Shown here: positions 1-64,000 of the stretch, piece after piece | Position numbering within the stretch: position 1 is the first letter of the stretch | Layout of the letters: every line of letters begins with the position of its first letter | Origin: Acidobacteriota bacterium | Lineage (GTDB): Bacteria; Acidobacteriota; Terriglobia; Acidiferrales; UBA7541 | Direction of reading: 5' to 3' | DNA length: 64,000 nt | NCBI GenBank assembly: GCA_013286465.1 | Contig: JABDFR010000008.1 | Location: 1 to 64,000, forward strand | Notes under the pieces: generated by a model | The model's input: the letters and a program-made list of their open reading frames with translations, nothing else | The model's database searches: none | What the model was told of the DNA's origin: nothing | Position numbers and translations under genes: made by a program

Positions 1-93
1 CTCGAGCTGCAGCGCAACGCAATTACGGTGCCTTGGTTGAACGAGATTCTTCCGTAGATTGGGTTCGGTTGTTGTGGGGTTTTGTGGTCGTAA

Positions 94-117
94 GAGCCGG
101 CGGGACGCCAGCGCTAC
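94..117 (-). repeat. REP-like element, family A
   Basis: Read on the minus strand it begins GTAG and continues as an imperfect GCTGGC/GCCGGC hairpin with a short GTCCC loop. It belongs to the commonest intergenic repeat family of the window and lies downstream of the DUF1501 gene. Confidence 0.7.
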
Positions 118-180
118 TTGGACGAAATTAGACATTTAGTCCGCCGTTGATTTGGGTTCTGGTTTTAATCGCGGTCGAAA

Positions 181-205
181 GAGCCGGCAGGGACGCCGGC
201 GCTAC
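181..205 (-). repeat. REP-like element, family A
   Basis: On the minus strand, GTAG is followed by two GCCGGC arms around GTCCCT. It starts one base after the TAA stop codon of the DUF1501 gene, so it could act in the 3' untranslated region. It is tandem with the copy about 65 bp away. Confidence 0.75.
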
Positions 206-206
206 T

Positions 207-1454
207 TTACGTGCGAATCAAATTTAGATAATTGGTTGTGGGTTGACTGAAGCCTGGGAAGACTGCTTTTAGATCTTTGTTGCCTACGTGCTTGGTTAGG
301 ATTTCGCTTAGGACTGTGCGGTAATCTGTGGTTACGGCTAGGTCGCGGCCTTCGTAGAGTTGGGCTCCGCTTAGGCCTGGCCATTTTGTGTAGACCTTTC
401 CGCCTTTTACGTTGCCGCCCATTACGAACATGCAGTTGGCGTGGCCGTGATCGGTGCCGCGGTTGCCGTTTTCTCTGGCGGTGCGGCCGAATTCGGACAT
501 GCTTACGAAGACTACGTCTTGCATGCGATCGCCCATGTCTTGGTGGAAGGCGGCGATTCCCTGCCCTAGATCGCGTAACAGATTGCTTAGTTGGCCTTGT
601 ACGCCGCCTTCGTTTACGTGATGGTCCCAGCCGCCGCTATCTAGAAATGCTACTTCCAGGCCTACATCAGCTTTGAAAAGTTCGGCGATTTCTTGGAGGC
701 TTTGGCCGAAGCGGTTTTTTGGGTATTGGGCGTTGTTTTCTGGTTGGTAGCTTTCTGGGTGGATCTTTTTTAGTTGATCTATGGCTTCGAAAGTTTCTTG
801 GCCTACGCCGTGTAGGGCTTGGTCCACGGTCTGCGCATACATTGCTTCGAAGCCGCCTTCGGTGGTTTGTTGCGGGCCGAACATTTTGAATTGTTTTAGG
901 TCGGGGATGGCTATGGCTGGGGCGGTGCCTTGTAGCGTGCGTGGGAGATAGGGGCCGAAGGCTACGGCTCGGAAGGGGCTGGGCTTTTCTTCGTGGCTCG
1001 ATTGCAGGGTGCGATTTAGCCAGCCATCGTCAGTGCTCTTTAGTCCAGGCGTGCCGGATTCCATGAAGTCCTGAGCGTCGAAATGGCTGCGCGTGGGATC
1101 TGGTGAGCCTACGGCTTGGACGATTGCTAGTTGGCCTTTTTGGAAGAGTGGTTGTAGCGGTTGCAGGCTGGGGTGTAGGCCGAAGAAACCATCTAGGTCG
1201 ATGGCGGCTTCTGTGCCGCCTCTTCTTGGCTCGGGGATCGCTATGCTGGGGCGCATTTGGTAGTAGCTGCGCTCGCCGAAGGGGACGACTACGTTCAGGC
1301 CGTCCATTGCGCCGCGCTGGAAGAGCACGACCATTTTCTTTTTGCCGGAGTTTGTTGTTGTGGCGATGGCGCGCTGCAAAAATGACGGCATGGCGGAGAG
1401 ACCGATTAGGGAGATGGCGCCATTTTTTAAAAATATGCGGCGGGTTAGTGGCAT
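207..1454 (-). CDS. DUF1501 domain protein, Tat-exported
   Basis: The product has 415 residues. The N-terminus carries a twin-arginine-like signal (TRRIFLKNG, then a hydrophobic run ending near residue 31), so export as a folded protein is likely. Family hallmarks of DUF1501 (sulfatase/alkaline-phosphatase-like fold) are visible: an FQRGAMDGLN stretch near residue 45, DSGGWDHH near 275 and MSEFGRTARENG followed by GTDHGHA near 330. Members are usually paired with DUF1800 proteins, as here, where the upstream gene lies 193 bp away on the same strand. The biochemical function of the pair is not established. The gene ends one base before a REP-like element. Confidence 0.9.
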   Translation of the reverse strand: MPLTRRIFLKNGAISLIGLSAMPSFLQRAIATTTNSGKKKMVVLFQRGAMDGLNVVVPFGERSYYQMRPSIAIPEPRRGGTEAAIDLDGFFGLHPSLQPLQPLFQKGQLAIVQAVGSPDPTRSHFDAQDFMESGTPGLKSTDDGWLNRTLQSSHEEKPSPFRAVAFGPYLPRTLQGTAPAIAIPDLKQFKMFGPQQTTEGGFEAMYAQTVDQALHGVGQETFEAIDQLKKIHPESYQPENNAQYPKNRFGQSLQEIAELFKADVGLEVAFLDSGGWDHHVNEGGVQGQLSNLLRDLGQGIAAFHQDMGDRMQDVVFVSMSEFGRTARENGNRGTDHGHANCMFVMGGNVKGGKVYTKWPGLSGAQLYEGRDLAVTTDYRTVLSEILTKHVGNKDLKAVFPGFSQPTTNYLNLIRT

Positions 1455-1492
1455 TGGGCGACTCCGGTGGTGATGGCGTTGATGGGGGAATA

Positions 1493-1527
1493 AGAAATTT
1501 CAAATTTCAGATTTGAGATTTGAAAAT
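1493..1527. repeat. AT-rich palindromic repeat, copy 1
   Basis: This is a hairpin-forming AAATTTCAAATTTCAGATTTG-type sequence. It is nearly identical to 6405-6438 and unlike the GC-rich surroundings. It lies between the DUF1501 and DUF1800 genes. Confidence 0.6.
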
Positions 1528-1578
1528 AAGAAAAATCGGGGGATAGATTGACGCGTGGGAGTAGGCCCTCGAGCGGAC

Positions 1579-1603
1579 GGGCGCAGCAAGCCGGCGCCCC
1601 TAC
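1579..1603 (-). repeat. REP-like element, family C
   Basis: On the minus strand, GTAG precedes a GGGCGC/GCGCCC stem with a CGGCTTGCT loop. Three further near-identical copies occur near 7.0, 11.5 and 13.4 kb. Confidence 0.7.
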
Positions 1604-1647
1604 GGCCGCAATCGAGACTCCGTGATCCGGATTTTTTTGATTTATGT

Positions 1648-3465
1648 TCATCGGCGTTGGAATTCTGGGGCGCCTAGGACTAGGCCGGCGATTAGGCTTT
1701 CGTTTACGTGTTTTACTTGATCGTCGAGCGTGGCTTGTAGGATTTGTGGATCTTCTAGACGGGCTTCTAGAGTGGTTTCGGTTTGCTGGGCTATTTGATT
1801 GTCTAGGAACGCGGATAGGGCGCTGGCTAGGGCTTTGTGTGGATCGGTTTCGGATTCTGGGCCTAGTAATGCGTTTAGATCGGATTTTGTGCCTGGGACT
1901 TTATTCGAGGATAGGGATAGGGCGAAATTTAGGCGATTTAGTAGGGCGCCGGTGTTTACCCAGGTTTCGGATTTGTCGCTGTAGCCGGTGGGCGGTTGGG
2001 CTTGGAAGAGGGGCTCGCCCATGCGGCCTACCCATTGGGCTAGCGGGAGCGTTACGTCTACTTCAGCGCCTAGGGCGCGGGCGGTGCTGGCTGCTAGTTC
2101 GAAAGGCTGCTTCACTTTCGCGCGATAGGATTCTTTGCTCCAGAATTCTGGGGAATAGATCATTGTTTTTAGGACATTGCGGATTTCGCCGTTGGTGCTT
2201 TGGAATGTTTGCGCCATGCGGTCTACTAATGCTGGCGGGGGATTATCGCTTACGAAGTGGCGGGCTAGTTTTGTGGAGATGAATTTCGCGGTGTTGGGGT
2301 TGCTGGCTAACATTTTTAGGGCTTCTTCGCCGTCTTTCATGCCGCCGTAATTGAAGGTGCGGCCTAGCACAACTTTTTTGCCAGTGGTGTGGATGCGATC
2401 GTCGAAGAAGAAATCTGGGTTGCGGGCCGGGGCGTGGACGGTCCAGCCGGTTAGGCATTTGGCCATTTCGATTACGTCTTGTTGGGTGTAGCCGGCGTCG
2501 ACGCCCAGGGTGTGGAGCTCCATTACTTCGCGGCCGTAATTTTCGTTTAGGCCTCGCTCTTGTTTTTTCTTACCGGGTTGCGCGGCGGTGCCTGGGGGCG
2601 GAGGCATGGGCGGGCCGAAGATGCCTTCGAAACGGCGCCGGCGCATGGCTAGTTCGGATTGCATGCGTTGGGCGGCGATGGGATCGGCGCTTAGCCAGTT
2701 GTCCAGATAGACGAGCATTGCCGGGCTTTTGGCTGTGGCTAGCAGGAGATCCTGGAATTTGCCTAGGGTGTGGGGACGGATGGTGTCGCGGGCGTAGGCG
2801 GTTAGCAGCCAGCGATCTTGATTTTTTCCGGCGAAGACGTTGAAGTGATTGAACCAGAAATCTTCCATTACGGCTTCTAGCTGGCGATTGCTGTAGATGG
2901 CGCGGTCTAGCTTGGCCATGCTCAGCTCTACTACGATTCTTTGCGGGCCTACTACTTTGGCTAGTTGTTCTTCGGCTTGCGCGTTGGGATTTTGTTGATC
3001 GATTTTGGCTACCGCTTCTCTGGCTTTTTCTTTTTGCTTTTCCTGGTATTCCTCTTTGGTGATGCCTTCTTTTTTCGCGGCCTGTTGAGGTTGCGGGAAT
3101 TTCTCTACTAGTTTGTCGGAACTCATTTTTAGCGTTGGGTACCGGTCTAGGCGGGCTTCTAGTGCGGAGTCATCTATGGAGTTGGGATTTAGTTGTTGGT
3201 CGATCCATTTTTCCAGGCCTATTTTTCGCACTTGATCGATTTGGTTTGGAGTGGGGCCGTAGGCTAGGCGGTTTAGGGCATGGAGGATGGCTTGATCTTC
3301 GGTTAGTTCTGAGATCGGGAGTTTGCCTTTCCAGGATTTTGCCGGCGGGTTGGCTTGGGCTTGCGGGAATGGGAATAGGGTGGCGGCCAGTAGGATTGCG
3401 GCGGCTTGTAGGAATGGGCTTCTTTGATCCGGGTTGGGGCTTTTTTTCACGGTGGTGCTTTTCAT
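1648..3465 (-). CDS. DUF1800 domain protein, secreted
   Basis: The product has 605 residues. A hydrophobic segment after a basic N-terminus (about residues 18-38, ending ALA-like at PQAQA) suggests a Sec signal peptide. DUF1800 features are clear: ALNRLAYGPTPNQID near residue 65, the FWFNHFNVF stretch near 205, LNENYGREVMELHTLGVDAGYTQ near 310 and LTGWTV near 340. It is co-oriented with the DUF1501 gene and the two are commonly found together. The function of the family is unknown. Leucine is often encoded by CTA, unusual for a GC-rich genome and in line with the strand bias of this region. Confidence 0.9.
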   Translation of the reverse strand: MKSTTVKKSPNPDQRSPFLQAAAILLAATLFPFPQAQANPPAKSWKGKLPISELTEDQAILHALNRLAYGPTPNQIDQVRKIGLEKWIDQQLNPNSIDDSALEARLDRYPTLKMSSDKLVEKFPQPQQAAKKEGITKEEYQEKQKEKAREAVAKIDQQNPNAQAEEQLAKVVGPQRIVVELSMAKLDRAIYSNRQLEAVMEDFWFNHFNVFAGKNQDRWLLTAYARDTIRPHTLGKFQDLLLATAKSPAMLVYLDNWLSADPIAAQRMQSELAMRRRRFEGIFGPPMPPPPGTAAQPGKKKQERGLNENYGREVMELHTLGVDAGYTQQDVIEMAKCLTGWTVHAPARNPDFFFDDRIHTTGKKVVLGRTFNYGGMKDGEEALKMLASNPNTAKFISTKLARHFVSDNPPPALVDRMAQTFQSTNGEIRNVLKTMIYSPEFWSKESYRAKVKQPFELAASTARALGAEVDVTLPLAQWVGRMGEPLFQAQPPTGYSDKSETWVNTGALLNRLNFALSLSSNKVPGTKSDLNALLGPESETDPHKALASALSAFLDNQIAQQTETTLEARLEDPQILQATLDDQVKHVNESLIAGLVLGAPEFQRR

Positions 3466-3639
3466 ATGAATTCTGTGGAGGTTGCTTCGTACGTTAGTTT
3501 AACCCTGTTTGACGGCAAAAGTTGCTGGGGCGGAGCGGGCGTTACGAATTGGTTTGTTGGCGGCTCGATCCTACATCCGAAAACTTCTCGGAGAGACGCT
3601 GGCTGGGTTGGATTACAAGTTTGTGGCGCGATGGTGGTT

Positions 3640-3678
3640 GGGCTCGAGGGGCGGCCCGCCATAAAGCGCGAGCCCTAC
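3640..3678 (-). repeat. REP-like element, family B
   Basis: On the minus strand, a GTAGGG-type head is followed by a GC-rich stem around GCGCTTTATGGC. The 39-bp unit is almost identical to 4453-4491, including a shared GGGCTCGAGGGGC flank. Confidence 0.7.
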
Positions 3679-3737
3679 GAAAGACTGGTGCTTGAGTCCG
3701 CCGTCGATTTGGGTTGTTGTTTTGATCGCGATCGTAA

Positions 3738-3762
3738 GAGCCGGCGGGGACGCCAGCGCTAC
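3738..3762 (-). repeat. REP-like element, family A
   Basis: On the minus strand, GTAGCGCTGGCG is followed by the GCCGGC arm. It starts 10 bp beyond the TAG stop of the PilZ gene; that stop itself sits in a second GTAG tetranucleotide. Confidence 0.7.
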
Positions 3763-3772
3763 GAAAGAGGGG

Positions 3773-4096
3773 CTACGGCCTTAGCGTGCGCAGGAAATCT
3801 TGTAGAGCTCGTTGACGCGGGGCGTCTAGGTTGGTGAATTCTACGCCGGCGCCTTTTTCGTTTACGTCTCTTACTTTGGCTTCGGTTTCTAGAGTTAGAT
3901 TGGGGTCTTCTACTTTTAGATGGATTGTTTGGCCCATGGTTAGGGATTGCTTTGTTCGGACGAATAGGCCTCCTGAGCCTATGATGGAAACTTTTCCTTC
4001 GAATTGAGGGTCGGTGCCTGTGCAGTGCAAAAATTGATGTTCTGGTAGGAGGATGCGTTTGTGTTTGCGGCGATCTTCGGCGCTGTTGTGGGTCAT
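3773..4096 (-). CDS. PilZ domain protein
   Basis: The product has 107 residues and is a single PilZ domain. It has an early basic motif (AEDRRKHKR, residues 6-14, resembling the RxxxR motif of the c-di-GMP site) and the downstream strand SIIGSGGLFVRT (residues 37-48, the usual (D/N)xSxxG region in a diverged form). A cyclic-di-GMP receptor role is therefore possible. The ATG overlaps the stop codon of the upstream 76-residue gene as ATGA, so the two are probably translationally coupled. A longer open frame upstream is only the antisense shadow of the YihY gene. Confidence 0.85.
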   Translation of the reverse strand: MTHNSAEDRRKHKRILLPEHQFLHCTGTDPQFEGKVSIIGSGGLFVRTKQSLTMGQTIHLKVEDPNLTLETEAKVRDVNEKGAGVEFTNLDAPRQRALQDFLRTLRP

Positions 4097-4323
4097 TGGC
4101 GATTGGCTCGGAAGGCGTCTAGGGTCCAGGAGTCTTGGCCTTCGTCGTGGCGCAGGATGTAATAGTTTCCGTCGTTGGCGCGGACTCGGAAATAGATGGC
4201 GTCGGGGGAATACCATTGACCGTCTAGTTCGCTGACTTCGAATTCGCGGCCTTTTACGGTGAATTTTTGGGGGCGTTCGTTGGGGCGATAGCCGGAGTAG
4301 CGGAGCACGTGGATTTCGTTCAT
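4093..4323 (-). CDS. Hypothetical 76-residue protein coupled to PilZ
   Basis: The product has 76 residues, is acidic and aromatic-rich (YSPDAIYFRVRANDGNYYILRH) and lacks a signal peptide or membrane segment. I do not recognise the family. The ATG at 4323 is preferred; an upstream in-frame ATG at 4437 would add 38 low-complexity residues. Its stop overlaps the PilZ start by 4 bp, which suggests a shared role with that protein. Confidence 0.7.
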   Translation of the reverse strand: MNEIHVLRYSGYRPNERPQKFTVKGREFEVSELDGQWYSPDAIYFRVRANDGNYYILRHDEGQDSWTLDAFRANRQ

Positions 4324-4452
4324 CGGAGTGGCGCCTCCGTTGGCGGCTTTGGGTTTGGCCGACTTTTTGATTATAGCAATTTTTTGTGTGGTGGCGGACG
4401 TGGCACAACATCGATGCGTTTGATTGCGGCGTTGCATGGCGAAGCGGAGGAT

Positions 4453-4491
4453 GGGCTCGAGGGGCGGCCCGGCATAAAGCGCGGGCCCTAC
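4453..4491 (-). repeat. REP-like element, family B
   Basis: On the minus strand, GTAG is followed by GGCCCG and CGGGCC arms around CGCTTTATGC. It lies 27 bp downstream of the YihY gene. Confidence 0.75.
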
Positions 4492-4518
4492 GTTCGGAGG
4501 GGCGCGTGTTGCGCGCCA

Positions 4519-5361
4519 TTATGTGAATTTTAGATCGGTGGCGTTGGTGAAGGGGCCTTCGCGGGTTACTGCGTTGTAGGCTGCGCCTATGAAAATTACC
4601 ATGGCGGTTAGATACATCCAGAGAAGTAGGCCTATTACTGCGGCTAGGCCTCGGTAGACTGTGCCGTAGGGGACGTAGCGGACGTAGAAGCCGAAGCTGA
4701 TGTCGACGATCCACCAGAGGATTGTGGCTACGGCGGCGCCGGGGAAGACGTCGTGCCAGTCGGTCATGTCTGGTTGGCCTAATCGGTAAATTACGAAGAC
4801 TACGCCTAGGGCGAAAACCATTGCTAGGCCATGGTATGCGGCTGCGGCTGCGATGCGGATCCATGGGCCGAGGCCGTAGTTGGCTAGCATCCAGTGGCGG
4901 ACTGGGCGGCCGAAGATGGTTACGATTTCGAAGGCTAGGAATGGAATGATTGTTAGGCAGAGGATTATGGCGGCGCGGAGTTGGACGCGCAGGTAGGATG
5001 GCGCGGCGGGAAGTTTGTCGATTTGGCGGAAGCCTTGAATTAGGCCGATGAAGACTTGCGTGCCGGCGATTAGCGTGCCGCCGAAACCTAGCCAGATCCA
5101 TTGCCAGGGGTGTGCGGTGCGGCGTACGAAATAATCGAGCACGATGGCGCTGCTGCCTTCGGGGAGCATGCTTTGGATTTGCGCTGGGAGATCGCGCACC
5201 ACATCTTGAAAGATGGTCATGCTGCTGAGGATTCCGAGCGCGAATAGGATCAAGGGGAAAAATGCCAGGAACATATTGAAAGCTACGGCTTGGCCGAGAG
5301 CTACGCAGTCTGGGAATACTCTTAGGAAAGATTGGCGGAGGTTCTCGGCCACGTGTCCCAT
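4519..5361 (-). CDS. YihY/virulence factor BrkB family membrane protein
   Basis: The product has 280 residues and about six transmembrane helices. The YihY pattern is clear: an early FNMFLAFFPLILFALG helix near residues 28-43, GFRQIDKLP-like loops, a DWHDVFPGAAVATILWWIVDISFGFYVRY stretch near 190-220 and the VIGLLLWMYLTAMVIFIGAAYNA terminal helix. The family is an inner-membrane protein, formerly misnamed RNase BN, with no firm function. It stands alone, 112 bp from the divergent beta-ureidopropionase gene. Confidence 0.92.
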   Translation of the reverse strand: MGHVAENLRQSFLRVFPDCVALGQAVAFNMFLAFFPLILFALGILSSMTIFQDVVRDLPAQIQSMLPEGSSAIVLDYFVRRTAHPWQWIWLGFGGTLIAGTQVFIGLIQGFRQIDKLPAAPSYLRVQLRAAIILCLTIIPFLAFEIVTIFGRPVRHWMLANYGLGPWIRIAAAAAYHGLAMVFALGVVFVIYRLGQPDMTDWHDVFPGAAVATILWWIVDISFGFYVRYVPYGTVYRGLAAVIGLLLWMYLTAMVIFIGAAYNAVTREGPFTNATDLKFT

Positions 5362-5473
5362 GACGTGGGGCGAATTATAAAGGTTTCGCGGCGCGGAGGC
5401 TCGCTCTTTCGGAGTTGCCGCAGGGTTGAGCGGGGAGTAAACTTTTCGCGGAACTGGGGCGCGGAGGCCGAAT

Positions 5474-6385
5474 ATGGCGCGTAGTGTGCGATGCGGATTG
5501 ATTCAGGCGCGGTGCGAGTGGTCGCCGGAGAAGTATTCGCTAGCGGATATTCGCGAACGCATGATCGTGAAACATGAAAAATTGATCGGCGAGGCAGCTA
5601 AGAAGAAAACGCAGATTCTTTGTTTGCAGGAATTATTTTATGGGCCTTACTTTTGCGCCGAGCAGGATACGAAATGGTACGAATTGACTGAGGAAGTGCC
5701 GGGCGGGAAGACGATCGAGCGCATGCAGAAATTGGCGCGGCAGTATGACATGGCTATGGTGGTGCCGATTTATGAGAAGGAGATGAGCGGGCTTTTTTAT
5801 AACACTGCGGCGGTGATTGATACGGACGGGAAATATTTGGGGAAATACCGCAAGCATCATATTCCGCATTGCCATCCTGGATTTTGGGAGAAATTTTATT
5901 TTACGCCGGGGAATACCGGGTATCCGGTTTTTGAGACTCGGCATGGGCGGGTGGGCGTTTACATTTGCTATGACCGGCATTTTCCTGAGGGGGCGCGGAT
6001 TTTAGGATTGAACGGGGCGGAGATTGTCTTTAATCCTTCGGCTACTGTGGCTGGTTTGAGCGAGTATTTGTGGGAATTGGAACAGCCGGCTCATGCGGTG
6101 GCGAATGGTTATTTTGTTGGGGCGATTAACCGCGTGGGGACGGAATTGCCTTGGAAGATGGGGGAATTTTACGGGAAGAGTTATTTTTGCAATCCGCGGG
6201 GGAAGATTGTGGCGCAGGGTAGCCGGGATAAGGAAGAGGTGATCGTGGCGGAATTATGTTTGGATGAGATTGATCAGGTGCGGCAGACTTGGCAGTTTTT
6301 CCGGGATCGACGGCCGGAGAGTTATGGAGAGATTACGCGGACGGTGGCGGTGCCGGGAGGGCGGAAGACTGAGGCGGCGGATTAG
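5474..6385 (+). CDS. Beta-ureidopropionase (nitrilase superfamily)
   Basis: The product has 303 residues and is a cytoplasmic carbon-nitrogen hydrolase. The Glu-Lys-Cys catalytic set is visible at E53 (LQELFYG), K127 (YRKHHIPH) and C165 (YICYDRHFPEG). Sequence around GFWEKFYFTPGNTGYPVF resembles eukaryotic beta-ureidopropionase, which turns N-carbamoyl-beta-alanine into beta-alanine, CO2 and ammonia. N-carbamoylputrescine amidase is the main alternative. The dihydropyrimidinase and PreT/PreA genes 5-10 kb away favour the pyrimidine role, as the third step of that pathway. Confidence 0.88.
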   Translation: MARSVRCGLIQARCEWSPEKYSLADIRERMIVKHEKLIGEAAKKKTQILCLQELFYGPYFCAEQDTKWYELTEEVPGGKTIERMQKLARQYDMAMVVPIYEKEMSGLFYNTAAVIDTDGKYLGKYRKHHIPHCHPGFWEKFYFTPGNTGYPVFETRHGRVGVYICYDRHFPEGARILGLNGAEIVFNPSATVAGLSEYLWELEQPAHAVANGYFVGAINRVGTELPWKMGEFYGKSYFCNPRGKIVAQGSRDKEEVIVAELCLDEIDQVRQTWQFFRDRRPESYGEITRTVAVPGGRKTEAAD

Positions 6386-6404
6386 AATCTCGGAGTACAC
6401 CGAA

Positions 6405-6438
6405 AGAAATTTCAAATTTCAGATTTGAAATTTGAAAT
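6405..6438. repeat. AT-rich palindromic repeat, copy 2
   Basis: This is the second copy of the AAATTTCAAATTTCAGATTTG hairpin found at 1493-1527. It lies just downstream of the beta-ureidopropionase gene, where it could also act as a processing or termination structure. Confidence 0.6.
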
Positions 6439-6516
6439 ACGCCCGCCGGCCTAACGCGTCGAGGGACTGAATACTCGCGGAGGATTGGCATTGAAGCCTT
6501 CCTCGGGAGCGCTGCA

Positions 6517-6990
6517 ATGCAGATGAAAAGTGTCGACGACGTTCGCGAGCTTTCCGCGCCGACTGATCCAAGTGATTTCAAATGGGGCAGGATCTTGGGA
6601 TGGTCGCTGGCCGTGGTGGGCGGAATTGCGCGAGTGCTGGGCGTCACATTTACCCTTCAGAACCCGTGGGCGCTCCAAAGCGATCGACTGATGATGGTCT
6701 TCGCCACCGTCACGCTCACGGGTTTTTTCGCTGCCTCGGGAATCTTTCTGATTCGGAAGGCAAAGGTGGGCCTCTGGGGACTGTATGTTTTGTCGGCATG
6801 GTTCGCTCTCGTGACCATTTATGATGTCGGGCGCGGTCTAGTTGCCGGGAGTCTTGCGATCCGTCAGTCGGCGTTTTTTGATGTGGCTTTCTTGTTGGTG
6901 TGGTTGGGGATCGTTCAGTATTTTCATAAGCGGCGGCGCCAGTTTACGCGGGTGTGGGGCGGCGCGAGTGCGGTGGCGGTCGACGGGTGA
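6517..6990 (+). CDS. Hypothetical four-helix membrane protein
   Basis: The product has 157 residues. After about 22 cytoplasmic residues there are four hydrophobic segments (about 25-48, 58-80, 86-105 and 118-138), then a basic C-terminus (KRRRQF). No family is recognised. It sits alone between the beta-ureidopropionase and aldehyde dehydrogenase genes on the same strand. Confidence 0.65.
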   Translation: MQMKSVDDVRELSAPTDPSDFKWGRILGWSLAVVGGIARVLGVTFTLQNPWALQSDRLMMVFATVTLTGFFAASGIFLIRKAKVGLWGLYVLSAWFALVTIYDVGRGLVAGSLAIRQSAFFDVAFLLVWLGIVQYFHKRRRQFTRVWGGASAVAVDG

Positions 6991-7008
6991 GTTAGGCGTT
7001 ACTCAGGC

Positions 7009-7033
7009 GGGCGCAGCAACCCGGCGCCCCTAC
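7009..7033 (-). repeat. REP-like element, family C
   Basis: On the minus strand, GTAG is followed by GGGCGC and GCGCCC arms. It lies between the small membrane-protein gene and the aldehyde dehydrogenase gene. Confidence 0.7.
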
Positions 7034-7116
7034 GGGTAAGGCAAAGACAACAGCGACGGCAACGACTTCGGAAAGTTCGCATTCACCATATTCGTTGGGG
7101 AGAGAGGCTTAGGCGA

Positions 7117-8613
7117 ATGGCTACTGCTACTTCTGCGGCGCAGCTTTGCCGGAATTATATTGGCGGGCGATGGGTGGAATCTGGGTCTACTAAAATTGCG
7201 GAGCGGCGGAATCCGGCTAATAGCGATGAGATTGTGGCCGCTGTGCCGCTTTCTACTCGCGAGGAGATGAAAGAGGCTATTGCTGCGGCTAAGGCTGCGT
7301 TTCCTGCTTGGCGGGAGACGCCTGCGCCTGCTCGCGGGAAGATTCTTTTTAAGGCTGTGCGGATTATGGAGGAGAAGAAGGACGAGTTGGCGCGGCTTTT
7401 GACTCGCGAAGAGGGCAAGACTTTGAAGGATTCTCTGGGCGAGGTGCAGCGGGCGATTAATATCACCGAATTTATGGCTGGCGAGGCGCGGCGTTTGAAT
7501 GGGGAGACGCTTTCCAGCGAATTGCCTAAGAATTTTGCTTATACGATTCGGCAGCCGCTTGGAGTGGTGGGGGCGATTACGCCTTGGAATTTTCCTGTGG
7601 CTATTCCCGTTTGGAAGATTGCGCCGGCGCTGGTTTGCGGGAATACCGTGGTTTTCAAGCCGGCTACGATCACTCCTTTGACGGCGATCAAGATTGTGGA
7701 GATTTTCGAGGCGGCTGGGTTGCCTCCTGGCGTTTTGAATTTGGTGATGGGTTCGGGGCGCGAGACTGGCGACGAATTGGTGCAGAGTCCGGCGGTGCAT
7801 GGGCTTTCGTTCACTGGATCGAATGAGATTGGGACGGCGCTCTATGCTTGCGGGGCGCAGCGATTGAAGAAAGTGCAGTGCGAGATGGGCGGGAAGAATC
7901 CGGTGGTGATTTTGGCGGATGCGGATATGGGATTGGCCCTCGAATCGACTTTGGCTGGCGCGTTTGCTTCGACCGGGCAGCGATGCACGGCTACGAGCCG
8001 CGTGGTGATTGAAGAGAGCGTGGCGGATGCGTTTGTTGAGAAGTTGGTGGAGCGGGCTAAGAAATATTCTGTGGGGAACGGACTTGAGCCGGGAGTGGAG
8101 ATGGGACCGGCGGTGGATGAGTCGCAGATGAATACGGATTTGAAATATATGGAGATAGGAAAGAAAGAGGCCGAGCTGCTTTGCGGTGGGGAACGTCTCA
8201 GCGGGCCGAAGTATGACAAGGGGTGGTTTGTTTCGCCGACGGTATTCGATCATGTGCGGCCGGAAAGTGCGCTTTCGCAGGATGAAATTTTTGGGCCGGT
8301 GCTTAGCATCGTGAGGGTGAAGGGTTTTGATGAGGCGCTGCACGTGGCGAATTCGGTGCGCTTTGGGCTTTCGAGTGCGATTTATTCGACGGACTCGAAC
8401 AAGATTTTTGAGTTTGTAGATAAGATTGAGACTGGAATGACGCATGTGAATTCGCCTACGGTGGGCGGCGAGGCGCATGTGCCGTTTGGCGGCGCTAAGG
8501 ATTCGAGCGTGGGGCCGCGCGAAGTGGGACATGCGGCGATTGAGTTTTATACGGATACGAAGATTGTGTATGTGGATTACACCGGGCGCAAACGCGAATC
8601 GAGCATCTATTAG
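7117..8613 (+). CDS. NAD(P)-dependent aldehyde dehydrogenase
   Basis: The product has 498 residues, full length for the family. Catalytic residues are present: N158 (TPWNFP), E256 (QCEMGGKNP) and C290 (STGQRCTATSR). The segment after the catalytic cysteine resembles alpha-ketoglutarate-semialdehyde and related non-acylating dehydrogenases rather than CoA-acylating methylmalonate-semialdehyde dehydrogenase. Within the pyrimidine region it could oxidise malonate semialdehyde formed from beta-alanine, but no beta-alanine transaminase is in the window, so this is an inference. Confidence 0.9.
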   Translation: MATATSAAQLCRNYIGGRWVESGSTKIAERRNPANSDEIVAAVPLSTREEMKEAIAAAKAAFPAWRETPAPARGKILFKAVRIMEEKKDELARLLTREEGKTLKDSLGEVQRAINITEFMAGEARRLNGETLSSELPKNFAYTIRQPLGVVGAITPWNFPVAIPVWKIAPALVCGNTVVFKPATITPLTAIKIVEIFEAAGLPPGVLNLVMGSGRETGDELVQSPAVHGLSFTGSNEIGTALYACGAQRLKKVQCEMGGKNPVVILADADMGLALESTLAGAFASTGQRCTATSRVVIEESVADAFVEKLVERAKKYSVGNGLEPGVEMGPAVDESQMNTDLKYMEIGKKEAELLCGGERLSGPKYDKGWFVSPTVFDHVRPESALSQDEIFGPVLSIVRVKGFDEALHVANSVRFGLSSAIYSTDSNKIFEFVDKIETGMTHVNSPTVGGEAHVPFGGAKDSSVGPREVGHAAIEFYTDTKIVYVDYTGRKRESSIY

Positions 8614-8670
8614 CGAGTCGAACCGCGGTTTGCGATCAGTAGGCATCTCGGGTTTTTACGGGAATTCGCA

Positions 8671-9060
8671 ATGTCCGATTGGCGGTTGGAAATCCTACTC
8701 GCTGTCATTTTGCTGGGAGCACCATCTGTCTTCGTGTGGTGGGGATTCGCCGGCCTTTCGAAGCGTCACGGAACGGCCTCGCTCGGCTCAGAGCGAAGGA
8801 TCTCAATTTTTTCTTTCGGCGTTGGAGCAGGGGCGCTTGCGGTTTATCTCGGCTACTTGGCTTGGGATCAATTCGGGGCGCGATTCGGATTTCGAGAGGC
8901 GCCATTCTGGGACTTGATGCAGCTTGGATCGCTCGTGGCGATAGCTGGAATTGGAGTCGGCAGCTTCGGAAAGTATCATCCTAAGTTGCCCGCGATTCTT
9001 CTTTCGGGCTGGGTTTTAGCGCTTTGGATGTTGGCTGCGGTCGGACAGATGGAACACTAG
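8671..9060 (+). CDS. Hypothetical small membrane protein
   Basis: The product has 129 residues and four predicted hydrophobic segments (about 7-27, 45-65, 80-100 and 107-125). It has no recognised motif. It follows the aldehyde dehydrogenase gene by 57 bp in the same direction and may be cotranscribed. Confidence 0.6.
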   Translation: MSDWRLEILLAVILLGAPSVFVWWGFAGLSKRHGTASLGSERRISIFSFGVGAGALAVYLGYLAWDQFGARFGFREAPFWDLMQLGSLVAIAGIGVGSFGKYHPKLPAILLSGWVLALWMLAAVGQMEH

Positions 9061-9085
9061 CCGGTAACGGAGACTGACGGGGACA

Positions 9086-9616
9086 TTGGACCTTTTCACG
9101 CGGGAAATTTATCTGGACATTGAGACGCTGAGGCTTTCGCATGAAGTTGACGGCGGATGGGGGAACATTCGCCAGTTTGGTGTGGCGGTGGCCGTTACTT
9201 GGGATAAGGACAATGAGTTTCGGAATTGGTTTGAGGACGATGTTGCGAGATTGATTGCCGAGCTGGCAGCGTTTACCCGGATTGTTACTTTCAATGGCAA
9301 CCGCTTTGATTTCGAAGTGCTACGCGGATATGCGGCGATTGATGCGATCCGGCAGCTTTCGTTTGATGTGCATGAACTCTTGCACCGGCAGCTGGGGCAT
9401 CGCATCAAACTGGATTCATTGGCTAAGGATACGCTTGGTAGCGCTAAGAGCGGGACTGGGATTGACGCGGTGGCTTGGTGGCGCGAGGGAAAGAAAGAGC
9501 AAGTGGTGCAATATTGCCAGATGGACGTGGCGCTGCTGCGGGATTTGGTGGAGTATGGGCGGGCTAAGGGGCACGTGATTGTTGGCGGACGGCAGGTTCG
9601 GGTTTCGTGGGATTAG
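9086..9616 (+). CDS. RNase H-like 3'-5' exonuclease domain protein
   Basis: The product has 176 residues. It shows the DEDD exonuclease pattern: YLDIET (residues 9-14), FNGNRFDFEVL (about 70-80) and a terminal YCQMDVALLRDL with the last acidic residue. This fits the single-domain predicted exonuclease (RNase_H_2/YprB-like) family that acts on nucleic acid ends. The start is a TTG, with the next gene following closely; substrate and role are unknown. Confidence 0.75.
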   Translation: MDLFTREIYLDIETLRLSHEVDGGWGNIRQFGVAVAVTWDKDNEFRNWFEDDVARLIAELAAFTRIVTFNGNRFDFEVLRGYAAIDAIRQLSFDVHELLHRQLGHRIKLDSLAKDTLGSAKSGTGIDAVAWWREGKKEQVVQYCQMDVALLRDLVEYGRAKGHVIVGGRQVRVSWD

Positions 9617-9629
9617 TGGGTCTCGGAAA

Positions 9630-10082
9630 ATGACGGCCCCGCGCGCGGCGATTGAAATTCTTCGGCGGAGTACTCTTCTTGTTTTGATTCTGGCCAGTTC
9701 CGTTCCTGCTGCTGGTCGCGTGACCTGGAAAATTGAAGAGCGGGCGCAATTGCAGATTGGCGGTCACGTTCCGATTTCGTGGAATGTTTATACGATTGAG
9801 AAAAAGAAGAATCTCGTCCTGATTTTGCTCGGAAAACGCTATCTGGCGCTCGACACGAAAACGAAATTGATTTGGCAGATCGAGACGAAAGACTTAACTC
9901 CCAAGGGCAAAGATTTTGAGAGCGATGAGCCTGGGGAGATTGGGACGCCGATTCCGGTGGGGAGTTGGTCGGATCGGGATGTGGGGCCGGCGGAACGGAT
10001 TGTGATTACGTTGGGAGATTATGGGGCGAAGATTCAATTGGAATTGCCGCATATGATTGATTTGCGGCGGGGGATTTATTAG
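9630..10082 (+). CDS. Hypothetical secreted protein
   Basis: The product has 150 residues. A basic N-terminus followed by STLLVLILASSVPAAG suggests a signal peptide cleaved near residue 29. The rest is beta-rich with no recognised domain. The ATG at 9630 lies 13 bp after the exonuclease gene. Its 3' end overlaps the convergent NADH dehydrogenase gene by 4 bp, because that gene has been lengthened by a repeat insertion. Confidence 0.65.
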   Translation: MTAPRAAIEILRRSTLLVLILASSVPAAGRVTWKIEERAQLQIGGHVPISWNVYTIEKKKNLVLILLGKRYLALDTKTKLIWQIETKDLTPKGKDFESDEPGEIGTPIPVGSWSDRDVGPAERIVITLGDYGAKIQLELPHMIDLRRGIY

Positions 10083-11401
10083 ACGGCGGCGGACGCGCGA
10101 GGGGGCCGAACGGCGGGAGGGTCTGAAGACCCTCCCCTACTGGTTTCGCAGAATTTGCAGTTTTTTGGTTGGCGGATTATGGCGGCGTCGCGGGGGAAGA
10201 TGTTGCCTAGCGACCAATCCAGGGCTACCTGGATTTGTTTTTTGAAGCCTACCAGTTTGTAGAGATGGACTGCGTTCCAGAATAGCCAGGCGAAAAAGCC
10301 GTGGATGCGCAGGCCTAGAATGCTTACCACCGCGTCGTTCATTCCTAGCGAGACCAACATTCCTTGCGAAACATACTTGTAGCTTTCCAGCGGTTGGTTC
10401 CGCTCGATGTGTGCGATGTTGCTGGCGGCTACTTTGCCTTCGCCGATTGCTGCTGGGGCTACGCGGGGGGCGTCTGGGGCTGAGGCTGGCGAGGACGAAT
10501 CGCCGATTACGAAAACTTCGGGGTGGTTTTCTAGTTGGAGATATTCATTTACTTTGGCGCGGCCTATGCGGTCGTGCGGCCCTGGCAATGTTTCGGCTAG
10601 CGGATGCGCTCTGACGCCTGCGGCCCAGATGATTGTGCCGGCTTCGATGATTTCGCCGCCTTTAAGTTCTAGGGCGCCGTCGAATACGCGGGTTACCGGG
10701 CTGCTGGTGCGTAATTCGACGCCTTCGGCATTGAGACGCTTTAGTGCATGCGGGCGCAGCATTGGATCGAAGCCGCCCAGGATATTCGGCGTGGCTTCTA
10801 CCAGGACCAGGCGGATTTCTTCGCGGGGGATGCCTCGGTAGCGGCCTACTACGTAGCGGAAGAGGAAGTCGCGCATTTCGGTGATTAGTTCTACGCCGGT
10901 ATAGCCGCCGCCTACGATTGCGAAGGTTAGCAGGCGCTTGCGTTCGGCTGGATCGCTGGTGTGATCGGCGTGTTCGCAGATGTCTAGGACTCGATCGCGT
11001 AGGACAACACCATCTTCGAGCGACTTGAAATCGAAGGAATTTTCTTTGGCGCCGGGGATTCGGAAATATTCGGATTGGCTGCCTAGGGCGAAGATTAGAT
11101 AGTCGTAGGGGATCGGGCCGGAGGTTGCGTGCACCTGACGGCGCGGGACGTCAATTGAAACTACTGTGTCTCGCTGGAAACGATAGTTGCGATGGCCGCG
11201 GATGTCGCGGACGGGTTGGACGATGTGGCGTGGATCGATATAGCTCGAGACTATTTGCGGGAGTAGCGGGGTGAACATGAAATAGTTTTGGTCGCTTACT
11301 AACACGATTTCGTGATCTGGGTGGGATTTTAGGAGATGATCCAGATCGACTGTGGCTTGTAGGCCGCCGAAACCTGCGCCGAGGATTACGGTGCGTTTCA
11401 T
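10079..11401 (-). CDS. ndh: Type II NADH dehydrogenase (NDH-2)
   Basis: The product has 440 residues and is a membrane-associated flavoprotein passing electrons from NADH to quinone without proton pumping. Two dinucleotide folds are visible: GAGFGGLQ near residue 8 for FAD and IVGGGYTGVE near residue 165 for NADH, with VFVIGDSSSP near 300. A C-terminal amphipathic segment (HGFFAWLFWNAVHLYKLVGFKKQIQ) fits membrane binding. It could accept reducing equivalents from catabolism. The final ~20 residues (after CKFCET) are translated from a family D repeat and its flank and are probably not part of the ancestral protein. Confidence 0.9.
   Translation of the reverse strand: MKRTVILGAGFGGLQATVDLDHLLKSHPDHEIVLVSDQNYFMFTPLLPQIVSSYIDPRHIVQPVRDIRGHRNYRFQRDTVVSIDVPRRQVHATSGPIPYDYLIFALGSQSEYFRIPGAKENSFDFKSLEDGVVLRDRVLDICEHADHTSDPAERKRLLTFAIVGGGYTGVELITEMRDFLFRYVVGRYRGIPREEIRLVLVEATPNILGGFDPMLRPHALKRLNAEGVELRTSSPVTRVFDGALELKGGEIIEAGTIIWAAGVRAHPLAETLPGPHDRIGRAKVNEYLQLENHPEVFVIGDSSSPASAPDAPRVAPAAIGEGKVAASNIAHIERNQPLESYKYVSQGMLVSLGMNDAVVSILGLRIHGFFAWLFWNAVHLYKLVGFKKQIQVALDWSLGNIFPRDAAIIRQPKNCKFCETSRGGSSDPPAVRPPRASAAV
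10115..10140 (-). repeat. REP-like element, family D, inside a coding end
   Basis: On the minus strand, GTAG is followed by a perfect GGGAGGGT/ACCCTCCC stem with a CTTCAG loop. It lies inside the last codons of the NDH-2 gene, where it encodes S-R-G-G-S-S-D-P-P. Confidence 0.85.
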
Positions 11402-11499
11402 GTTGGCTCAGTTTATTGGATGTTGCGGGGCGCAGTGAAGTCGCAGGTTGTTTGGCGTGCGTCGCTCGTGGGTCATCGACGGTATGTCTGCGATCGGCT

Positions 11500-11523
11500 G
11501 GCGCAGCAAGCCGGCGCCCCTAC
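11500..11523 (-). repeat. REP-like element, family C
   Basis: On the minus strand, GTAGGGGCGC is followed by its GCGCC arm. It lies between preA and the NDH-2 gene, 20 bp downstream of the preA stop codon. Confidence 0.7.
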
Positions 11524-11542
11524 GGGAAAGTGCGAATACAAA

Positions 11543-12820
11543 TCAAAAGCTGGCTACTTTTTGGTTCCAGGACATCGGGGGTTGGCCGGTGTTGATTTGG
11601 CGCATGGTTATGCAGTTGTCTACTGGGCAGACTAACGCGCATAGATTGCAGCCTACGCATTCTTCGTCGATTATTTTGGGGACGTAGACTTCCATTTTGT
11701 GGGCGTTCTTTTTGGCGTTGGCGTTTGCTGTTATTGGGGCGCGTTCTATGCATTGATGGGCACCGTCTTCGCAGGCTATGTAGCAGAGTTGGCAGCCGAT
11801 GCAGAGATCATGATTGATGTCGGCGATCACTTTGTAATTTAGGTCTAGGTCGCCCCAGTCTTTTACGTTTGGTACGGCGCGGGCGCGGAAATCTTCTGTG
11901 GTGCGATAGTGGTGATCGTCCATGTAGGCGTTTAGGCCGTCGGACATGTCTTCTACTATGCGGAAACCGTAGTGCATTACTGCCGTGCAGACTTGGACGA
12001 TTGAGGCGCCCAGGGCTATGTGTTCGGCGGCGTCGGTCCAATTGCTGATGCCGCCGATTCCTACTATGGGGATTTTTATTTTCTTGGCTACGCTGGAGAC
12101 TAGGTGGAGGGCGATTGGTTTTACTGCTGGGCCGCAGTAGCCGCCGTGAGAGGATTTGCCGGCTACTACTGGGCGCGGGGCGAAACTTTCTAGATCTACT
12201 CCCATTAGGGAATTAATTGTGTTGATCAGGCTGACGGCGTCTGCGCCGCCTCTTTCGGCTGCTTGGGCGATTTGCGTTATGTCCGTTACGTTGGGAGTTA
12301 GTTTTGAAATTACCGGGGTGCGGGCGGCTTCTTTCGCCCAGCTGGTGATCATTTCGGTGTAATCGGGGACTTGGCCTACGGCGGCGCCCATGCCCCGTTC
12401 GCTCATGCCGTGGGGGCAGCCGAAATTTAGTTCTAGGGCGTCGGAGCCGGCGTCTTCTGCGCGTTTGACGATATCCTGCCAGGTTTCCTTCTTCGATTCG
12501 ACCATCAGCGAGGCGATTACCAGGTGCTTTGGGTAGCGTTTTTTTACTTCGGCGATTTCTTTTAGATTTACTTCGATGGGGCGATCGCTGATTAACTCGA
12601 TGTTGTTGAAGCCCATTACTCGGACGCCGTTGTAGTCGATAGCGCCGTAACGCGAGCTGGTATTTTGGATTGGCTCGCCGATGGTTTTCCAGACGGCGCC
12701 GCCCCAGCCGGCGTCGAAGGCGCGCATCACCTGGCCTGCCGTGTTTGATGGCGGACCTGAGGCTAGCCAGAAGGGGTTGGGCGATTCGATGCCGCAGAAT
12801 TTTACTTTTAGATCGGCCAT
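11543..12820 (-). CDS. preA: Dihydropyrimidine dehydrogenase subunit PreA
   Basis: The product has 425 residues. A flavin-binding dihydroorotate-dehydrogenase-like barrel carries the active-site loop NFGCPHGMSERGMG with the catalytic cysteine. LTPNVTDI and GIGGISNW match the mammalian enzyme. A C-terminal ferredoxin domain has two 4Fe-4S motifs (CIGCQLCYIAC and CVGCNLCALVC). With PreT it reduces uracil and thymine to dihydro forms using NAD(P)H. The ATG at 12820 is chosen because an AGGAG site precedes it; its start overlaps the 3' end of the HEGGH membrane gene by 13 bp. A longer frame upstream is antisense noise. Confidence 0.93.
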   Translation of the reverse strand: MADLKVKFCGIESPNPFWLASGPPSNTAGQVMRAFDAGWGGAVWKTIGEPIQNTSSRYGAIDYNGVRVMGFNNIELISDRPIEVNLKEIAEVKKRYPKHLVIASLMVESKKETWQDIVKRAEDAGSDALELNFGCPHGMSERGMGAAVGQVPDYTEMITSWAKEAARTPVISKLTPNVTDITQIAQAAERGGADAVSLINTINSLMGVDLESFAPRPVVAGKSSHGGYCGPAVKPIALHLVSSVAKKIKIPIVGIGGISNWTDAAEHIALGASIVQVCTAVMHYGFRIVEDMSDGLNAYMDDHHYRTTEDFRARAVPNVKDWGDLDLNYKVIADINHDLCIGCQLCYIACEDGAHQCIERAPITANANAKKNAHKMEVYVPKIIDEECVGCNLCALVCPVDNCITMRQINTGQPPMSWNQKVASF

Positions 12821-13410
12821 CGATGGTCTCCTTGCTTGGGTGCGGGCTGCGTGGTCCAGCTGATCCAGGTGAACCATAAGACTGTGGCGAACATTCCTAG
12901 CCAGCCGATTGCCCGGATGCATGCGGCGATTTGCGTGTCGTGATCGAGGACGCCGAATGCGGTGAATAAATAATTCCAATCGTGGATTACGAATTCTGGG
13001 TCTCCTACAGTGAGTAACGGCAGGTCTTGGGCGCGGGCGTCGGCCATGTAACGCGAGATTGGAAGTAGCTGCTCGAAGCAGAAGAAAGTGCAGAGGGCGG
13101 TGCCTTGCGGCTGGCGTTGGAAGGCGAAATAGGTGGCTAGGGTGAAGGGGACGAAGAGTTGCAGGAATGTGCCGCCGGCTACGGAAATGAATTGGCCGAA
13201 GAAACGGAATAACAAGTGGCCGCCTTCGTGGATGGGGACGAAGACGACATCGATCATTAGCAGCGGGCCATTGCCCCTCGCCGCTTGGTAGAGGAAGAGC
13301 AGGTAAAAAATGAGCCAGGCGATTAGGGCGTAACGCGGGGTTGCGGTCCACGGGTCTTCGAGAGTTTCGAGGACCGGGAGGCGTTCGGTCCATGTGTCGG
13401 GTAGGCGCAT
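12808..13410 (-). CDS. Membrane protein with HEGGH metalloprotease-like motif
   Basis: The product has 200 residues and about four hydrophobic segments. H61-E62-G63-G64-H65 (IHEGGHLLFR) at the end of a hydrophobic stretch matches the HExxH zinc signature of intramembrane (M50-like) metalloproteases. A convincing second-site NxxPxxxxD motif is not obvious, so catalysis is uncertain. It is sandwiched between preT and preA and overlaps preA by 13 bp, which indicates cotranscription with the pyrimidine reductase genes. Confidence 0.75.
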   Translation of the reverse strand: MRLPDTWTERLPVLETLEDPWTATPRYALIAWLIFYLLFLYQAARGNGPLLMIDVVFVPIHEGGHLLFRFFGQFISVAGGTFLQLFVPFTLATYFAFQRQPQGTALCTFFCFEQLLPISRYMADARAQDLPLLTVGDPEFVIHDWNYLFTAFGVLDHDTQIAACIRAIGWLGMFATVLWFTWISWTTQPAPKQGDHRWPI

Positions 13411-13446
13411 GTCAGAGAGTTGACGTTCGCCCGCTTCGCGGGCCGC

Positions 13447-13471
13447 GGGCGCAGCAAGCCAGCGCCCCTAC
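13447..13471 (-). repeat. REP-like element, family C
   Basis: On the minus strand, GTAGGGGCGCTGGCTTGC is followed by the GCGCCC arm. It lies in the 77-bp gap between preT and the HEGGH gene. Confidence 0.7.
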
Positions 13472-13487
13472 GGATTGTATTTCTCGG

Positions 13488-14864
13488 TCACGCATCGCTA
13501 CGACTTAGTATTGCGCGGGGATGGCCTAGCCAGGCGTCTAGGCCTCTGGCTGCCGCCATGCCTTCCGCTACCGCGTCAACAACTTCTTTGCCGCCGTTTA
13601 CGCAGTCGCCAGCTGCGAAATATTTTGGGTTGCCGGTTTGATTTCTCTCGTTCACGGCGATGGTGCCATTTTTTTTGAGTTCGATCCCCTTCACTGGGCG
13701 CAGGAATTCAGTTACTGGTTTTTGGCCTATTGCGGGAACTACCATGTCGACGGGAATCACGAAATTGGACCCGGGAATCGCTTCGGGCGCGGAGCTCTTA
13801 GTGGCGCCGGAGGCTGGTCGCGTTTTCACGCACTCTAGGCCTGCGACTGCGCCGGATTCTGCGATCACTCGGATTGGTTGCGTGTGCCAGTGGAACATTA
13901 CCGTGTCGCGCTGGGCTAATTCGAATTCGTAGCGGAAGGCTGGGATTTGGGATTCGCCGCGGCGATAAATTAAGTGGACGGATTCTGCGCCGAGGCGGTG
14001 GGCTGCGGTGACGACGTCGATTGCTGTGTTGCCTGCGCCTATGCAGGCTACTCGGCGGCCGATTTCTACTTCTGCGAAATTGCGCGTTTTGGTTCGTTCG
14101 ATGAATTCGAGGGCGTTGTAAACACCATGCAGATCGGAGCCTGGTAAATCTAGAGACCAGGTTTCGCCTAGACCTACGCCTATGAAGATGGCATCGAATT
14201 GCGATTCTAGGAGTGGGAATGGGGCGTCGCGGCCTACTTCTTTACCTTGCTCGAATTTGATGCCGAGACGCTTGACCATTTCTACCTCGCGTAGGGAATC
14301 TTTGGCGCGGGTTTTGTAGGCGGCTATGCCGTAGGTGTTTAGGCCGCCTGGTAATTTATTTTTGTCGAAGATGGTTGCGGCGTAGCCCCATTTTGCTAAT
14401 TCTGTGGCGCAGGCTAGCGAGGCTGGGCCTGAGCCAATGCAGGCTACTTTTTTTCCGTTTGGTACGCCTGCGGTAAAGAGATCGATGTTGCAATCCAGGA
14501 CGTGATCGACCGAGTAACGCTGCAGGCGGCCAATTTCGATTGCTTGCTCGCCTTTTTCTACCATTACGCAGGCACCTTCGCAGAGGGATTCTGTGGGGCA
14601 GACTCGGCCGCAACTTTCACCTAGGATATTTGCGCTTAGGATTACGCGGGCTGAGCCGCGTAGATTATTGGAGGCGATTTTTTTTATGAAGGATGGGACG
14701 TCGATGTGCGTGGGGCAGGCGATGGTGCAGGGGGCGTCGAAGCAGTAGAGGCAGCGGGCGGCTTCGATCGCGGCTTGCCTTGGCGTCATGCGCGGGGAGA
14801 TATCCGCGAAATTCGCTTCGTATTGTTCGGGCGCGAGTTTTGGAGCAGTTTCGCGGAGAGTCAT
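13488..14864 (-). CDS. preT: Dihydropyrimidine dehydrogenase subunit PreT
   Basis: The product has 458 residues and is related to the glutamate synthase small subunit. The N-terminus holds the cysteine clusters for 4Fe-4S centres: C38, C41, C46, C50 and C85, C89, C95, C99. An FAD fold (GSGPASLACATELAKWG) follows near residue 135, and the NAD(P)H-binding fold (CIGAGNTAIDV) near 272. It passes electrons from NAD(P)H to PreA. It is the first gene of the minus-strand pyrimidine operon and is divergent from dihydropyrimidinase. Confidence 0.92.
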   Translation of the reverse strand: MTLRETAPKLAPEQYEANFADISPRMTPRQAAIEAARCLYCFDAPCTIACPTHIDVPSFIKKIASNNLRGSARVILSANILGESCGRVCPTESLCEGACVMVEKGEQAIEIGRLQRYSVDHVLDCNIDLFTAGVPNGKKVACIGSGPASLACATELAKWGYAATIFDKNKLPGGLNTYGIAAYKTRAKDSLREVEMVKRLGIKFEQGKEVGRDAPFPLLESQFDAIFIGVGLGETWSLDLPGSDLHGVYNALEFIERTKTRNFAEVEIGRRVACIGAGNTAIDVVTAAHRLGAESVHLIYRRGESQIPAFRYEFELAQRDTVMFHWHTQPIRVIAESGAVAGLECVKTRPASGATKSSAPEAIPGSNFVIPVDMVVPAIGQKPVTEFLRPVKGIELKKNGTIAVNERNQTGNPKYFAAGDCVNGGKEVVDAVAEGMAAARGLDAWLGHPRAILSRSDA

Positions 14865-15183
14865 TCGCTCGATTTCCCAAGAGGCGCGATTTTTTCGAAG
14901 GGTGCGGATCGCGCGTCTACGAGTGATGCGGTGCTGATGGAGGATTCTAGCACCCGGATTTCTCGGTGCGCGGGGGGATTTTCCGGCGGTTTCCGTGTGC
15001 GGCTGGCAGAAATGTCAATCAGAGCGTTGGAATTGAGATTTCGGGCCGGCCATGACTCTGAATGTTGCTGACTTTTGCGGTCGTGGGAGCCGGCAGGGAC
15101 GCCAGCGGTACGGGGGTTGTGCTACATTCCGGCGGTTGGCGAATCTGGTTGGTTGATTGTATCTTGCAGTTCGAGAGGAATGG
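14865..15183. other. Divergent intergenic region between preT and dihydropyrimidinase
   Basis: This 319-bp stretch separates two divergent catabolic units and should hold both promoters. A family A repeat occupies 15087-15111. I see no convincing operator palindrome or riboswitch. An AGAGGAA ribosome-binding site lies just upstream of the ATG at 15184. Confidence 0.6.
15087..15111 (-). repeat. REP-like element, family A variant
   Basis: The GCTGGC/GCCGGC hairpin is preceded on the minus strand by GTAC instead of GTAG. Confidence 0.6.
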
Positions 15184-16575
15184 ATGCGACTGGATACTGT
15201 TATTCGCGGCGGGACTATTGTTACGGCTTCGGACACTACTCGGGGCGACGTGGGGATTCTTGGCGACAAGATTGTTGCCATTGCGCAGGATCTCAATCCG
15301 GAGAATGCTTCGCGGGTGATTGACGCGGCCGGGCGCTATGTGATGCCTGGCGGGATTGATGTGCATACGCATTTGGATATGCCGTTTGGCGGGACTAAGA
15401 GCGCGGATGATTTTGAGTCGGGGACTATTGCGGCGGCGCATGGCGGGACTACTACGCTGATTGATTTTGCGATTCAGTATAAACGGCAGACTTTGCGGCA
15501 TGCGTTTGATACTTGGATGGCGAAGGCGGACCGCAAGGCGGCTATTGATTATGCGTTTCATTGCATTATTACGGAATTGGGTGACGCGCACGTGGAGGAG
15601 ATGGGGGCTTTGGTGCGCGAGGGGGTGCCTTCGTTCAAACTTTTTATGGCTTACCCGGGCGTGTTTATGCTCGACGATGCTTCGATTTTCCGGGCCATGC
15701 TGGCTGCGGCTAAGTATGGCGGGATGATTTGCATGCATGCGGAGAATGGCGGGGCGATTGATGTGATCGTGCAGCGGGCGTTGGCGGAGGGGAAACGGGC
15801 GCCGAAGTATCATGCGCTCACGAGGCCGACGACGGCTGAGGCGGAAGCTACTTCGCGGGCGATTGCTTTGGCGGAGATGGCTGGGGCGCCGGTTTATATC
15901 GTGCATTTGTCTTGCAATGACGCTCTCGAGAAAGTGCGCGAGGCTCGGGATCGCGGGTTGGCGGCTTATGCGGAGACTTGTCCGCAGTATCTTTATCTTT
16001 CGCTGGAGAATATGGATGCGCCTGGTTTCGAAGGGGCGAAATATGTTTTTACTCCGCCGCTGCGGGAGAAATGGAATCAGGAAAAACTTTGGCAGGGTTT
16101 GGCTAAAGATACGTTGCAAGTTGTTTCTACCGATCACTGCCCGTTTTGTTTTAAGGAGCAGAAGGAGCTTGGACGGGACGATTTCACTAAAATTCCTAAT
16201 GGCGGGCCGGGGATTGAGAATCGGATGAGTTTGGTTTTTTCTGGCGGGGTGAATGGCGGGCGTTTTTCTGTGAACCGGTTTGTGCAACTCGTTTCGACCG
16301 CGCCGGCGAAATTGTTTGGGCTTTATCCGCGTAAGGGGACTATTGCGGTGGGGTCGGATGCGGATATTGTGGTGTTTGATCCGAACGAGGAGATGGTGAT
16401 TAGCGCTTCGACGCATCATATGCGGGTGGATTATTCGATGTTTGAGGGGATCCGCGTGAGGGGTGTGGCGAAAATCGTTTTGTCGCGGGGGCGGGTGATT
16501 GTGGAAGACGGCGAGTTCAAAGGCCGCGCCGGCTCCGGGGAATTTATCAAGCGGCGGCAGTATTCGGGAGTTTAA
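15184..16575 (+). CDS. hydA: Dihydropyrimidinase
   Basis: The product has 463 residues and belongs to the cyclic amidohydrolase family with a binuclear zinc site. Metal ligands include H61 and H63 (DVHTHLDMP), the lysine to be carboxylated K152 (PSFKLFMAYPG), MHAENG and the STDHCPF aspartate. It opens dihydrouracil or dihydrothymine to N-carbamoyl-beta-amino acids, step two between PreTA and beta-ureidopropionase. The ATG at 15184 has an AGAGGAA site; an upstream ATG at 15157 is less likely. Bacterial members are also called D-hydantoinase, and hydantoinase activity cannot be excluded. Confidence 0.92.
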   Translation: MRLDTVIRGGTIVTASDTTRGDVGILGDKIVAIAQDLNPENASRVIDAAGRYVMPGGIDVHTHLDMPFGGTKSADDFESGTIAAAHGGTTTLIDFAIQYKRQTLRHAFDTWMAKADRKAAIDYAFHCIITELGDAHVEEMGALVREGVPSFKLFMAYPGVFMLDDASIFRAMLAAAKYGGMICMHAENGGAIDVIVQRALAEGKRAPKYHALTRPTTAEAEATSRAIALAEMAGAPVYIVHLSCNDALEKVREARDRGLAAYAETCPQYLYLSLENMDAPGFEGAKYVFTPPLREKWNQEKLWQGLAKDTLQVVSTDHCPFCFKEQKELGRDDFTKIPNGGPGIENRMSLVFSGGVNGGRFSVNRFVQLVSTAPAKLFGLYPRKGTIAVGSDADIVVFDPNEEMVISASTHHMRVDYSMFEGIRVRGVAKIVLSRGRVIVEDGEFKGRAGSGEFIKRRQYSGV

Positions 16576-16603
16576 GCGAGCGACAATCGCGGGGCCGAAA
16601 AGC

Positions 16604-16630
16604 GGGAGGGTCTGAAGAACCCTCCCCTAC
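16604..16630 (-). repeat. REP-like element, family D, overlapping a stop codon
   Basis: On the minus strand, GTAG is followed by a GGGAGGGTTCTTCAGACCC-type hairpin. The TAG of this tetranucleotide (16627-16629) is the stop codon of the zinc-ribbon membrane gene. Confidence 0.85.
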
Positions 16631-17214
16631 TCCCGATCCACGCCTACTACCCACGGGATTCCTACTAGGCCGATTCCTGTTTTCACTACAAGTTCGTCGT
16701 TGGGATGAAAGCGGTCGAAATCTGTGCGGGTTACTGGGATGCGTTCTACGTTGTGACCTTCGCGCCAGGAACGGACTACCAGGCGATTGCTTGGTAGCGG
16801 GCCGAACATTCGGACTCGGCTTATCACTTGCGTCGGCCAGGATTCGCGAGGGGCGCGATCTAACCAGCCATTGCCAATTAGCAACGCGCCTAGCAGCCAC
16901 GGTACTGGAATGAGACCGTAGTAAATTCGCTTCAGGGCTTCTACCTCGGCATGTTGGAGCGCGCGGCGCTCTACCCAGATTCCAAGACCCAGCGTGAGGA
17001 AAACCAGCAGGCCGACGAAGATCAGGATGCCATCGATTTCTAGCGGGGGGAATTCGCTGCCTGCAACTACGAATGCTAGCGCGCCTAGCATCAACAACGC
17101 AGTGCGATTCAGCAGACGGCGGCGCAGTGCTATTTCTGCGAGGGTGGAGGAAAGTCCGCAGGCTTCGCAGACATCTGCGGTGCGCTCGGCGCCGCAGTTC
17201 AAACAGCGGGTCAC
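16627..17214 (-). CDS. Zinc-ribbon membrane protein
   Basis: The product has 195 residues starting at a GTG that overlaps the PilZ stop as GTGA. An N-terminal zinc ribbon (CLNCGAE near residues 4-10 and CEACG near 16-20) precedes two or three hydrophobic segments (about 38-75 and 100-122) and a soluble C-terminal domain. The family is not recognised. The stop codon lies inside a family D repeat, so the original C-terminus may have differed. Confidence 0.75.
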   Translation of the reverse strand: MTRCLNCGAERTADVCEACGLSSTLAEIALRRRLLNRTALLMLGALAFVVAGSEFPPLEIDGILIFVGLLVFLTLGLGIWVERRALQHAEVEALKRIYYGLIPVPWLLGALLIGNGWLDRAPRESWPTQVISRVRMFGPLPSNRLVVRSWREGHNVERIPVTRTDFDRFHPNDELVVKTGIGLVGIPWVVGVDRE

Positions 17215-17522
17215 TTCCGGCTCAGCTTCCCGAGGAAAAGATCGATTTGTTCGCGTTCGGCTTCGGGTAGGTCCTTGAATTCGACGGCCATGCCTTTGCC
17301 TGGCTCGACGCGGCGGACGATGCAATCGATTTCGAGGATTTCGCCGAGTTTGACGCGAGCGGTGAATTCGGCGCGCAACCAGAGGGGATCTTCGGTCTCG
17401 ATGAACATGCCCATATCGCCGATATCGCGGGTGACGCACTTCAGGACTTCGGCCCCCCAGCCGATTTCGACGTCAGTCCGGTACGAATAGCGGAGCCCGC
17501 GAACGGGGACGTGTTCATTCAT
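17211..17522 (-). CDS. PilZ domain protein
   Basis: The product has 103 residues. A diverged PilZ domain is suggested by an early RGLRYSYR region, the TRDIGDMGMFIETEDPLW strand and a terminal GMAVEFKDLPEAEREQIDLFL pattern. A cyclic-di-GMP-linked role is possible, but the arginine motif is weak. It is translationally coupled to the zinc-ribbon membrane gene, mirroring the other PilZ pair at 3.8-4.3 kb. Confidence 0.75.
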   Translation of the reverse strand: MNEHVPVRGLRYSYRTDVEIGWGAEVLKCVTRDIGDMGMFIETEDPLWLRAEFTARVKLGEILEIDCIVRRVEPGKGMAVEFKDLPEAEREQIDLFLGKLSRK

Positions 17523-17651
17523 GACGCGCCTATTGGAAACAGTGGTTCAACCCCTCGCACTAATTCGATGCTAAGCATGGACGGGGGTCAAGTCAATCCA
17601 TCGCAAGAGGATGGATGCCGGAAGGGGTACGGGTGGCGGGTGGCGGGGCGA

Positions 17652-17930
17652 TTATCGAATTTGGCGGACGCTGGAGGGTTGCTGGTCGAGGCAGACGACG
17701 TTGTCGTCGCGACCGGTGGAGAGCAATTCGCAATCGATGTCGCGTGCGCTGCGGATGGCTTCATCGGACGTGGAGCCTTCGGCGGTGGCGCAGTGTTGGC
17801 CGCCGCGGTAATTCACGCAGACTTCGTACTTGATGCGGGTTTGGTGCAGCGTGGAGGTGACGATGATGGCGAGGAAGGCGGCTGCGGCGGCGGCGATGAG
17901 CCAGCGGAGTTGCGTGCGAGAGATGGCCAT
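17652..17930 (-). CDS. Hypothetical small membrane-anchored protein
   Basis: The product has 92 residues. One hydrophobic segment (about residues 10-26) is followed by an exported-looking domain with four cysteines (VCVNYRG, HCATAEG, DCELL, VCLDQ) that could form two disulfides. No family is recognised. Confidence 0.6.
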   Translation of the reverse strand: MAISRTQLRWLIAAAAAAFLAIIVTSTLHQTRIKYEVCVNYRGGQHCATAEGSTSDEAIRSARDIDCELLSTGRDDNVVCLDQQPSSVRQIR

Positions 17931-17956
17931 TGGAATCGACTGATTCTAGCAGTTCA

Positions 17957-17980
17957 GTGGCGCCGGCGTCCCTGCCGGCA
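17957..17980 (+). repeat. REP-like element, family A variant
   Basis: This plus-strand copy has GTGG in place of GTAG before the GCCGGC-GTCCCT-GCCGGC hairpin. It is in opposite orientation to the copy at 18107-18132. Confidence 0.6.
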
Positions 17981-18106
17981 TCTTATGGGCGACTGGTCGC
18001 GCCAGGGCCGTGATTGTGGACGGATGGTTTAGTTTGGCGGAATGCATTAGGCGGGCTGTTTCGCTCCGTCCGTGATCGCCGCATTTGGCTCGATTTTTGA
18101 TCGTAA

Positions 18107-18132
18107 GATGCCGGCAGGGACGCCGGCGCTAC
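18107..18132 (-). repeat. REP-like element, family A, overlapping a stop codon
   Basis: On the minus strand, GTAG is followed by the GCCGGC hairpin. Its TAG (18129-18131) is the stop codon of the 263-residue repeat protein. Confidence 0.8.
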
Positions 18133-18920
18133 TTTCGAGGATCTTTGGCGTTGCCTCGCCGGGCCACTTCGCGGCGGAGGTACATCTTTAGGTTTGGGTT
18201 GAGGCTGTCTAGCGTGGAGATATCTTTCAGATCGCGCATGGTTAGATTGGGGAGAAAGGCCAGGACGATATTTAGCGGGGTGTGGCGATTGCGCACGAGA
18301 GCTAGGCGGACATTGTAGCTGCTGGACCATCTGGGATGGCGAGCTATCGCGCCGACTACGCGATCCGGGGTCTCGGAGCGCGAGAGCGATTTCAGGATTT
18401 GCGCTTCGGTGAGCAGCGGATTGGTGAGTGCGGCTGAGACGGCTTGGGCGTGGCCTTCGTTTAGGATTGCGCCGACGACGCGTGCGGGTCCGCGCTTGGC
18501 TAGCGTGAGTTTCTGGCCGATTGGAAGTTGCGGAATTTTGGAGATCAGTGCTTCTTCCGAGAGGCGACGCACTTCGGCTTGTGCGGTGGTGGCTAGCGCG
18601 AGGCGGACCAGGTCGAACGGGAAGAGCTGGCGCACCATGGTCATGGCGACCTGACGCGGCGCGTGAGGGTGCGCGGCCAAGCCAAAGCGCACTTCTTCGG
18701 AGGCTAGGAATTTCTTCTGCAACGCGATGCCACTGAGTACGCGTTCGGAAGTATCGAGGCGTTCGAGTAGAACGCGGATGTGCGACTCGTCGAGATTGGG
18801 ATTTTCGAGAATGCCGAGTAGTACGTTTTCGTCCTTCTCATGCACGAGCATTGCGAGATCTTGCTGAGAGGCTCCGCGCGCTAGGGCGATGTCGTCGAGC
18901 GGACCGGGATCAGTTGGCAT
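18129..18920 (-). CDS. Helical-repeat protein (LRV/DUF2336-like)
   Basis: The product has 263 residues, with no signal peptide or membrane segment. Short alpha-helical units recur (VLLGILENPNLDES, RFGLAAHPHAP, VSAALTNPLLTE, VGAIARHPRWS, RLALVRNRHTP), like leucine-rich variant or HEAT-type repeats used for protein binding. Its start overlaps the end of the amino-sugar kinase gene by 11 bp, so the two are cotranscribed. The stop codon comes from a repeat element. The function is unknown. Confidence 0.7.
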   Translation of the reverse strand: MPTDPGPLDDIALARGASQQDLAMLVHEKDENVLLGILENPNLDESHIRVLLERLDTSERVLSGIALQKKFLASEEVRFGLAAHPHAPRQVAMTMVRQLFPFDLVRLALATTAQAEVRRLSEEALISKIPQLPIGQKLTLAKRGPARVVGAILNEGHAQAVSAALTNPLLTEAQILKSLSRSETPDRVVGAIARHPRWSSSYNVRLALVRNRHTPLNIVLAFLPNLTMRDLKDISTLDSLNPNLKMYLRREVARRGNAKDPRK

Positions 18921-19842
18921 CGGCGGCGCGGCCTGCCGCCGTCCGGGCCATCTGGGCGGCAGCTTCGGCCGGGGAAGTTTGCAGCGGCCCGATGGTGGCG
19001 CGGTTGGCGATGGCGGCTAGGCGAGCATCGACGATCGAATCGAGATACGCGCAATGGCCGAAAACGCCTCCCGCGCGAACTAGCGGAAATTTCTCGCCGG
19101 TCAAGCCGAGCTGGCGAATGACGTGATCAGCAAGCTCGACTAGTGCGTCGGCGGCGGAATCCAGGATATTTCGCGAAACTTCATCACCATGTTGCGCGGC
19201 GCGTGCTACCAAAGGATAGACGCGCGGGAAAACTTCATCGGGATTCTTGGCGATGTGTTCGATCAAAGTGCCCCAGTTGCGCCACTCGAGATTCTTAAAA
19301 ACTCGATCGGAAAGTTCTGTGGCCGGCCCGAGGCCGTCCTCGTGCCGCCGCACGGCGGTGAGCGCGCTGCGGCCGATGTCGAAGGCGCTGCCTTGATCGC
19401 CGAGCCACGGTCCCCAGCCGCCGGCTCGGACCGTCTTTCCGTGCGCGTTGCGCCCGTAAGCTACCGAGCCAGTACCGGCGATTAGCACGACGCCCACGCC
19501 CTTCTCAACCGCCGCGGCTAGCGCGATCTCGATGTCGCTGGTGACTTTGACCTCAGCCTTGGGAAACGAACGCTCTAGGAAAACACTCATGCGCTTGGCG
19601 ACTGCGGGACGAGCTGCGCCGCCGAATCCTCCGCAAATTCCGCGGATGTCGGTGGCTTTAAGAGATTGCCGGGCAAGCACTGTGTCCGCTGCGCCGCTAA
19701 CTGAGAACCATGCGCGGGTATAGCCGCTGCGCAGAGGATTCGATGGGCCACCTTGCGAGCGGCGAAGAACTTGGCCTTGAGAGTCGAGTAGGACACAGTC
19801 TGTTTTCGTGCCGCCGCCGTCGATTCCCAGAAAATACGACAT
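18910..19842 (-). CDS. BadF/BadG-type amino-sugar kinase (MurNAc/GlcNAc kinase)
   Basis: The product has 310 residues with the ASKHA kinase fold. The phosphate-1 loop GIDGGGTKTD is at residues 6-15; GTGSVAYGRNAHG (near 127) and GGWGPWLGDQGSAFDIG (near 142) are typical of N-acetylglucosamine and MurK-type N-acetylmuramic acid kinases. It would make the 6-phosphate sugar in the cytoplasm. The NamZ, NagZ and murQ genes downstream favour MurNAc as a substrate, by analogy with clostridial MurK, but specificity cannot be read from sequence alone. It is divergent from the symporter gene. Confidence 0.85.
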   Translation of the reverse strand: MSYFLGIDGGGTKTDCVLLDSQGQVLRRSQGGPSNPLRSGYTRAWFSVSGAADTVLARQSLKATDIRGICGGFGGAARPAVAKRMSVFLERSFPKAEVKVTSDIEIALAAAVEKGVGVVLIAGTGSVAYGRNAHGKTVRAGGWGPWLGDQGSAFDIGRSALTAVRRHEDGLGPATELSDRVFKNLEWRNWGTLIEHIAKNPDEVFPRVYPLVARAAQHGDEVSRNILDSAADALVELADHVIRQLGLTGEKFPLVRAGGVFGHCAYLDSIVDARLAAIANRATIGPLQTSPAEAAAQMARTAAGRAADAN

Positions 19843-19947
19843 GAACGATGCTCCTTGTGCGGTTCGCGCTTATCACGTGCGGGCTGGCTTTCCTTGACAC
19901 TTTGCGGAGCGGGCAGTTAGCATCGCGCCGCTCACTCAGACTACCGG

Positions 19948-21438
19948 ATGCGCATTCACCCCATCGATCTCGGAATCGTGATTCTGTATCTGGCCGGAGT
20001 CACGCTGCTGGGTGCGTGGTTTCGGCGCGGACAGAAAAATGTCCGCGATTATTTCCTCGGCGGCCGTACGGCGCCGGCATGGGCGCTGGCTTGCTCGATT
20101 GTCGCGACCGAAACTTCGACCCTCACCATCATCGGAACTCCGGCTATTGCTTTCGGCGGTAATCTGGGATTTCTTCAGCTTGTGATGGGCTATCTGGTGG
20201 CCCGGGTGGTTTTGTGCCTGGTGCTGGTGCCCCGCTACTTCCAGGGGGAATTCTACACGGCTTACCAGCTATTAGAGAAGAGGTTTGGGGGGAGGGTCCG
20301 GTCGGCGGGGGCTGGGGTGTTTTTGGTTACCAGGGCGCTGGCGGAGGGCGTGCGGATTGCGGCGGTGGGCAAAGTCGTGAGTTTGGCGCTGGGAACTGGT
20401 AGCCGGACGGCGATCTTGATTGTGGTTTTGCTCACGCTTTTTTACACCTTTGAAGGTGGGTTGAAGGCGGTGATTTGGACCGATGTGATGCAGCTGGCGA
20501 TTTATCTTACTGGTTCGGCGGTGGCTTTTTTCTTGCTGCTGCATCGGATTCCGGGTGGGTGGAGCGAAGTCACGCACGTAGCTGCTGCCGCCGGGGGAAA
20601 GCTGCGCGTCTTCGATTTCTCGTTTAGCCTGACGAAGAGTTATACGTTTTGGTCCGGGGTGATCGGCGGGACTTTTTTTAATATGGCTAGCCACGGGACT
20701 GACCAGACTCTGGTGCAGCGGATTTTGGCGGCGCGAAATGAGCGGGATGGCAAGGCGGCTTTGCTCGGTAGCGGCGTCATCGTGTTTGTGCAATTTGCGC
20801 TTTTTTTGGTGGTCGGGGTGATGCTGTTTGTGTTTTATCAGCATGCCGCGCCGGGAGTGGTGCCGTCCGATCCCGATCAGATTTTTCCGGCGTTTATCGT
20901 GACGCAAATGCCGTCGGGGATTGCTGGCTTGGTGCTAGCGGCGATTTTGGCGGTGGCGATGTCCAATGCCAGCGGCTCGTTGAACTCACTGGCGTCATCA
21001 AGCATTATGGATTTCGGACGCGGCCGCGGCGCGAGCGTTACCGGCGATACGCTTCGATCTTCGAGCGCGCTGCTGAGGCGTTCGCGATGGATGACGTTGA
21101 TTTGGGGCGTCGTTCTCGGAACTCTCGGGCTCGTTCGCTGGGGGCCGGTGTTGGTCGCTGGTTTGTCGATCGCGTCGATCACCTATGGCGCGATGCTCGG
21201 TGTTTTTCTGCTGGGGATTTGGAACTCGCGCGCAAACGCAACGGGGGCGATCACCGGAATGTTGGTCGGGCTGGCAACTATGGTCGCGGTGAATCGCTTC
21301 ACGTCGTTGGCTTGGACATGGTACGCGCTTACGGGGACACTGGTGACTTTCATGTCCGGATCGATCGTGAGCGCGATTTGGGGCGGCGGGCCGGCTCCTC
21401 GAGATATGGCGATTGGCAATAAAGGCATGAGCGCATGA
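19948..21438 (+). CDS. Sodium:solute symporter (SSS family)
   Basis: The product has 496 residues and about 13 transmembrane helices. SSS signatures are visible: the DYFLGGRTAPAWALACSIVATETSTLT segment near residues 35-60, the GGLKAVIWTDVMQ loop near 170 and a late AVAMSNASGSLNSLASSSIMD helix near 340. It imports a solute with sodium. Its position between an amino-sugar kinase and peptidoglycan hydrolases suggests amino sugars, possibly MurNAc. Its stop overlaps the next permease start as ATGA. Confidence 0.88.
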   Translation: MRIHPIDLGIVILYLAGVTLLGAWFRRGQKNVRDYFLGGRTAPAWALACSIVATETSTLTIIGTPAIAFGGNLGFLQLVMGYLVARVVLCLVLVPRYFQGEFYTAYQLLEKRFGGRVRSAGAGVFLVTRALAEGVRIAAVGKVVSLALGTGSRTAILIVVLLTLFYTFEGGLKAVIWTDVMQLAIYLTGSAVAFFLLLHRIPGGWSEVTHVAAAAGGKLRVFDFSFSLTKSYTFWSGVIGGTFFNMASHGTDQTLVQRILAARNERDGKAALLGSGVIVFVQFALFLVVGVMLFVFYQHAAPGVVPSDPDQIFPAFIVTQMPSGIAGLVLAAILAVAMSNASGSLNSLASSSIMDFGRGRGASVTGDTLRSSSALLRRSRWMTLIWGVVLGTLGLVRWGPVLVAGLSIASITYGAMLGVFLLGIWNSRANATGAITGMLVGLATMVAVNRFTSLAWTWYALTGTLVTFMSGSIVSAIWGGGPAPRDMAIGNKGMSA

Positions 21439-22841
21439 GCGCGGGTGCTCCGAAGAAGCCACTCGAACTTGTTCGCGGACTTGGCGTGTGGGCGGCGTCG
21501 GCGATTGTTGTCGGCACTATGGTCGGCACCGGGATTTTTCTGAAGCCGAGCCAAATGGCTGCGGAGGGCGGCTCGGTCAGCGTCGTTTATGCCGCATGGA
21601 TCGTCGGCGGATTACTTTCGCTTTTCGGTGCGCTCTCGTTTGCGGAGCTCGGGGCCGCGATTCCAGAAGCTGGCGGGCAGTACGCTTATTTGAGCCGCGG
21701 ACTTGGGCCGGTCTGGGGATTTCTTTTTGGCTGGATGCATTCGACGGTTGGGGAATCAGCCTCTGCGGCATCGATTGCCGCGGGCTTCGCGCGATTTTTG
21801 AGTGTTTTCGTTCCCGCAATCGCTGTGCCGCTTTTTACTTTTCATTTCACGGTTCCCTTCTCCGCCACGCCTTACGAATTTGCATTCACTTGGGCGCAGC
21901 CTGTTGCAGTGCTGGCGCTGGCGGTCTTCACGGTGATTAATTATTGGGGTGTTCGCATCGGTGGCCGCGTGCAAGTCGCGCTGACGGTGATCAAGGTGGC
22001 TTCGATCCTGGCGATCGTCGCCGCGGCGTTTGCGTTGGGCCACGGCAGCTCGGCGAATTTCCATCCGTTTTGGCCGACAAAAACTGGAGCTGCTACGTTC
22101 TCTAGTTTTCTGGCGGCGCTTGCCGCGGCGCTTTGGGCTTACGACGGTTGGGAGGATTTGAATCGCGTGGGATCGGAAGTGCAGAATCCGCAACGCAATT
22201 TTCCGATCGCCATGGCGGGCGGGACGATTCTTGTTGCTGGAATTTATTTGGTTTTCAGCGCGGTGTGCTTTTACGTGCTGCCTTTCGGGAGCGTGGCCAA
22301 TTCGCAGCATGTCGGCTCCGACGTGGTGCGGACATTTGCCGGTAGCGGGGCGGCGCGGTGGTTCACGCTGGTGATGATTGTTTCGGCGCTCGGAACGCTG
22401 AACTCATCGCTGCTGAGCGGGGCGCGCGTGCCTTACGCGATGGGACGTGATGGATTGTTCTTTCGGGTCACCTCCAGTGTCCATCCGACATTTCGCACGC
22501 CGAGCGGCGCGCTCATATTTCAGGGAATTCTCGCCAGCCTGATGGCGCTGAGCGGCACGTTCGAAGAGTTGACTTCCCTCTTCGTGTTCGCCGCCTGGAT
22601 TTTCTACGCGCTCTCGGTAGTAGCGATGTTCCGGCTGCGGCGGATTGCGCCGGATATGTCGCGGCCATTTCGGACTTGGGGATATCCGGTTGTGCCGGCG
22701 CTGTTTCTGGTGGGAGCTACGGCTTTGACGGTGAATTTGTGGATCGATCGGCCGCTGCGGTCTTCGATCGGGCTGGCTATGATTCTTTCGGGGCTTATTT
22801 TTTACCGGTATTGGAGCCGGCGAACGAATCGTGAGCGTTGA
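21435..22841 (+). CDS. APC-family amino acid permease
   Basis: The product has 468 residues and 12 transmembrane helices. The first helix has the APC substrate motif (VGTMVGTGIFLKPS near residue 28), and FAELGAAIPEAGGQYAYL follows near 70. It probably exchanges or imports amino acids, and translational coupling to the symporter suggests joint use. The peptides released from muropeptides would provide substrates, which is an inference. The last 47 bp overlap the convergent cobalamin-binding gene. Confidence 0.87.
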   Translation: MSAGAPKKPLELVRGLGVWAASAIVVGTMVGTGIFLKPSQMAAEGGSVSVVYAAWIVGGLLSLFGALSFAELGAAIPEAGGQYAYLSRGLGPVWGFLFGWMHSTVGESASAASIAAGFARFLSVFVPAIAVPLFTFHFTVPFSATPYEFAFTWAQPVAVLALAVFTVINYWGVRIGGRVQVALTVIKVASILAIVAAAFALGHGSSANFHPFWPTKTGAATFSSFLAALAAALWAYDGWEDLNRVGSEVQNPQRNFPIAMAGGTILVAGIYLVFSAVCFYVLPFGSVANSQHVGSDVVRTFAGSGAARWFTLVMIVSALGTLNSSLLSGARVPYAMGRDGLFFRVTSSVHPTFRTPSGALIFQGILASLMALSGTFEELTSLFVFAAWIFYALSVVAMFRLRRIAPDMSRPFRTWGYPVVPALFLVGATALTVNLWIDRPLRSSIGLAMILSGLIFYRYWSRRTNRER

Positions 22842-23757
22842 CCGGGTAACGAACACCCAAAGCCAAGCCGGGCGGGAGGTCAACCTCCGCCCCTACTGGA
22901 TGTAGCAAGTTGGCTAAGATTGCTACGCCGTCGGCCAGACGCGGACCTGAGCGCGAGAAATAACTGTTTGCGTCGACCATGTGGACGCGGTTGTTGCGCA
23001 CGGCTTGGAGTTGTTTCCATTCGGGCGGAAGAAGCGTGCGCTGGAGCTCGTCTTCGATGTGTTTGACGCTGAAGCCGCAGGGCATGATTACCATTACGTC
23101 TGGCTCCGCAGCGACTACTTGATCGCTCGTGACGCGGAATGACGGATGGCCAGCGCGGCCATGCACATCGACGCCTCCCGCAGCATCCACCATTTCCGGA
23201 ACCCAATGGCCGCCGACGTAGAGTGGATCGAGCCATTCGATGCAGGCTACGCGCGGGCGGCTGGCGGTGGCGCTCACTGCGGCGCGAATCGACGCGACCT
23301 TATTTTCTTGGCGCTTCGCAAATTCGTCCGCTTCGCGCGATTTCCCGGTGGCTTCACCGATGCGGCGGATATCGTTCCAGACGTCGGCGAGCGTGTGAGG
23401 TTGCAGCGTCAAGATGCGCGGCTGCTTCGGCATTTTGGCCAGGGCGGAGGCCAGATCGTCCGGCGACGCGGCGCAGACGTGGCAAAGATCCTGAGTGATG
23501 ATCAGGTCCGGCTGAATTTCGCGCAGGAGATCGTCGCGAACGGCGTAGAGGCTTTCGCCGCGGGCCATTAATTCACGGACGCTGCGGTCGAGGTCACCGG
23601 ATTTTGCATTTGGGTCGACGCGAGGGCCGATCAGAGCGGGTTTGGCGGCGGCTTCGGGCGGAAAATCGCATTCGTGCGTTACTCCGGCGACGGAATCGCC
23701 GAGGCCGAGAGCGAAGAGGACTTCGGTGGCGGATGGCAGCAACGAGCAGATTCGCAT
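22795..23757 (-). CDS. Cobalamin-binding protein (BtuF-like)
   Basis: The product has 320 residues and carries the periplasmic-binding fold of cobalamin/iron-siderophore receptors: ICSLLPSATEVLFALG at the start, GVTHECDFP, LIITQDLCHVC and VMIMPCGF. It lacks a signal peptide, so it may be a cytoplasmic cobalamin-binding variant common in soil bacteria. Homologues normally end near the ILANLLHP segment. Here a family D repeat follows immediately and the frame continues for about 30 residues, antisense to the permease gene. No cobalamin riboswitch is visible upstream. Confidence 0.85.
   Translation of the reverse strand: MRICSLLPSATEVLFALGLGDSVAGVTHECDFPPEAAAKPALIGPRVDPNAKSGDLDRSVRELMARGESLYAVRDDLLREIQPDLIITQDLCHVCAASPDDLASALAKMPKQPRILTLQPHTLADVWNDIRRIGEATGKSREADEFAKRQENKVASIRAAVSATASRPRVACIEWLDPLYVGGHWVPEMVDAAGGVDVHGRAGHPSFRVTSDQVVAAEPDVMVIMPCGFSVKHIEDELQRTLLPPEWKQLQAVRNNRVHMVDANSYFSRSGPRLADGVAILANLLHPVGAEVDLPPGLALGVRYPVNAHDSFAGSNTGKK
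22870..22896 (-). repeat. REP-like element, family D variant, inside a coding end
   Basis: On the minus strand, GTAG is followed by a GGGCGGAGGT/ACCTCCCGCCC stem. It lies in the last part of the cobalamin-binding gene, where it encodes V-G-A-E-V-D-L-P-P. Confidence 0.85.
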
Positions 23758-23776
23758 TTCAGCCTGCGACCTCGTC

Positions 23777-26200
23777 TCAATGATACAGCAGATATTTTTC
23801 GCGCATCTTGCGGAAGACGTCGAGATCGAATTGCCAATCTAGGACGATGCGCGATGGTGCGTCGCCGGCCTTGAGCCGATCGATCGTGGCGCTTGAGCCT
23901 AAGAGCTCTATCATTTTCGCGAGTTGAAAATTATTCGGGTACTTTTTATTTAGAAGCGAGGCGATTTCGAGGCCCATGAGCATCGCGTTGACGCTGGCGC
24001 GATCGGTGATTACGAGCGATAGAGCGCCGCAGAGCTGGCCCTTATACAAGTCTGATGATGGAGTGAAATGTGTCGGGACGAATCGCACGCCGGGAATAAA
24101 TTGGCGATTGAGCTCATCCGCGATCTCGACGGGATCGATCCACGGCGCCCCGAACATTTCGAACGGAGCGTCCGTGCCGCGGCCGACAGAAACTCCGGCC
24201 GCCTGCAGAATTTCTATTCCGGGATAGAGCAGCGCAGCGTTCAGGCTGCGCAGATTCGGCGACGGCGGAATCCACATGAGCCCAGTAGCGTCAAATCGAT
24301 CCTGACGATGCCAGTCCTTCATCGCAATTACATGGAGGTCCGCTCCAATATAATTTTCCGCGTTAAAGAATTGCGCGAGCTCGCCGAGCGTCATGCCGTA
24401 ACGCACCGGCATCGGAAAATATCCGGTGAAGGAAATGTTGGCGCGATCGAGCATTGGCCCTTCGATCGTTTCGCCATCGAGCGGATTTGGGCGGTCGAGA
24501 ACATAGAACGCGATATGCCTCTTCGCGGCCTCCTCCATCGCGTAGGCCATTGTGGTCGTGTAAGTGTAAAAGCGGACGCCGGCATCTTGAACGTCAAACA
24601 CCAGCGCATCGATCCCCTTCAGCATTTCGTCGGTAGGACGTCGCGTTTCACCGTACAGGCTGAAAACCGGGAGTCCCGTAGCAGTGTCGGTCGTCGATGC
24701 GACGTTCGCGTCCGCTGACCCAGCGAGGCCGTGCTCTGGACTGAAGATGGCGGCGAGCCGCACGCCCGCCGCATGCGCGAGCAAATCAATTGTTCGACGG
24801 CCGGCTGCATCGACGCCAGTTTGATTCGTGATCACGCCGACGCGCTTGCCCCGCAGTGGGGCGAATTGCTGCTCTTCGAGCACATCGATGCCGGTCTTCG
24901 TGTGATCGCTCGACGTCAACGTGCCGGCAAGATCATAAGGGCGAACGGCGTGAGCACTGCGGTCGATCGCCGAGCTCTCGCCCTGAGCAACGTTAATATG
25001 CAGAGCGGCAGCAACCGCCGTTGCCACCTTGCTGCGCAAACTGGAAATGGGCGGACGCCGGAATGGGTGAACCGAGTTCGTCAGCAAAATGACGAACGAC
25101 TCGCTCGCGGGATCGATCCAAATCGATGTGCCGGTGAAGCCTGTATGCCCGAACGAGCCGAGCGGGAAAAAATCACCTCGCGGCGATGAATACTGCGAGT
25201 CAATATCCCAGCCCAAGCCACGCACCGCCGGAACCCACGGCGGCGACTGCGGCGAAATCATTTTCGAGATCGAGGCCTGTGACAAAATCCGCTGACCTTT
25301 TCCTTTGGAAACAGTTCCGCCGTTCAACACCATCTCGCAAAACTTCGCGAGGTCGGCCGCATCCGAAAAAACACCGGCATTTCCAGCCACGCCTCCGACC
25401 GCGCGCGCCGTCGGGTCGTGCACCGAACCGCGCAGCATGCGGCCCTTACCCGATCCCGGCTTGTCGTCGTCGGCTAGCTCGACTTCCTCGGTCGGCGCGG
25501 TGCGCGCAATCCAGTCGGGCGATGGCACGAATCTCGTGTGTCGCATGTGCAGCGGCTCAAAAAGATTGACGCGCGCGTAGTTGTCGAGCGTCATGCCAGA
25601 CACCTTCTCGACCAATTCGCCGAGGACGATGAAGCCCGTGTCGCTATAGATGAATCGCATTCCCGGCGGAGCAAGCAGCGACTCGCGGTTGATTTCGGCT
25701 ACCAGCGAAAATATTCCGGCATGGGCTGCTTCAAACGGCGGATCAGGAGCCAAACCGCTGGTATGCGTAAGCAACATGAGAATGGTGATCTGATCTTTTC
25801 GGTTCGAAGCAAATTCGGGCAGGTAATGCACCACGGGATCGTCGAGCCGCAGTTTCCCTTCTTCGATGAGTTTCATCACCGCGGGCGCGGTGGCGACTAC
25901 TTTGGTGAGCGACGCGATGTCGAACATTGTGTCAGTGGTCATCGGCTCACGAACAGGCATCAGCGCGCGCATGCCGACTGCTTTTTCGTACACAATTTTT
26001 CCGCGATGCCCGACGAGCAGCACCGCGCCTGGAATTTCGGCGTGGTCGACGGCTGATTGAAGCACGGAATCGACGGATGAGAAATCCGGGACGCCCGGCT
26101 GGGACTGGCCGGAGCTGGATGGTGGTCCGAGAAATGCGATAACGATGCAGAGAATCAGGAATCGCAAAATTGTAGGTGGGAAGTCTGCGTTGTGTCGCAT
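23777..26200 (-). CDS. AmiE-like serine hydrolase / NamZ (DUF1343) fusion
   Basis: The product has 807 residues. A signal peptide or anchor (about 10-31) is followed by a beta-lactamase-fold (S12) domain, about 40-405, with S97-xx-K100 (SLTK), YSD at 185-187 and H352-TG. Residues about 435-807 are a DUF1343 domain with VGVITNQTGVD near 454-464 and the acidic SPEHGL motif. DUF1343 includes NamZ, an exo-beta-N-acetylmuramidase; the S12 group includes AmiE of Bacillus subtilis, which removes peptides from MurNAc. One exported protein could thus strip peptide and release MurNAc. It is divergent from the NagZ fusion across 100 bp. Confidence 0.9.
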   Translation of the reverse strand: MRHNADFPPTILRFLILCIVIAFLGPPSSSGQSQPGVPDFSSVDSVLQSAVDHAEIPGAVLLVGHRGKIVYEKAVGMRALMPVREPMTTDTMFDIASLTKVVATAPAVMKLIEEGKLRLDDPVVHYLPEFASNRKDQITILMLLTHTSGLAPDPPFEAAHAGIFSLVAEINRESLLAPPGMRFIYSDTGFIVLGELVEKVSGMTLDNYARVNLFEPLHMRHTRFVPSPDWIARTAPTEEVELADDDKPGSGKGRMLRGSVHDPTARAVGGVAGNAGVFSDAADLAKFCEMVLNGGTVSKGKGQRILSQASISKMISPQSPPWVPAVRGLGWDIDSQYSSPRGDFFPLGSFGHTGFTGTSIWIDPASESFVILLTNSVHPFRRPPISSLRSKVATAVAAALHINVAQGESSAIDRSAHAVRPYDLAGTLTSSDHTKTGIDVLEEQQFAPLRGKRVGVITNQTGVDAAGRRTIDLLAHAAGVRLAAIFSPEHGLAGSADANVASTTDTATGLPVFSLYGETRRPTDEMLKGIDALVFDVQDAGVRFYTYTTTMAYAMEEAAKRHIAFYVLDRPNPLDGETIEGPMLDRANISFTGYFPMPVRYGMTLGELAQFFNAENYIGADLHVIAMKDWHRQDRFDATGLMWIPPSPNLRSLNAALLYPGIEILQAAGVSVGRGTDAPFEMFGAPWIDPVEIADELNRQFIPGVRFVPTHFTPSSDLYKGQLCGALSLVITDRASVNAMLMGLEIASLLNKKYPNNFQLAKMIELLGSSATIDRLKAGDAPSRIVLDWQFDLDVFRKMREKYLLYH

Positions 26201-26300
26201 GTAACCGTGTGCTATATACAGCGACGGGATGATTGCGTCAATCCGCGCTTCAAATCTGGCTTCCTCGGTGTCGTCAATTCAGAAACATGGGCTGGAGTGA

Positions 26301-29210
26301 ATGCGTGGGCCTGCGGGTTTCCTGCTATGCTTAATTTTCGCAATGACACTCGCCGGCCGCGCGTCGAAATCCGCCACCGCTAAACCGCAGCGCTCCGCGT
26401 CATCGTCTGCCTGGGTGGACAAAACGCTAAAGAGCATGACGCTGCGCGAGAAATTGGGGCAGTTGCTCGTCGTGTATTTCTTCGGCGAATTTACCTCCAC
26501 CGAGAGCGGCGAATATAAGGATCTGGTGCGGCAGGTTACTGAGAATCATGTCGGCGGCTTTATTCTTGGAACGAAGCGGCAACCGTTGGGCATCGAGCGC
26601 GGGGGAGTTTACGTCGCCGCGGTGCTGGCGAATCAAATGCAGAAGCGCGCGAAGGTTCCGCTGATCGTTTCCGCGGATTTCGAGCGCGGAACCGCGATGC
26701 GCATCGATGAAGGCACCGGGTTTCCTTACGCGATGGCGGTTGCGGCGGCGGGAAATCCGAAAGACGCATATACCGTCGGAAAAGTCACGGCGCTTGAGGC
26801 GCGCGCCGCGGGAATTCAGTGGATTTTTGCGCCGGATGCCGACGTGAACGACAATCCCGATAATCCGATCATCAATGTGCGCTCGTTTGGCGAAGATCCG
26901 CAGAGCGTGGCGAAATTTGTCTCGGAATTTGTACGCGGCGTGCAGGAAAACGGCGGATTGGCTACCGCAAAACATTTTCCCGGCCACGGCGATGTGAGCG
27001 TCGATTCGCACCTGACGCTCGCGACTGTGCCTGGCGATCGGCAGCGCCTCGAAAGCGTCGAGCTGGTTCCCTTTCGCGCGGCGATTGCCGCGGGAGTTGG
27101 CAGCATCATGACCGGGCACCTCGCGACACCTGCATTCGAGCCCGATCCGGAATTGCCCGCGACGATGTCGCCGCACGTGCTTACCGATGTGCTGCGAAAG
27201 GAGCTTGGTTTTAAAGGGCTGATCGTCACCGACGCGCTCGACATGGGCGGGGTCACCACGCGGTTTCCGCCCGGTGAAGCGGCGGTGCGCGCTGTGCTCG
27301 CGGGCGCCGATGTGTTGCTGCTATCGCCGACGGTCGATGCGGCGCTCGAGGGACTGGAAGAAGCGGCGAAGAGCGGACGATTGCCGATCGCGCGAATCGA
27401 TGAATCGGTGCGGCGCATTTTGAGCGCCAAGGAAAAATTGGGGCTGGCGAAAGATCGCTACGTTGACGTGGACAAGCTCAACGCGAATTTTGGCAAGCCG
27501 GAATTCGAAGCTGCGGCGCAGGATATCGCGGACCGGGGCGTTACGTTGCTGCGCGACGACGCGCATCCGTTGCCTCTTGATGCGACCAAGCCGTTGCGGC
27601 TGCTGGTGGTAGCGCTTTCGGGCGATCCGGATGCTTTTCCCGGCGCTGATTTTGAATCGGAAATACGCGAGCACGTCGATAAGGTCACGGTGCTGCGCGC
27701 GGATACGCAATTCTCGAAAGTTCAGGCGCTGAAATTGCCGCCGCCGGAAAGTTACGATGCGGCCATCGTGGCCATTTGGGTGCGCGTCGCCGATCGAAAA
27801 GGCACGGTGGGATTGCCGGACGAGCAGGCGGCATTCGTGAATCAAATTGTGGCGTCGCCGAAGCCGGTGATCTTTGCTGGATTCGGCAGCCCGTATGTGG
27901 TCGAGCGCTTCCCTGCCGCGAAAACGTGGATCGCCGAGTTCAGCACGCAGGATGTCTCGCAACGAGCGGTGGCGCGCGCGATATTCGGGCAGATTGCGAT
28001 TTCGGGGAAAATTCCGGTTACCGTGCCGGGCGTGGTGACGCGCGGCGATGGCATTCATCTCGACGCGGCGCCGATGAAGCTTGAGCCGGCGAGTGCGCAG
28101 AGCTCTGCGCGATTGAAGAATGCGTTCGACATTCTGGATCGCGGCGTGGCGGATGGCGCGTTTCCCGGCGGAGTGCTTGCTGTCGGCCATGGCGACCAGC
28201 TTGTGATGCATCCATTTGGCCAGCTTACCTATGAAAAGAATTCCGCGGCTGTAACGGCCGACACGATCTACGATTTGGCGTCGCTGACGAAGCCGATGGT
28301 GACGACAACCGCGATCATGCTGCTCGCGCAAGAACATCGCATCGATATCACGCTGCCGATTTCGCGTTACTTGCCGGAATGGACGCTGGCTTCTGCCGCC
28401 GATCCGAATCCATCGTGGCGCGCGAAGGCTACCGTGCGCGATTTGCTGCTGCATGACGCCGGGCTTCCCGCGCACCGCGATTTTTATAAATCGGCGGACG
28501 GCAAGGGCGCGATACTGAAATTGGTGTTTGCGGAACCGCTGGTCCGCGAACCCGGCACACAAGTGGAATATTCCGATCTGAGTTTTATTTTGCTGGGCGA
28601 AATCGTTGAGCGGCTTACCGGAATCGATCTGGACGCCTTCGCTACGGATTATATTTGCGAGCCGCTCGGCATGGATCACACATTATTCTCGCCGGCGAAA
28701 AACCTGCGATCGAAAATCGCGCCGACCGAAAAAGATACGGAATACCGCGAAAAACAGTTGCAAGGCGAAGTAGATGATGCGAATGCTTCGGCTATGGGAG
28801 GCGTCGCGGGGCATGCGGGGCTTTTTTCCACGGCCGGCGACGTGGCCGTCTTTGCGCAGATGATGCTGAACGGCGGCATTTACGCGCATCACCGGCTCTT
28901 GGAGCGCGAGACCTTGGGGCAATTCACGGCGCGCGTGAAGATCGGCGATTCGGCTCGCGCGCTGGGGTGGGATGTGCCGGTCGAGCCTTCTTCTACTGGG
29001 AAATATTTCTCCGCGAAAAGTTACGGCCACAATGGATTCACGGGAACTTCTTTATGGATCGATCCTGAGAAGGATCTTTTTGTGATTTTGCTCACCAATC
29101 GCGTTTATCCCTCGGCTGAAAATATCAAGATCCGCGAAATACGCCCGCGTCTGCACGATGCCATTGTCGAAGGCCTCGGCCTCGTTTCCGGCCGCGCTGC
29201 TGGGCGATAA
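26301..29210 (+). CDS. NagZ (GH3 beta-N-acetylglucosaminidase) / AmiE-like serine hydrolase fusion
   Basis: The product has 969 residues with a signal peptide (about 1-22). Residues about 38-590 are glycoside hydrolase family 3: KHFPGHG at 224-230, D235-S-H237 and the nucleophile D311 (VTDALDMGG) are the NagZ signature. Residues about 600-960 are a beta-lactamase-fold domain with S661-LT-K664, VEYSDLSF and GHNGFTG. The GH3 part would remove GlcNAc from muropeptides outside the cytoplasm; the serine hydrolase part resembles AmiE. The ATG at 26301 has a GGAG site. murQ and murA follow in the same direction. Confidence 0.92.
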   Translation: MRGPAGFLLCLIFAMTLAGRASKSATAKPQRSASSSAWVDKTLKSMTLREKLGQLLVVYFFGEFTSTESGEYKDLVRQVTENHVGGFILGTKRQPLGIERGGVYVAAVLANQMQKRAKVPLIVSADFERGTAMRIDEGTGFPYAMAVAAAGNPKDAYTVGKVTALEARAAGIQWIFAPDADVNDNPDNPIINVRSFGEDPQSVAKFVSEFVRGVQENGGLATAKHFPGHGDVSVDSHLTLATVPGDRQRLESVELVPFRAAIAAGVGSIMTGHLATPAFEPDPELPATMSPHVLTDVLRKELGFKGLIVTDALDMGGVTTRFPPGEAAVRAVLAGADVLLLSPTVDAALEGLEEAAKSGRLPIARIDESVRRILSAKEKLGLAKDRYVDVDKLNANFGKPEFEAAAQDIADRGVTLLRDDAHPLPLDATKPLRLLVVALSGDPDAFPGADFESEIREHVDKVTVLRADTQFSKVQALKLPPPESYDAAIVAIWVRVADRKGTVGLPDEQAAFVNQIVASPKPVIFAGFGSPYVVERFPAAKTWIAEFSTQDVSQRAVARAIFGQIAISGKIPVTVPGVVTRGDGIHLDAAPMKLEPASAQSSARLKNAFDILDRGVADGAFPGGVLAVGHGDQLVMHPFGQLTYEKNSAAVTADTIYDLASLTKPMVTTTAIMLLAQEHRIDITLPISRYLPEWTLASAADPNPSWRAKATVRDLLLHDAGLPAHRDFYKSADGKGAILKLVFAEPLVREPGTQVEYSDLSFILLGEIVERLTGIDLDAFATDYICEPLGMDHTLFSPAKNLRSKIAPTEKDTEYREKQLQGEVDDANASAMGGVAGHAGLFSTAGDVAVFAQMMLNGGIYAHHRLLERETLGQFTARVKIGDSARALGWDVPVEPSSTGKYFSAKSYGHNGFTGTSLWIDPEKDLFVILLTNRVYPSAENIKIREIRPRLHDAIVEGLGLVSGRAAGR

Positions 29211-29250
29211 CTGGCAGGTCACACGCTGGGCTCACCGGCCGCTTCTTCTC

Positions 29251-30234
29251 ATGTGGCGCCGATTGAAACGTTATAATTCCGATGTGAAATCTCGCAGAGC
29301 TATATTGCCGGAAACGGAGCGGCGAAATCCTCGTTCGGCGGGGCTTGACCGAAAATCGACGATTGAAGTTTTGCGAATACTGAATCGCGAAGACGCCAGC
29401 GTGCCGCGAGCGGTGGCGCGCGAGCTTCCAGCGATTGCCCGGGCCGTGGATAAAATCGTGAGGGCTTTTCGCAGCGGCGGCCGGCTGATTTACGTTGGAG
29501 CGGGATCGAGCGGGCGGATGGGGGCGCTTGATGCCGCGGAATGTCCGCCAACGTTTGGCGTGCCGGAGACACAAGTGCAGGCGATTCTCGCCGGCGGATT
29601 GCGTGCGATGACGCACGCGGTCGAGGGCGCGGAAGATTCGCCGCGAGATGGCGCGAGGCAGATTGCTGCGCGGCGTGTGGGGCCGAATGACGTGGTGGTG
29701 GGAATCGCAGCGGCGGGGACGACGCCGTTTACGCTCGGCGCGTTGCGGGAATCGAGGCGGCGAGGCGCGACGACGGTGGCGCTTACGGCGAACCGGCGCA
29801 CTCCGATTGCGCGGCTGGCGGATATCGTGATCGCTCCGGCTACCGGGCCCGAAGTGATCGCGGGGTCTACTCGACTGAAGGCTGGGACTGCGCAGAAATT
29901 GGTACTGAACATGCTCTCTACAGCAGCGATGGTGCGGATGGGATTTGTATTCGATAATCTGATGATTAATGTGAGTTTGACGAACGAGAAGTTGCGGCAC
30001 AGGGCGGTGCGCATCATCGAATCAGCCAGCGGCATTCGAACGTCTTCGGTGCAACACGCGGTGCGTCAGGCGGGACACGATTTGCGCGCGGCGCTGGTGA
30101 TGCTGAAGGCGGGCGTAGATGCGCAACAGGCGCGCTGGTTGCTGGCGGCCAGCAAAGGCAATTTGCGCGAGGCGATTGCGACCGGGCTGCGCTTGCCTCG
30201 AACTAAAGACGGCGCGCACTCGAATCGACTATGA
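29251..30234 (+). CDS. murQ: N-acetylmuramic acid 6-phosphate etherase
   Basis: The product has about 327 residues and a sugar-isomerase (SIS) fold. It cleaves the lactyl ether of MurNAc-6-phosphate to GlcNAc-6-phosphate and D-lactate. TETERRN-like start region (PETERRNPRSAGLDRKST), IYVGAGSSGRMGALDAAECPPTFG and AVEGAEDS with the two catalytic glutamates, and SRLKAGTAQKLVLNMLST-type phosphate loop are all present. An alternative GTG start at 29284 would match family length better. A longer frame from 29158 would overlap the NagZ fusion and is less likely. MurA follows by 36 bp. Confidence 0.92.
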   Translation: MWRRLKRYNSDVKSRRAILPETERRNPRSAGLDRKSTIEVLRILNREDASVPRAVARELPAIARAVDKIVRAFRSGGRLIYVGAGSSGRMGALDAAECPPTFGVPETQVQAILAGGLRAMTHAVEGAEDSPRDGARQIAARRVGPNDVVVGIAAAGTTPFTLGALRESRRRGATTVALTANRRTPIARLADIVIAPATGPEVIAGSTRLKAGTAQKLVLNMLSTAAMVRMGFVFDNLMINVSLTNEKLRHRAVRIIESASGIRTSSVQHAVRQAGHDLRAALVMLKAGVDAQQARWLLAASKGNLREAIATGLRLPRTKDGAHSNRL

Positions 30235-30270
30235 GTGCGGGCTTAACGAACCTGGCAGACAGGCACTGAT

Positions 30271-31530
30271 ATGGATCGTTTCAAAATTGAGGGCGGACGG
30301 CGGCTCGAAGGCACGGTGCGCATCAGCGGGTCGAAGAATGCTTCGCTGCCGGCGATGGCCGCGGCGCTGCTCACCAGCGAGCCGGTGTGCCTGCAGAATA
30401 TACCCGGCGTGCGCGACATCATTACTATGGCCAAATTGCTGGCGCACATGCGGGCGCGTGTGGAGAGCCCGGATTTGCCGCCGAGCGAATTCACGATTGC
30501 CGCGGAAACAATTTCACATGCGGAAGCGCCTTACGAATTGGTGAAAACGATGCGCGCGTCGATTTTGACGCTCGGGCCGCTGGTCGGGCGATTCGGATTT
30601 GCGCGCGTTTCGTTGCCCGGGGGTTGCGCGATCGGCGCGCGGCCGGTCGATTTGCACATTCAGGCGCTTGAGAAAATGGGCGCGAAGATTTCGATCCACC
30701 ACGGTTATGTCGAAGCGCGCTGCGAGCGGCTGCGCGGCGCGCAAATTCATTTTGACAAAATCACCGTAACCGGAACGGAGAATATTTTGACTGCGGCTGT
30801 ATTGGCCGAGGGCGAAACCGTTCTTACCAATGCCGCGCGCGAGCCGGAAGTGACCGACCTGATCGAGCTGCTGATCAAAATGGGGGCGAAGATCGAAGGG
30901 CGCGGAACATCTACGCTGCATGTGCATGGCGTCGACAAATTGCATGGGGCGACGCACGCGGTGATTCCCGATCGGATTGAAGCCGGGACATTCATCGTCG
31001 CGGCAGCTATTACCGGCGGCGACGTGAAGCTCACGCACTGCGCGCCGCAGCATCTGACCGCGGTGATCGAGACGCTTGCGGCCTGCGGCGTGGAGATACA
31101 GAAGGAAGGAGTTTCTTGTTTGCGCGTGAGAGCGCCGAAAGCGCTGCGCGCCGCTGACATCACGACCGAAGAATATCCCGGCTTTGCGACCGACATGCAG
31201 GCGCAATTCATGGCGCTGGCTACGCAGGCTGAGGGCAAATCGGAGATCACCGAAACCATTTTTGAGAACCGCTTCATGCACGCGCAAGAAATGATTCGCA
31301 TGGGGGCGAATATTGCGATCGATGGGCATCGCGCCGTCGTTCAGGGGCCTACGCCGTTGAGCGGGGCTACGGTGATTGCTTCGGATTTGCGGGCGAGCGC
31401 GTCGCTCGTGCTAGCCGGTTTGGTCGCGTCGAATACTACTTACATTGACCGCATCTATCACCTAGATCGCGGGTACGAGAAGATCGAGGAAAAGCTGCAG
31501 GACCTCGGCGCCAGCATCGAACGGATATAA
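30271..31530 (+). CDS. murA: UDP-N-acetylglucosamine 1-carboxyvinyltransferase
   Basis: The product has 419 residues, full length. It performs the first committed step of peptidoglycan synthesis, adding enolpyruvate to UDP-GlcNAc. K22-N23 (SGSKNASLP) and the fosfomycin-targeted cysteine C119 ([11 protein letters not shown]) are present, and [16 protein letters not shown] with the catalytic aspartate lies near 300. It follows murQ by 36 bp, so recycling and new synthesis are probably cotranscribed. Confidence 0.95.
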
Positions 31531-31630
31531 ACCCACGCAAAGACCCCGCGCACGAGCGAAGTTAATTTCAAATTCTCGTTAATGGACGTGGAGGCGAGCC
31601 GCGACTTGGGCTTGAACTTACATATCGCCC

Positions 31631-31656
31631 GGCCCGGCAAAACGCGCGGGCCCTAC
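31631..31656 (-). repeat. REP-like element, family B
   Basis: On the minus strand, GTAG is followed by GGCCCG/CGGGCC arms around CGCGTTTTGC. It lies between murA and the bidirectional terminator. Confidence 0.7.
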
Positions 31657-31705
31657 GTTCGGAGGCGCTTCGCTGCGCTTTGCGGCTGCGAGGAAGTAAA
31701 AATGC

Positions 31706-31736
31706 GAACGGCCCCGCGGAGTGGCGGGGCCGTTTT
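31706..31736. terminator. Bidirectional intrinsic terminator between murA and pnp
   Basis: A 10-bp perfect stem (ACGGCCCCGC with GCGGGGCCGT, loop of 6) is followed by TTTT on the plus strand. It separates the convergent murA and pnp genes. Confidence 0.8.
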
Positions 31737-31752
31737 AGCCTTAAAACGCGGA

Positions 31753-33888
31753 CTATTCCTGAGTTGTGGTGGTGGTCGTGCCGGTGTCTTTTTGCTGCTT
31801 GTCGCGCTGTTCCTTGATTAGGGCTTTGCGGCTCAAGCGAATCTTGTTTCCTTCGATTGCCAAAACCTTAACCATCACTTGATCGCCTTCGCGCAACGCA
31901 TCGCGGACGGTGCGGATACGCTGTTCGGCGATTTCGCTGATGTGCAGAAGGCCGTCGGTGCCGGGGAAAATTTCCACGAAGGCGCCGAATTCTGCGATGC
32001 GCACTACCGTGCCGAGATAGGTTTTTCCGATTTCGGCGGTAGCGGTGACATCCCGAATCATTTTCAATGCCTGCTCGGCGGCCTTGCCATCGCTGGCGAA
32101 GACGTGAACCTTGCCGTCGTCCATCACGTCGATTTTCACTCCGGTGGCTTCGGTGATGGCGCGAATCTTTTTGCCGCCCGGCCCGATTAGATCGCGGATT
32201 TTGTCCGTGGGGATCGAGAGCATGAAAAGATGCGGGGCGTAGGATGAGATTTCGGTTTTCGCGGTTTTGATGGTGGCTTCCATGATGTCGAGAATCTGGA
32301 AGCGGGCTTTTTGAGCCTGAGCCAGGGCTTCGCGCATCATGTTGATGCTGACGCCGAGAACCTTGATATCCATCTGCAGAGCGGTGATTCCGGTGCGAGT
32401 ACCGGCGACTTTGAAATCCATATCGCCGTAGTGGTCTTCGGCGCCGGCGATGTCGGTAAGAATCGCGTAGTTCGAGCCTTCGACGACCAGGCCCATGGCA
32501 ATTCCCGCGCACGATGATTTCATCGGCACACCGGCATCCATCAACGCGAGGGAGCCGCCGCACACCGTGGCCATCGACGACGAGCCGTTGGACTCGAGAA
32601 TGTCCGAAACGACGCGCATGGCATACGGAAAATCTTCTTCCGACGGAAGCAGATTCAGAAGCGCACGTTCGGCCAAAGCGCCGTGACCGATTTCGCGACG
32701 GCCAGGGCCGCGCAGGAATTTCACTTCGCCCACCGAGAATGGCGGGAAATTGTAATGCAGCATGAAGCGTTTGAAGGATTCCTCTTCGAAAAGAAGATCC
32801 ATGCGCTGCTTGTCTTCCTTGGTGCCGAGCGTGACGGTCGCCAAAGCCTGAGTCTCACCGCGAGTGAAAAGCGCCGAACCGTGTACGCGCGGCAGCAAAC
32901 TCGTCTCGCAAGTAATCTTGCGAATCTGATCGAACGGGCGAGCATCGGGACGCCGTCGGCGCACCAGCATATCCTCGCGGAAATACTTTTCGCGGAGGCG
33001 CTCGAAGGCGCGCATGGCCAGCTTCATCTTGTTTTCGTCGTCTTCGGGAATGGTCGCCTTGATTTCTTTCTTGATGGCATCGATGCGCGAGTAGCTTTCG
33101 AGCTTGGGATACTTCGCGGTGTCGAGAGCATCGTGCAGGCGCTCGCCGCAGCTCTTCTCGATTTCGCGCGCCAGGGTCTCATCGAATGCCGGCGGAGTAA
33201 CGGTTTGCTTCGTGGGATTCACCAGCTTGTACAGCTCGCGAATCGCGCCGACGATCTTCTTGATTTGCTCTTGGCCGAAAGCCAAAGCGTCAACGACGGT
33301 TTCCTCGGAAACTTCGAAGGCTCCCGCTTCCACCATTACGATCGCTTCATCCGAGCCGGCAACAATAATGTTCAGCAAGCTTGTCTTCTGCTCGGCCACC
33401 GTCGGATTGCAGACTAATTTTCCATCGAGCAAACCGACGCGCACCGCGGCAATCGGCTTATCGAAAGGAATCGGCGAAATATAGAGCGCCGCGCCAGCGG
33501 CGGTGACACCGATGACGTCGGGATCATTTTCGGCATCCGCCGAAAGAACCATCGCTACGATTTGCGTTTCCGTGGACCAGCCTTCCGGAAACAACGGCCG
33601 CAATGGGCGGTCGATCATGCGCGAAGTCAATATTTCGCGCTCCGAAGGACGCCCTTCCCGCTTGAAGAATCCACCAGGAATCTTTCCGGCGGAGTAGGTG
33701 TACTCGCGGTAATCCACCGTCAAAGGCAGAAAATCTTTTTCGGTCGCCTTGCTGTCCATGCACGCGGTGGCCAGGAGCACCGTGTCTCCGTAACGCGCCA
33801 CAACCGCGCCATGCGCCTGCTTGGCCAATTTGCCCGTCTCAAACGTTAACAGCCTGCCGCCAATTTCCACGCTCACTTGATGAACCAT
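31753..33888 (-). CDS. pnp: Polyribonucleotide nucleotidyltransferase
   Basis: The product has 711 residues. It has two RNase PH domains (GDTVLLATACM near residue 35; RGETQALATVTLG near 365), a KH domain (LIGPGGKKIRAITEATG near 570) and an S1 domain (GTDGLLHISEI near 655), then a Thr-rich tail. It degrades RNA phosphorolytically from the 3' end. rpsO lies 228 bp upstream in the classical rpsO-pnp arrangement. Confidence 0.97.
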   Translation of the reverse strand: MVHQVSVEIGGRLLTFETGKLAKQAHGAVVARYGDTVLLATACMDSKATEKDFLPLTVDYREYTYSAGKIPGGFFKREGRPSEREILTSRMIDRPLRPLFPEGWSTETQIVAMVLSADAENDPDVIGVTAAGAALYISPIPFDKPIAAVRVGLLDGKLVCNPTVAEQKTSLLNIIVAGSDEAIVMVEAGAFEVSEETVVDALAFGQEQIKKIVGAIRELYKLVNPTKQTVTPPAFDETLAREIEKSCGERLHDALDTAKYPKLESYSRIDAIKKEIKATIPEDDENKMKLAMRAFERLREKYFREDMLVRRRRPDARPFDQIRKITCETSLLPRVHGSALFTRGETQALATVTLGTKEDKQRMDLLFEEESFKRFMLHYNFPPFSVGEVKFLRGPGRREIGHGALAERALLNLLPSEEDFPYAMRVVSDILESNGSSSMATVCGGSLALMDAGVPMKSSCAGIAMGLVVEGSNYAILTDIAGAEDHYGDMDFKVAGTRTGITALQMDIKVLGVSINMMREALAQAQKARFQILDIMEATIKTAKTEISSYAPHLFMLSIPTDKIRDLIGPGGKKIRAITEATGVKIDVMDDGKVHVFASDGKAAEQALKMIRDVTATAEIGKTYLGTVVRIAEFGAFVEIFPGTDGLLHISEIAEQRIRTVRDALREGDQVMVKVLAIEGNKIRLSRKALIKEQRDKQQKDTGTTTTTTQE

Positions 33889-34116
33889 ATGCTTACGATC
33901 CTCCGCGCCAGGAACCGTCCGGGCACCATTCGAATCTGAAGGAAATTATTCCGTCAGTGTAGGAAGAGAGTGAAGGCGAGAAGTAGTGCGGAATGCGTTC
34001 AGCTCAGGGCGCGCTGCAATAGCAAATACAACTGCGCCTGATGCCGACGCTTTCCAGACACGACTGCGATGCGATTCGAGAGGCAGTTGCGGTCGAAGCC
34101 GCTCAGGTGAGCCGCG

Positions 34117-34383
34117 CTATTTGCGCAAACTAAGCCGTTCAACAATCTCGCGATACCGATCCGGGTCGCGACGGTTCAAGTAATCCAGCAACCGACGGCG
34201 CTTGTTGACCATCATGATCAACCCGCGGCGCGATGCGTGATCCTTGACGTGGGAGCGTAGATGCGTGGTCAAGTAATTGATACGTTCACTTAGCAGGGCG
34301 ATTTGCACTTCTGGAGAGCCTGTATCTTTGGTGTGCTGGCGAAACTGCTCCATCACTTCAATCTTGGCCTCGCTCAAACGCAT
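34117..34383 (-). CDS. rpsO: 30S ribosomal protein S15
   Basis: The product has 88 residues, the normal length. The family signature [19 protein letters not shown] followed by [15 protein letters not shown] is intact. S15 binds 16S rRNA in the platform of the small subunit. It is the first gene of the rpsO-pnp unit. Confidence 0.97.
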
Positions 34384-34532
34384 TCCCCTTTCTAGGACGT
34401 CGCTACCCCTGTGCGCTGTTCGTCTCTTCGTCTACTGTTTCAGCGTAGCACAGACAGTTTGCAGGCTCCAAGCAACATTTTTGTGCAAACTGGGGGCGGA
34501 ATTTTCGCTTTGGACGTGGCGCGGACTTCGCG

Positions 34533-35135
34533 TCAGGACTTGGGAGTACTTACCAACGAAAGAAATTCGTCGCGTGTCTGTTTGTTCTCGCGGAAGGCGC
34601 CGAGCATGGCGCTGGTCATCGCCGAGGAATTTTGCTTTTCGACGCCGCGCATCACCATGCACAAATGGCGCGCTTCGATAATGACGCCGACACCCTCAGG
34701 ACTCAATTTTTCCTGAATGGCATTGGCAATTTGACTGGTGAGCCGTTCCTGAATCTGCAAACGCCGCGCGTACATATTCACGAGCCGCGCAATTTTGCTA
34801 AGGCCGATCACTTTCTTCTTGGGAATGTAGGCGACGTGGCACTTGCCGAAGAAAGGCAGCAAGTGATGCTCGCACATGCTGAATACTTCGATATCTTTCA
34901 CGACCACCATCTGGTCGTAGCAGACGCTAAAGACCGCGCCGTTGAAAAGTTTTTCCGGGTCCTGCCGGTATCCGCTGGTCAAAAATTGCAGCGCCTTGGC
35001 AAAACGCTCCGGCGTCCGCTGCAATCCCTCGCGGTTAGGATCTTCGCCAAGCTGCACCAATATTTTTCGCACTAGATCGGGAATCGTCTCAGTGGCAGGG
35101 CTGAGGGATATGGTGGTTTCAGTAGTTTCTTTCAC
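34533..35135 (-). CDS. folE: GTP cyclohydrolase I
   Basis: The product has 200 residues. It converts GTP to dihydroneopterin triphosphate. Zinc and active-site motifs are visible: [10 protein letters not shown] near residue 87 and the [10 protein letters not shown] segment near 157. Its start overlaps the stop of the first PTPS gene by 4 bp (ATGA), so it ends a four-gene chain of overlapping reading frames. Its product is the direct substrate of PTPS. Confidence 0.96.
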
Positions 35136-35560
35136 GAGGATGAGTCTCCTGACTTCTGGCGATCGTACTCAAAACTATTCAAACTGGTTTCCTGTATTTT
35201 GATGCGCTCAAGCCGAGCCGAGGGAAAGTTCTCGAGCCGGCGGAAAATCTCGCGCGCCACATTCTCGGTGGTTGGAACCATTTCCCGAAACGCGGGCACC
35301 TGCTCGTTCAAGTAAGTGTGATCAAACGCGTCGAGCACTTCGCGCTGCACGTAGGTATCGAGATCCGCGAGATTCGCGATCATGCCTGTCTCCGGATCGA
35401 CCGGTCCGCTCACCGCGATTTCGACAATGTAATTGTGGCCGTGCCCGAAGGGATTATTGCATTTGCCATACGCGCGCCAATTCTCATCGTCGCTGAGCTG
35501 CGGACTATGAAGGCGGTGCGATGCCGCAAATGCATAGCGGCGATGCAGCGTCAGCTTCAT
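35132..35560 (-). CDS. 6-pyruvoyl-tetrahydropterin synthase-like protein, paralogue 1
   Basis: The product has 142 residues. Zinc histidines appear in FAASHRLHS and [11 protein letters not shown], and the catalytic cysteine in [11 protein letters not shown], with the closing TTENVA and IQET motifs. The GKCNNP pattern and the early LSDDEN segment resemble mammalian PTPS more than QueD. Substrate could be dihydroneopterin triphosphate from the adjacent FolE. The frame open upstream to 35662 is not needed; the ATG at 35560 overlaps the stop of the other paralogue. Confidence 0.9.
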
Positions 35561-35973
35561 GCCGCACCGTTCCGCGTGCAGTCGACGAACAGATCCGGCG
35601 ATTCGTAAAGGCGCACGCGATCTAGCTTGCCGCGGGTAATTTTCGGTTCGAGCAATTTCCAAATCAATTGCGCGACATTTTCGGTGGTCGGAATCTGGCC
35701 CGCCAACTCGGGCACTTCGTAATTGAGGAATCGGTGGTCCATGCGCTCGATGATTTCGCGCTGCAAGATTTCCTTCAGCTCTTTCAGATCGAGAACCATG
35801 CCAGTAACCGGATCCGGCTCGCCCGCCACCGTGACTTCAAGAGTGTAGTTATGCCCATGCCCATGCGGATTATTGCATTTGCCGAAAATCCGCCGGTTCT
35901 CTTCCGGCGAAAGCTTCGGATTGTTGTAAAGGTGCGCCGCCGAAAATTCAATCCTGCGCGTGATGCGAATCAT
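35557..35973 (-). CDS. 6-pyruvoyl-tetrahydropterin synthase-like protein, paralogue 2
   Basis: The product has 138 residues. FSAAHLYN and GKCNNPHGHGHNYTLEV supply the zinc ligands and catalytic cysteine, followed by MVLDLKELKEIL, MDHRFLN, TTENVAQLIW and VRLYES, again mammalian PTPS-like. It differs clearly from its tandem partner, so this is not a recent duplication. It overlaps both neighbours by 4 bp. Confidence 0.9.
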   Translation of the reverse strand: MIRITRRIEFSAAHLYNNPKLSPEENRRIFGKCNNPHGHGHNYTLEVTVAGEPDPVTGMVLDLKELKEILQREIIERMDHRFLNYEVPELAGQIPTTENVAQLIWKLLEPKITRGKLDRVRLYESPDLFVDCTRNGAA

Positions 35974-36989
35974 CGCGTCCCCGCCGGATACCGGCGGCCT
36001 TTCCAGGCCACGCTTCCGCGAAAATGCTTCCAAGCGGAGGCAGTCAGGACGCACGCATACAACAAGCCGGCAGGCATATAGAATTGGATGATCGAAAGCG
36101 GATAACGATTCCGCCGTAGGTCTCTTGCATACCGTAAATGGTTACTGGCCAGAACGGTCGCCAGCGCCAAAATCAGAATCGCGGGGAGTCCTCCCAAGCG
36201 CAACCAACAGATCAGGAGAACGATTTCGAGCCACGGAAAAGTTTCCAGAATTTCCCGCGCGAACGACCACGGCGTTCCACCCATCAACTCATATAAATTC
36301 TTCGTCCAACCTTGCCACAGCGCCCCAAAAGTTCGATACATCCGCGTCCGCGCAATTCCCTGCCCCGGCCCAAAGAAAATATTCCGCCCGCTAGCCTTCA
36401 CCATCCGCGCCAGCGCCACATCCTCAAGCACGCGCGCACGCACCGCCTCATGTCCGCCAATCGCCTCGTAAGCATCGCGGCGAATCATCAAAAACTGCCC
36501 GTTCGCCGCGGCGTCCGGCAGCGCCGGATCATTCACGCGCTCGAACGAAAACCGTTCGGCCAGCCGCGTGTACACGAACGGAATTAAAATCTCCTCCGTC
36601 AGCGTCTCCATCACCTGCTCCGGCGAATACGAAACGAGCACCGCCGCGTGCTCGTCAGCATCCTCAAGCGCGCGCCACGCCGCTCCCGGCAGCAATTGCG
36701 TATCTGCGTCAACGAACAACAACCAATCCTCGGTTGCCGCCTTCGCGCCTGTCGCCGCCGCGAAATTCTTCCCCACCCAGCCGACCGGCAGTGCACTAAT
36801 TTCAATTACCCGCAATTTCTCCACGCACGCGACGAGTTCCTTCAGAATCTCGGCCGTCCGATCGCTCGACTGATCATTCACCACGATAATTTCGCGCACC
36901 TGCGGCTGACCGTCGAGCGACTCGACAGCCCGGGCAATATTTGCTTCCTCGTTTCGAGCCGGTACAATCGCGGAAATCATAAGTGGCAT
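35970..36989 (-). CDS. Family 2 glycosyltransferase, membrane-bound (HpnB/CrtQ-like)
   Basis: The product has 339 residues. The GT-A nucleotide site is visible: IVPARNEEANIARAVESL, VVNDQSSDRT and FVDADTQL (DxD). GKNFAAATGA, RVLEDVALARMVK and a C-terminal membrane region (about 265-310) resemble transferases acting on hopanoid or carotenoid lipids. It begins a chain overlapping the PTPS genes by ATGA, so a glycosylated pterin or a lipid role is open; the acceptor cannot be read. Confidence 0.85.
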   Translation of the reverse strand: MPLMISAIVPARNEEANIARAVESLDGQPQVREIIVVNDQSSDRTAEILKELVACVEKLRVIEISALPVGWVGKNFAAATGAKAATEDWLLFVDADTQLLPGAAWRALEDADEHAAVLVSYSPEQVMETLTEEILIPFVYTRLAERFSFERVNDPALPDAAANGQFLMIRRDAYEAIGGHEAVRARVLEDVALARMVKASGRNIFFGPGQGIARTRMYRTFGALWQGWTKNLYELMGGTPWSFAREILETFPWLEIVLLICWLRLGGLPAILILALATVLASNHLRYARDLRRNRYPLSIIQFYMPAGLLYACVLTASAWKHFRGSVAWKGRRYPAGTR

Positions 36990-37062
36990 TACTCACAGCG
37001 GTCAGGAAAGGATTCGCCGGCAGCGAGCCAACGCGAGTATTATAGGTTGCAGGCCAAAACGC

Positions 37063-37584
37063 GTGAAGCGGAATATCCTCACCATCGTCGTTCTCCTCGG
37101 CATCGCCGGGCTGCTCGTAGGATTCGCCATGCCCGAGTATCGCCAAGGCGAATCCAGTCTGGCCGGCACCACCGCCAAAGATTTCGAATTTATTCTCGAT
37201 GGCAAGCTCACCCATCTGTCCGATCTACGCGGGAAGGTAGTCGTCCTGAATTTCTGGGCCACCTGGTGCCCGCCGTGCGTCGAGGAAACGCCCTCGCTTA
37301 ATTCACTGCAAGCACAAATCGCCCAGCAAGGCGGCGTCGTCCTAGGAGTCAGTCTCGACGAAGACGCCCCCGCCTACGAACGATTCCTAAAAGACAATCA
37401 CGTGGCCTTCCCCACCTACCGCGATCCTACGAAGAAAATCGCTGAAGATTACGGGACGAAAATGTACCCCGAGACCTACCTGATCGACCGCCAAGGCAAA
37501 ATCGCCCGCAAAATCATCGGCGGCCAAACTTGGGATGAAGGCGACATGCTCCTCTACGTCCAAAGCCTGCTCATTCAGAAGTAA
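37063..37584 (+). CDS. TlpA/ResA-like thioredoxin-fold protein
   Basis: The product has 173 residues. A single membrane anchor or signal (about 5-24) precedes a thioredoxin fold with NFWATWCPPCVEE near residues 64-76 and a cis-proline region (MYPETYLID). It probably reduces or oxidises thiols outside the cytoplasmic membrane, as in cytochrome c maturation. The start is GTG. Confidence 0.9.
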   Translation: MKRNILTIVVLLGIAGLLVGFAMPEYRQGESSLAGTTAKDFEFILDGKLTHLSDLRGKVVVLNFWATWCPPCVEETPSLNSLQAQIAQQGGVVLGVSLDEDAPAYERFLKDNHVAFPTYRDPTKKIAEDYGTKMYPETYLIDRQGKIARKIIGGQTWDEGDMLLYVQSLLIQK

Positions 37585-37621
37585 CTTCCAGACGATCTCA
37601 GAAGCGACATACTCGAAGTAG

Positions 37622-39067
37622 TTATTTCGGGGACTCGCGCTGCACCACGCTGTGCTTGCGGCTATAGGAGAAGTAAATTACCAGGCCGATGGCCAGCCAA
37701 ACGATCAACCGCGCCCAATTCGACCAGCCCAGGCCGGACATCAGAAACAGATTGGCGATGATTCCGAGAACGGGGACTAACGGGACTAGCGGCGTCTTAA
37801 ACGGGCGCGGAATGAATGGATGCGTGCGGCGCATGATCAGAATTCCCGCGCAAACGATTACGAAAGCGAATAGCGTGCCAATGCTGGTCATTTCGCCCAC
37901 TACGGCAATTGGCGCGAATGCGGCAAACAATCCGACAAATACCATTAGCACCAGATTGCAGCGCCAGGGCGTGCGAAACTTTGGATGCACGCTGCTGAAA
38001 AGTTTGGGCAGCAATCCATCGCGCGACATTGAATAAAAAACGCGCGATTGCCCGAGTAGCATCACCAGCATCACCGACGTCAAACCCGCCAGAACGGCCA
38101 AATTCATCGCGGTGCTGAGCCATGGAATCGGAATCTTCACGAGTGCCAGCGAAAGCGGGGCGGCGACATTCAGATCCTTGTAATTCACGATGCCGGTCAA
38201 AACGTAGGAGTACAAAATAAAAAGTACTGTGCAGACCAGCAGCGAGCCGATGATGCCCACCGGCATGTCGCGCTGCGGCTTCTTGGCCTCTTGCGCCGCC
38301 GTCGAAACTGCATCAAATCCGATATAAGCGAAGAAAATCACGCCCGCGCCGCTGACGATCCCGCTCCATCCAAAATTTCCAAAGTGCCCGGTATTCGGCG
38401 GGATAAACGGAATGTGATTCGCCGGGCTGATATATTTCCAGCCGATGAAAATAAATGTCACCACCACGGAAACTTTCAGAAACACGATGATCGTATTGAT
38501 CCCCGCCGACTCGCGAATCCCCAGAATCAAAATCACCGATACCGTCACCACAATAAACACGGCCGGCAAATTTATGATTCCATGCACCAGCGTTCCGTCG
38601 GGTAATTTGATCGGCTGAAACGGTGAAGCGATAAATTTCGCCGGCAGATTGATTCCAAAGGTCTGCAGCAGCGCCACCAGCGTCTGACCCCAACCGATCG
38701 AAACGGTAGCGGCGCCCACGCAATATTCGAGCACCAAGTCCCAACCAATGATCCAGGCGATCAGTTCGCCCATTGTCGCGTAGGCGTAGGTGTAAGCGCT
38801 TCCCGCGATCGGAATCATCGTGGAAAATTCGCTGTAGCACAGCCCCGCGAAAACGCAGCCGATCGCGGCTAGCACAAACGAAATCACGATCGCCGGCCCC
38901 GCAAAATTCGCCGCCGCCACACCCGTGAGCGTGAAAATCCCCGCCCCGATCACCGCCCCCACGCCCAGCGCAATCAGCGAAAACGGACCCAGCGTCCGGC
39001 GGAGCTGATTCTCCCGCTCCGATTCCTGAATCGCCCGGTCAATCGATTTCAGCGCAAATAAACTCAT
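37622..39067 (-). CDS. APC-family amino acid permease (cationic amino acid transporter type)
   Basis: The product has 481 residues and about 12 transmembrane helices. The first-helix motif GVGAVIGAGIFTLTG near residue 36 and FAYIGFDAVSTAAQEAKKPQRDMP near 250 fit the CAT subfamily. It probably imports basic or other amino acids. It is convergent with the TlpA gene, with a 37-bp gap. Confidence 0.9.
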   Translation of the reverse strand: MSLFALKSIDRAIQESERENQLRRTLGPFSLIALGVGAVIGAGIFTLTGVAAANFAGPAIVISFVLAAIGCVFAGLCYSEFSTMIPIAGSAYTYAYATMGELIAWIIGWDLVLEYCVGAATVSIGWGQTLVALLQTFGINLPAKFIASPFQPIKLPDGTLVHGIINLPAVFIVVTVSVILILGIRESAGINTIIVFLKVSVVVTFIFIGWKYISPANHIPFIPPNTGHFGNFGWSGIVSGAGVIFFAYIGFDAVSTAAQEAKKPQRDMPVGIIGSLLVCTVLFILYSYVLTGIVNYKDLNVAAPLSLALVKIPIPWLSTAMNLAVLAGLTSVMLVMLLGQSRVFYSMSRDGLLPKLFSSVHPKFRTPWRCNLVLMVFVGLFAAFAPIAVVGEMTSIGTLFAFVIVCAGILIMRRTHPFIPRPFKTPLVPLVPVLGIIANLFLMSGLGWSNWARLIVWLAIGLVIYFSYSRKHSVVQRESPK

Positions 39068-39195
39068 AGAATTCGCAGCGGACTATAACAGCAAAGCCGC
39101 CCGTTCGGGAGAGACTTCAGACCCTTCCGCAGTTCGGCCTCGTTCCGGGGGCTGGCCTCCATCACACTGTTGCTATTCTGAGGCCTCTGATTTAT

Positions 39196-39214
39196 TATAC
39201 CCCCGGGGGGTATA
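39196..39214. promoter_or_regulatory. CsoR-type operator
   Basis: An almost perfect 19-bp inverted repeat, TATACCCCC then GGGGGGTATA, matches the AT-flanked C/G-tract operators bound by CsoR/RcnR regulators. It ends 5 bp before the csoR ATG; the G run could also serve as the ribosome-binding site. Confidence 0.8.
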
Positions 39215-39219
39215 TCGAG

Positions 39220-39561
39220 ATGAAGTCTGCCACAGCGGCCGCCTGCGGATGTGATGCACAGGCGCGTCCCCGAAAAGCTGCGGGCGTCGATCCCGAGATT
39301 AAACTCGCCAATCTGCACCGCCTGCGGCGCATCGAAGGGCAGATCCGCGGGTTGCAGCGCATGGTAGAGGACGACCGTTATTGCCCGGACATTCTAGTTC
39401 AGCTTTCGTCGGTGCAGGAGGCCCTGCGGGCTGTCGGGCAGGCACTTATGCGCAATCATTTGAAGCATTGCGTCACCCAAGCCGTGCGCAAAGGCCGCAA
39501 AGCAGACGCCGAAGCGAAGTATGACGAATTGATGGATCTGATCTACACCCACGCGCGCTGA
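39220..39561 (+). CDS. csoR: CsoR-family copper-sensing repressor
   Basis: The product has 113 residues. The Cu(I) ligand set of CsoR (Cys-His-Cys) appears in RYCPDILVQ, and in [10 protein letters not shown] with its histidine and cysteine. An N-terminal extension with ACGCDA may add a metal site. It would release its operator at 39196-39214 when copper binds, inducing itself and copA 25 bp downstream. Confidence 0.92.
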
Positions 39562-39586
39562 GCGCGCGAGCAACGGAGCAAAAATC

Positions 39587-41935
39587 GTGATAAAGGCAGA
39601 ACCCGCAATGGACAGCGTTGCACGCGATCCCATCTGCGGCATGAAAGTCGATATTGCGCGCGCTGCTGCAACTCGCGAGCGCGCCGGAGCAACTTATTTT
39701 TTCTGCGGCCAGTCTTGCGCCAAGAAATTTGACGCCGGGCAAATCCCTGCGACTGCGCGGGTCGCTGCCGCTGAAAAACCCGTGCCACTCGCAGCGGTTG
39801 AATACACCTGCCCCATGCACCCACAAATCATCCGGCCTGGCCCCGGCTCGTGCCCGATCTGCGGGATGGCGCTCGAGCCGCGCACGGCCACTGCCAACCA
39901 AGAAGAAAATCCCGAGTTATCGTCGATGTCACGGCGATTTTGGACTTCGACGGCGCTCAGTCTTCCGGTCTTTCTGCTCAGTATGTCCGATCTCCTCCCA
40001 GGGCAGCCCGTGCAGCACCTGCTCGCGATGCGCTCGATCTCGTGGATCGAATTCACGCTGGCCACGCCAGTCGTACTCTGGGGAGGCTGGCCATTTTTCG
40101 AGCGGGGCTGGGCATCGCTAGTAAATCGCAGCCTGAACATGTTCACGCTAATTGCGCTCGGCACCGGCACGGCATACCTCTACAGCGTCGCCGCGATTCT
40201 CTTCCCTGGAATTTTCCCCTTTTCATTTCGTACAAGCGATGGCGCCGTGCCCGTCTATTTCGAAGCGGCCGCGGTGATCACGGCCCTCGTTCTGCTCGGG
40301 CAAGTTCTCGAACTGCGCGCGCGCAGCCGCACGTCCAGCGCGATCCGTTCGCTGCTGCGACTTGCACCGAAGACAGCGCGCCTCGTGCGCACCGAAGAGT
40401 CCGAAGGCGGGCACCCGATCACCATCGAAGAAGACGTGCCGGTCGAACGCGTCGTCGCGGGGAATTTGTTGCGCGTGCGGCCGGGCGAACGGATTCCGGT
40501 GGATGGAATTGTTGTCGAAGGGGCGAGCGCGGTGGATGAGTCGATGGTCTCCGGCGAGCCGATTCCAGCCGAGAAGGCGGCCGGCGCGCGAGTGACCGGC
40601 GGCACCGTCAACGGAACCGGAAGCTTCGTGATGCGCGCCGAACGGGTTGGCGCCGAGACGTTGCTGGCGCAAATCGTGCGCATGGTTAGCGAAGCGCAAC
40701 GTAGCCGCGCACCGATTCAACGCCTTGCCGATGTCGTGGCGTCTTATTTCGTTCCCGCAGTTGTGGGCGTCGCGGCGCTGTCGTTCGTGGTTTGGTCGGT
40801 GTGGGGGCCATCGCCGCGACTTGCGCATGGCCTTGTCAATGCGGTGGCGGTGCTGATCATCGCGTGTCCGTGCGCGCTCGGCCTCGCGACGCCGATGGCC
40901 ATCATGGTCGGCACGGGACGCGGCGCGATGGCCGGCGTGTTGATCAAGAATGCCGAAGCGCTTCAGATGCTGGAGAAAGTTGACACCCTAGTCGTCGACA
41001 AAACCGGAACTTTGACCGAGGGCCGTCCACAAGTGACAAGGGTGGTGCCCGTGAGCGGCGTGTCCGATGAAGGCGTGCTACGGCTCGCAGCGTCACTCGA
41101 GCGCGGCAGCGAGCATCCGCTTGCGGCCGCGATTCTGCGCGCGGCGAACGCGCGAAAAATCGCGCTAGCAGACGTACATAACTTTCGCGCCATCTCCGGT
41201 AGTGGCGTCACCGGCGATTTCGAGGGACAGAAGGTCGCCCTCGGAAATGCCCCATTCCTCGCGACCCTCGGCGTGCAATCCGCCGAATGGACCGAGCAAG
41301 CCGAAGTGCTTCGCCGCGACGGCGACACGGTGATGTTCGTGGTGAAAAACCAAACGATCGAAGGGATCATTGCTGTGGCAGATCCAGTGAAAACCTCGAC
41401 GGCCGAAGCCATCGAGGCGCTGCATCGCGAAGGAATTCGCATCGTCATGGTCACTGGAGACAGCAAGACGACTGCGGACGCCGTTGCAAAGCGCCTGAAA
41501 GTCGATCAGGTCTTCGCTGAAATCTTGCCGGCGCAGAAAGCGGAAATCGTGAAGCGGCTCCAAGGCGAGGGACACATGGTGGCGATGGCGGGCGATGGGA
41601 TTAATGACGCCCCAGCCCTAGCTGCCGCGGACGTGGGGATCGCGATGGGCACCGGAACCGACATCGCCATCGAAAGCGCCGGAATCACTCTGGTAAAAGG
41701 CGACCTGCGAGGAATCGTACGCGCCCGCAATCTAAGCCGGGCCACCATGCGCAACATTCGCCAGAATTTGTTTTTTGCCTTCGTCTACAACATTCTAGGA
41801 GTGCCCATCGCAGCCGGCGCACTCTATCCAATCTTCGGCTTGCTGCTAAGCCCGATCATAGCCAGCGCCGCGATGACCTTCAGCTCCGTCTCGGTGATAG
41901 TGAACGCACTGCGCCTGCGCAACGCCAATTTGTAA
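39587..41935 (+). CDS. copA: Copper-translocating P1B-type ATPase
   Basis: The product has 782 residues. An N-terminal YHS-like segment ([20 protein letters not shown], about 13-49) and a heavy-metal-binding YTCPMHP...CPICGM domain (73-93) replace the usual HMA domains. The transmembrane CPC motif ([11 protein letters not shown]), TGE-type [18 protein letters not shown] and [10 protein letters not shown] are intact. It exports Cu(I) at the expense of ATP. An internal ATG at 39608 is a possible start. It is regulated with csoR. Confidence 0.95.
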
Positions 41936-41955
41936 AGCTTGTTATAATCGCGACC

Positions 41956-42189
41956 ATGACCTACATGACGGTGACCTACGAATTGCAGCACGCGCTTAAG
42001 CCCGAACAATTCCGGGCTCTCGGCCAATTCGCGAATACGTACGGCCTGCAGCGTTTCCGGCTGGACGAAGAAAAGAATCTCCTGCATTTTGATTACGATG
42101 CCTCGCGCCTAAAGGAAGTAGTAGTGGAAGATGTACTACGCCGCGCCCGCATCCCCGTACTACGCCGAGTCCCACCAAGCGCAAACTAG
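41956..42189 (+). CDS. Small protein, possibly HMA-like without CxxC
   Basis: The product has 77 residues. Its strand-helix-strand-strand-helix-strand pattern (MTVTYELQHAL, RFRLDEEKNLLHFDYD, RLKEVVVEDVLRRA) resembles a ferredoxin-like heavy-metal-associated domain, but it lacks the CxxC metal site. It lies 20 bp after copA and is probably cotranscribed. The assignment is tentative. Confidence 0.6.
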   Translation: MTYMTVTYELQHALKPEQFRALGQFANTYGLQRFRLDEEKNLLHFDYDASRLKEVVVEDVLRRARIPVLRRVPPSAN

Positions 42190-42201
42190 TCGCGCCAATT
42201 C

Positions 42202-42227
42202 GTACCGCCGGCGTCTCCGCCGGCTCT
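42202..42227 (+). repeat. REP-like element, family A variant
   Basis: A plus-strand GTAC head precedes a perfect GCCGGC hairpin. It lies 12 bp after the small gene stop and is inverted relative to 42380-42404. Confidence 0.65.
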
Positions 42228-42379
42228 GAGTTCGCAGCGCGAACGATCAGCCGAACAACATCGTTGCTTCCCGAATCAGCGAAACCGCCCTTGGATCCGA
42301 GCAAAGAGACCCGCCCGAATATCCAAACCCAAACCTGGTATGTACTTTGCAATATTTTGGTGACGCGGAGACTGCAAAA

Positions 42380-42404
42380 GAGCCGGCAGGGACGCCGGCG
42401 GTAC
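42380..42404 (-). repeat. REP-like element, family A variant
   Basis: A minus-strand GTAC head precedes the GCCGGC-GTCCCT-GCCGGC hairpin. Confidence 0.65.
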
Positions 42405-42414
42405 CAAAATCGGC

Positions 42415-42454
42415 AGAGAAAAAGAAGGGGCCCCAGCTTGGGATCTGGGGCCCC
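42415..42454 (-). terminator. Intrinsic terminator of the small RNA
   Basis: A perfect 10-bp stem (GGGGCCCCAG with CTGGGGCCCC, 8-base loop) is followed on the minus strand by TTCTTTTTCTCT. It is one of the strongest terminators in the window and has no protein gene upstream. Confidence 0.85.
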
Positions 42455-42658
42455 AATAGGTCGCGTTCCGGTGACTCGATCTAGGCGTGATCGAGTCATG
42501 GGGTCATCCATCCTAGCTTCCCTCTCAGAGGCAGGTGGGAACGACCCGTGTGGCCTTGTGAGCAAGCCCCTTCCGTCTCACTCACTCAACCCTGCGGATC
42601 GTGTGGAACGCAACCCGCGACTTTGGATATTGCAAGCGAGAGGCCCAAACTCTCAAGT
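42427..42658 (-). ncRNA. Candidate structured small RNA of unrecognised family
   Basis: On the minus strand, an 11-bp stem pairs 42605-42615 with 42459-42469 (one G-U). It encloses at least two hairpins: a perfect 10-bp stem 42472-42481/42489-42498, and a composite one, 42501-42505/42543-42547 with 42518-42522/42537-42541. A CATAAT box at 42666-42671 is placed for a start near 42658, and the terminator closes the unit. No coding frame is convincing on either strand. Hallmarks of SRP RNA, RNase P RNA and tmRNA were not found; 6S RNA is not excluded but the branched fold is unlike it. Confidence 0.6.
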
Positions 42659-42893
42659 CCCGAAAATTATGATATCTGCTGAATTTGAAGGGGTTAGCGT
42701 CACTTGACGGAAGAGCAGCTCGGTCGCTACATGCCGATCCGGGAATCCCAATCCCACCTCGGAATTGACCACCACCAACTCGCGGGCCTGCATCTTTTTC
42801 ACGCCCGATTGCACAATCTCACCTGCTTTGCGCTCGCCGCTTGGAGTTTGCCGCGGTGTGGCTCATAATCAAGATTGCTCGCTGAGTCATAAG

Positions 42894-43850
42894 ATGAACC
42901 GAATCGGAATATTTCTCGCTGCGATTTGCGGAGTCCTCGCTCTGCTCGCCGCTGCGTTTGCCGGGGCGCACGCGAATCACAAACCTACTTCTCCCAGTCT
43001 TGCCGCGGCGGCGCCGGCACATCTTGCGACTCCAAAGACGGCAACGGCCGCGAAACCAGCGCCCGACAGCCCGGACACGAAAGAAGATGATGACGATGAA
43101 GGCGTAATTCGCTTCGTGAAAAATCCTGAGCCGCTGCCGGCATTCCTAGCGCACGATTTGGATGGACAAGTCGTATCGACCGCCGCGCTCAAAGGCAAAG
43201 TCGTGCTGGTGAATTTCTGGGCCACCTGGTGCCCACCCTGCCGCGAAGAAATCCCCGAACTCGTGAAGCTGCAAGCGGCTTACAAAGATCAATTGCAAAT
43301 CATCGGCGTTTCCGAAGATGAAGACGTACCACCCGAACTGGTCAAGAATTTCGCGCGCACCATGCACGTCAATTATCCAATTTTGATCGTGAGCCGCGAG
43401 CTGGAAAAAGAATTCGGCGGAATTCCGGCGCTGCCGACATCGTTCCTGGCGAACAAAGAGGGCGGCGTGGTGCAAAAGCATGTCGGGCTATTTCCCGGCG
43501 AAGTCTACGATCACGAAATTCGCGCGCTGCTGGGAATGCAGGTAAGCGAAAAAATCGAGACTTTTGAGGATCTGGGACAGATTTTCTTGAAGAACGCGGA
43601 GCACGCCACGGATTTGCCGGGCGTCGATTTCAGCGGGCTCAATCCCGAGCAAAGGCAGGCCGCGCTGAAGCGAATGAATACCGATACCTGCACGTGCGGT
43701 TGCCGAATGACTCTGGCGCAGTGCCGCATCAATGACTCGGCCTGCGCAACTAGCCGCAGCCTGGCCGAAAAAATCGTGAAGCAAGTTTACGGCAAGGATT
43801 CAAAACCTGCGGAGCCTGCTGCCGCTCCCCCTGGCACAACTTCCGAATAG
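42894..43850 (+). CDS. TlpA-like thioredoxin with C-terminal cysteine cluster
   Basis: The product has 318 residues. A signal or anchor (about 5-24) is followed by an Ala/Pro/Asp-rich linker and a thioredoxin fold with WCPPC at 112-116 and a cis-proline region (GIPALPTSFL). A C-terminal module has five cysteines at 266, 268, 270, 277 and 284, a possible metal site. It probably acts in extracytoplasmic thiol chemistry. The ATG at 42894 begins the hydrophobic segment; the open frame from 42765 is not supported. Confidence 0.85.
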   Translation: MNRIGIFLAAICGVLALLAAAFAGAHANHKPTSPSLAAAAPAHLATPKTATAAKPAPDSPDTKEDDDDEGVIRFVKNPEPLPAFLAHDLDGQVVSTAALKGKVVLVNFWATWCPPCREEIPELVKLQAAYKDQLQIIGVSEDEDVPPELVKNFARTMHVNYPILIVSRELEKEFGGIPALPTSFLANKEGGVVQKHVGLFPGEVYDHEIRALLGMQVSEKIETFEDLGQIFLKNAEHATDLPGVDFSGLNPEQRQAALKRMNTDTCTCGCRMTLAQCRINDSACATSRSLAEKIVKQVYGKDSKPAEPAAAPPGTTSE

Positions 43851-43867
43851 CCCCGATCTTCTTCCAC

Positions 43868-43920
43868 AAAAAAACGACAGCGCCCTCCGATACTCGTTAC
43901 TCGAAGGACGCTGTTCGTTA
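43868..43920. terminator. Intrinsic terminator between convergent genes
   Basis: AACGACAGCG pairs with CGCTGTTCGTT around a hairpin in the loop. A run of A on the left gives a U tract for minus-strand transcripts from the 96-residue gene; it may also stop the TlpA transcript. Confidence 0.65.
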
Positions 43921-43949
43921 AGAATTGCCCGACTTCGAATTGCTTCGGT

Positions 43950-44240
43950 CTACTTGTCAAACTCTAGGCAAATCTTGAGCTGCCGGATGGCTTCGTCCGT
44001 CGCGCGCAAAGCTTCTTCGCGATGGCCGCCGAAATCGTGACGCGCTTCTTTGAGATGCATGCGCGCGTGCTCGAGCGATTCGATCGCGGCGTGGATCTCC
44101 GGATGGCGCTCGGGAGCGGCCGGCATGGCCGTTGCGGTGGCGCCCTTTGCCGCCGGGGGCGCAGCCGGGGCTCCGGCAGGAAACGTCAACGTGAAGATGA
44201 GCGCGAGCGTTGCGAAGAAGCCGATGATTCTCGATTTCAT
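43950..44240 (-). CDS. Hypothetical small secreted protein
   Basis: The product has 96 residues. A signal peptide (about 1-27, ending APA) precedes an Ala-rich linker and a predicted amphipathic helix pair (HPEIHAAIESLEHARMHLKEARHDFGGHREEALRATDEAIRQL) with seven histidines. It resembles small helical secreted proteins of unknown function in soil bacteria. A GAGGAATC ribosome-binding site is present. Confidence 0.75.
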   Translation of the reverse strand: MKSRIIGFFATLALIFTLTFPAGAPAAPPAAKGATATAMPAAPERHPEIHAAIESLEHARMHLKEARHDFGGHREEALRATDEAIRQLKICLEFDK

Positions 44241-44548
44241 GAATGATTCCTCCTAGTCCGAATTGCGGCTCGGACGGCCGTGATTGAGATCGCCATCCAG
44301 GAATGAAACCCGGCAGCAGCGCGTAAGTTGCTCGCTCCGCGTATGACGGGGCAAGCTCCCTGAACGCGGGAATTTTATACCGCGAGGCGACTCGTAGTCG
44401 GCTGGATTTCGGGCAGTGTCCGCAAACAATCAATCGCGGACTGCGCCTTGGATGCGCGCGTTTATGCGAGTTGACGAGGGTGCGCGTCTCCATTAGTCTG
44501 GGCCGCCGGATTTTCGGCGGGGCGATTTGTCAAACGAGGCCATGAAGT
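44241..44548. other. Divergent intergenic region, no gene
   Basis: This 308-bp region separates two divergent small secreted-protein genes. I see no repeat of the REP families and no strong operator. The ATG at 44542 opens only a four-codon frame before the ATG at 44549. Confidence 0.5.
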
Positions 44549-44956
44549 ATGCGTAAAGAACCAGTCAAGGATGGGAAGAAATTAACGCGCCGCGATTTCG
44601 CGCGCACCGCAGTGGTCGCAGCAGCTACCGCGACTGCGGCGTTAACGCCTGGGAGCGAAGCCTGGGCGCGCCACATTGCGGCGGCCAACGGCACGCCCGT
44701 TCCGAATCACGCGGGAGCTGATGATGCGGCCTCGACGCGGCAGGCCGAGATTGATGGGCGCGTCGCGGATGTTTTTCGGCGCTACGGCGACCGCCTTTCA
44801 GCCGAGCAGAAAACGGAAGTGCGGCGGCTCGCGGGCGAGCTGCAGAAGTCACTCGACAAGCTTCGCGCCTATCCGCTGGGCAATGGAGATCAACCTGCCA
44901 CCGTTTTGCGCGTGGTGCCCGATTTGACGGAGGTGCGCCGTGCTCCCCGCCGTTGA
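44549..44956 (+). CDS. Hypothetical Tat-exported protein
   Basis: The product has 135 residues. A twin-arginine signal (KLTRRDFARTAVVAAA, about residues 12-27) leads to a short mature helical region (RVADVFRRYGDRLSAEQKTEVRRLAGELQKSLDKLRAY). No catalytic motif is seen. Its last 17 bp overlap the amidase gene, so it is probably a partner of that enzyme. Confidence 0.75.
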   Translation: MRKEPVKDGKKLTRRDFARTAVVAAATATAALTPGSEAWARHIAAANGTPVPNHAGADDAASTRQAEIDGRVADVFRRYGDRLSAEQKTEVRRLAGELQKSLDKLRAYPLGNGDQPATVLRVVPDLTEVRRAPRR

Positions 44957-46370
44957 GAAAAAGAAGGCCGCACCCGGCGAGGACATCCTTTATCTTTCGG
45001 TACGCGAATTGGGCAAACGCATTCGCCTGCGGCAGCTTTCTCCCGTGGCGCTCGCCGAAAGTTATCTGGCGCGCAGCGAACGATTGAACGCGCAATTCAA
45101 CGCGTATGCGACATTAACGCGCGACTTGGCGCTCGAGCAGGCCCAAGCCGCCGAAAAAGAAATTGCCGCGGGGCATTACCGCGGGCCGCTGCACGGGATT
45201 CCCTACGCGGCGAAAGATTTGCTGGCGGTAAAGGGCTATCCGACGACATGGGGTGCAAAGCCGTTCGCGGATCAGTCGTTCGATTACGACGCGACGGTGA
45301 TCGAAAAGCTGAACAAAGCCGGCGCGGTTTTGATCGGCAAGGCCGCCATGATCGAATTGGCGGGCGGAATGGGCTACCGCTTTGCTTCGGCGTCGCTCAC
45401 CGGGCCGGCCAAAAATCCGTGGAATGAAGGTTGCTGGACTTGCGGCTCGTCAAGCGGATCGGGCGCGATTGTGTCCGCGGCGATGGCGGCATTCGCGATC
45501 GGCACGGAAACTTGGGGCTCGATTATTTGCCCGTCGGGATTCTGCGGAATCTCCGGATTGCGTCCAACCTTCGGTCGGGTAAGCCGCTACGGCGCGATGG
45601 CGCTGGCCTATTCGCTCGATAAAATCGGGCCGATGGCGCGCAGCGCGGATGATTGCGGATTGATTCTTGCAGTGCTCGCTGGGCACGACTCGAAAGATCG
45701 CAGTTCCCTTCCAGGCGACGAAGCTGCGTTCGAATATGGCGGTCCCGCACCGCAAAAACTGAAAATTGGCTGGCTCACCAACGCGTGGAAGAAGATTGAT
45801 CCCGACATTGATACAGCGACGCAGGGAGCAATCGCCGTGCTCGAAAAGCAAGGCGCGGTGGTCGAAGATGCGCAGCTTCCCGAGGGCCCGTTCGACGCCG
45901 CAGCCGGGACGATCATTAACGTAGAGGGTGCCGCGGCCTTTCGCGATTTAATTGAATCGGGGAAGGTCGCGGAGCTCACCGATCCGCTCGGCCGCATCAG
46001 CGGCTACATAAACCAGCAGATCCCCGCCGACGACTACATGCGCGCCCAGCAACTGCGCGGAATCTGCCAGCAGAAAATGGACGAGCTGCTCGCGAATTAC
46101 GACGTGGTCGCCGCTCCGACGTTGCCGGTCGCAGCCAGCGCGCTCGATGCAAATATCGAAAAGGAGCTAAATTTTCCCGATCCCATCGGCGGAATGGGAA
46201 ATCTTTGCGGATTTCCGGCCATTAGCGTCCCTTGCGGCTTTACGTCAGCAAAGTTGCCGATCGGCATTTTGTTTGCGGCGCGGGTTCGCGAAGACGCGAA
46301 AGCGCTGGCCGCGGCAAATCTGTATCAAGCGCACTCGGATTGGCACACGAAACGGCCGCCGATTTCTTAA
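44940..46370 (+). CDS. Amidase signature family enzyme
   Basis: The product has 476 residues. The Ser-Ser-Lys catalytic core is visible: the lysine in YAAKDLLAVKG near residue 84, and the Gly/Ser-rich CGSSSGSGAIVSAAM near 170. It is related to GatA, but no gatB or gatC is nearby, so a free amidase that hydrolyses carboxamides is more likely. The start (GTG) overlaps the Tat-exported protein; no signal peptide is seen here. Confidence 0.88.
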   Translation: MLPAVEKKKAAPGEDILYLSVRELGKRIRLRQLSPVALAESYLARSERLNAQFNAYATLTRDLALEQAQAAEKEIAAGHYRGPLHGIPYAAKDLLAVKGYPTTWGAKPFADQSFDYDATVIEKLNKAGAVLIGKAAMIELAGGMGYRFASASLTGPAKNPWNEGCWTCGSSSGSGAIVSAAMAAFAIGTETWGSIICPSGFCGISGLRPTFGRVSRYGAMALAYSLDKIGPMARSADDCGLILAVLAGHDSKDRSSLPGDEAAFEYGGPAPQKLKIGWLTNAWKKIDPDIDTATQGAIAVLEKQGAVVEDAQLPEGPFDAAAGTIINVEGAAAFRDLIESGKVAELTDPLGRISGYINQQIPADDYMRAQQLRGICQQKMDELLANYDVVAAPTLPVAASALDANIEKELNFPDPIGGMGNLCGFPAISVPCGFTSAKLPIGILFAARVREDAKALAAANLYQAHSDWHTKRPPIS

Positions 46371-46473
46371 GACGGCGGTAGCCGTAACTAGATGCTTTCG
46401 TTTTGCGATAGCGCGATTGACGCTCTTTTCGAATGTGAATATTCTTGAGGCGCGTCAGATATTTCAGGCAGAA

Positions 46474-47217
46474 ATGGAGCCAGCCACCGTGGTTCATCTT
46501 CTTTACGCGGTTCTGCTCGTCGCCGTCAGCGTTCAACTCTCCAGCTTCGCGACCAGCATTTATTTGCATCGCTCGTTGGCTCACCGCGGTCTTTACTTGA
46601 ATCCGGTAGTGGCCTTCCCGATGCGCGTGCAACTTTGGCTCGCGACCGGAATCAATCCGAAGGAATGGGTGGCAGTGCATCGCAAACATCACCGCCATAC
46701 GGACGTCGAAGGCGACCCGCATAGCCCGGTGCTTGAAGGGCTTTGGCAGATTTTGTTTGGCAACATTTATTACTATGCACGCGAGGCGCACAAAAAAGAA
46801 ACGGTCGAGACTTTTGCGCCGGATGTGGGTAATGGCTGGCTCGACCGGCACTTTTTCCGTTATGGCTTGCTTGGCGTATTTTGCGGGATTGCAATTTGCA
46901 TGTGGTTGCTGGGGCCGGTCTGGGGAGGGATTGCGTTTTTAGTGCAAGCCGGCACTTATATCTTTTTTAGTGCCGTGGTGAATGGCGCGAATCATGCCCT
47001 GGGCTCACGGAATTTCGAAAATACTGCAACCAATTTACAAATCGTTGCGCTACTCACTGCCGGTGAAGGGCTTCACAACAATCATCATGCATATCCAACT
47101 TCGGCGCGGTTTAGTATCCGGCGCGGAGAGATTGATCCGTCCTGGATTGTCGTGAAGATTCTTTCTTGGCTGCGTCTGGCGCGGCCTTTGAAACTTGCTC
47201 CTCAGTTGGAATCCTGA
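46474..47217 (+). CDS. Membrane fatty acid desaturase (delta-9 type)
   Basis: The product has 247 residues and four hydrophobic segments. The three histidine boxes of acyl-CoA/lipid desaturases are visible: HRSLAH near residue 29, HRKHHRH near 66 and HNNHHAY near 196. It inserts a cis double bond into fatty acids using two iron ions and oxygen. The ATG at 46474 is chosen because it begins the first helix; a soluble desaturase-like gene follows. Confidence 0.85.
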   Translation: MEPATVVHLLYAVLLVAVSVQLSSFATSIYLHRSLAHRGLYLNPVVAFPMRVQLWLATGINPKEWVAVHRKHHRHTDVEGDPHSPVLEGLWQILFGNIYYYAREAHKKETVETFAPDVGNGWLDRHFFRYGLLGVFCGIAICMWLLGPVWGGIAFLVQAGTYIFFSAVVNGANHALGSRNFENTATNLQIVALLTAGEGLHNNHHAYPTSARFSIRRGEIDPSWIVVKILSWLRLARPLKLAPQLES

Positions 47218-47247
47218 CATCTCACCTGGCCGCACTGGGCCGAGAGG

Positions 47248-47298
47248 CGGGAGGGCTTCCGCCACACTGCTGGCGGACAGGAAAGCACCCTCCCCTAC
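47248..47298 (-). repeat. Compound REP-like element, family D long form
   Basis: On the minus strand, GTAGGGGAGGG and CCCTCCC arms enclose a second hairpin (CCGCC/GGCGG). This ~51-bp unit is nearly identical to 63508-63558 in the opposite orientation. Confidence 0.8.
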
Positions 47299-47382
47299 AA
47301 AACCTCCTTCCTGCAAACATCCGAAATCGGCCCGGCTGCGTACTTCTCACAGCGTCTATCACTTATTCGCTCGAGGAGCGCC

Positions 47383-48288
47383 ATGACCGCAGAGGCCAAG
47401 CAGGCGATGGTCGGAAATTTCGATCTGGATCGCTACGTCCGCAATTCCAAGAAAGTGGACATCAGCGACATCGATTTGACGCAAGCGGCCAAGTATCCCT
47501 TGAGCGCCGCCGAAATTCGCAGCCTGACTTACATGATGGATATCGAGTCGCACACAATCGTTTATTTGCGCAGCATCCTTTCCACTTGTGCGATTGAGGA
47601 TCCGGATACCACGGCGTTTTTGAGTTGCTGGGCATACGAGGAACATTTTCACGGCCGCACCATCGGACAATTTCTGGCAGCCAACGGAATCGCACATTCG
47701 CGCGACCGGCTGGTCGAAGTGCAGCAGGCTACTTCCTATAAGGAATGGCTGAAGGACATGGGCGCGTCTCTGATTTGCCAATGTTCGCGGCACTTTCACG
47801 CTGCCTATCTCACCTATGGCGCGATTTCGGAGCTTTCCACACTCGAGGGTTACGGCGTGATAGCCCGGCGCACCGAGAATCCCGTACTCGCGGAAATCAT
47901 GCGGCGATTGGCGAAGGACGAGCGGCGCCATTTTTCCTTTTACTACAACAAGGCGCGCATACGGTTGCAGCATCGCAACGCGCAGCGGCTCACCACCTTT
48001 ATCATTAAACATTTCTGGCTGCCGGTGGGCGGCGGAGTGAAGCCCGACGCAGAAGTGGATTGGATTTTGAGTTTTATTCTGGGAGATCCGATGGGCGTGG
48101 AAATTGCTGCGCGCATTGATCAGACCATCGCGAAACTGCCAGGACTGAGCTGGTTCGATCGCATGACGCGCAGTCGCGAAGAAAGTTTGAAGAAGACCGC
48201 ACACAAACTTGAATTGAAGCCGGCGCAAACGATAGCGGGCTGGCCCGCAGCGCCCGCGACCCGCGAATATCGCGAGTCGGCGAGCTAG
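47383..48288 (+). CDS. Ferritin-like acyl-ACP desaturase-like protein
   Basis: The product has 301 residues and is soluble and helical. Di-iron ligand motifs EEHFHGR near residue 86 and DERRHFSFYY near 186 match the EENRHG and DEKRH motifs of stearoyl-ACP desaturases. The N- and C-termini are diverged, so the substrate may not be ACP-bound. It follows a membrane desaturase gene by 165 bp with a REP element between. Its stop overlaps the convergent gene by 4 bp. Confidence 0.8.
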   Translation: MTAEAKQAMVGNFDLDRYVRNSKKVDISDIDLTQAAKYPLSAAEIRSLTYMMDIESHTIVYLRSILSTCAIEDPDTTAFLSCWAYEEHFHGRTIGQFLAANGIAHSRDRLVEVQQATSYKEWLKDMGASLICQCSRHFHAAYLTYGAISELSTLEGYGVIARRTENPVLAEIMRRLAKDERRHFSFYYNKARIRLQHRNAQRLTTFIIKHFWLPVGGGVKPDAEVDWILSFILGDPMGVEIAARIDQTIAKLPGLSWFDRMTRSREESLKKTAHKLELKPAQTIAGWPAAPATREYRESAS

Positions 48289-49787
48289 TTCACGTTCGCA
48301 TCGAAAACGCCGGTCTCGATTTTCCCGGCGCGCTTCACTTGCACGAATATTCGATAGAGGCCCGGTTTCGGAAAGCCATAAGGAAACGCAACTTCGGATG
48401 GTGCAGCTGTTTCCCGAGCCTTCATCATCACCATCCCTGGCATAGTCTCAGCTGGCGCCTGACTCGAATCTGAATTGGCGCCAAGTGTTGCCTCCGCGAG
48501 ACTGAAGGCGGCCATCGGAATCGAGCCGTCCGGATGCACATGCGCGAACACGCTGAAATCCGAGCGGATAAATTCCGCATGGCCCGCCATTCCCATGTAC
48601 GGCTCCAGATCGCTCGCCAGTTTTCCAGCCGCATCCACCACCCGGAATTTAAACCACGTTAAGCGATTGGAAACGAGCGGCGTCGAGTCGCGCTCCCAGA
48701 TCATGTGCGCTCCATTCGACAGCGGCGAGATGGTACCGGATCGTGCGGCGTCCCCGATCGCAGGCCCGCTTTCCGCAGAGTCATCGCCAGCGAGCGGCTT
48801 CCCTGGGATATTCGGCAAATCCATTACGGCCACGAGCGTGTCGGGAAATCCCGAAGCACGCACGATATCTGCAAAGATTTTATAGTGGCCGCCCTCAACC
48901 GCCGGAAGATCATCGGTAAACGTCATCGTTCCGGTGCGCTCGGGATGAAGATGATAAAAGCGATCCATCGCCGGTTCGCGGACCAGAAAAAGATGCATGA
49001 GATGGCCGTGGTCCGGAATCAGCACGGTGCCCACGATTTCGGTGCGTGAGGAATGCCACTTCGAGTCGCCAATTTCCAGATTCATGCGGCCGGCGGGATC
49101 GAGAGTTACTCCCAGCTTCGGCGCCACATAAATCATGCGCTCGGCGCGGTTCGCCGCCGACACACGCCACCACATATTTCCGAGCACCAAAATTCCCACC
49201 ACCGCAAGCAGCGTCGCAGCCATCACAAGCCGCGCCCTGCGCTTTTGCCGCGGCGTCAACAGTTCGCCCGGCTGGAGCTGGCCTTCGCGCTTGGCCGCGC
49301 CCACAATCGAGACAATCGCAACTACCAGCAGCGACATCAACCCGAAAAGTAGGATTCCGAGACCGCGCTGCATCGCCAGCGTGTTACGCGCGTACGCGGA
49401 AACCGGGACGGCAACTGTGCCCGAACCCTTGTCTCCATCGGCTTCGATGCGCACTTGCCACGATCCCGAGCCCATCAACCAAAGCTTGCCCGCAAACAAT
49501 TGCGGATCGCCGGCGACAGATTTCACGATGTCGGGCGGAGGCGGAAACTTCGAGCCTTCGCCGGCTATATAGAGCGGAACGATCTTGATTTCGCGGATGC
49601 CGGGCGTATCGCTGCGAATTTCGAATTCGGCGACGCCCGGAATCATTTGCGGAGTGCGAATCATCACGACAAGATGATAAGGACCGGCATCGCCCTGGAA
49701 ATACACATCCGGGCTGCCAACGTGGGCCGCACAGACCGGCGCGACGAGCAGCGAGAGAACGAGCGCGAGTGGAATGAGTTTTTTCAC
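48285..49787 (-). CDS. Secreted/membrane His-rich protein, unknown function
   Basis: The product has 500 residues starting at a GTG that begins a clear signal peptide (KKLIPLALVLSLLVAPVCAA). Two transmembrane segments follow (about 144-165 and 185-205). The C-terminal region contains repeated histidine-containing beta motifs (HGHLMHLFLV, YHLHPERTG, MGMAGHAEF, FAHVHPDGS), resembling domains in copper-handling exported proteins. The upstream 391-residue membrane gene ends 7 bp away, so they form an operon. Confidence 0.75.
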   Translation of the reverse strand: MKKLIPLALVLSLLVAPVCAAHVGSPDVYFQGDAGPYHLVVMIRTPQMIPGVAEFEIRSDTPGIREIKIVPLYIAGEGSKFPPPPDIVKSVAGDPQLFAGKLWLMGSGSWQVRIEADGDKGSGTVAVPVSAYARNTLAMQRGLGILLFGLMSLLVVAIVSIVGAAKREGQLQPGELLTPRQKRRARLVMAATLLAVVGILVLGNMWWRVSAANRAERMIYVAPKLGVTLDPAGRMNLEIGDSKWHSSRTEIVGTVLIPDHGHLMHLFLVREPAMDRFYHLHPERTGTMTFTDDLPAVEGGHYKIFADIVRASGFPDTLVAVMDLPNIPGKPLAGDDSAESGPAIGDAARSGTISPLSNGAHMIWERDSTPLVSNRLTWFKFRVVDAAGKLASDLEPYMGMAGHAEFIRSDFSVFAHVHPDGSIPMAAFSLAEATLGANSDSSQAPAETMPGMVMMKARETAAPSEVAFPYGFPKPGLYRIFVQVKRAGKIETGVFDANVN

Positions 49788-49794
49788 GAGCCGG

Positions 49795-50970
49795 TTAGCG
49801 GCGCAGGCGCGAGAGCCAATTTCCGAAGACAATTCCGACAAACACGGACGCGACGCCACTGATCCAGGCATAGACGAAGCCCAAAGCGAATTTCGCCTGC
49901 GTTGGCTCGAATCGCTGGAACTCCCACGCGAAATGGTATTCCGATGGCGGCACTTGATACGCAAAATAATTCTGTCCAAAAAACCAATTGCGTGCCGCAG
50001 GGCTGATCATGAAGTCTCCCCACGGCCAGCTCACAACCACCAGAATCGCCAGATATGCGGTCGCGGCGAGAGCAGCTTGCAGCCAGCGGTTGCGATTCGA
50101 GAAGCGATTGAGCACCACATCGAGACCGAATGCCGCAGGAGCGAGAAGAACCGGAAACGCCATCGGCACCATATGCGTGACGTTGGTGTACACGGGCCCG
50201 AGTCGCGGATGCGCCGCGAACAAAGGAAGTATCCACAGGCCCGCGCAAGTCAGCAGCATGTAGATCGATGCGATGATCGTGGCGCCGTAGCGATGACCGG
50301 ACGCGCGCGCATAGGCCACCAACAGCGTGGGCGTGCCGAGCGCCGCTACCGTGTAGAAGATGGCGCTGTGCGTCAGCGTCGCGTCGCTATATTCACTGAC
50401 CAGAATTTGATGCTGAAAAATTAGAACGCCGCACAGGTAGAGGAACAGGCGGCTGAGCTTGGGCCTGGCATCGGCGTCCGCGCGATTAATTACAGAAACC
50501 AGAAGCAGCACGATGCCGGTGCTGACGCCGAGAATGCCGATACCGAGGACCACGTGCGGGGGGCTGAGGATTTCCACATCGAGGCCGAAAGAATTGTGCC
50601 ACCAGTTGTCGAATGGCGCGGAGGTGAGCATGGTGACGCCGCCCCACGCGGTGAGAAACGCGCCAACCGGACCGCGAAATCCCCACACGCGCACTCCGGC
50701 AGCTTGCGCCGCGGGGTCGCGCGAAAAAGTATTTGAGAAAATCAGATACGTGCAGGTAAAAGCCGCCAGAATGCCGCCGAAATGAATGGCCAGATGAGCA
50801 GGAGTCCAAAACGTGTCGCGGCCGATGGTCTGGTGCCAGGAAATATCCCAATAAAGACCAAAAGCGATCGACGAAACAGCGACGACGCCGCTCCACACGA
50901 ACCACGGAATCGCGGCGGTGCGCGCAGAGGATAGATCATACGGAACGCTGCGTGAAACCGTTTGCGCCAC
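49795..50970 (-). CDS. Polytopic membrane protein, unknown function
   Basis: The product has 391 residues and about nine to ten transmembrane helices. Conserved-looking histidines sit at helix ends (DISWHQTIG, TPAHLAIHFGG, NWWHNSFG, SPPHVVLGIG), a pattern suggesting a metal or heme site. No known family is recognised. It is cotranscribed with the His-rich exported protein downstream. Confidence 0.7.
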   Translation of the reverse strand: MAQTVSRSVPYDLSSARTAAIPWFVWSGVVAVSSIAFGLYWDISWHQTIGRDTFWTPAHLAIHFGGILAAFTCTYLIFSNTFSRDPAAQAAGVRVWGFRGPVGAFLTAWGGVTMLTSAPFDNWWHNSFGLDVEILSPPHVVLGIGILGVSTGIVLLLVSVINRADADARPKLSRLFLYLCGVLIFQHQILVSEYSDATLTHSAIFYTVAALGTPTLLVAYARASGHRYGATIIASIYMLLTCAGLWILPLFAAHPRLGPVYTNVTHMVPMAFPVLLAPAAFGLDVVLNRFSNRNRWLQAALAATAYLAILVVVSWPWGDFMISPAARNWFFGQNYFAYQVPPSEYHFAWEFQRFEPTQAKFALGFVYAWISGVASVFVGIVFGNWLSRLRR

Positions 50971-51076
50971 GCTTGCCTCTCACTGGCGAGAATAACAGAG
51001 CGAGTTCTTACTCACAATCTTCAGCGCCAACGATTCCGCCGCGAGCACGCGCGCCGCGATTTGTCGCAATTATTTC

Positions 51077-51106
51077 TTGACACTTCCGGCCGCACGCATG
51101 AATATA
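51077..51106 (+). promoter_or_regulatory. Promoter of the arginine operon
   Basis: A consensus -35 TTGACA (51077-51082) is followed after 18 bp by AATATA (51101-51106). The -10 region lies inside an ARG-box-like site, so repressor binding would block the polymerase. Confidence 0.7.
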
Positions 51107-51113
51107 CATATGT
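51096..51113 (+). promoter_or_regulatory. ARG-box-like operator 1
   Basis: CATGAATATACATATG matches the TGAAT half-site and A/T centre of ArgR operators, with a weaker second half. It overlaps the -10 region. Confidence 0.6.
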
Positions 51114-51132
51114 CTGCATAATTACTCAGACG

Positions 51133-51150
51133 CTTGAATATGAATACGCA
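51133..51150 (+). promoter_or_regulatory. ARG-box-like operator 2
   Basis: TTGAATATGAATACGC carries the TGAAT half-site. It overlaps the argR start codon region, about 37 bp (3-4 turns) from the first site, as in tandem ArgR operators. Confidence 0.5.
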
Positions 51151-51595
51151 TAAACGATTCCGGCAAGGGCAAATTCTAAATCTGCTGGCGCAGATGAAAG
51201 TGGCCAATCAGGACACGCTGCGGCGCCAATTGGTGCATCGCGGGGTGCGTGTGACGCAGGCCACGCTCTCCCGCGACCTGCGCGAACTGCGCTTGGTAAA
51301 GACCGCCGAAGGATACAGGTCGCTCACCGCGGCTGCTGACGACACAGCGCCCAGTGCCCTGCCTCCTTTAGCGCGTGCGGTGGGCGAATTTTTGCTGGAT
51401 ATCCGGCCGGCACAGAATATGTTGGTGCTGAAGACGCCGCCGAGCGGCGCGCAGCCATTGGCCGCGGCTCTCGATGCGCAACGCTGGAAGGAAGTGGCGG
51501 GCACGCTCGCTGGCGATGACACCATTTTGGTGATTTGCCCCACGCGAGCGGCGCGCGCGACGCTCGAAAAGAGACTTAAGGAGATGTTGCGATGA
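51140..51595 (+). CDS. argR: Arginine repressor
   Basis: The product has about 151 residues. The N-terminal winged helix carries the recognition motif TQATLSRDLRELRLVK near residue 35; the C-terminal domain has the usual hexamer/arginine-binding core (LDIRPAQNMLVLKTPP, VAGTLAGDDTILVIC). The ATG at 51140 is preferred over a TTG two codons earlier. It heads the operon it likely represses, and its stop overlaps argC by 4 bp. Confidence 0.93.
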   Translation: MNTHKRFRQGQILNLLAQMKVANQDTLRRQLVHRGVRVTQATLSRDLRELRLVKTAEGYRSLTAAADDTAPSALPPLARAVGEFLLDIRPAQNMLVLKTPPSGAQPLAAALDAQRWKEVAGTLAGDDTILVICPTRAARATLEKRLKEMLR

Positions 51596-52626
51596 CGGAC
51601 GGCGTGAAGGTAGCCGTCGTCGGAGCCACGGGCTATGCCGGGTACGAGCTGGCCCGGATCCTTCTGCGGCATCCCAACTTGGATGAACCGACATTTTATT
51701 TGCGCGATTCGAATTCCACCGTCCATTGCCTAACGGAATTGTTTCCGCAATTGCGCGGCTGGGGCGAAGCACCGTGCAAGCCATTTTCCGTGGAGGCGAT
51801 TCGCAAGAGTGGAGCTCAGGCTGCGTTTCTCGCCACGCCGCATGAGGCATCACTGGACCTTGTGCCCGACTTGCTCGACGCCGGATTGCGCGTCGTGGAT
51901 TTGAGCGGAGCGTTTCGATTCGCGAACCCGGCGACATTCTCACAGTGGTACAAGTTGCCGGCGCCATCGAGTGCGGCGCTGGCTGAAGCCGTCTATGGAT
52001 TGCCGGAACTTTACGCTGATCGGTTAGCGAGCGCGCGTTTGGTCGCGAATCCCGGCTGCTATCCAACTTCTGTGATTCTCGGTCTGCGGCCGTTGGTCGA
52101 AGCGGGCTGGATCGACGCTGGACGCGGAGTCGTCTGCGATTGCAAATCGGGAGCCAGTGGCGCAGGCAAAGAGCCGAAACGCGAGACTCATTTCGTCGAA
52201 GTAAACGGAAATTTTCGCGCTTACGGCCTTTTCACGCACCGGCACACCCCCGAAGTTACCGAGCATACCGGGCTGGCGCCGGAAGATTTCATGTTCACGA
52301 CGCACTTGCTGCCCGTAGAGCGCGGAATTCTTTCCACTTTGTATGTCTGGCTCGAGCAGGCGCGGTCGCGGGACGAGATCGAGTCGGCGTTCCGCGCATT
52401 TTATGCCGGCCGGCCGATGGTGCGAATTTCGCGAGCCGGATCGCTGCCGGAATTGCAGCACGTGGCGCGAACGAATTTCTGCGATATCGGATTTGCGCTG
52501 GATGAATCGGGCAAGCGCTTGGTAATCGTTTCGTGCCTCGATAATTTGGGCAAAGGCGCGGCGGGACAAGCCGTGCAGAACTTCAATTGCATGATGGGAT
52601 GGGCCGAGGAGACCGGGCTGATATGA
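51592..52626 (+). CDS. argC: N-acetyl-gamma-glutamyl-phosphate reductase
   Basis: The product has 344 residues. GATGYAGYELARILLRHP is the NADP-binding start, and NPGCYPTSVILGLRPL holds the catalytic cysteine; TEHTGLAPEDFMFTTHLLPVERGIL fits the substrate site. It reduces acetylglutamyl phosphate to the semialdehyde in arginine synthesis. Both ends overlap neighbours by ATGA. Confidence 0.97.
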   Translation: MTDGVKVAVVGATGYAGYELARILLRHPNLDEPTFYLRDSNSTVHCLTELFPQLRGWGEAPCKPFSVEAIRKSGAQAAFLATPHEASLDLVPDLLDAGLRVVDLSGAFRFANPATFSQWYKLPAPSSAALAEAVYGLPELYADRLASARLVANPGCYPTSVILGLRPLVEAGWIDAGRGVVCDCKSGASGAGKEPKRETHFVEVNGNFRAYGLFTHRHTPEVTEHTGLAPEDFMFTTHLLPVERGILSTLYVWLEQARSRDEIESAFRAFYAGRPMVRISRAGSLPELQHVARTNFCDIGFALDESGKRLVIVSCLDNLGKGAAGQAVQNFNCMMGWAEETGLI

Positions 52627-53444
52627 GAATGGTGGTCAAAATTGCAGGCGCGCTGCTGGAGAGCGAAGAGACGGTGCAGACGCTTGCGCAGCAAGTCGTG
52701 AAATTGGCGCAGGCCGGGCACGAGTTGCTCGTGATTCACGGCGGCGGAAAAATTTTCACCGCGACTTTGAAGCGCATGGGCATCGAGAGCAAATTTGTCG
52801 GCGGACTGCGCGTCACGGATCGCGAAACTCGCGACGTCGCCGCCATGGTTTTCGGCGGATTGCTCAACAAGCGTCTTTCGGGCGCGATTTCGCTCGCGGG
52901 ACAGCGCGCCATCGGCATTTCGGCGGCAGACGGTGCATGCTTCCGCGCCGAGCCAATGAGCCACAACGAAGCCGTTGGTGGCCTCGGGTTTGTCGGCTAT
53001 CTCACCGCTGTAGATGTCGAATTTCTGGAATCGCTCTGGCGCGAGAATCTGATCCCCGTGGCATCGTGCCTCGGACTTGGATCGGATGGCGAGCTTTACA
53101 ACATCAATGCCGATCACATGGCCGCCGCTTGCGCGGAATATTGCCACGCGGACCGCTTGATTTTCTTGACAGACGTCGCGGGCGTTCTGGATGACGGCAA
53201 AGTATTGAAGGCGGTAAGCGGCGCAGATGTCGAAGAATTGATTCGTCAAAATAAAATTTCCGGCGGAATGATTCTGAAGCTCGAAGCCTCCAAGCGCGCG
53301 CTGGCCGGCGGCGTCCGGGAAGTGCGCATCGTCGGCGGCACTCGCCCCGGCGCTTTGATCAGTGCGGCGAATGGAGCGAAGGGACCCGGGACGCGAGTGG
53401 TGCCGATGTATGCCGCCGATGAACACAAGGTGGCATCGCTATGA
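52623..53444 (+). CDS. argB: Acetylglutamate kinase
   Basis: The product has 273 residues. VVKIAGALL at the N-terminus, the VIHGGGKIFTATLKRMG substrate loop, and LFLTDVAGVLDDG and SGGMILKLEA nucleotide segments are present. It phosphorylates N-acetylglutamate. The G-G-x-x of the first loop reads KIAGALL rather than the commoner KxGG, a minor divergence. It overlaps argC and argD by 4 bp. Confidence 0.95.
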   Translation: MRMVVKIAGALLESEETVQTLAQQVVKLAQAGHELLVIHGGGKIFTATLKRMGIESKFVGGLRVTDRETRDVAAMVFGGLLNKRLSGAISLAGQRAIGISAADGACFRAEPMSHNEAVGGLGFVGYLTAVDVEFLESLWRENLIPVASCLGLGSDGELYNINADHMAAACAEYCHADRLIFLTDVAGVLDDGKVLKAVSGADVEELIRQNKISGGMILKLEASKRALAGGVREVRIVGGTRPGALISAANGAKGPGTRVVPMYAADEHKVASL

Positions 53445-54784
53445 AGCGCAAAGCGGCCGGCAAGAACATGACGACAGCGTTGCGCGACGAAGCTCGCTAT
53501 TTGATGAACACCTACCGCCGGCCGGCGGCTGTGTTCGTTCACGGAAAGGGCTGCTACCTCTACGACGAACGCGGCCGCAAGTATCTCGATTTTCTCGGCG
53601 GGATCGCTGTCAATGCGCTCGGCTATTCGCATCCGCGAATTGTCAAGACGATCCGGTGCGAGGCGGCACGCGCAATTCATCTTTCGAATCTCTTTCACAA
53701 TCCTTATCAAGGACCCCTCGCACGCAAATTGGCGGAATGGTCGGGACTCGATCGCGTTTTTTTCACCAATAGCGGGACGGAAGCGATCGAAGGCGCGCTG
53801 AAGATCGCACGAGCCCACGCGAAAGCGCGCGCGAAAAACGGACGAGCGGCGGCAACGCGCGTACTTGCTCTGACGAATTCGTTTCACGGCCGCACTTTTG
53901 GCTCTCTGGCGATTACGTACCCCGCAAAATACCGCGAGCCTTTTGCGCCGCTGATGCCCGGCGCTGATTTCGTGCGTTTCAATGACGTGGCCGACCTCGA
54001 AGCGAAATTTGATCCCGGCGTCTGCGCCATCGTGCTCGAAACGATTCAAGGCGAAGGCGGAATTTATCCGGTCAGCGAGGCCTTCTGGAATCGCGCCCGC
54101 GAATTGGCGAGCGCGAATCATGCCGCGTTGATTGCCGACGAAATTCAGTGCGGGCTCGGCCGCACCGGCCGCGCGTTCGCCTATCAGAAATTCGCGAGCT
54201 TGCCGGACATCGTCACCGTCGCCAAGCCGCTAGCGGCGGGGTTACCGCTCGGCGCGGTGCTCGCCAACGAGGAGTTTGCCAGCGCGCTTGTGCCGGGAAT
54301 GCATGGGACGACGTTTGGTGGCGGGCCGCTGATTTGCGCGACGGCGCTTGAGGCCCTGGAAATCATCGAAGACGAAAAGCTGATGAAGAATGTGCGCGAG
54401 CGTGGCCAAGAAATTCGAGCAGCGCTTGAAAAGATGGCGCTCGATTTCGATTTCATCCGCGAAGTGCGCGGCGAAGGATTGATCATCGGGCTCGATCTAA
54501 GCGTCGAGGGCGCCCCATTCGTCGAAGAGGCGCTCAAACGCGGGCTGGTGATCAACTGCACCCACGAGCACATCCTGCGTTTCCTGCCTCCATTCGTTGT
54601 GCGGCCCGCGCAGGTAAAGGAATTCGTGACCAGGTTGAAGTTGGTCTTTGCGAAAACGCCTCGGCCGAAATCAATCGAAGCAAAAGATAGCGCGAACGCA
54701 GATACGAGCACGGTGAAGACCTCGCGCGCAACAGCCGCAGTAGCGGCTCCGTTGCAAACCGAACTTCCGCTCGAGACGAGGTAG
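53441..54784 (+). CDS. argD: Acetylornithine aminotransferase
   Basis: The product has 447 residues and is a PLP-dependent class III transaminase. FTNSGTEAIEGALKIAR, SFHGRTFGSLA, ADEIQCGLGRTG and the PLP lysine in VAKPLAAGLPLG are intact. The C-terminus has a ~45-residue low-complexity tail absent from typical ArgD. The N-terminus shares KRKAAGKN with ArgG. Confidence 0.96.
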   Translation: MKRKAAGKNMTTALRDEARYLMNTYRRPAAVFVHGKGCYLYDERGRKYLDFLGGIAVNALGYSHPRIVKTIRCEAARAIHLSNLFHNPYQGPLARKLAEWSGLDRVFFTNSGTEAIEGALKIARAHAKARAKNGRAAATRVLALTNSFHGRTFGSLAITYPAKYREPFAPLMPGADFVRFNDVADLEAKFDPGVCAIVLETIQGEGGIYPVSEAFWNRARELASANHAALIADEIQCGLGRTGRAFAYQKFASLPDIVTVAKPLAAGLPLGAVLANEEFASALVPGMHGTTFGGGPLICATALEALEIIEDEKLMKNVRERGQEIRAALEKMALDFDFIREVRGEGLIIGLDLSVEGAPFVEEALKRGLVINCTHEHILRFLPPFVVRPAQVKEFVTRLKLVFAKTPRPKSIEAKDSANADTSTVKTSRATAAVAAPLQTELPLETR

Positions 54785-54795
54785 GAGAACACCCA

Positions 54796-55746
54796 ATGGC
54801 AACCACAACAGCAAGCACCACCACAATTCCTCTACAGACCGATCTGCTCACCGGCATGGAATGGAGCGCGCCGCAAGTGCGCGAACTGCTCCATCTCGCC
54901 GCCGATGTGAAGGCGCGCCCCGACCGTTACCGCGGCGCGCTGGCAGGCCGCTTTCTCGCTCTAATTTTCGAAAAGCCGTCGCTGCGAACGCGCGTGACTT
55001 TCGAAGTGGGAATCGCGAGCCTCGGCGGCTCCGCCACTTTCCTCGATCACACGCTCTCGCATCTCGGCGAGCGCGAATCGGTCGCCGATGTGGCGCACAG
55101 TCTGGAACGCTGGACGCACGGAATCGTCGCGCGACTTTTTCATCAAACAGCACTAGAAGAATTGGCGCAGAACGCGCGCATCCCGGTGATCAACGCGCTC
55201 ACCGATCGTTATCATCCCTGCCAGGCGTTTGCGGATTTCTTCACTCTCGAAGAACACTTCGGCGGCCTGCGAGGATTGAAAGTGGCCTACGTAGGTGACG
55301 GAAATAATGTCTGTCATTCCTTGCTCAGCGTCGGCGCGCGGCTGGGCGCGAATGTCCGGGTAGCTTCGCCCGTGGGCTATGAGCCCGATTCAGCGGTAGT
55401 GAGCGACGCGCGGCGAGCGGCCCGCGACACGCGTGGCAAAGTCGAACTGTTCGAATCCCCGAACGACGCCGTTACCGGCGCGCAAGTGATTTACACCGAT
55501 GTGTGGACGAGCATGGGCCAGGAAGCCGAATCGGCCAAGCGAGCCGAAGCATTCGCAGCGTGTCAAGTGAATGAAGAAATGTTCTCGCTCGCGGCGCCCG
55601 ACGCTGTCTTTCTCCACTGCCTTCCGGCGCATCGCGGCATGGAAGTCACCGAAGCAATCATGGACTCGCCGCGATCGATCGTCTTCGATCAAGCCGAAAA
55701 TCGCCTGCACATGCAGAAAGCGATTCTGCTGACGCTGCTCAGCTAA
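54796..55746 (+). CDS. argF: Ornithine carbamoyltransferase
   Basis: The product has 316 residues. The carbamoyl phosphate site (FEKPSLRTRVTFE; YHPCQAFADFFT) and the ornithine-binding FLHCLPAHRG motif are intact. It makes citrulline. It follows argD by 11 bp. Confidence 0.96.
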   Translation: MATTTASTTTIPLQTDLLTGMEWSAPQVRELLHLAADVKARPDRYRGALAGRFLALIFEKPSLRTRVTFEVGIASLGGSATFLDHTLSHLGERESVADVAHSLERWTHGIVARLFHQTALEELAQNARIPVINALTDRYHPCQAFADFFTLEEHFGGLRGLKVAYVGDGNNVCHSLLSVGARLGANVRVASPVGYEPDSAVVSDARRAARDTRGKVELFESPNDAVTGAQVIYTDVWTSMGQEAESAKRAEAFAACQVNEEMFSLAAPDAVFLHCLPAHRGMEVTEAIMDSPRSIVFDQAENRLHMQKAILLTLLS

Positions 55747-55758
55747 AAGAGGAACTGG

Positions 55759-57123
55759 ATGCCGACGAAACCCATCAGCGAAAAGACAAAACGAAAAGCA
55801 GCCGGGAAGAATGGTCATGCAGCGGCGCAGTCCGCCAACGGACACGCGACCCCGGCGAACAAGGCCGAACCGGTAGTTAGTAGCATGGCCGCGCCGCGCG
55901 CCCTCGCGAATCCCAAGAAAGTCGTACTCGCGTATTCGGGTGGCCTCGACACATCGATCATCGTCGTATGGCTGAAAGAAATGTATGGATGCGAAGTAAT
56001 CGCCATGGTCGGCGATCTGGGACAGCGCGAAGATATTGATGCCGCACGGCGCAAGGCGCTCGCAACCGGCGCCAGCACGGCTTACGTTGAAGATCTCCGC
56101 GAGGAATTCGTCACCGGATTTATTTGGCCCACGCTGCGAGCCGGCGCTGTTTACGAGCATAAATATTTGCTGGGCACTTCGTTCGCACGGCCGTTGCTGG
56201 CGCAGCGCCAGGTCGCGATTGCCCGCAAAGCGGGCGCGGATGCCGTCGCACATGGCTGCACCGGCAAAGGCAACGATCAAGTGCGCTTCGAGCTGGCCTG
56301 CAAGGCGCTCGCGCCCGAGCTTCGAATTATTGCTCCGTGGCGCGAATGGTCGATTTCCTCGCGCGAAGATGCCATCGCTTACGCCAACGCGCATCACATT
56401 CCCGTCGAGCAGACCAAAAAGAATATCTACAGCCGCGATCGCAATATTTGGCACTTGAGCCACGAAGGCGGCTGCCTCGAAGATCCCGCGAATGCGCCCG
56501 ATGAGGCCATGTGGCAATGGATCGTTTCCCCGGAAAATGCGCCGGATAAACCCGCGCGCGTCGAAATCGGATTTGAAGAAGGCTTGCCGGTATCAGTCGA
56601 TGGGCGGAAGTTGAAGCCCATAGCGCTCCTGGAAGAACTGAATGAGCTGGCCGCGGCGCATGGCGTAGGCCGCACAGATATCGTCGAGAATCGTCTAGTG
56701 GGAATTAAATCGCGCGGCGCATATGAAACGCCGGGCGGGACATTGCTCGTGGCCGCACATCGCGAACTGGAAACGCTCGCGCTCGATCGAGAAACTGCCC
56801 ACTACTCGCAGATTCTCTCATTGCGCTACGCAGAGATGGTTTATTACGGCATGTGGTTCACGCCGCTCCGAGAAGCGCTCGATGCATTCTTCGCCAGCGC
56901 GCAACGCCGCGTCACCGGCACGATTGGCCTCGAACTTTACAAAGGCAACGTGACGGTCATCAGTCGCACGTCTCCAAATTCGCTCTATCGCACAAACCTG
57001 GCAAGTTTCAGCATGACTGGCTACAACCCGAAAGACGCCGAGGGTTTCATCAATCTGTTTGCGCTGCCGATCACGGTGCCGGAAGAATCAGCACACCGCG
57101 AAGAGGGAGTGAAGCGGCGTTGA
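55759..57123 (+). CDS. argG: Argininosuccinate synthase
   Basis: The product has 454 residues. The PPi loop [13 protein letters not shown] lies near residue 58, and [13 protein letters not shown] and EPLHMW-like catalytic regions follow. It joins citrulline and aspartate with ATP. A ~45-residue Ala/Lys-rich N-terminal extension precedes the conserved core; an AGAGGAA site supports the ATG at 55759 over a later ATG at 55885. Confidence 0.95.
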
Positions 57124-58529
57124 GCGAGCCGAAGAACCACAAAATGTGGGGCGGCCGATTTGAGCGCGCACCCGACGCGAACTTCTACGAGTTCGAGCGC
57201 TCCTGGCGCTTCGATCGTCGCTTGCTGCCTTACGAACTCGCGCTCGATCGAGCGTGGGCGCGAGGCTTGCAGACAGCCCGGCTGCTGACCGTGGACGAGT
57301 GCGCGCAAATTCTAAAAGCGCTCGATGCGATCGAAAATCGCGCGCGCACCGATCAGAACTGGCTCGATCAATCGAATGCCGAGGACGTGCATCATTTTGT
57401 GGAAGTGGCACTCATCGCGGCGCTTGGGCCCACCGGCGCCAAGCTGCACACCGGACGCAGCCGCAATGAAATGGTAGCCACGGAATTTCGCATGTTCGTC
57501 AAGGAAGCGGCGCGCGCGATGTCCGACGCGCTGGCGGGAATGATCGAATCGTTTGCGATCCAGGCAGAAAATCATCTGCAAATTCCCATGCCCGGCATGA
57601 CGCACATGCAGCACGCGCAACCGATTCTACTTTCGCATTGGCTCCTGGCGCACGCTGAGGCGTTTTTGCGCGATGCCGAGCGCGTGCAACTCGCCGCGGC
57701 ACGCGCAGATGTTTGCCCATTGGGCTCGGGCGCGCTGGCGGGCAGCGCTTTTCCACTCGATCGGGCAGCGATGGCGCGCGAGCTCGGATTTGCGGCCGTC
57801 AGCGCGAACAGCCTCGATGCGGTCAGCGACCGGGATTTTGCCCTGGAGTATCTTTTCGCACTCACCGTTATCGCCACTCATCTCTCGCGGTTAAGCGAAG
57901 ACTTGATCTTGTACGCGTCCGCCGAGTTTGGCTTTGCAATTCTGCCAGATGAATTCTCGACCGGCAGCAGCTTGATGCCCCAGAAAAAGAATCCGGATGC
58001 CTGGGAATTGATTCGCGGGAAGAGCGGGCGGATTTTCGGCGCGCTGACATCGCTGCTGGTAACCATGAAGGGCCTGCCATCCAGCTATCAGCGCGATTTG
58101 CAGGAAGACAAGGAGCCGGTCTTTGCGGCGCACGATGATGCCCACGCGATGGTACGCATCGCGGCTGCCGCGCTTCTCGCCACGAAGTTCAACGAAGCGA
58201 AACTGCGCGCCGCGGCATCGAGCCCCGGTCTTCTAGCTACCGAAGCTGCCGACTATCTGGTTGCGCGCGGAATTCCCTTCCGCGAAGCGCACGAAATCGT
58301 GGGCCACGTAATTCGCGAAGCCGAAAAGCGATCGCAATCGATTACCGAACTACCGCTGGAAGTTTTGCGGCAACAGTCCGCCACATTCGACGCCGATTAT
58401 TTTTCGGCAGTCACGCTCGAGGCGGCAATACTCAGAAAAAGCGTGCCGGGCGGAACGTCGGTGGAGTCGGTGCGTGCGGCTCTCGAAAAATTGCAGGAGC
58501 GCCTGGGCTCGCGGGTGGCCGCGCGATGA
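57120..58529 (+). CDS. argH: Argininosuccinate lyase
   Basis: The product has 469 residues beginning at a TTG that overlaps the argG stop (TTGA), supported by a GAGGGAG site. KMWGGRFE opens the family core; the signature loop [12 protein letters not shown] with the catalytic serine is intact. It releases arginine and fumarate. It overlaps the next gene by 4 bp. Confidence 0.96.
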
Positions 58530-59038
58530 GAGTCCGACGCGCACGCCCCGCCGACATCCCGGAAATTCGCGCGCTCATCGCCCACTATGCCGGCGAAGGT
58601 ATTTTGCTTCCGCGCGACGAGCACGATATTCGCAGGCATCTCGACTTTTTCCTGGTAGCCGCCGATCGCTCCGGAGTGGCAGGCTGCGTTTCGCTGGAAG
58701 TCTATCATCCGGCCCTGGCCGAGATTCGCTCGCTGGCCGTGACGCCGGCAAAAGTCGGACGCGGGCTCGGCGCGCGGCTCGTGAAAACAGCCCTCGAGCG
58801 CGCAGAACGGCGGCGAATCGCCCGCGTCTTCGCGCTCACCAGCTCACCCGACTTCTTCGTGCGCCTGGGATTCGAGCCCTCGACGCGCCATTCCCTACAT
58901 GAGAAGATCGACCGCGATTGCATTCACTGCTCGAAAGCGCGAACCTGCCAACTCACGGCGCTGGTCGCAAATCTTTCCGCAGCGAATGCCGCGTTTCACA
59001 TTCTCGATGAAAGCGTCGAGCCAGTACCCGTCGAATGA
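58526..59038 (+). CDS. GNAT acetyltransferase, short ArgA-like
   Basis: The product has 170 residues. GNAT motifs are visible: EIRSLAVTPAKVGRGLGARLVKTALE (acetyl-CoA loop) and VFALTSSPDFFVRLGFE. Similar short proteins act as N-acetylglutamate synthase. It is inside the arg operon (overlaps argH and argJ by 4 bp), so it probably provides acetylglutamate. The C-terminus carries CIHCSKARTC, an unexplained cysteine group. Confidence 0.85.
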   Translation: MRVRRARPADIPEIRALIAHYAGEGILLPRDEHDIRRHLDFFLVAADRSGVAGCVSLEVYHPALAEIRSLAVTPAKVGRGLGARLVKTALERAERRRIARVFALTSSPDFFVRLGFEPSTRHSLHEKIDRDCIHCSKARTCQLTALVANLSAANAAFHILDESVEPVPVE

Positions 59039-60246
59039 AATCGAATCCTACTGATCGCGACCTTCCCAAGGGATTCTCGTTTTCGGCGCGCGCCTGCGGG
59101 CTCAAAAAGTCGGGACTCGATCTCGGTCTAATCGTCAGCGATTCTCTGGCGGCAACCGCGGCTGTATTCACCCAAAATCTAATCCAAGCCGCGCCGGTGG
59201 TTCTTTCGCGCGCTAATCTTCGGCAGAGCCGCGGTCGCATGCGCGGCATGATAGTAAATTCAGGAAACGCGAATTGTGCCACGGGAGAAGCGGGCATGGC
59301 AGCGTCACGCGCCACCGCAGCCGCGGCGGCCCGCGCGCTGAGCTGCGCGCCCGACGAAATCTTTGTCTGCTCGACCGGCGTTATCGGGCTTCCCATGCGC
59401 ACCGAGAAGATCTTGCGCGCCGTCCCCGATTTGGCCGCCACAAGATCCCGCGCGCAAAATTCCTTCCGCTCCTTCACTCGCGCGATAATCACCACCGACA
59501 CCCGCCCGAAGTGGGCCGCCGAGAAAATTCGCATTCGCGGCAAGGAAGTCCGCCTGCTCGGCTGCGCAAAGGGCGCCGGCATGATTCAGCCGAACATGGC
59601 TACCATGCTCGCCTTTATTGTCACTGATGCGGCCATCGAGCCGGCACTTTTGAATCAAGCGCTTCGCCGCGTGGTCACAAACACGTTTAACGCAATCACG
59701 GTCGACGGCGACACTTCAACCAACGACACGCTCGCAGTCTTCGCCAATGGCGCCTCGGACACACCAAGGCTGCGGCGCGACGGCGCAGATTTCCGTCGAT
59801 TCGGCGCGGCCCTGGAAACGATTTGCGCAAAGCTGGCCCTGGCGATTGTGGCCGATGGCGAAGGCGCGAAGCGCGTGATCGAGATAGAAGTCCGCGGAGC
59901 GAGAACCGAATCTGGCGCCGAAGCAATCGCGCGAACGATCGCGAATTCTCCGCTGGTAAAAACGGCTCTAGCCGGCGGCGATCCAAATTGGGGACGGATC
60001 CTCGCGGCAGCAGGCCGCGCGGGCATCAAGTTCAACCCTACGCAAGTGGAGATTCAAATCGCAGGCATGGCGCTCTGCCGCCACGGAATTGAAGTTCCCT
60101 TCAACGAGCGCGTAGCCCACCGGCGCATGCTGGCAAAGTTTGTTCCGATTCGAGTGGATCTGCGAGGCGGGAGTGCGTCGGCGCGAATTTGGACCTGCGA
60201 TTTCACCGGCGAATATGTGCGGATAAATGCGAGCTATCGCACCTAG
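59035..60246 (+). CDS. argJ: Glutamate N-acetyltransferase (ArgJ)
   Basis: The product has 403 residues. KGAGMIQPNMATMLAFIVTDA holds the self-cleaving threonine that becomes the nucleophile, and NSGNANCATG and GDPNWGRILAA are intact. It transfers acetyl from acetylornithine to glutamate and, in bifunctional forms, also uses acetyl-CoA. It is the last gene of the operon. Confidence 0.95.
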   Translation: MKSNPTDRDLPKGFSFSARACGLKKSGLDLGLIVSDSLAATAAVFTQNLIQAAPVVLSRANLRQSRGRMRGMIVNSGNANCATGEAGMAASRATAAAAARALSCAPDEIFVCSTGVIGLPMRTEKILRAVPDLAATRSRAQNSFRSFTRAIITTDTRPKWAAEKIRIRGKEVRLLGCAKGAGMIQPNMATMLAFIVTDAAIEPALLNQALRRVVTNTFNAITVDGDTSTNDTLAVFANGASDTPRLRRDGADFRRFGAALETICAKLALAIVADGEGAKRVIEIEVRGARTESGAEAIARTIANSPLVKTALAGGDPNWGRILAAAGRAGIKFNPTQVEIQIAGMALCRHGIEVPFNERVAHRRMLAKFVPIRVDLRGGSASARIWTCDFTGEYVRINASYRT

Positions 60247-60275
60247 CGCAAAATCGTAATCTGACGATTCCGAAC

Positions 60276-60301
60276 GTAGGGCCCGCGCTTTATGCCGGGC
60301 C
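60276..60301 (+). repeat. REP-like element, family B
   Basis: Plus-strand GTAG is followed by GGCCCG/CGGGCC arms around CGCTTTATGC. It lies just after argJ and is inverted relative to 60411-60435. Confidence 0.8.
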
Positions 60302-60410
60302 TCTTCGTGTAAAGACAAACTCGAAGGCGCAATTCCGGCACACCGCAACTGCACTTTACCTAGATTTGAGTGCGCGGAAGTGATCGCCTCGGATTTCGTC
60401 GTGCGTAAGA

Positions 60411-60435
60411 GGCCCGGCTGAAGACCGGGCCCTAC
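60411..60435 (-). repeat. REP-like element, family B/D mosaic
   Basis: On the minus strand, GTAG is followed by GGCCCGG and CCGGGCC arms with a TCTTCAG loop; the stem is family B and the loop is that of family D. It pairs with 60276-60301 as an inverted couple. Confidence 0.8.
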
Positions 60436-60449
60436 GGGGTTCACTTCGA

Positions 60450-61169
60450 TTATGCTGCTTCGGAACTTCCTTCGCCCGCCAGCGCTCCGGCGTTTTGCAC
60501 CATTTGTCCGCACGACGCAAGATACGCACGAAGCTCGATTCGCGCCCGGCGCAGCCGCGTTTTCACCGTGCTCACAGTAAGCCCAAGAGTCTTAGCAGTC
60601 TCCGAAGTCGAAAGCTCCTCGACCGTGCGCAGCACGAAAACATCTCGATAGAGCGGGCGAAGCGCCGCGATCGCAGCATTCAACGCACCGCGCAGCTGCC
60701 GGCGCGTGAAACTTACTTCCGGATCTTCGATCGGCCGGCGCAGTTTCACCAAAGCGTCGCCCTCGATAGCCGTTTCGGCGATTTCATCGAGCGGTACGCG
60801 GCGGCTATCATTGCGTTTGCGCAAATTCATCAAACCTTCATTGATGGCGATACGCGAAATCCAAGTAGTAAAGCGCGAGCGCCCTTCGAATTGATCGAGG
60901 TGGCGGTAAGCCTTCAGGAAAGTTTCCTGACGTGCGTCTTCCGCGTCCTGGTGATTTCGCGTGATTCGCAGCGCTAGGCGATAGACCCGCTGATTGCAAT
61001 GCTTCACCAAGCTGTCGAAATTCGCGTCTTGCGATTCGGTGGCAACCGTCGCAACTACCGGCGCCGCCGCATGCGCGATGTGACGCGCTCTAGCCGGCGC
61101 GCCGGACATCGAGGCACGCCGAACTTTCGTACTTCTCAGATTCGACCAGCACGTGGCTGCTTGACTCAC
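60450..61169 (-). CDS. ECF-type RNA polymerase sigma factor
   Basis: The product has 239 residues starting at a GTG with a GAGGTG site. Sigma region 2 (DAEDARQETFLKAYRHLDQFEGRSRFTTWISRIAINEGLMNLRKR) and region 4 (LRPLYRDVFVLRTVEELSTSETAKTLGLTVSTVKTRLRRAR) are clear, with a ~45-residue N-terminal extension. It probably activates a stress or envelope regulon. No anti-sigma gene lies beside it. Confidence 0.92.
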   Translation of the reverse strand: MSQAATCWSNLRSTKVRRASMSGAPARARHIAHAAAPVVATVATESQDANFDSLVKHCNQRVYRLALRITRNHQDAEDARQETFLKAYRHLDQFEGRSRFTTWISRIAINEGLMNLRKRNDSRRVPLDEIAETAIEGDALVKLRRPIEDPEVSFTRRQLRGALNAAIAALRPLYRDVFVLRTVEELSTSETAKTLGLTVSTVKTRLRRARIELRAYLASCGQMVQNAGALAGEGSSEAA

Positions 61170-61355
61170 GTTTCACCTCGATCCCGGCTCCCCTGCTGGT
61201 GCGTTTGCGCACACGCGGGGTGCTCGGTTCAAATTTAAATTGGCGTGATTTCCTTCAGTAATCTGGGACGAAGAGACGGGAGCAACGTTCCGCATACTAC
61301 TGTACTATTCGCCCAGCACTTAATCTGTTCAAAACAAGACACCTTGCAACTCCTC

Positions 61356-61664
61356 CTAGGAACGTCCGGCGCCGCGATTTTTTTCGGCGCGCCCCGAACT
61401 CACGACTTCCTCACGCGATCCCGCTGCTTCCGTGACACTCGCGGTCGAATCGGTTTCATCGGCGAGATGGAGGTTTTTCGCGAATTCATCGGCCTGCTTC
61501 AGCGCTTCTTCCTTCACGATGCCGTAGCGTTCCTGAATTTTGCCGATGAGCTGATCGCGGCGCCCGCGAATCACTTCGACATCACTATCGGTTAGCTTGC
61601 CCCACTTCTCTTTCACCTTGCCGGCGGCTTGCTTCCACTTGCCTTCTACTTGATCCCAGTTCAT
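61356..61664 (-). CDS. CsbD family stress protein
   Basis: The product has 102 residues. The N-terminal ~60 residues match CsbD (MNWDQVEGKWKQAAGKVKEKWGKLTDSD then RDQLIGKIQERYG); the C-terminal part is acidic and disordered. The family is induced by general stress in many bacteria; molecular function is unknown. A GGGAGG site precedes the ATG. Confidence 0.92.
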   Translation of the reverse strand: MNWDQVEGKWKQAAGKVKEKWGKLTDSDVEVIRGRRDQLIGKIQERYGIVKEEALKQADEFAKNLHLADETDSTASVTEAAGSREEVVSSGRAEKNRGAGRS

Positions 61665-62009
61665 TAGTGCCTCCCTGTTTCGGTCACCAGCCGGGTCGAG
61701 CGTTGCGCCGACTGGGACCCACCCGGCCCGTTTCGAGCCCTATGAAACACCAAGACGCTTTTGCGGGTAATACCCGGAAATCCCTATGGCTAAACGAATT
61801 ACTCGGTAGGACTCCCGACCCGAGCAGGCCCCAATGGACACAGACCCGCAAAATCCCGGCGGTGCCGGGAACTGTACGAAAGTCCGAGAGAATAGGGCGC
61901 GCGGTCCGCTGAGTTTGAGGTTGTGTTGGCCGAAATCAGAGCCAACGCCAAAGTCAATAGCGAAACCGACGATCCTCAGGTCTGAAGACCCGAGCTACAT
62001 TTGCTTTAG
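61665..62009. other. Intergenic region upstream of csbD-like gene
   Basis: This 345-bp region holds the promoter of the csbD-like gene and the end of the response regulator gene. A GTAG-headed hairpin lies at 61975-61998. A GGGTAATACCC palindrome occurs near 61764-61774. No gene is convincing here. Confidence 0.5.
61975..61998 (-). repeat. REP-like element, singleton related to family D
   Basis: On the minus strand, GTAG is followed by CTCGGGTCT and AGACCTGAG arms with the same TCTTCAGA centre as family D. It lies 12 bp downstream of the response regulator stop. Confidence 0.7.
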
Positions 62010-62669
62010 TTAGGCTTCGATTATGTGGTTTCTGATCGCGTAGCGTACCAGCTCGCTCACGGAGTGGCACTCGAGCCGTCGCATTACATTGGCGCGGTGC
62101 GTCTCCGCCGTTTTCACGCTGATGCCCAGCGCTACGGCCACTTCTTTGCTGCTCTTCCCTTCGGCCAGCAGTTGCACAATTTCCCGCTGGCGTGGGGTCA
62201 AGCGGCCACGCCGCGTGTCTACTTCGGAGGGCTCGAAATCGCGCTTCAGATAGCCGTCGAGAACCACCTGGGCGACTTTCGAGGTGAAGAAAGTTTTGTC
62301 GCGCCGCAACGCTTCGAGCGCGCTGACTAGATCCCGCCCCGCGTCGGTCTTTAGAAGATAGCCGCGAGCACCCGCATCCAGCACGTCGCGAATAATCGGA
62401 TCGGATTCGTGCATCGTCAGCACGAGAACTTTGGTTTCCGGATGATCCTTTACAATCTGGCGGGTCGCCTCGAGCCCATTCATCGAGGGCATGCTGATAT
62501 CCATTACCGTAACGTCGGGCTTCAGCTCACGCGTTTTTTCCACCGCTTCCCTGCCATCGGCGGCCTCTGCCGCAATTTCCCAGCCGGGGTGTTCCTTGAT
62601 CAATGAACAAAGACCTCTGCGAACGATTTCGTGATCATCTGCGACTACCACGCGCATCGATCCCATCAT
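62010..62669 (-). CDS. NarL/FixJ-type response regulator
   Basis: The product has 219 residues. A receiver domain has VVVADDHEIVRRGL, the phosphoacceptor in DVTVMDISMPSMNG and the lysine in GYLLKTD. A LuxR-type helix-turn-helix (LTPRQREIVQLLAEGKSSKEVAVALGISVKTAETHRANVMRRL) follows. No histidine kinase gene is beside it. Three in-frame ATG codons lie at the start; a GGAGG site suits the second. Confidence 0.95.
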   Translation of the reverse strand: MMGSMRVVVADDHEIVRRGLCSLIKEHPGWEIAAEAADGREAVEKTRELKPDVTVMDISMPSMNGLEATRQIVKDHPETKVLVLTMHESDPIIRDVLDAGARGYLLKTDAGRDLVSALEALRRDKTFFTSKVAQVVLDGYLKRDFEPSEVDTRRGRLTPRQREIVQLLAEGKSSKEVAVALGISVKTAETHRANVMRRLECHSVSELVRYAIRNHIIEA

Positions 62670-63084
62670 TTGCCTCCAAAGTTTTGATTAACCTGAAAAT
62701 CTGACCACTCGTCGGGGGTAAATCGCCTGTAGATAATTGACCTGACACTATTTGGCTGGGGAGGCTCTCTTCGTTCATACACGCAGTACAGAGTGCACCC
62801 AGCGCGCCAGTCCAGGGGCGAGTTGTCAATTTGCGCGCAACTTATTGATAATACTTCCTTTATTCACACAAGCCCTCGCGCTCGGCCCCCGCTCGCTGCC
62901 CTATTATCACTGAAATTTTTACACGATACCGCGTATCCCTGTAAGGGTTACGCAGTATGGAGCTTTGGCCACGCGGCGCGTAAAACGGACGAGTTACAAG
63001 CGGCCGATGTTCGCAACGGAGGGAATAAAACCCGGAGGCGAACGAAGGTCGGCTGGAAACTAAATTTCCGATCGAGGAGGCACT
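62670..63084. other. Long intergenic region with a promoter candidate
   Basis: This 415-bp region separates divergent regulator and small membrane-protein genes. It holds a candidate plus-strand promoter (62823-62852), an A/T-rich stretch and a GAGGAGG ribosome-binding site just before 63085. No convincing gene is present. Confidence 0.55.
62823..62852 (+). promoter_or_regulatory. Candidate sigma-70-type promoter
   Basis: TTGTCA (62823-62828) is followed after 18 bp by GATAAT (62847-62852). It points to the DUF1328 gene about 230 bp downstream, which would imply a long leader. Confidence 0.45.
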
Positions 63085-63249
63085 ATGCTGCGCTGGGCTC
63101 TCGGTTTCTTTCTGGTAGCGATCTTGGCGGCCGTCCTGGGCTTCGGCGGCATTGCAGTAGCCGCGGCCGGAATCGCACGCATCCTGTTCTTCCTGTTCCT
63201 GGTCCTCTTTCTCGTGGCGCTAGTCGGCGGCCTGATGCGTAGGGCCTGA
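63085..63249 (+). CDS. DUF1328 family small membrane protein
   Basis: The product has 54 residues: [19 protein letters not shown] followed by a second hydrophobic segment ([22 protein letters not shown]), the two-helix DUF1328 (YtjA-like) pattern. A GAGGAGG site precedes the ATG. Members are stress-associated; function is unknown. It is likely cotranscribed with the next gene, 26 bp downstream. Confidence 0.92.
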
Positions 63250-63275
63250 CCGCACGAAGCGCAAAGGAGCGTCTG

Positions 63276-63497
63276 ATGGGCGCGAAAACCGTAATCGGAA
63301 TCGTCTTGATCATCATCGGGATAGTCTCGCTAGGCTATCAAGGCTTCACCTACACCACCCGCAAGAAGGTGGTAGACATAGGCCCCATCGAAGCCACGAA
63401 GAAGGAACACCACACGGTCCCGTTGCCCCCAATCCTAGGCGTAATCGCCCTAGCCGGAGGGGTAGTAGTGCTGGCAACAGGCCGCAGCGGCGAATGA
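63276..63497 (+). CDS. Small two-helix membrane protein (DUF3185-like)
   Basis: The product has 73 residues. The first segment (TVIGIVLIIIGIVSLGYQG) and second (LGVIALAGGVVVLATG) flank a soluble TTRKKVVDIGPIEATKKEHHTVPLPP loop. This pattern occurs in a conserved family next to DUF1328 genes. Function is unknown. Confidence 0.8.
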   Translation: MGAKTVIGIVLIIIGIVSLGYQGFTYTTRKKVVDIGPIEATKKEHHTVPLPPILGVIALAGGVVVLATGRSGE

Positions 63498-63507
63498 CTT
63501 TGACGTG

Positions 63508-63558
63508 GTAGGGGAGGGTGCTTTCCTGCCCGCCAGCAGTGTGGCGGAAGCCCTCCCG
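63508..63558 (+). repeat. Compound REP-like element, family D long form
   Basis: Plus-strand GTAGGGGAGGG and CCCTCCC arms enclose a CCGCC/GGCGG hairpin. It is nearly identical to 47248-47298 and lies 11 bp after the DUF3185-like gene. Confidence 0.8.
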
Positions 63559-63596
63559 CATTTCGGCCCCGATTTCAGGTCCAACGGAGGAGAGAA

Positions 63597-64000
63597 ATGA
63601 AGACGAATACATTGTTTGCGATCTTGTCCGCAATGGTGCTGCTGGCGATGCCGGCAATCGCCAGAAGCGGTGACAGCACCAAAGATGAAGACGACCGCCT
63701 GCTAAATTCCGGCAAAGTAATGCACGAAATCCTAAATGTCCCAGACGATATCCCGCAGGACTTGTTGGACAAAGCCCGCTGCGTAGTAGTGATGCCGTCG
63801 GTACTGAAAGCGGCATTCGTGGTAGGCGGCACCTACGGCCGCGGCGCAATGGTCTGCCGCACCGGCAAAGACTACCGCGGCCCGTGGGGCGCTCCCTCGA
63901 TGTTTGCGATGGAAGGCGGCAGCTTCGGATTCCAAATCGGCGTAGACGCCACGGACTTCGTATTCCTAGTGATGGATAACCGCGGAGCCGACAGCCTAAT
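63597..64000 (+). CDS. SYLF domain lipid-binding protein, 3' end missing
   Basis: The gene is cut by the window end; 134 residues are visible. A signal peptide (MKTNTLFAILSAMVLLAMPAIA) is followed by a SYLF/Ysc84 start (LNSGKVMHEILNVPDDIPQDLLDKARCVVVMPSV, then VVGGTYGRGAMVCR and WGAPSMFAMEGGSFGFQIG). Members bind phospholipid. A GGAGGAG site precedes the ATG. Confidence 0.9.
   Translation, partial: MKTNTLFAILSAMVLLAMPAIARSGDSTKDEDDRLLNSGKVMHEILNVPDDIPQDLLDKARCVVVMPSVLKAAFVVGGTYGRGAMVCRTGKDYRGPWGAPSMFAMEGGSFGFQIGVDATDFVFLVMDNRGADSL

Follow-up and report, generated by a model that had tools for sequence, protein, structure and literature searches.

Between positions 18910 and 31530, the window analysed here, a stretch of 64,000 nucleotides from an Acidobacteriota genome, carries a gene island that is probably a locus for the salvage of muropeptides and MurNAc, a reading to which we assign a probability of about 0.8 from sequence comparison. 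Its gene content, its motifs, its two enzyme fusions, the conserved linkage of the genes and a symporter–hydrolase fusion in relatives are direct observations. A sequence-only reading had proposed muropeptide breakdown outside the membrane, followed by sugar uptake, phosphorylation and the action of MurQ, and this order of events is now supported by co-conservation of the genes and by the known gene sets of Tannerella and Bacillus. The kinase, the SSS symporter, the APC permease, the BL–NamZ fusion (BL, beta-lactamase-fold domain), the NagZ–BL fusion, MurQ and MurA were all recovered where that reading had placed them, by open reading frames and domain search, and the catalytic motifs of the domains it had named are intact.

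In the proposed route, secreted NagZ–BL and BL–NamZ would attack peptidoglycan fragments from the non-reducing end. NagZ would remove GlcNAc, a beta-lactamase-fold amidase domain would strip the stem peptide off the exposed MurNAc, and NamZ, which needs peptide-free MurNAc, would remove the naked sugar and thereby expose the next GlcNAc. The SSS symporter would import MurNAc and probably GlcNAc too, the BadF-type kinase would form the 6-phosphates, and MurQ would turn MurNAc-6-P into GlcNAc-6-P and lactate, from which NagA and NagB, encoded elsewhere, would lead to fructose-6-P. MurA could return amino sugar to new wall, and the APC permease would probably import liberated amino acids. The substrates, the order of the cuts, the amidase activity and the direction of transport are what we infer for this route. 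Dead microbial cell walls are a large pool of soil nitrogen and carbon, and the island suggests a testable route by which abundant soil bacteria may feed on them.

The two fusion enzymes are encoded divergently, with 100 bp between them (26201–26300). BL–NamZ (23777–26200, minus strand, 807 aa; PF00144, PF07075 and PF20732) begins with a hydrophobic, signal-like segment and consists of a BL domain at residues 44–381 (25058–26071; PF00144, 254 bits) and a NamZ domain at residues 454–806 (23783–24841; PF07075, 279 bits; PF20732, 143 bits). The BL motifs S97-L-T-K100, Y185-S-D and GH352TG and the NamZ motif PE489HG are present; S97xxK100, Y185SD, H352TG and the catalytic-type Glu489 are invariant in all 42 aligned fusions. 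AlphaFold predicted confident domains (mean pLDDT 86.9, pTM 0.56), the mutual orientation of which is not fixed. NagZ–BL (26301–29210, plus strand, 969 aa; PF00933, PF01915 and PF00144) likewise has a hydrophobic N-terminal segment, as read by eye. Its GH3 N and C domains (residues 47–580, 26439–28040; PF00933, 308 bits; PF01915, 38.9 bits) retain the motif KHFPGHGD...DSH in the two-domain form, and both of them match B. subtilis NagZ (3bmx, residues 26–627). The second BL domain follows at residues 611–940 (28131–29120; PF00144, 212 bits) with the motifs SLTK, YSD and GHNG.

PBP4B is the best-scoring family for each of the BL domains (34–38% identity), which are putative amidases. PF00144 domains can also be esterases, DD-peptidases or D-aminopeptidases, which counts against this assignment, and in a fold search of the BL part esterases ranked first. 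It is very improbable that the domains are genuine beta-lactamases or DD-peptidases with a protective role that lie beside sugar genes by chance: the fold and the S-x-x-K and Y-S-x motifs are common to class C enzymes, but the class C models match far under their cut-offs, the domain occurs fused to peptidoglycan glycosidases, its motifs all retained, in no fewer than 42 divergent proteins, and PBP4B, the best-scoring family, belongs to the E. coli murQP operon. In a tree, the two BL domains fall into separate groups with support of 96/96 and 97/98. A recent duplication was thus rejected; the domains represent two distinct, old lineages, and each lineage goes with a glycosidase of its own.

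At the left end, a BadF/MurK/NagK-type amino-sugar kinase gene (18910–19842, minus strand; PF01869, 136 bits) and the gene of an SSS-family Na+/solute symporter (19948–21438, plus strand; PF00474; TIGR00813, 221 bits, cut-off 184) diverge from an intergenic region (19843–19947), their start codons being 105 bp apart. The best solved relative of the kinase is 8zo3, an "N-acetylmuramic acid/N-acetylglucosamine kinase" (E 7e-33), and the protein is proposed to be a MurNAc/GlcNAc 6-kinase. It carries GGW at the site of SPL in MurK and S-D at the catalytic D, with no bulky Glu or His, a pattern common to human NagK and 8zo3, and dual specificity for MurNAc and GlcNAc is likely from these residues. 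In several relatives the kinase gene adjoins that of the symporter or of a symporter–hydrolase fusion. The closest PDB relative of the symporter is 5nv9, the sialic-acid symporter SiaT; the proposed role is that of a MurT-like MurNAc/GlcNAc importer, and in relatives its homologue is fused to BL–NamZ.

Use of chitin or GlcNAc oligosaccharides, with NagZ–BL trimming chitooligosaccharides, the symporter importing GlcNAc and the kinase being a plain NagK, is unlikely. In its favour, the characterised NagZ–BL protein RmNag3 cleaves chitobiose and pNP-GlcNAc (PMC6987092), the NagK model also matches the kinase, if under its cut-off, and a GH20 gene lies near one related locus (L059). Against it, neither NamZ nor MurQ has a function in chitin use, and these two are the conserved partners across loci; the best solved match of the kinase is a MurNAc/GlcNAc kinase.

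The gene of the APC amino-acid permease (21435–22841, plus strand; PF13520, 196 bits), which probably takes up liberated amino acids, overlaps the symporter stop by 4 nt. Missed by the sequence-only reading, a Peripla_BP_2 (BtuF-like) gene lies inside the island (22795–23757, minus strand; PF01497, 70.5 bits); its product has no obvious signal peptide, and it is likely a passenger.

Downstream of NagZ–BL, the MurNAc-6-phosphate etherase MurQ (29251–30234, plus strand; TIGR00274, 358.9 bits, cut-off 302) is 47% identical to E. coli MurQ. It probably starts at 29251 or 29284; the first ATG of the open reading frame, at 29158, overlaps the NagZ–BL stop and is an unlikely start. The UDP-GlcNAc enolpyruvyl transferase MurA follows (30271–31530, plus strand; 578 bits, cut-off 393), and no second copy was found in the 66%-complete genome; MurA may work in the salvage route. 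An 11 bp strong stem (31707–31734, minus strand) between MurA and a convergent PNPase gene is the probable right border. Within the island, kinase and symporter are separated from MurQ by 8 kb and two divergences, and the island is therefore not one operon. A promoter scan gave a single sigma70-like match in the kinase–symporter intergenic region (19894–19923), and the total of matches was not above chance.

NagB is present in the genome, and NagA was not found in its 66% that is covered; in relatives, a NagA-like gene lies about 1.4 kb from the kinase (L059) and NagA near MurQ (G009). The presence of MurQ argues for the catabolic branch over the AmgK-MurU-MupP bypass. AnmK is absent from the island; its gene lies in another part of the genome (G000:C11), and a route for anhydro-muropeptides therefore probably runs besides. 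The locus might also recover the turnover products of the cell's own wall only and not foreign peptidoglycan, a reading that we hold to be a real possibility, if the less probable one. B. subtilis applies the same enzyme set to its own turnover, and many relatives show linkage of MurQ with the anabolic gene MurA; however, AnmK already serves the anhydro products, and an SSS importer with exo-acting hydrolases would equally suit feeding on dead neighbours, between which sequence cannot separate.

Lack of co-conservation in related genomes had been named beforehand as evidence against a salvage locus. In a synteny comparison built from fetched genome regions, the genes cluster repeatedly, across many acidobacterial families and in a planctomycete. 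SSS, kinase, MurQ or GH3 lies within 10 kb of BL–NamZ in 55 of 80 named relatives; the other 25 loci have no partner at this distance, though many contigs end early. A distant MAG (L117) has a seven-gene order identical to that of the window, and Singulisphaera has SSS, BL–NamZ, MurQ and kinase in a row. L038 carries kinase, MurQ, SSS, NagZ and BL–NamZ in this order, and L035 and L048 the same genes; kinase, SSS and MurQ are contiguous or nearly so in these three and in L080. These four compact clusters are without MurA and APC, and L117 is the only locus of those compared that has the BtuF-like gene in this position. These three genes could thus be passengers of a module of kinase, SSS, BL–NamZ, NagZ–BL and MurQ, for which we see even odds. 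Against this, SSS–APC pairs occur near BL–NamZ in 13 of the 80 named loci and MurQ–MurA pairs in 11, more than expected for passengers.

In Edaphobacter, Granulicella and their kin, SSS, BL and NamZ form one polypeptide of about 1,400 residues. It was found in 14 loci, isolate genomes included, and the aligned proteins are 66–72% identical to each other; an origin by assembly error was rejected on these grounds. A further genome (L061) has a NagZ–BL–NamZ triple fusion. The SSS–BL junction looks like the former signal peptide of the hydrolase. A basic stretch is followed by an additional hydrophobic segment, so the tethered hydrolase is more likely periplasmic than exposed to the cytoplasm. A model of SSS, linker and BL places a helix at 512–528 with low confidence, from which no geometry is claimed. 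The SSS–BL–NamZ polypeptide points strongly, by its sequence, to the symporter that imports the product, and it is a natural enzyme–transporter fusion in cultured genera. More tentatively, salvage of wall sugars in this phylum may be physically coupled: the amidase-fold domains, from two lineages that are old and independent and each of which is joined to one glycosidase, would strip the chains alternately. In Acidobacteriaceae, tethering to a dedicated symporter, or co-translational delivery to it, might also bring the amidase/exo-muramidase to the place of uptake, and cleavage and import of MurNAc would then share a single site. The pathway itself is already known; for the SSS–BL–NamZ polypeptide, as for any BL–NamZ or transporter–hydrolase fusion, a literature search of limited coverage found no report.

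A NagZ–BL fusion has been characterised before: RmNag3 of Rhodothermus marinus has the same order of GH3, GH3_C and beta-lactamase (PF00144) domains and a signal peptide; its authors suggested a link to peptidoglycan turnover, and peptidase activity was not demonstrated (PMC6987092). RmNag3 lies outside a muropeptide cluster, whereas NagZ–BL of the island adjoins BL–NamZ, MurQ and uptake genes. E. coli PBP4B, whose family is the closest curated one to either BL domain, is encoded by yfeW, which follows murQ-murP; it is free-standing, uptake is by a PTS, and the cluster is without NamZ or secreted NagZ.

In B. subtilis, amiE, nagZ and ybbC (namZ) are, as the sequence-only reading stated, separate genes of one muropeptide pathway with MurQ and lie together in murQ-murR-murP-amiE-nagZ-ybbC (PMC5061867). 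The island resembles this cluster in its amidase-fold, NagZ, NamZ and MurQ functions, including the two-domain GH3 NagZ with KHFPGHG...DSH and a NamZ (GH171) with conserved Glu, and the stepwise breakdown outside the cell, then MurQ, is the same as that proposed here. It differs in having two fusions in place of separate enzymes and an SSS symporter with a separate kinase in place of the PTS transporter MurP, which performs uptake and phosphorylation; neither MurP nor the regulator MurR was found among the island's open reading frames by domain search. Symporter-family importer, BcrAD/BadFG-family kinase and MurQ are together the experimentally known MurNAc uptake set murT-murK-murQ of Tannerella forsythia (PMC5790795, PMC10465942), and the island has all three kinds. 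There, the three genes form one operon and no hydrolase fusions are described, whereas in the island kinase and symporter on one side and MurQ on the other flank the hydrolases; TfMurK has small residues (SPL) replacing Glu/His at the lactyl pocket and T before the catalytic D, where the island kinase has GGW and S-D. By sequence, the parts for uptake and phosphorylation thus appear to match the Tannerella murTKQ type and the enzymes the Bacillus amiE-nagZ-ybbC type, so that the island unites exo-enzymes and a symporter–kinase pair until now studied apart.

All genes that the sequence-only reading had named in the island (18910-31530) were recovered by an ORF check of the window where it had placed them, and domain and profile matches confirmed their families. 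An amino-sugar kinase (18910-19842, minus strand, PF01869) has as its closest solved relative the MurNAc/GlcNAc kinase 8zo3, with which it has in common the motifs D-x-E-I-A-L-A, GTGS..YGRN, and GGWG in an alignment. The frames of the SSS symporter (19948-21438, plus strand) and the APC permease (21435-22841, plus strand) share four bases, an arrangement typical of translationally coupled genes. A BtuF-like gene (22795-23757, minus strand), absent from the sequence-only reading, is followed by BL~NamZ (23777-26200, minus strand, 807 aa), a beta-lactamase-fold (BL) domain fused to a complete NamZ, and by NagZ~BL (26301-29210, plus strand, 969 aa), a two-domain NagZ with a second BL domain, of which the NagZ part aligns with B. 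subtilis NagZ (3bmx) over both domains. MurQ, 47% identical to E. coli MurQ, probably starts at 29251 or 29284, and 36 bases after it begins MurA, the sole copy detected in the 66% complete source genome. A strong stem at 31707-31734 together with a convergent PNPase gene marks the probable right border.

The last 11 bases of the kinase frame also belong to the start of a 263-aa protein without Pfam match (18129-18920), which is therefore probably co-transcribed with the kinase. A probable reductive pyrimidine degradation cluster (5474-16575; carbon-nitrogen hydrolase, aldehyde dehydrogenase, PreA- and PreT-like subunits, D-hydantoinase/dihydropyrimidinase) comes to an end immediately to the left of the island. 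The window also holds a DUF1501/DUF1800 pair (207-3465), two tandem, overlapping, diverged pterin-synthase-like genes followed by a GTP cyclohydrolase I-like gene (34533-36054, by eye), and an arginine biosynthesis cluster (51592-60246; semialdehyde dehydrogenase, class-III aminotransferase, argininosuccinate synthase, ArgJ, and others).

By motif, the island enzymes are intact, with activities predicted from sequence. The BL domain of BL~NamZ carries S97-x-x-K100, Y185-S-D, and H352-T-G, and its NamZ domain carries Glu489; all are invariant across 42/42 aligned fusions from several phyla, and the adjacent His490 is conserved in 40 of the 42. NagZ~BL has an intact dyad motif in its NagZ part (KHFPGHGD..DSH) and an intact BL set (SLTK, YSD, and GHNG). 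PBP4B was the top-scoring family for both BL domains in a profile search; they are 34% and 38% identical to E. coli YfeW (PBP4B), the gene of which comes after murQ-murP. Both fusions begin with a hydrophobic, signal-peptide-like stretch (read by eye).

A lack of co-conservation in related genomes, which the sequence-only reading had named as speaking against it, does not hold: the island genes were found to be co-conserved (149 genomes searched, 80 named loci). BL~NamZ was searched for in 149 genomes of the phylum, of which the best-matching ones and neighbouring cases supplied 40 regions. The 80 named loci stem from a separate, independent scan in which neighbouring genes played no part in the selection, and all 80 encode the fusion. 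Within 10 kb of it, with many contigs ending early, lie SSS (36/80), MurQ (20/80), APC (14/80), MurA (12/80), and GH3 (11/80), and 55 of the loci have one or more of kinase, SSS, MurQ, and GH3. For MurQ, the observed 25% compares with about 1% by chance in our own estimate for a genome of about 4.5 Mb with one or two true MurQ genes; the SSS count is weaker evidence, since these genomes commonly carry SSS genes. Kinase, MurQ, SSS, NagZ, and BL~NamZ lie consecutively in locus L038, with the same genes in L035 and L048, and Singulisphaera acidiphila (Planctomycetota) has the order SSS-BL~NamZ-MurQ-kinase. Bryobacterales loci retain APC-SSS next to BL~NamZ. BL-MurQ-MurA adjoins BL~NamZ in four genomes of the class of the window and in many named genomes, which explains where MurA sits in the island. 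Locus L117 matches the order of the window, BtuF-like gene included, at 48-63% identity. The record with this identical seven-gene order is labelled as a 'Bacillota' MAG (HOT.MB2.40); its taxon may have been misassigned, or the island may have been transferred between phyla. BL~NamZ also occurs in records labelled Pseudomonas, Nitrospirae, Syntrophaceae, Armatimonadetes, Verrucomicrobiales, and Desulfobacterales (L110, L113, L118, L119, L138, L142, L149).

In a tree of BL domains, those fused ahead of NamZ form one group (97/98), and those behind NagZ group with free-standing BL adjoining MurQ (96/96); the two fusions of the window are thus not recent copies of each other. NamZ requires peptide-free MurNAc. 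A title cited in PMC6987092 places the action of NagZ ahead of that of AmiE in B. subtilis. An amidase is therefore wanted after NagZ and before NamZ, and the two lineages fit such a division of labour.

Larger fusions were found in relatives. SSS~BL~NamZ forms one frame of 1,374-1,574 residues in eight of the 14 sampled genomes of one family in the class of the window, and it also occurs in six named records (Edaphobacter lichenicola, Edaphobacter modestus, KBS 146, a Granulicella MAG, and two others). Such single frames of about 1,400 aa lie in loci L056, L059, L060, L062-L066, L073-L077, and L106. The five of these proteins that were placed in the tree form a single clade (100/100), so a single origin suffices; in L050, L081, L083, and L084, neighbours of the fused ones, the genes are separate, adjacent or overlapping. 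In every fused protein, the last symporter helix is connected to BL by a short basic stretch with a hydrophobic segment behind it. This segment often closes with an A-x-A-like site (e.g., AHSAVAQ, VVSAGMAQ), and by its sequence it looks like a former signal peptide. The segment would form a 14th helix and leave the enzymes periplasmic, and AlphaFold places a helix at 512-528 in this region with low confidence; alternatively, it may be cut, releasing the enzymes. Genome G015 encodes NagZ~BL~NamZ in a single 1,349-aa frame (L061:7175-11221), and G066 has NagZ~BL followed directly by a separate NamZ gene (L070), its BL domain being sister to that of G015.

Outside the cytoplasm, NagZ~BL would remove GlcNAc and then the stem peptide, and BL~NamZ leftover peptide and then MurNAc. 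The released sugar would enter through the SSS symporter, the type of the Tannerella MurNAc transporter (PMC5790795), with 5nv9 as best solved match; the fusion in relatives ties it to the predicted MurNAc release. The kinase would phosphorylate MurNAc, and probably GlcNAc, to the 6-phosphate; the residues at its lactyl pocket (GGW) are without the bulky Glu/His that exclude MurNAc and do not tell MurK from NagK. MurQ would then form GlcNAc-6-P. NagB is present in the source genome; a search of this 66% complete genome detected no NagA, and NagA was above the cut-off in 11/11 relatives tested. In G049 (L059:1077-5785), GH20, NagA-like amidohydrolase, and HSP70-like genes directly precede the kinase and SSS~BL~NamZ genes. 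AnmK is encoded in the source genome away from the island, so anhydro-muropeptides are probably also served.

As genome anatomy the finding is solid, and the enzyme functions are predictions. A literature search, which did not cover key NamZ papers, located no published BL~NamZ or SSS~BL~NamZ. The muropeptide pathway and the symporter-kinase-MurQ set are already known, and a NagZ~BL enzyme, RmNag3, has been characterised as a GlcNAcase, for which the authors proposed a link to peptidoglycan (PMC6987092).
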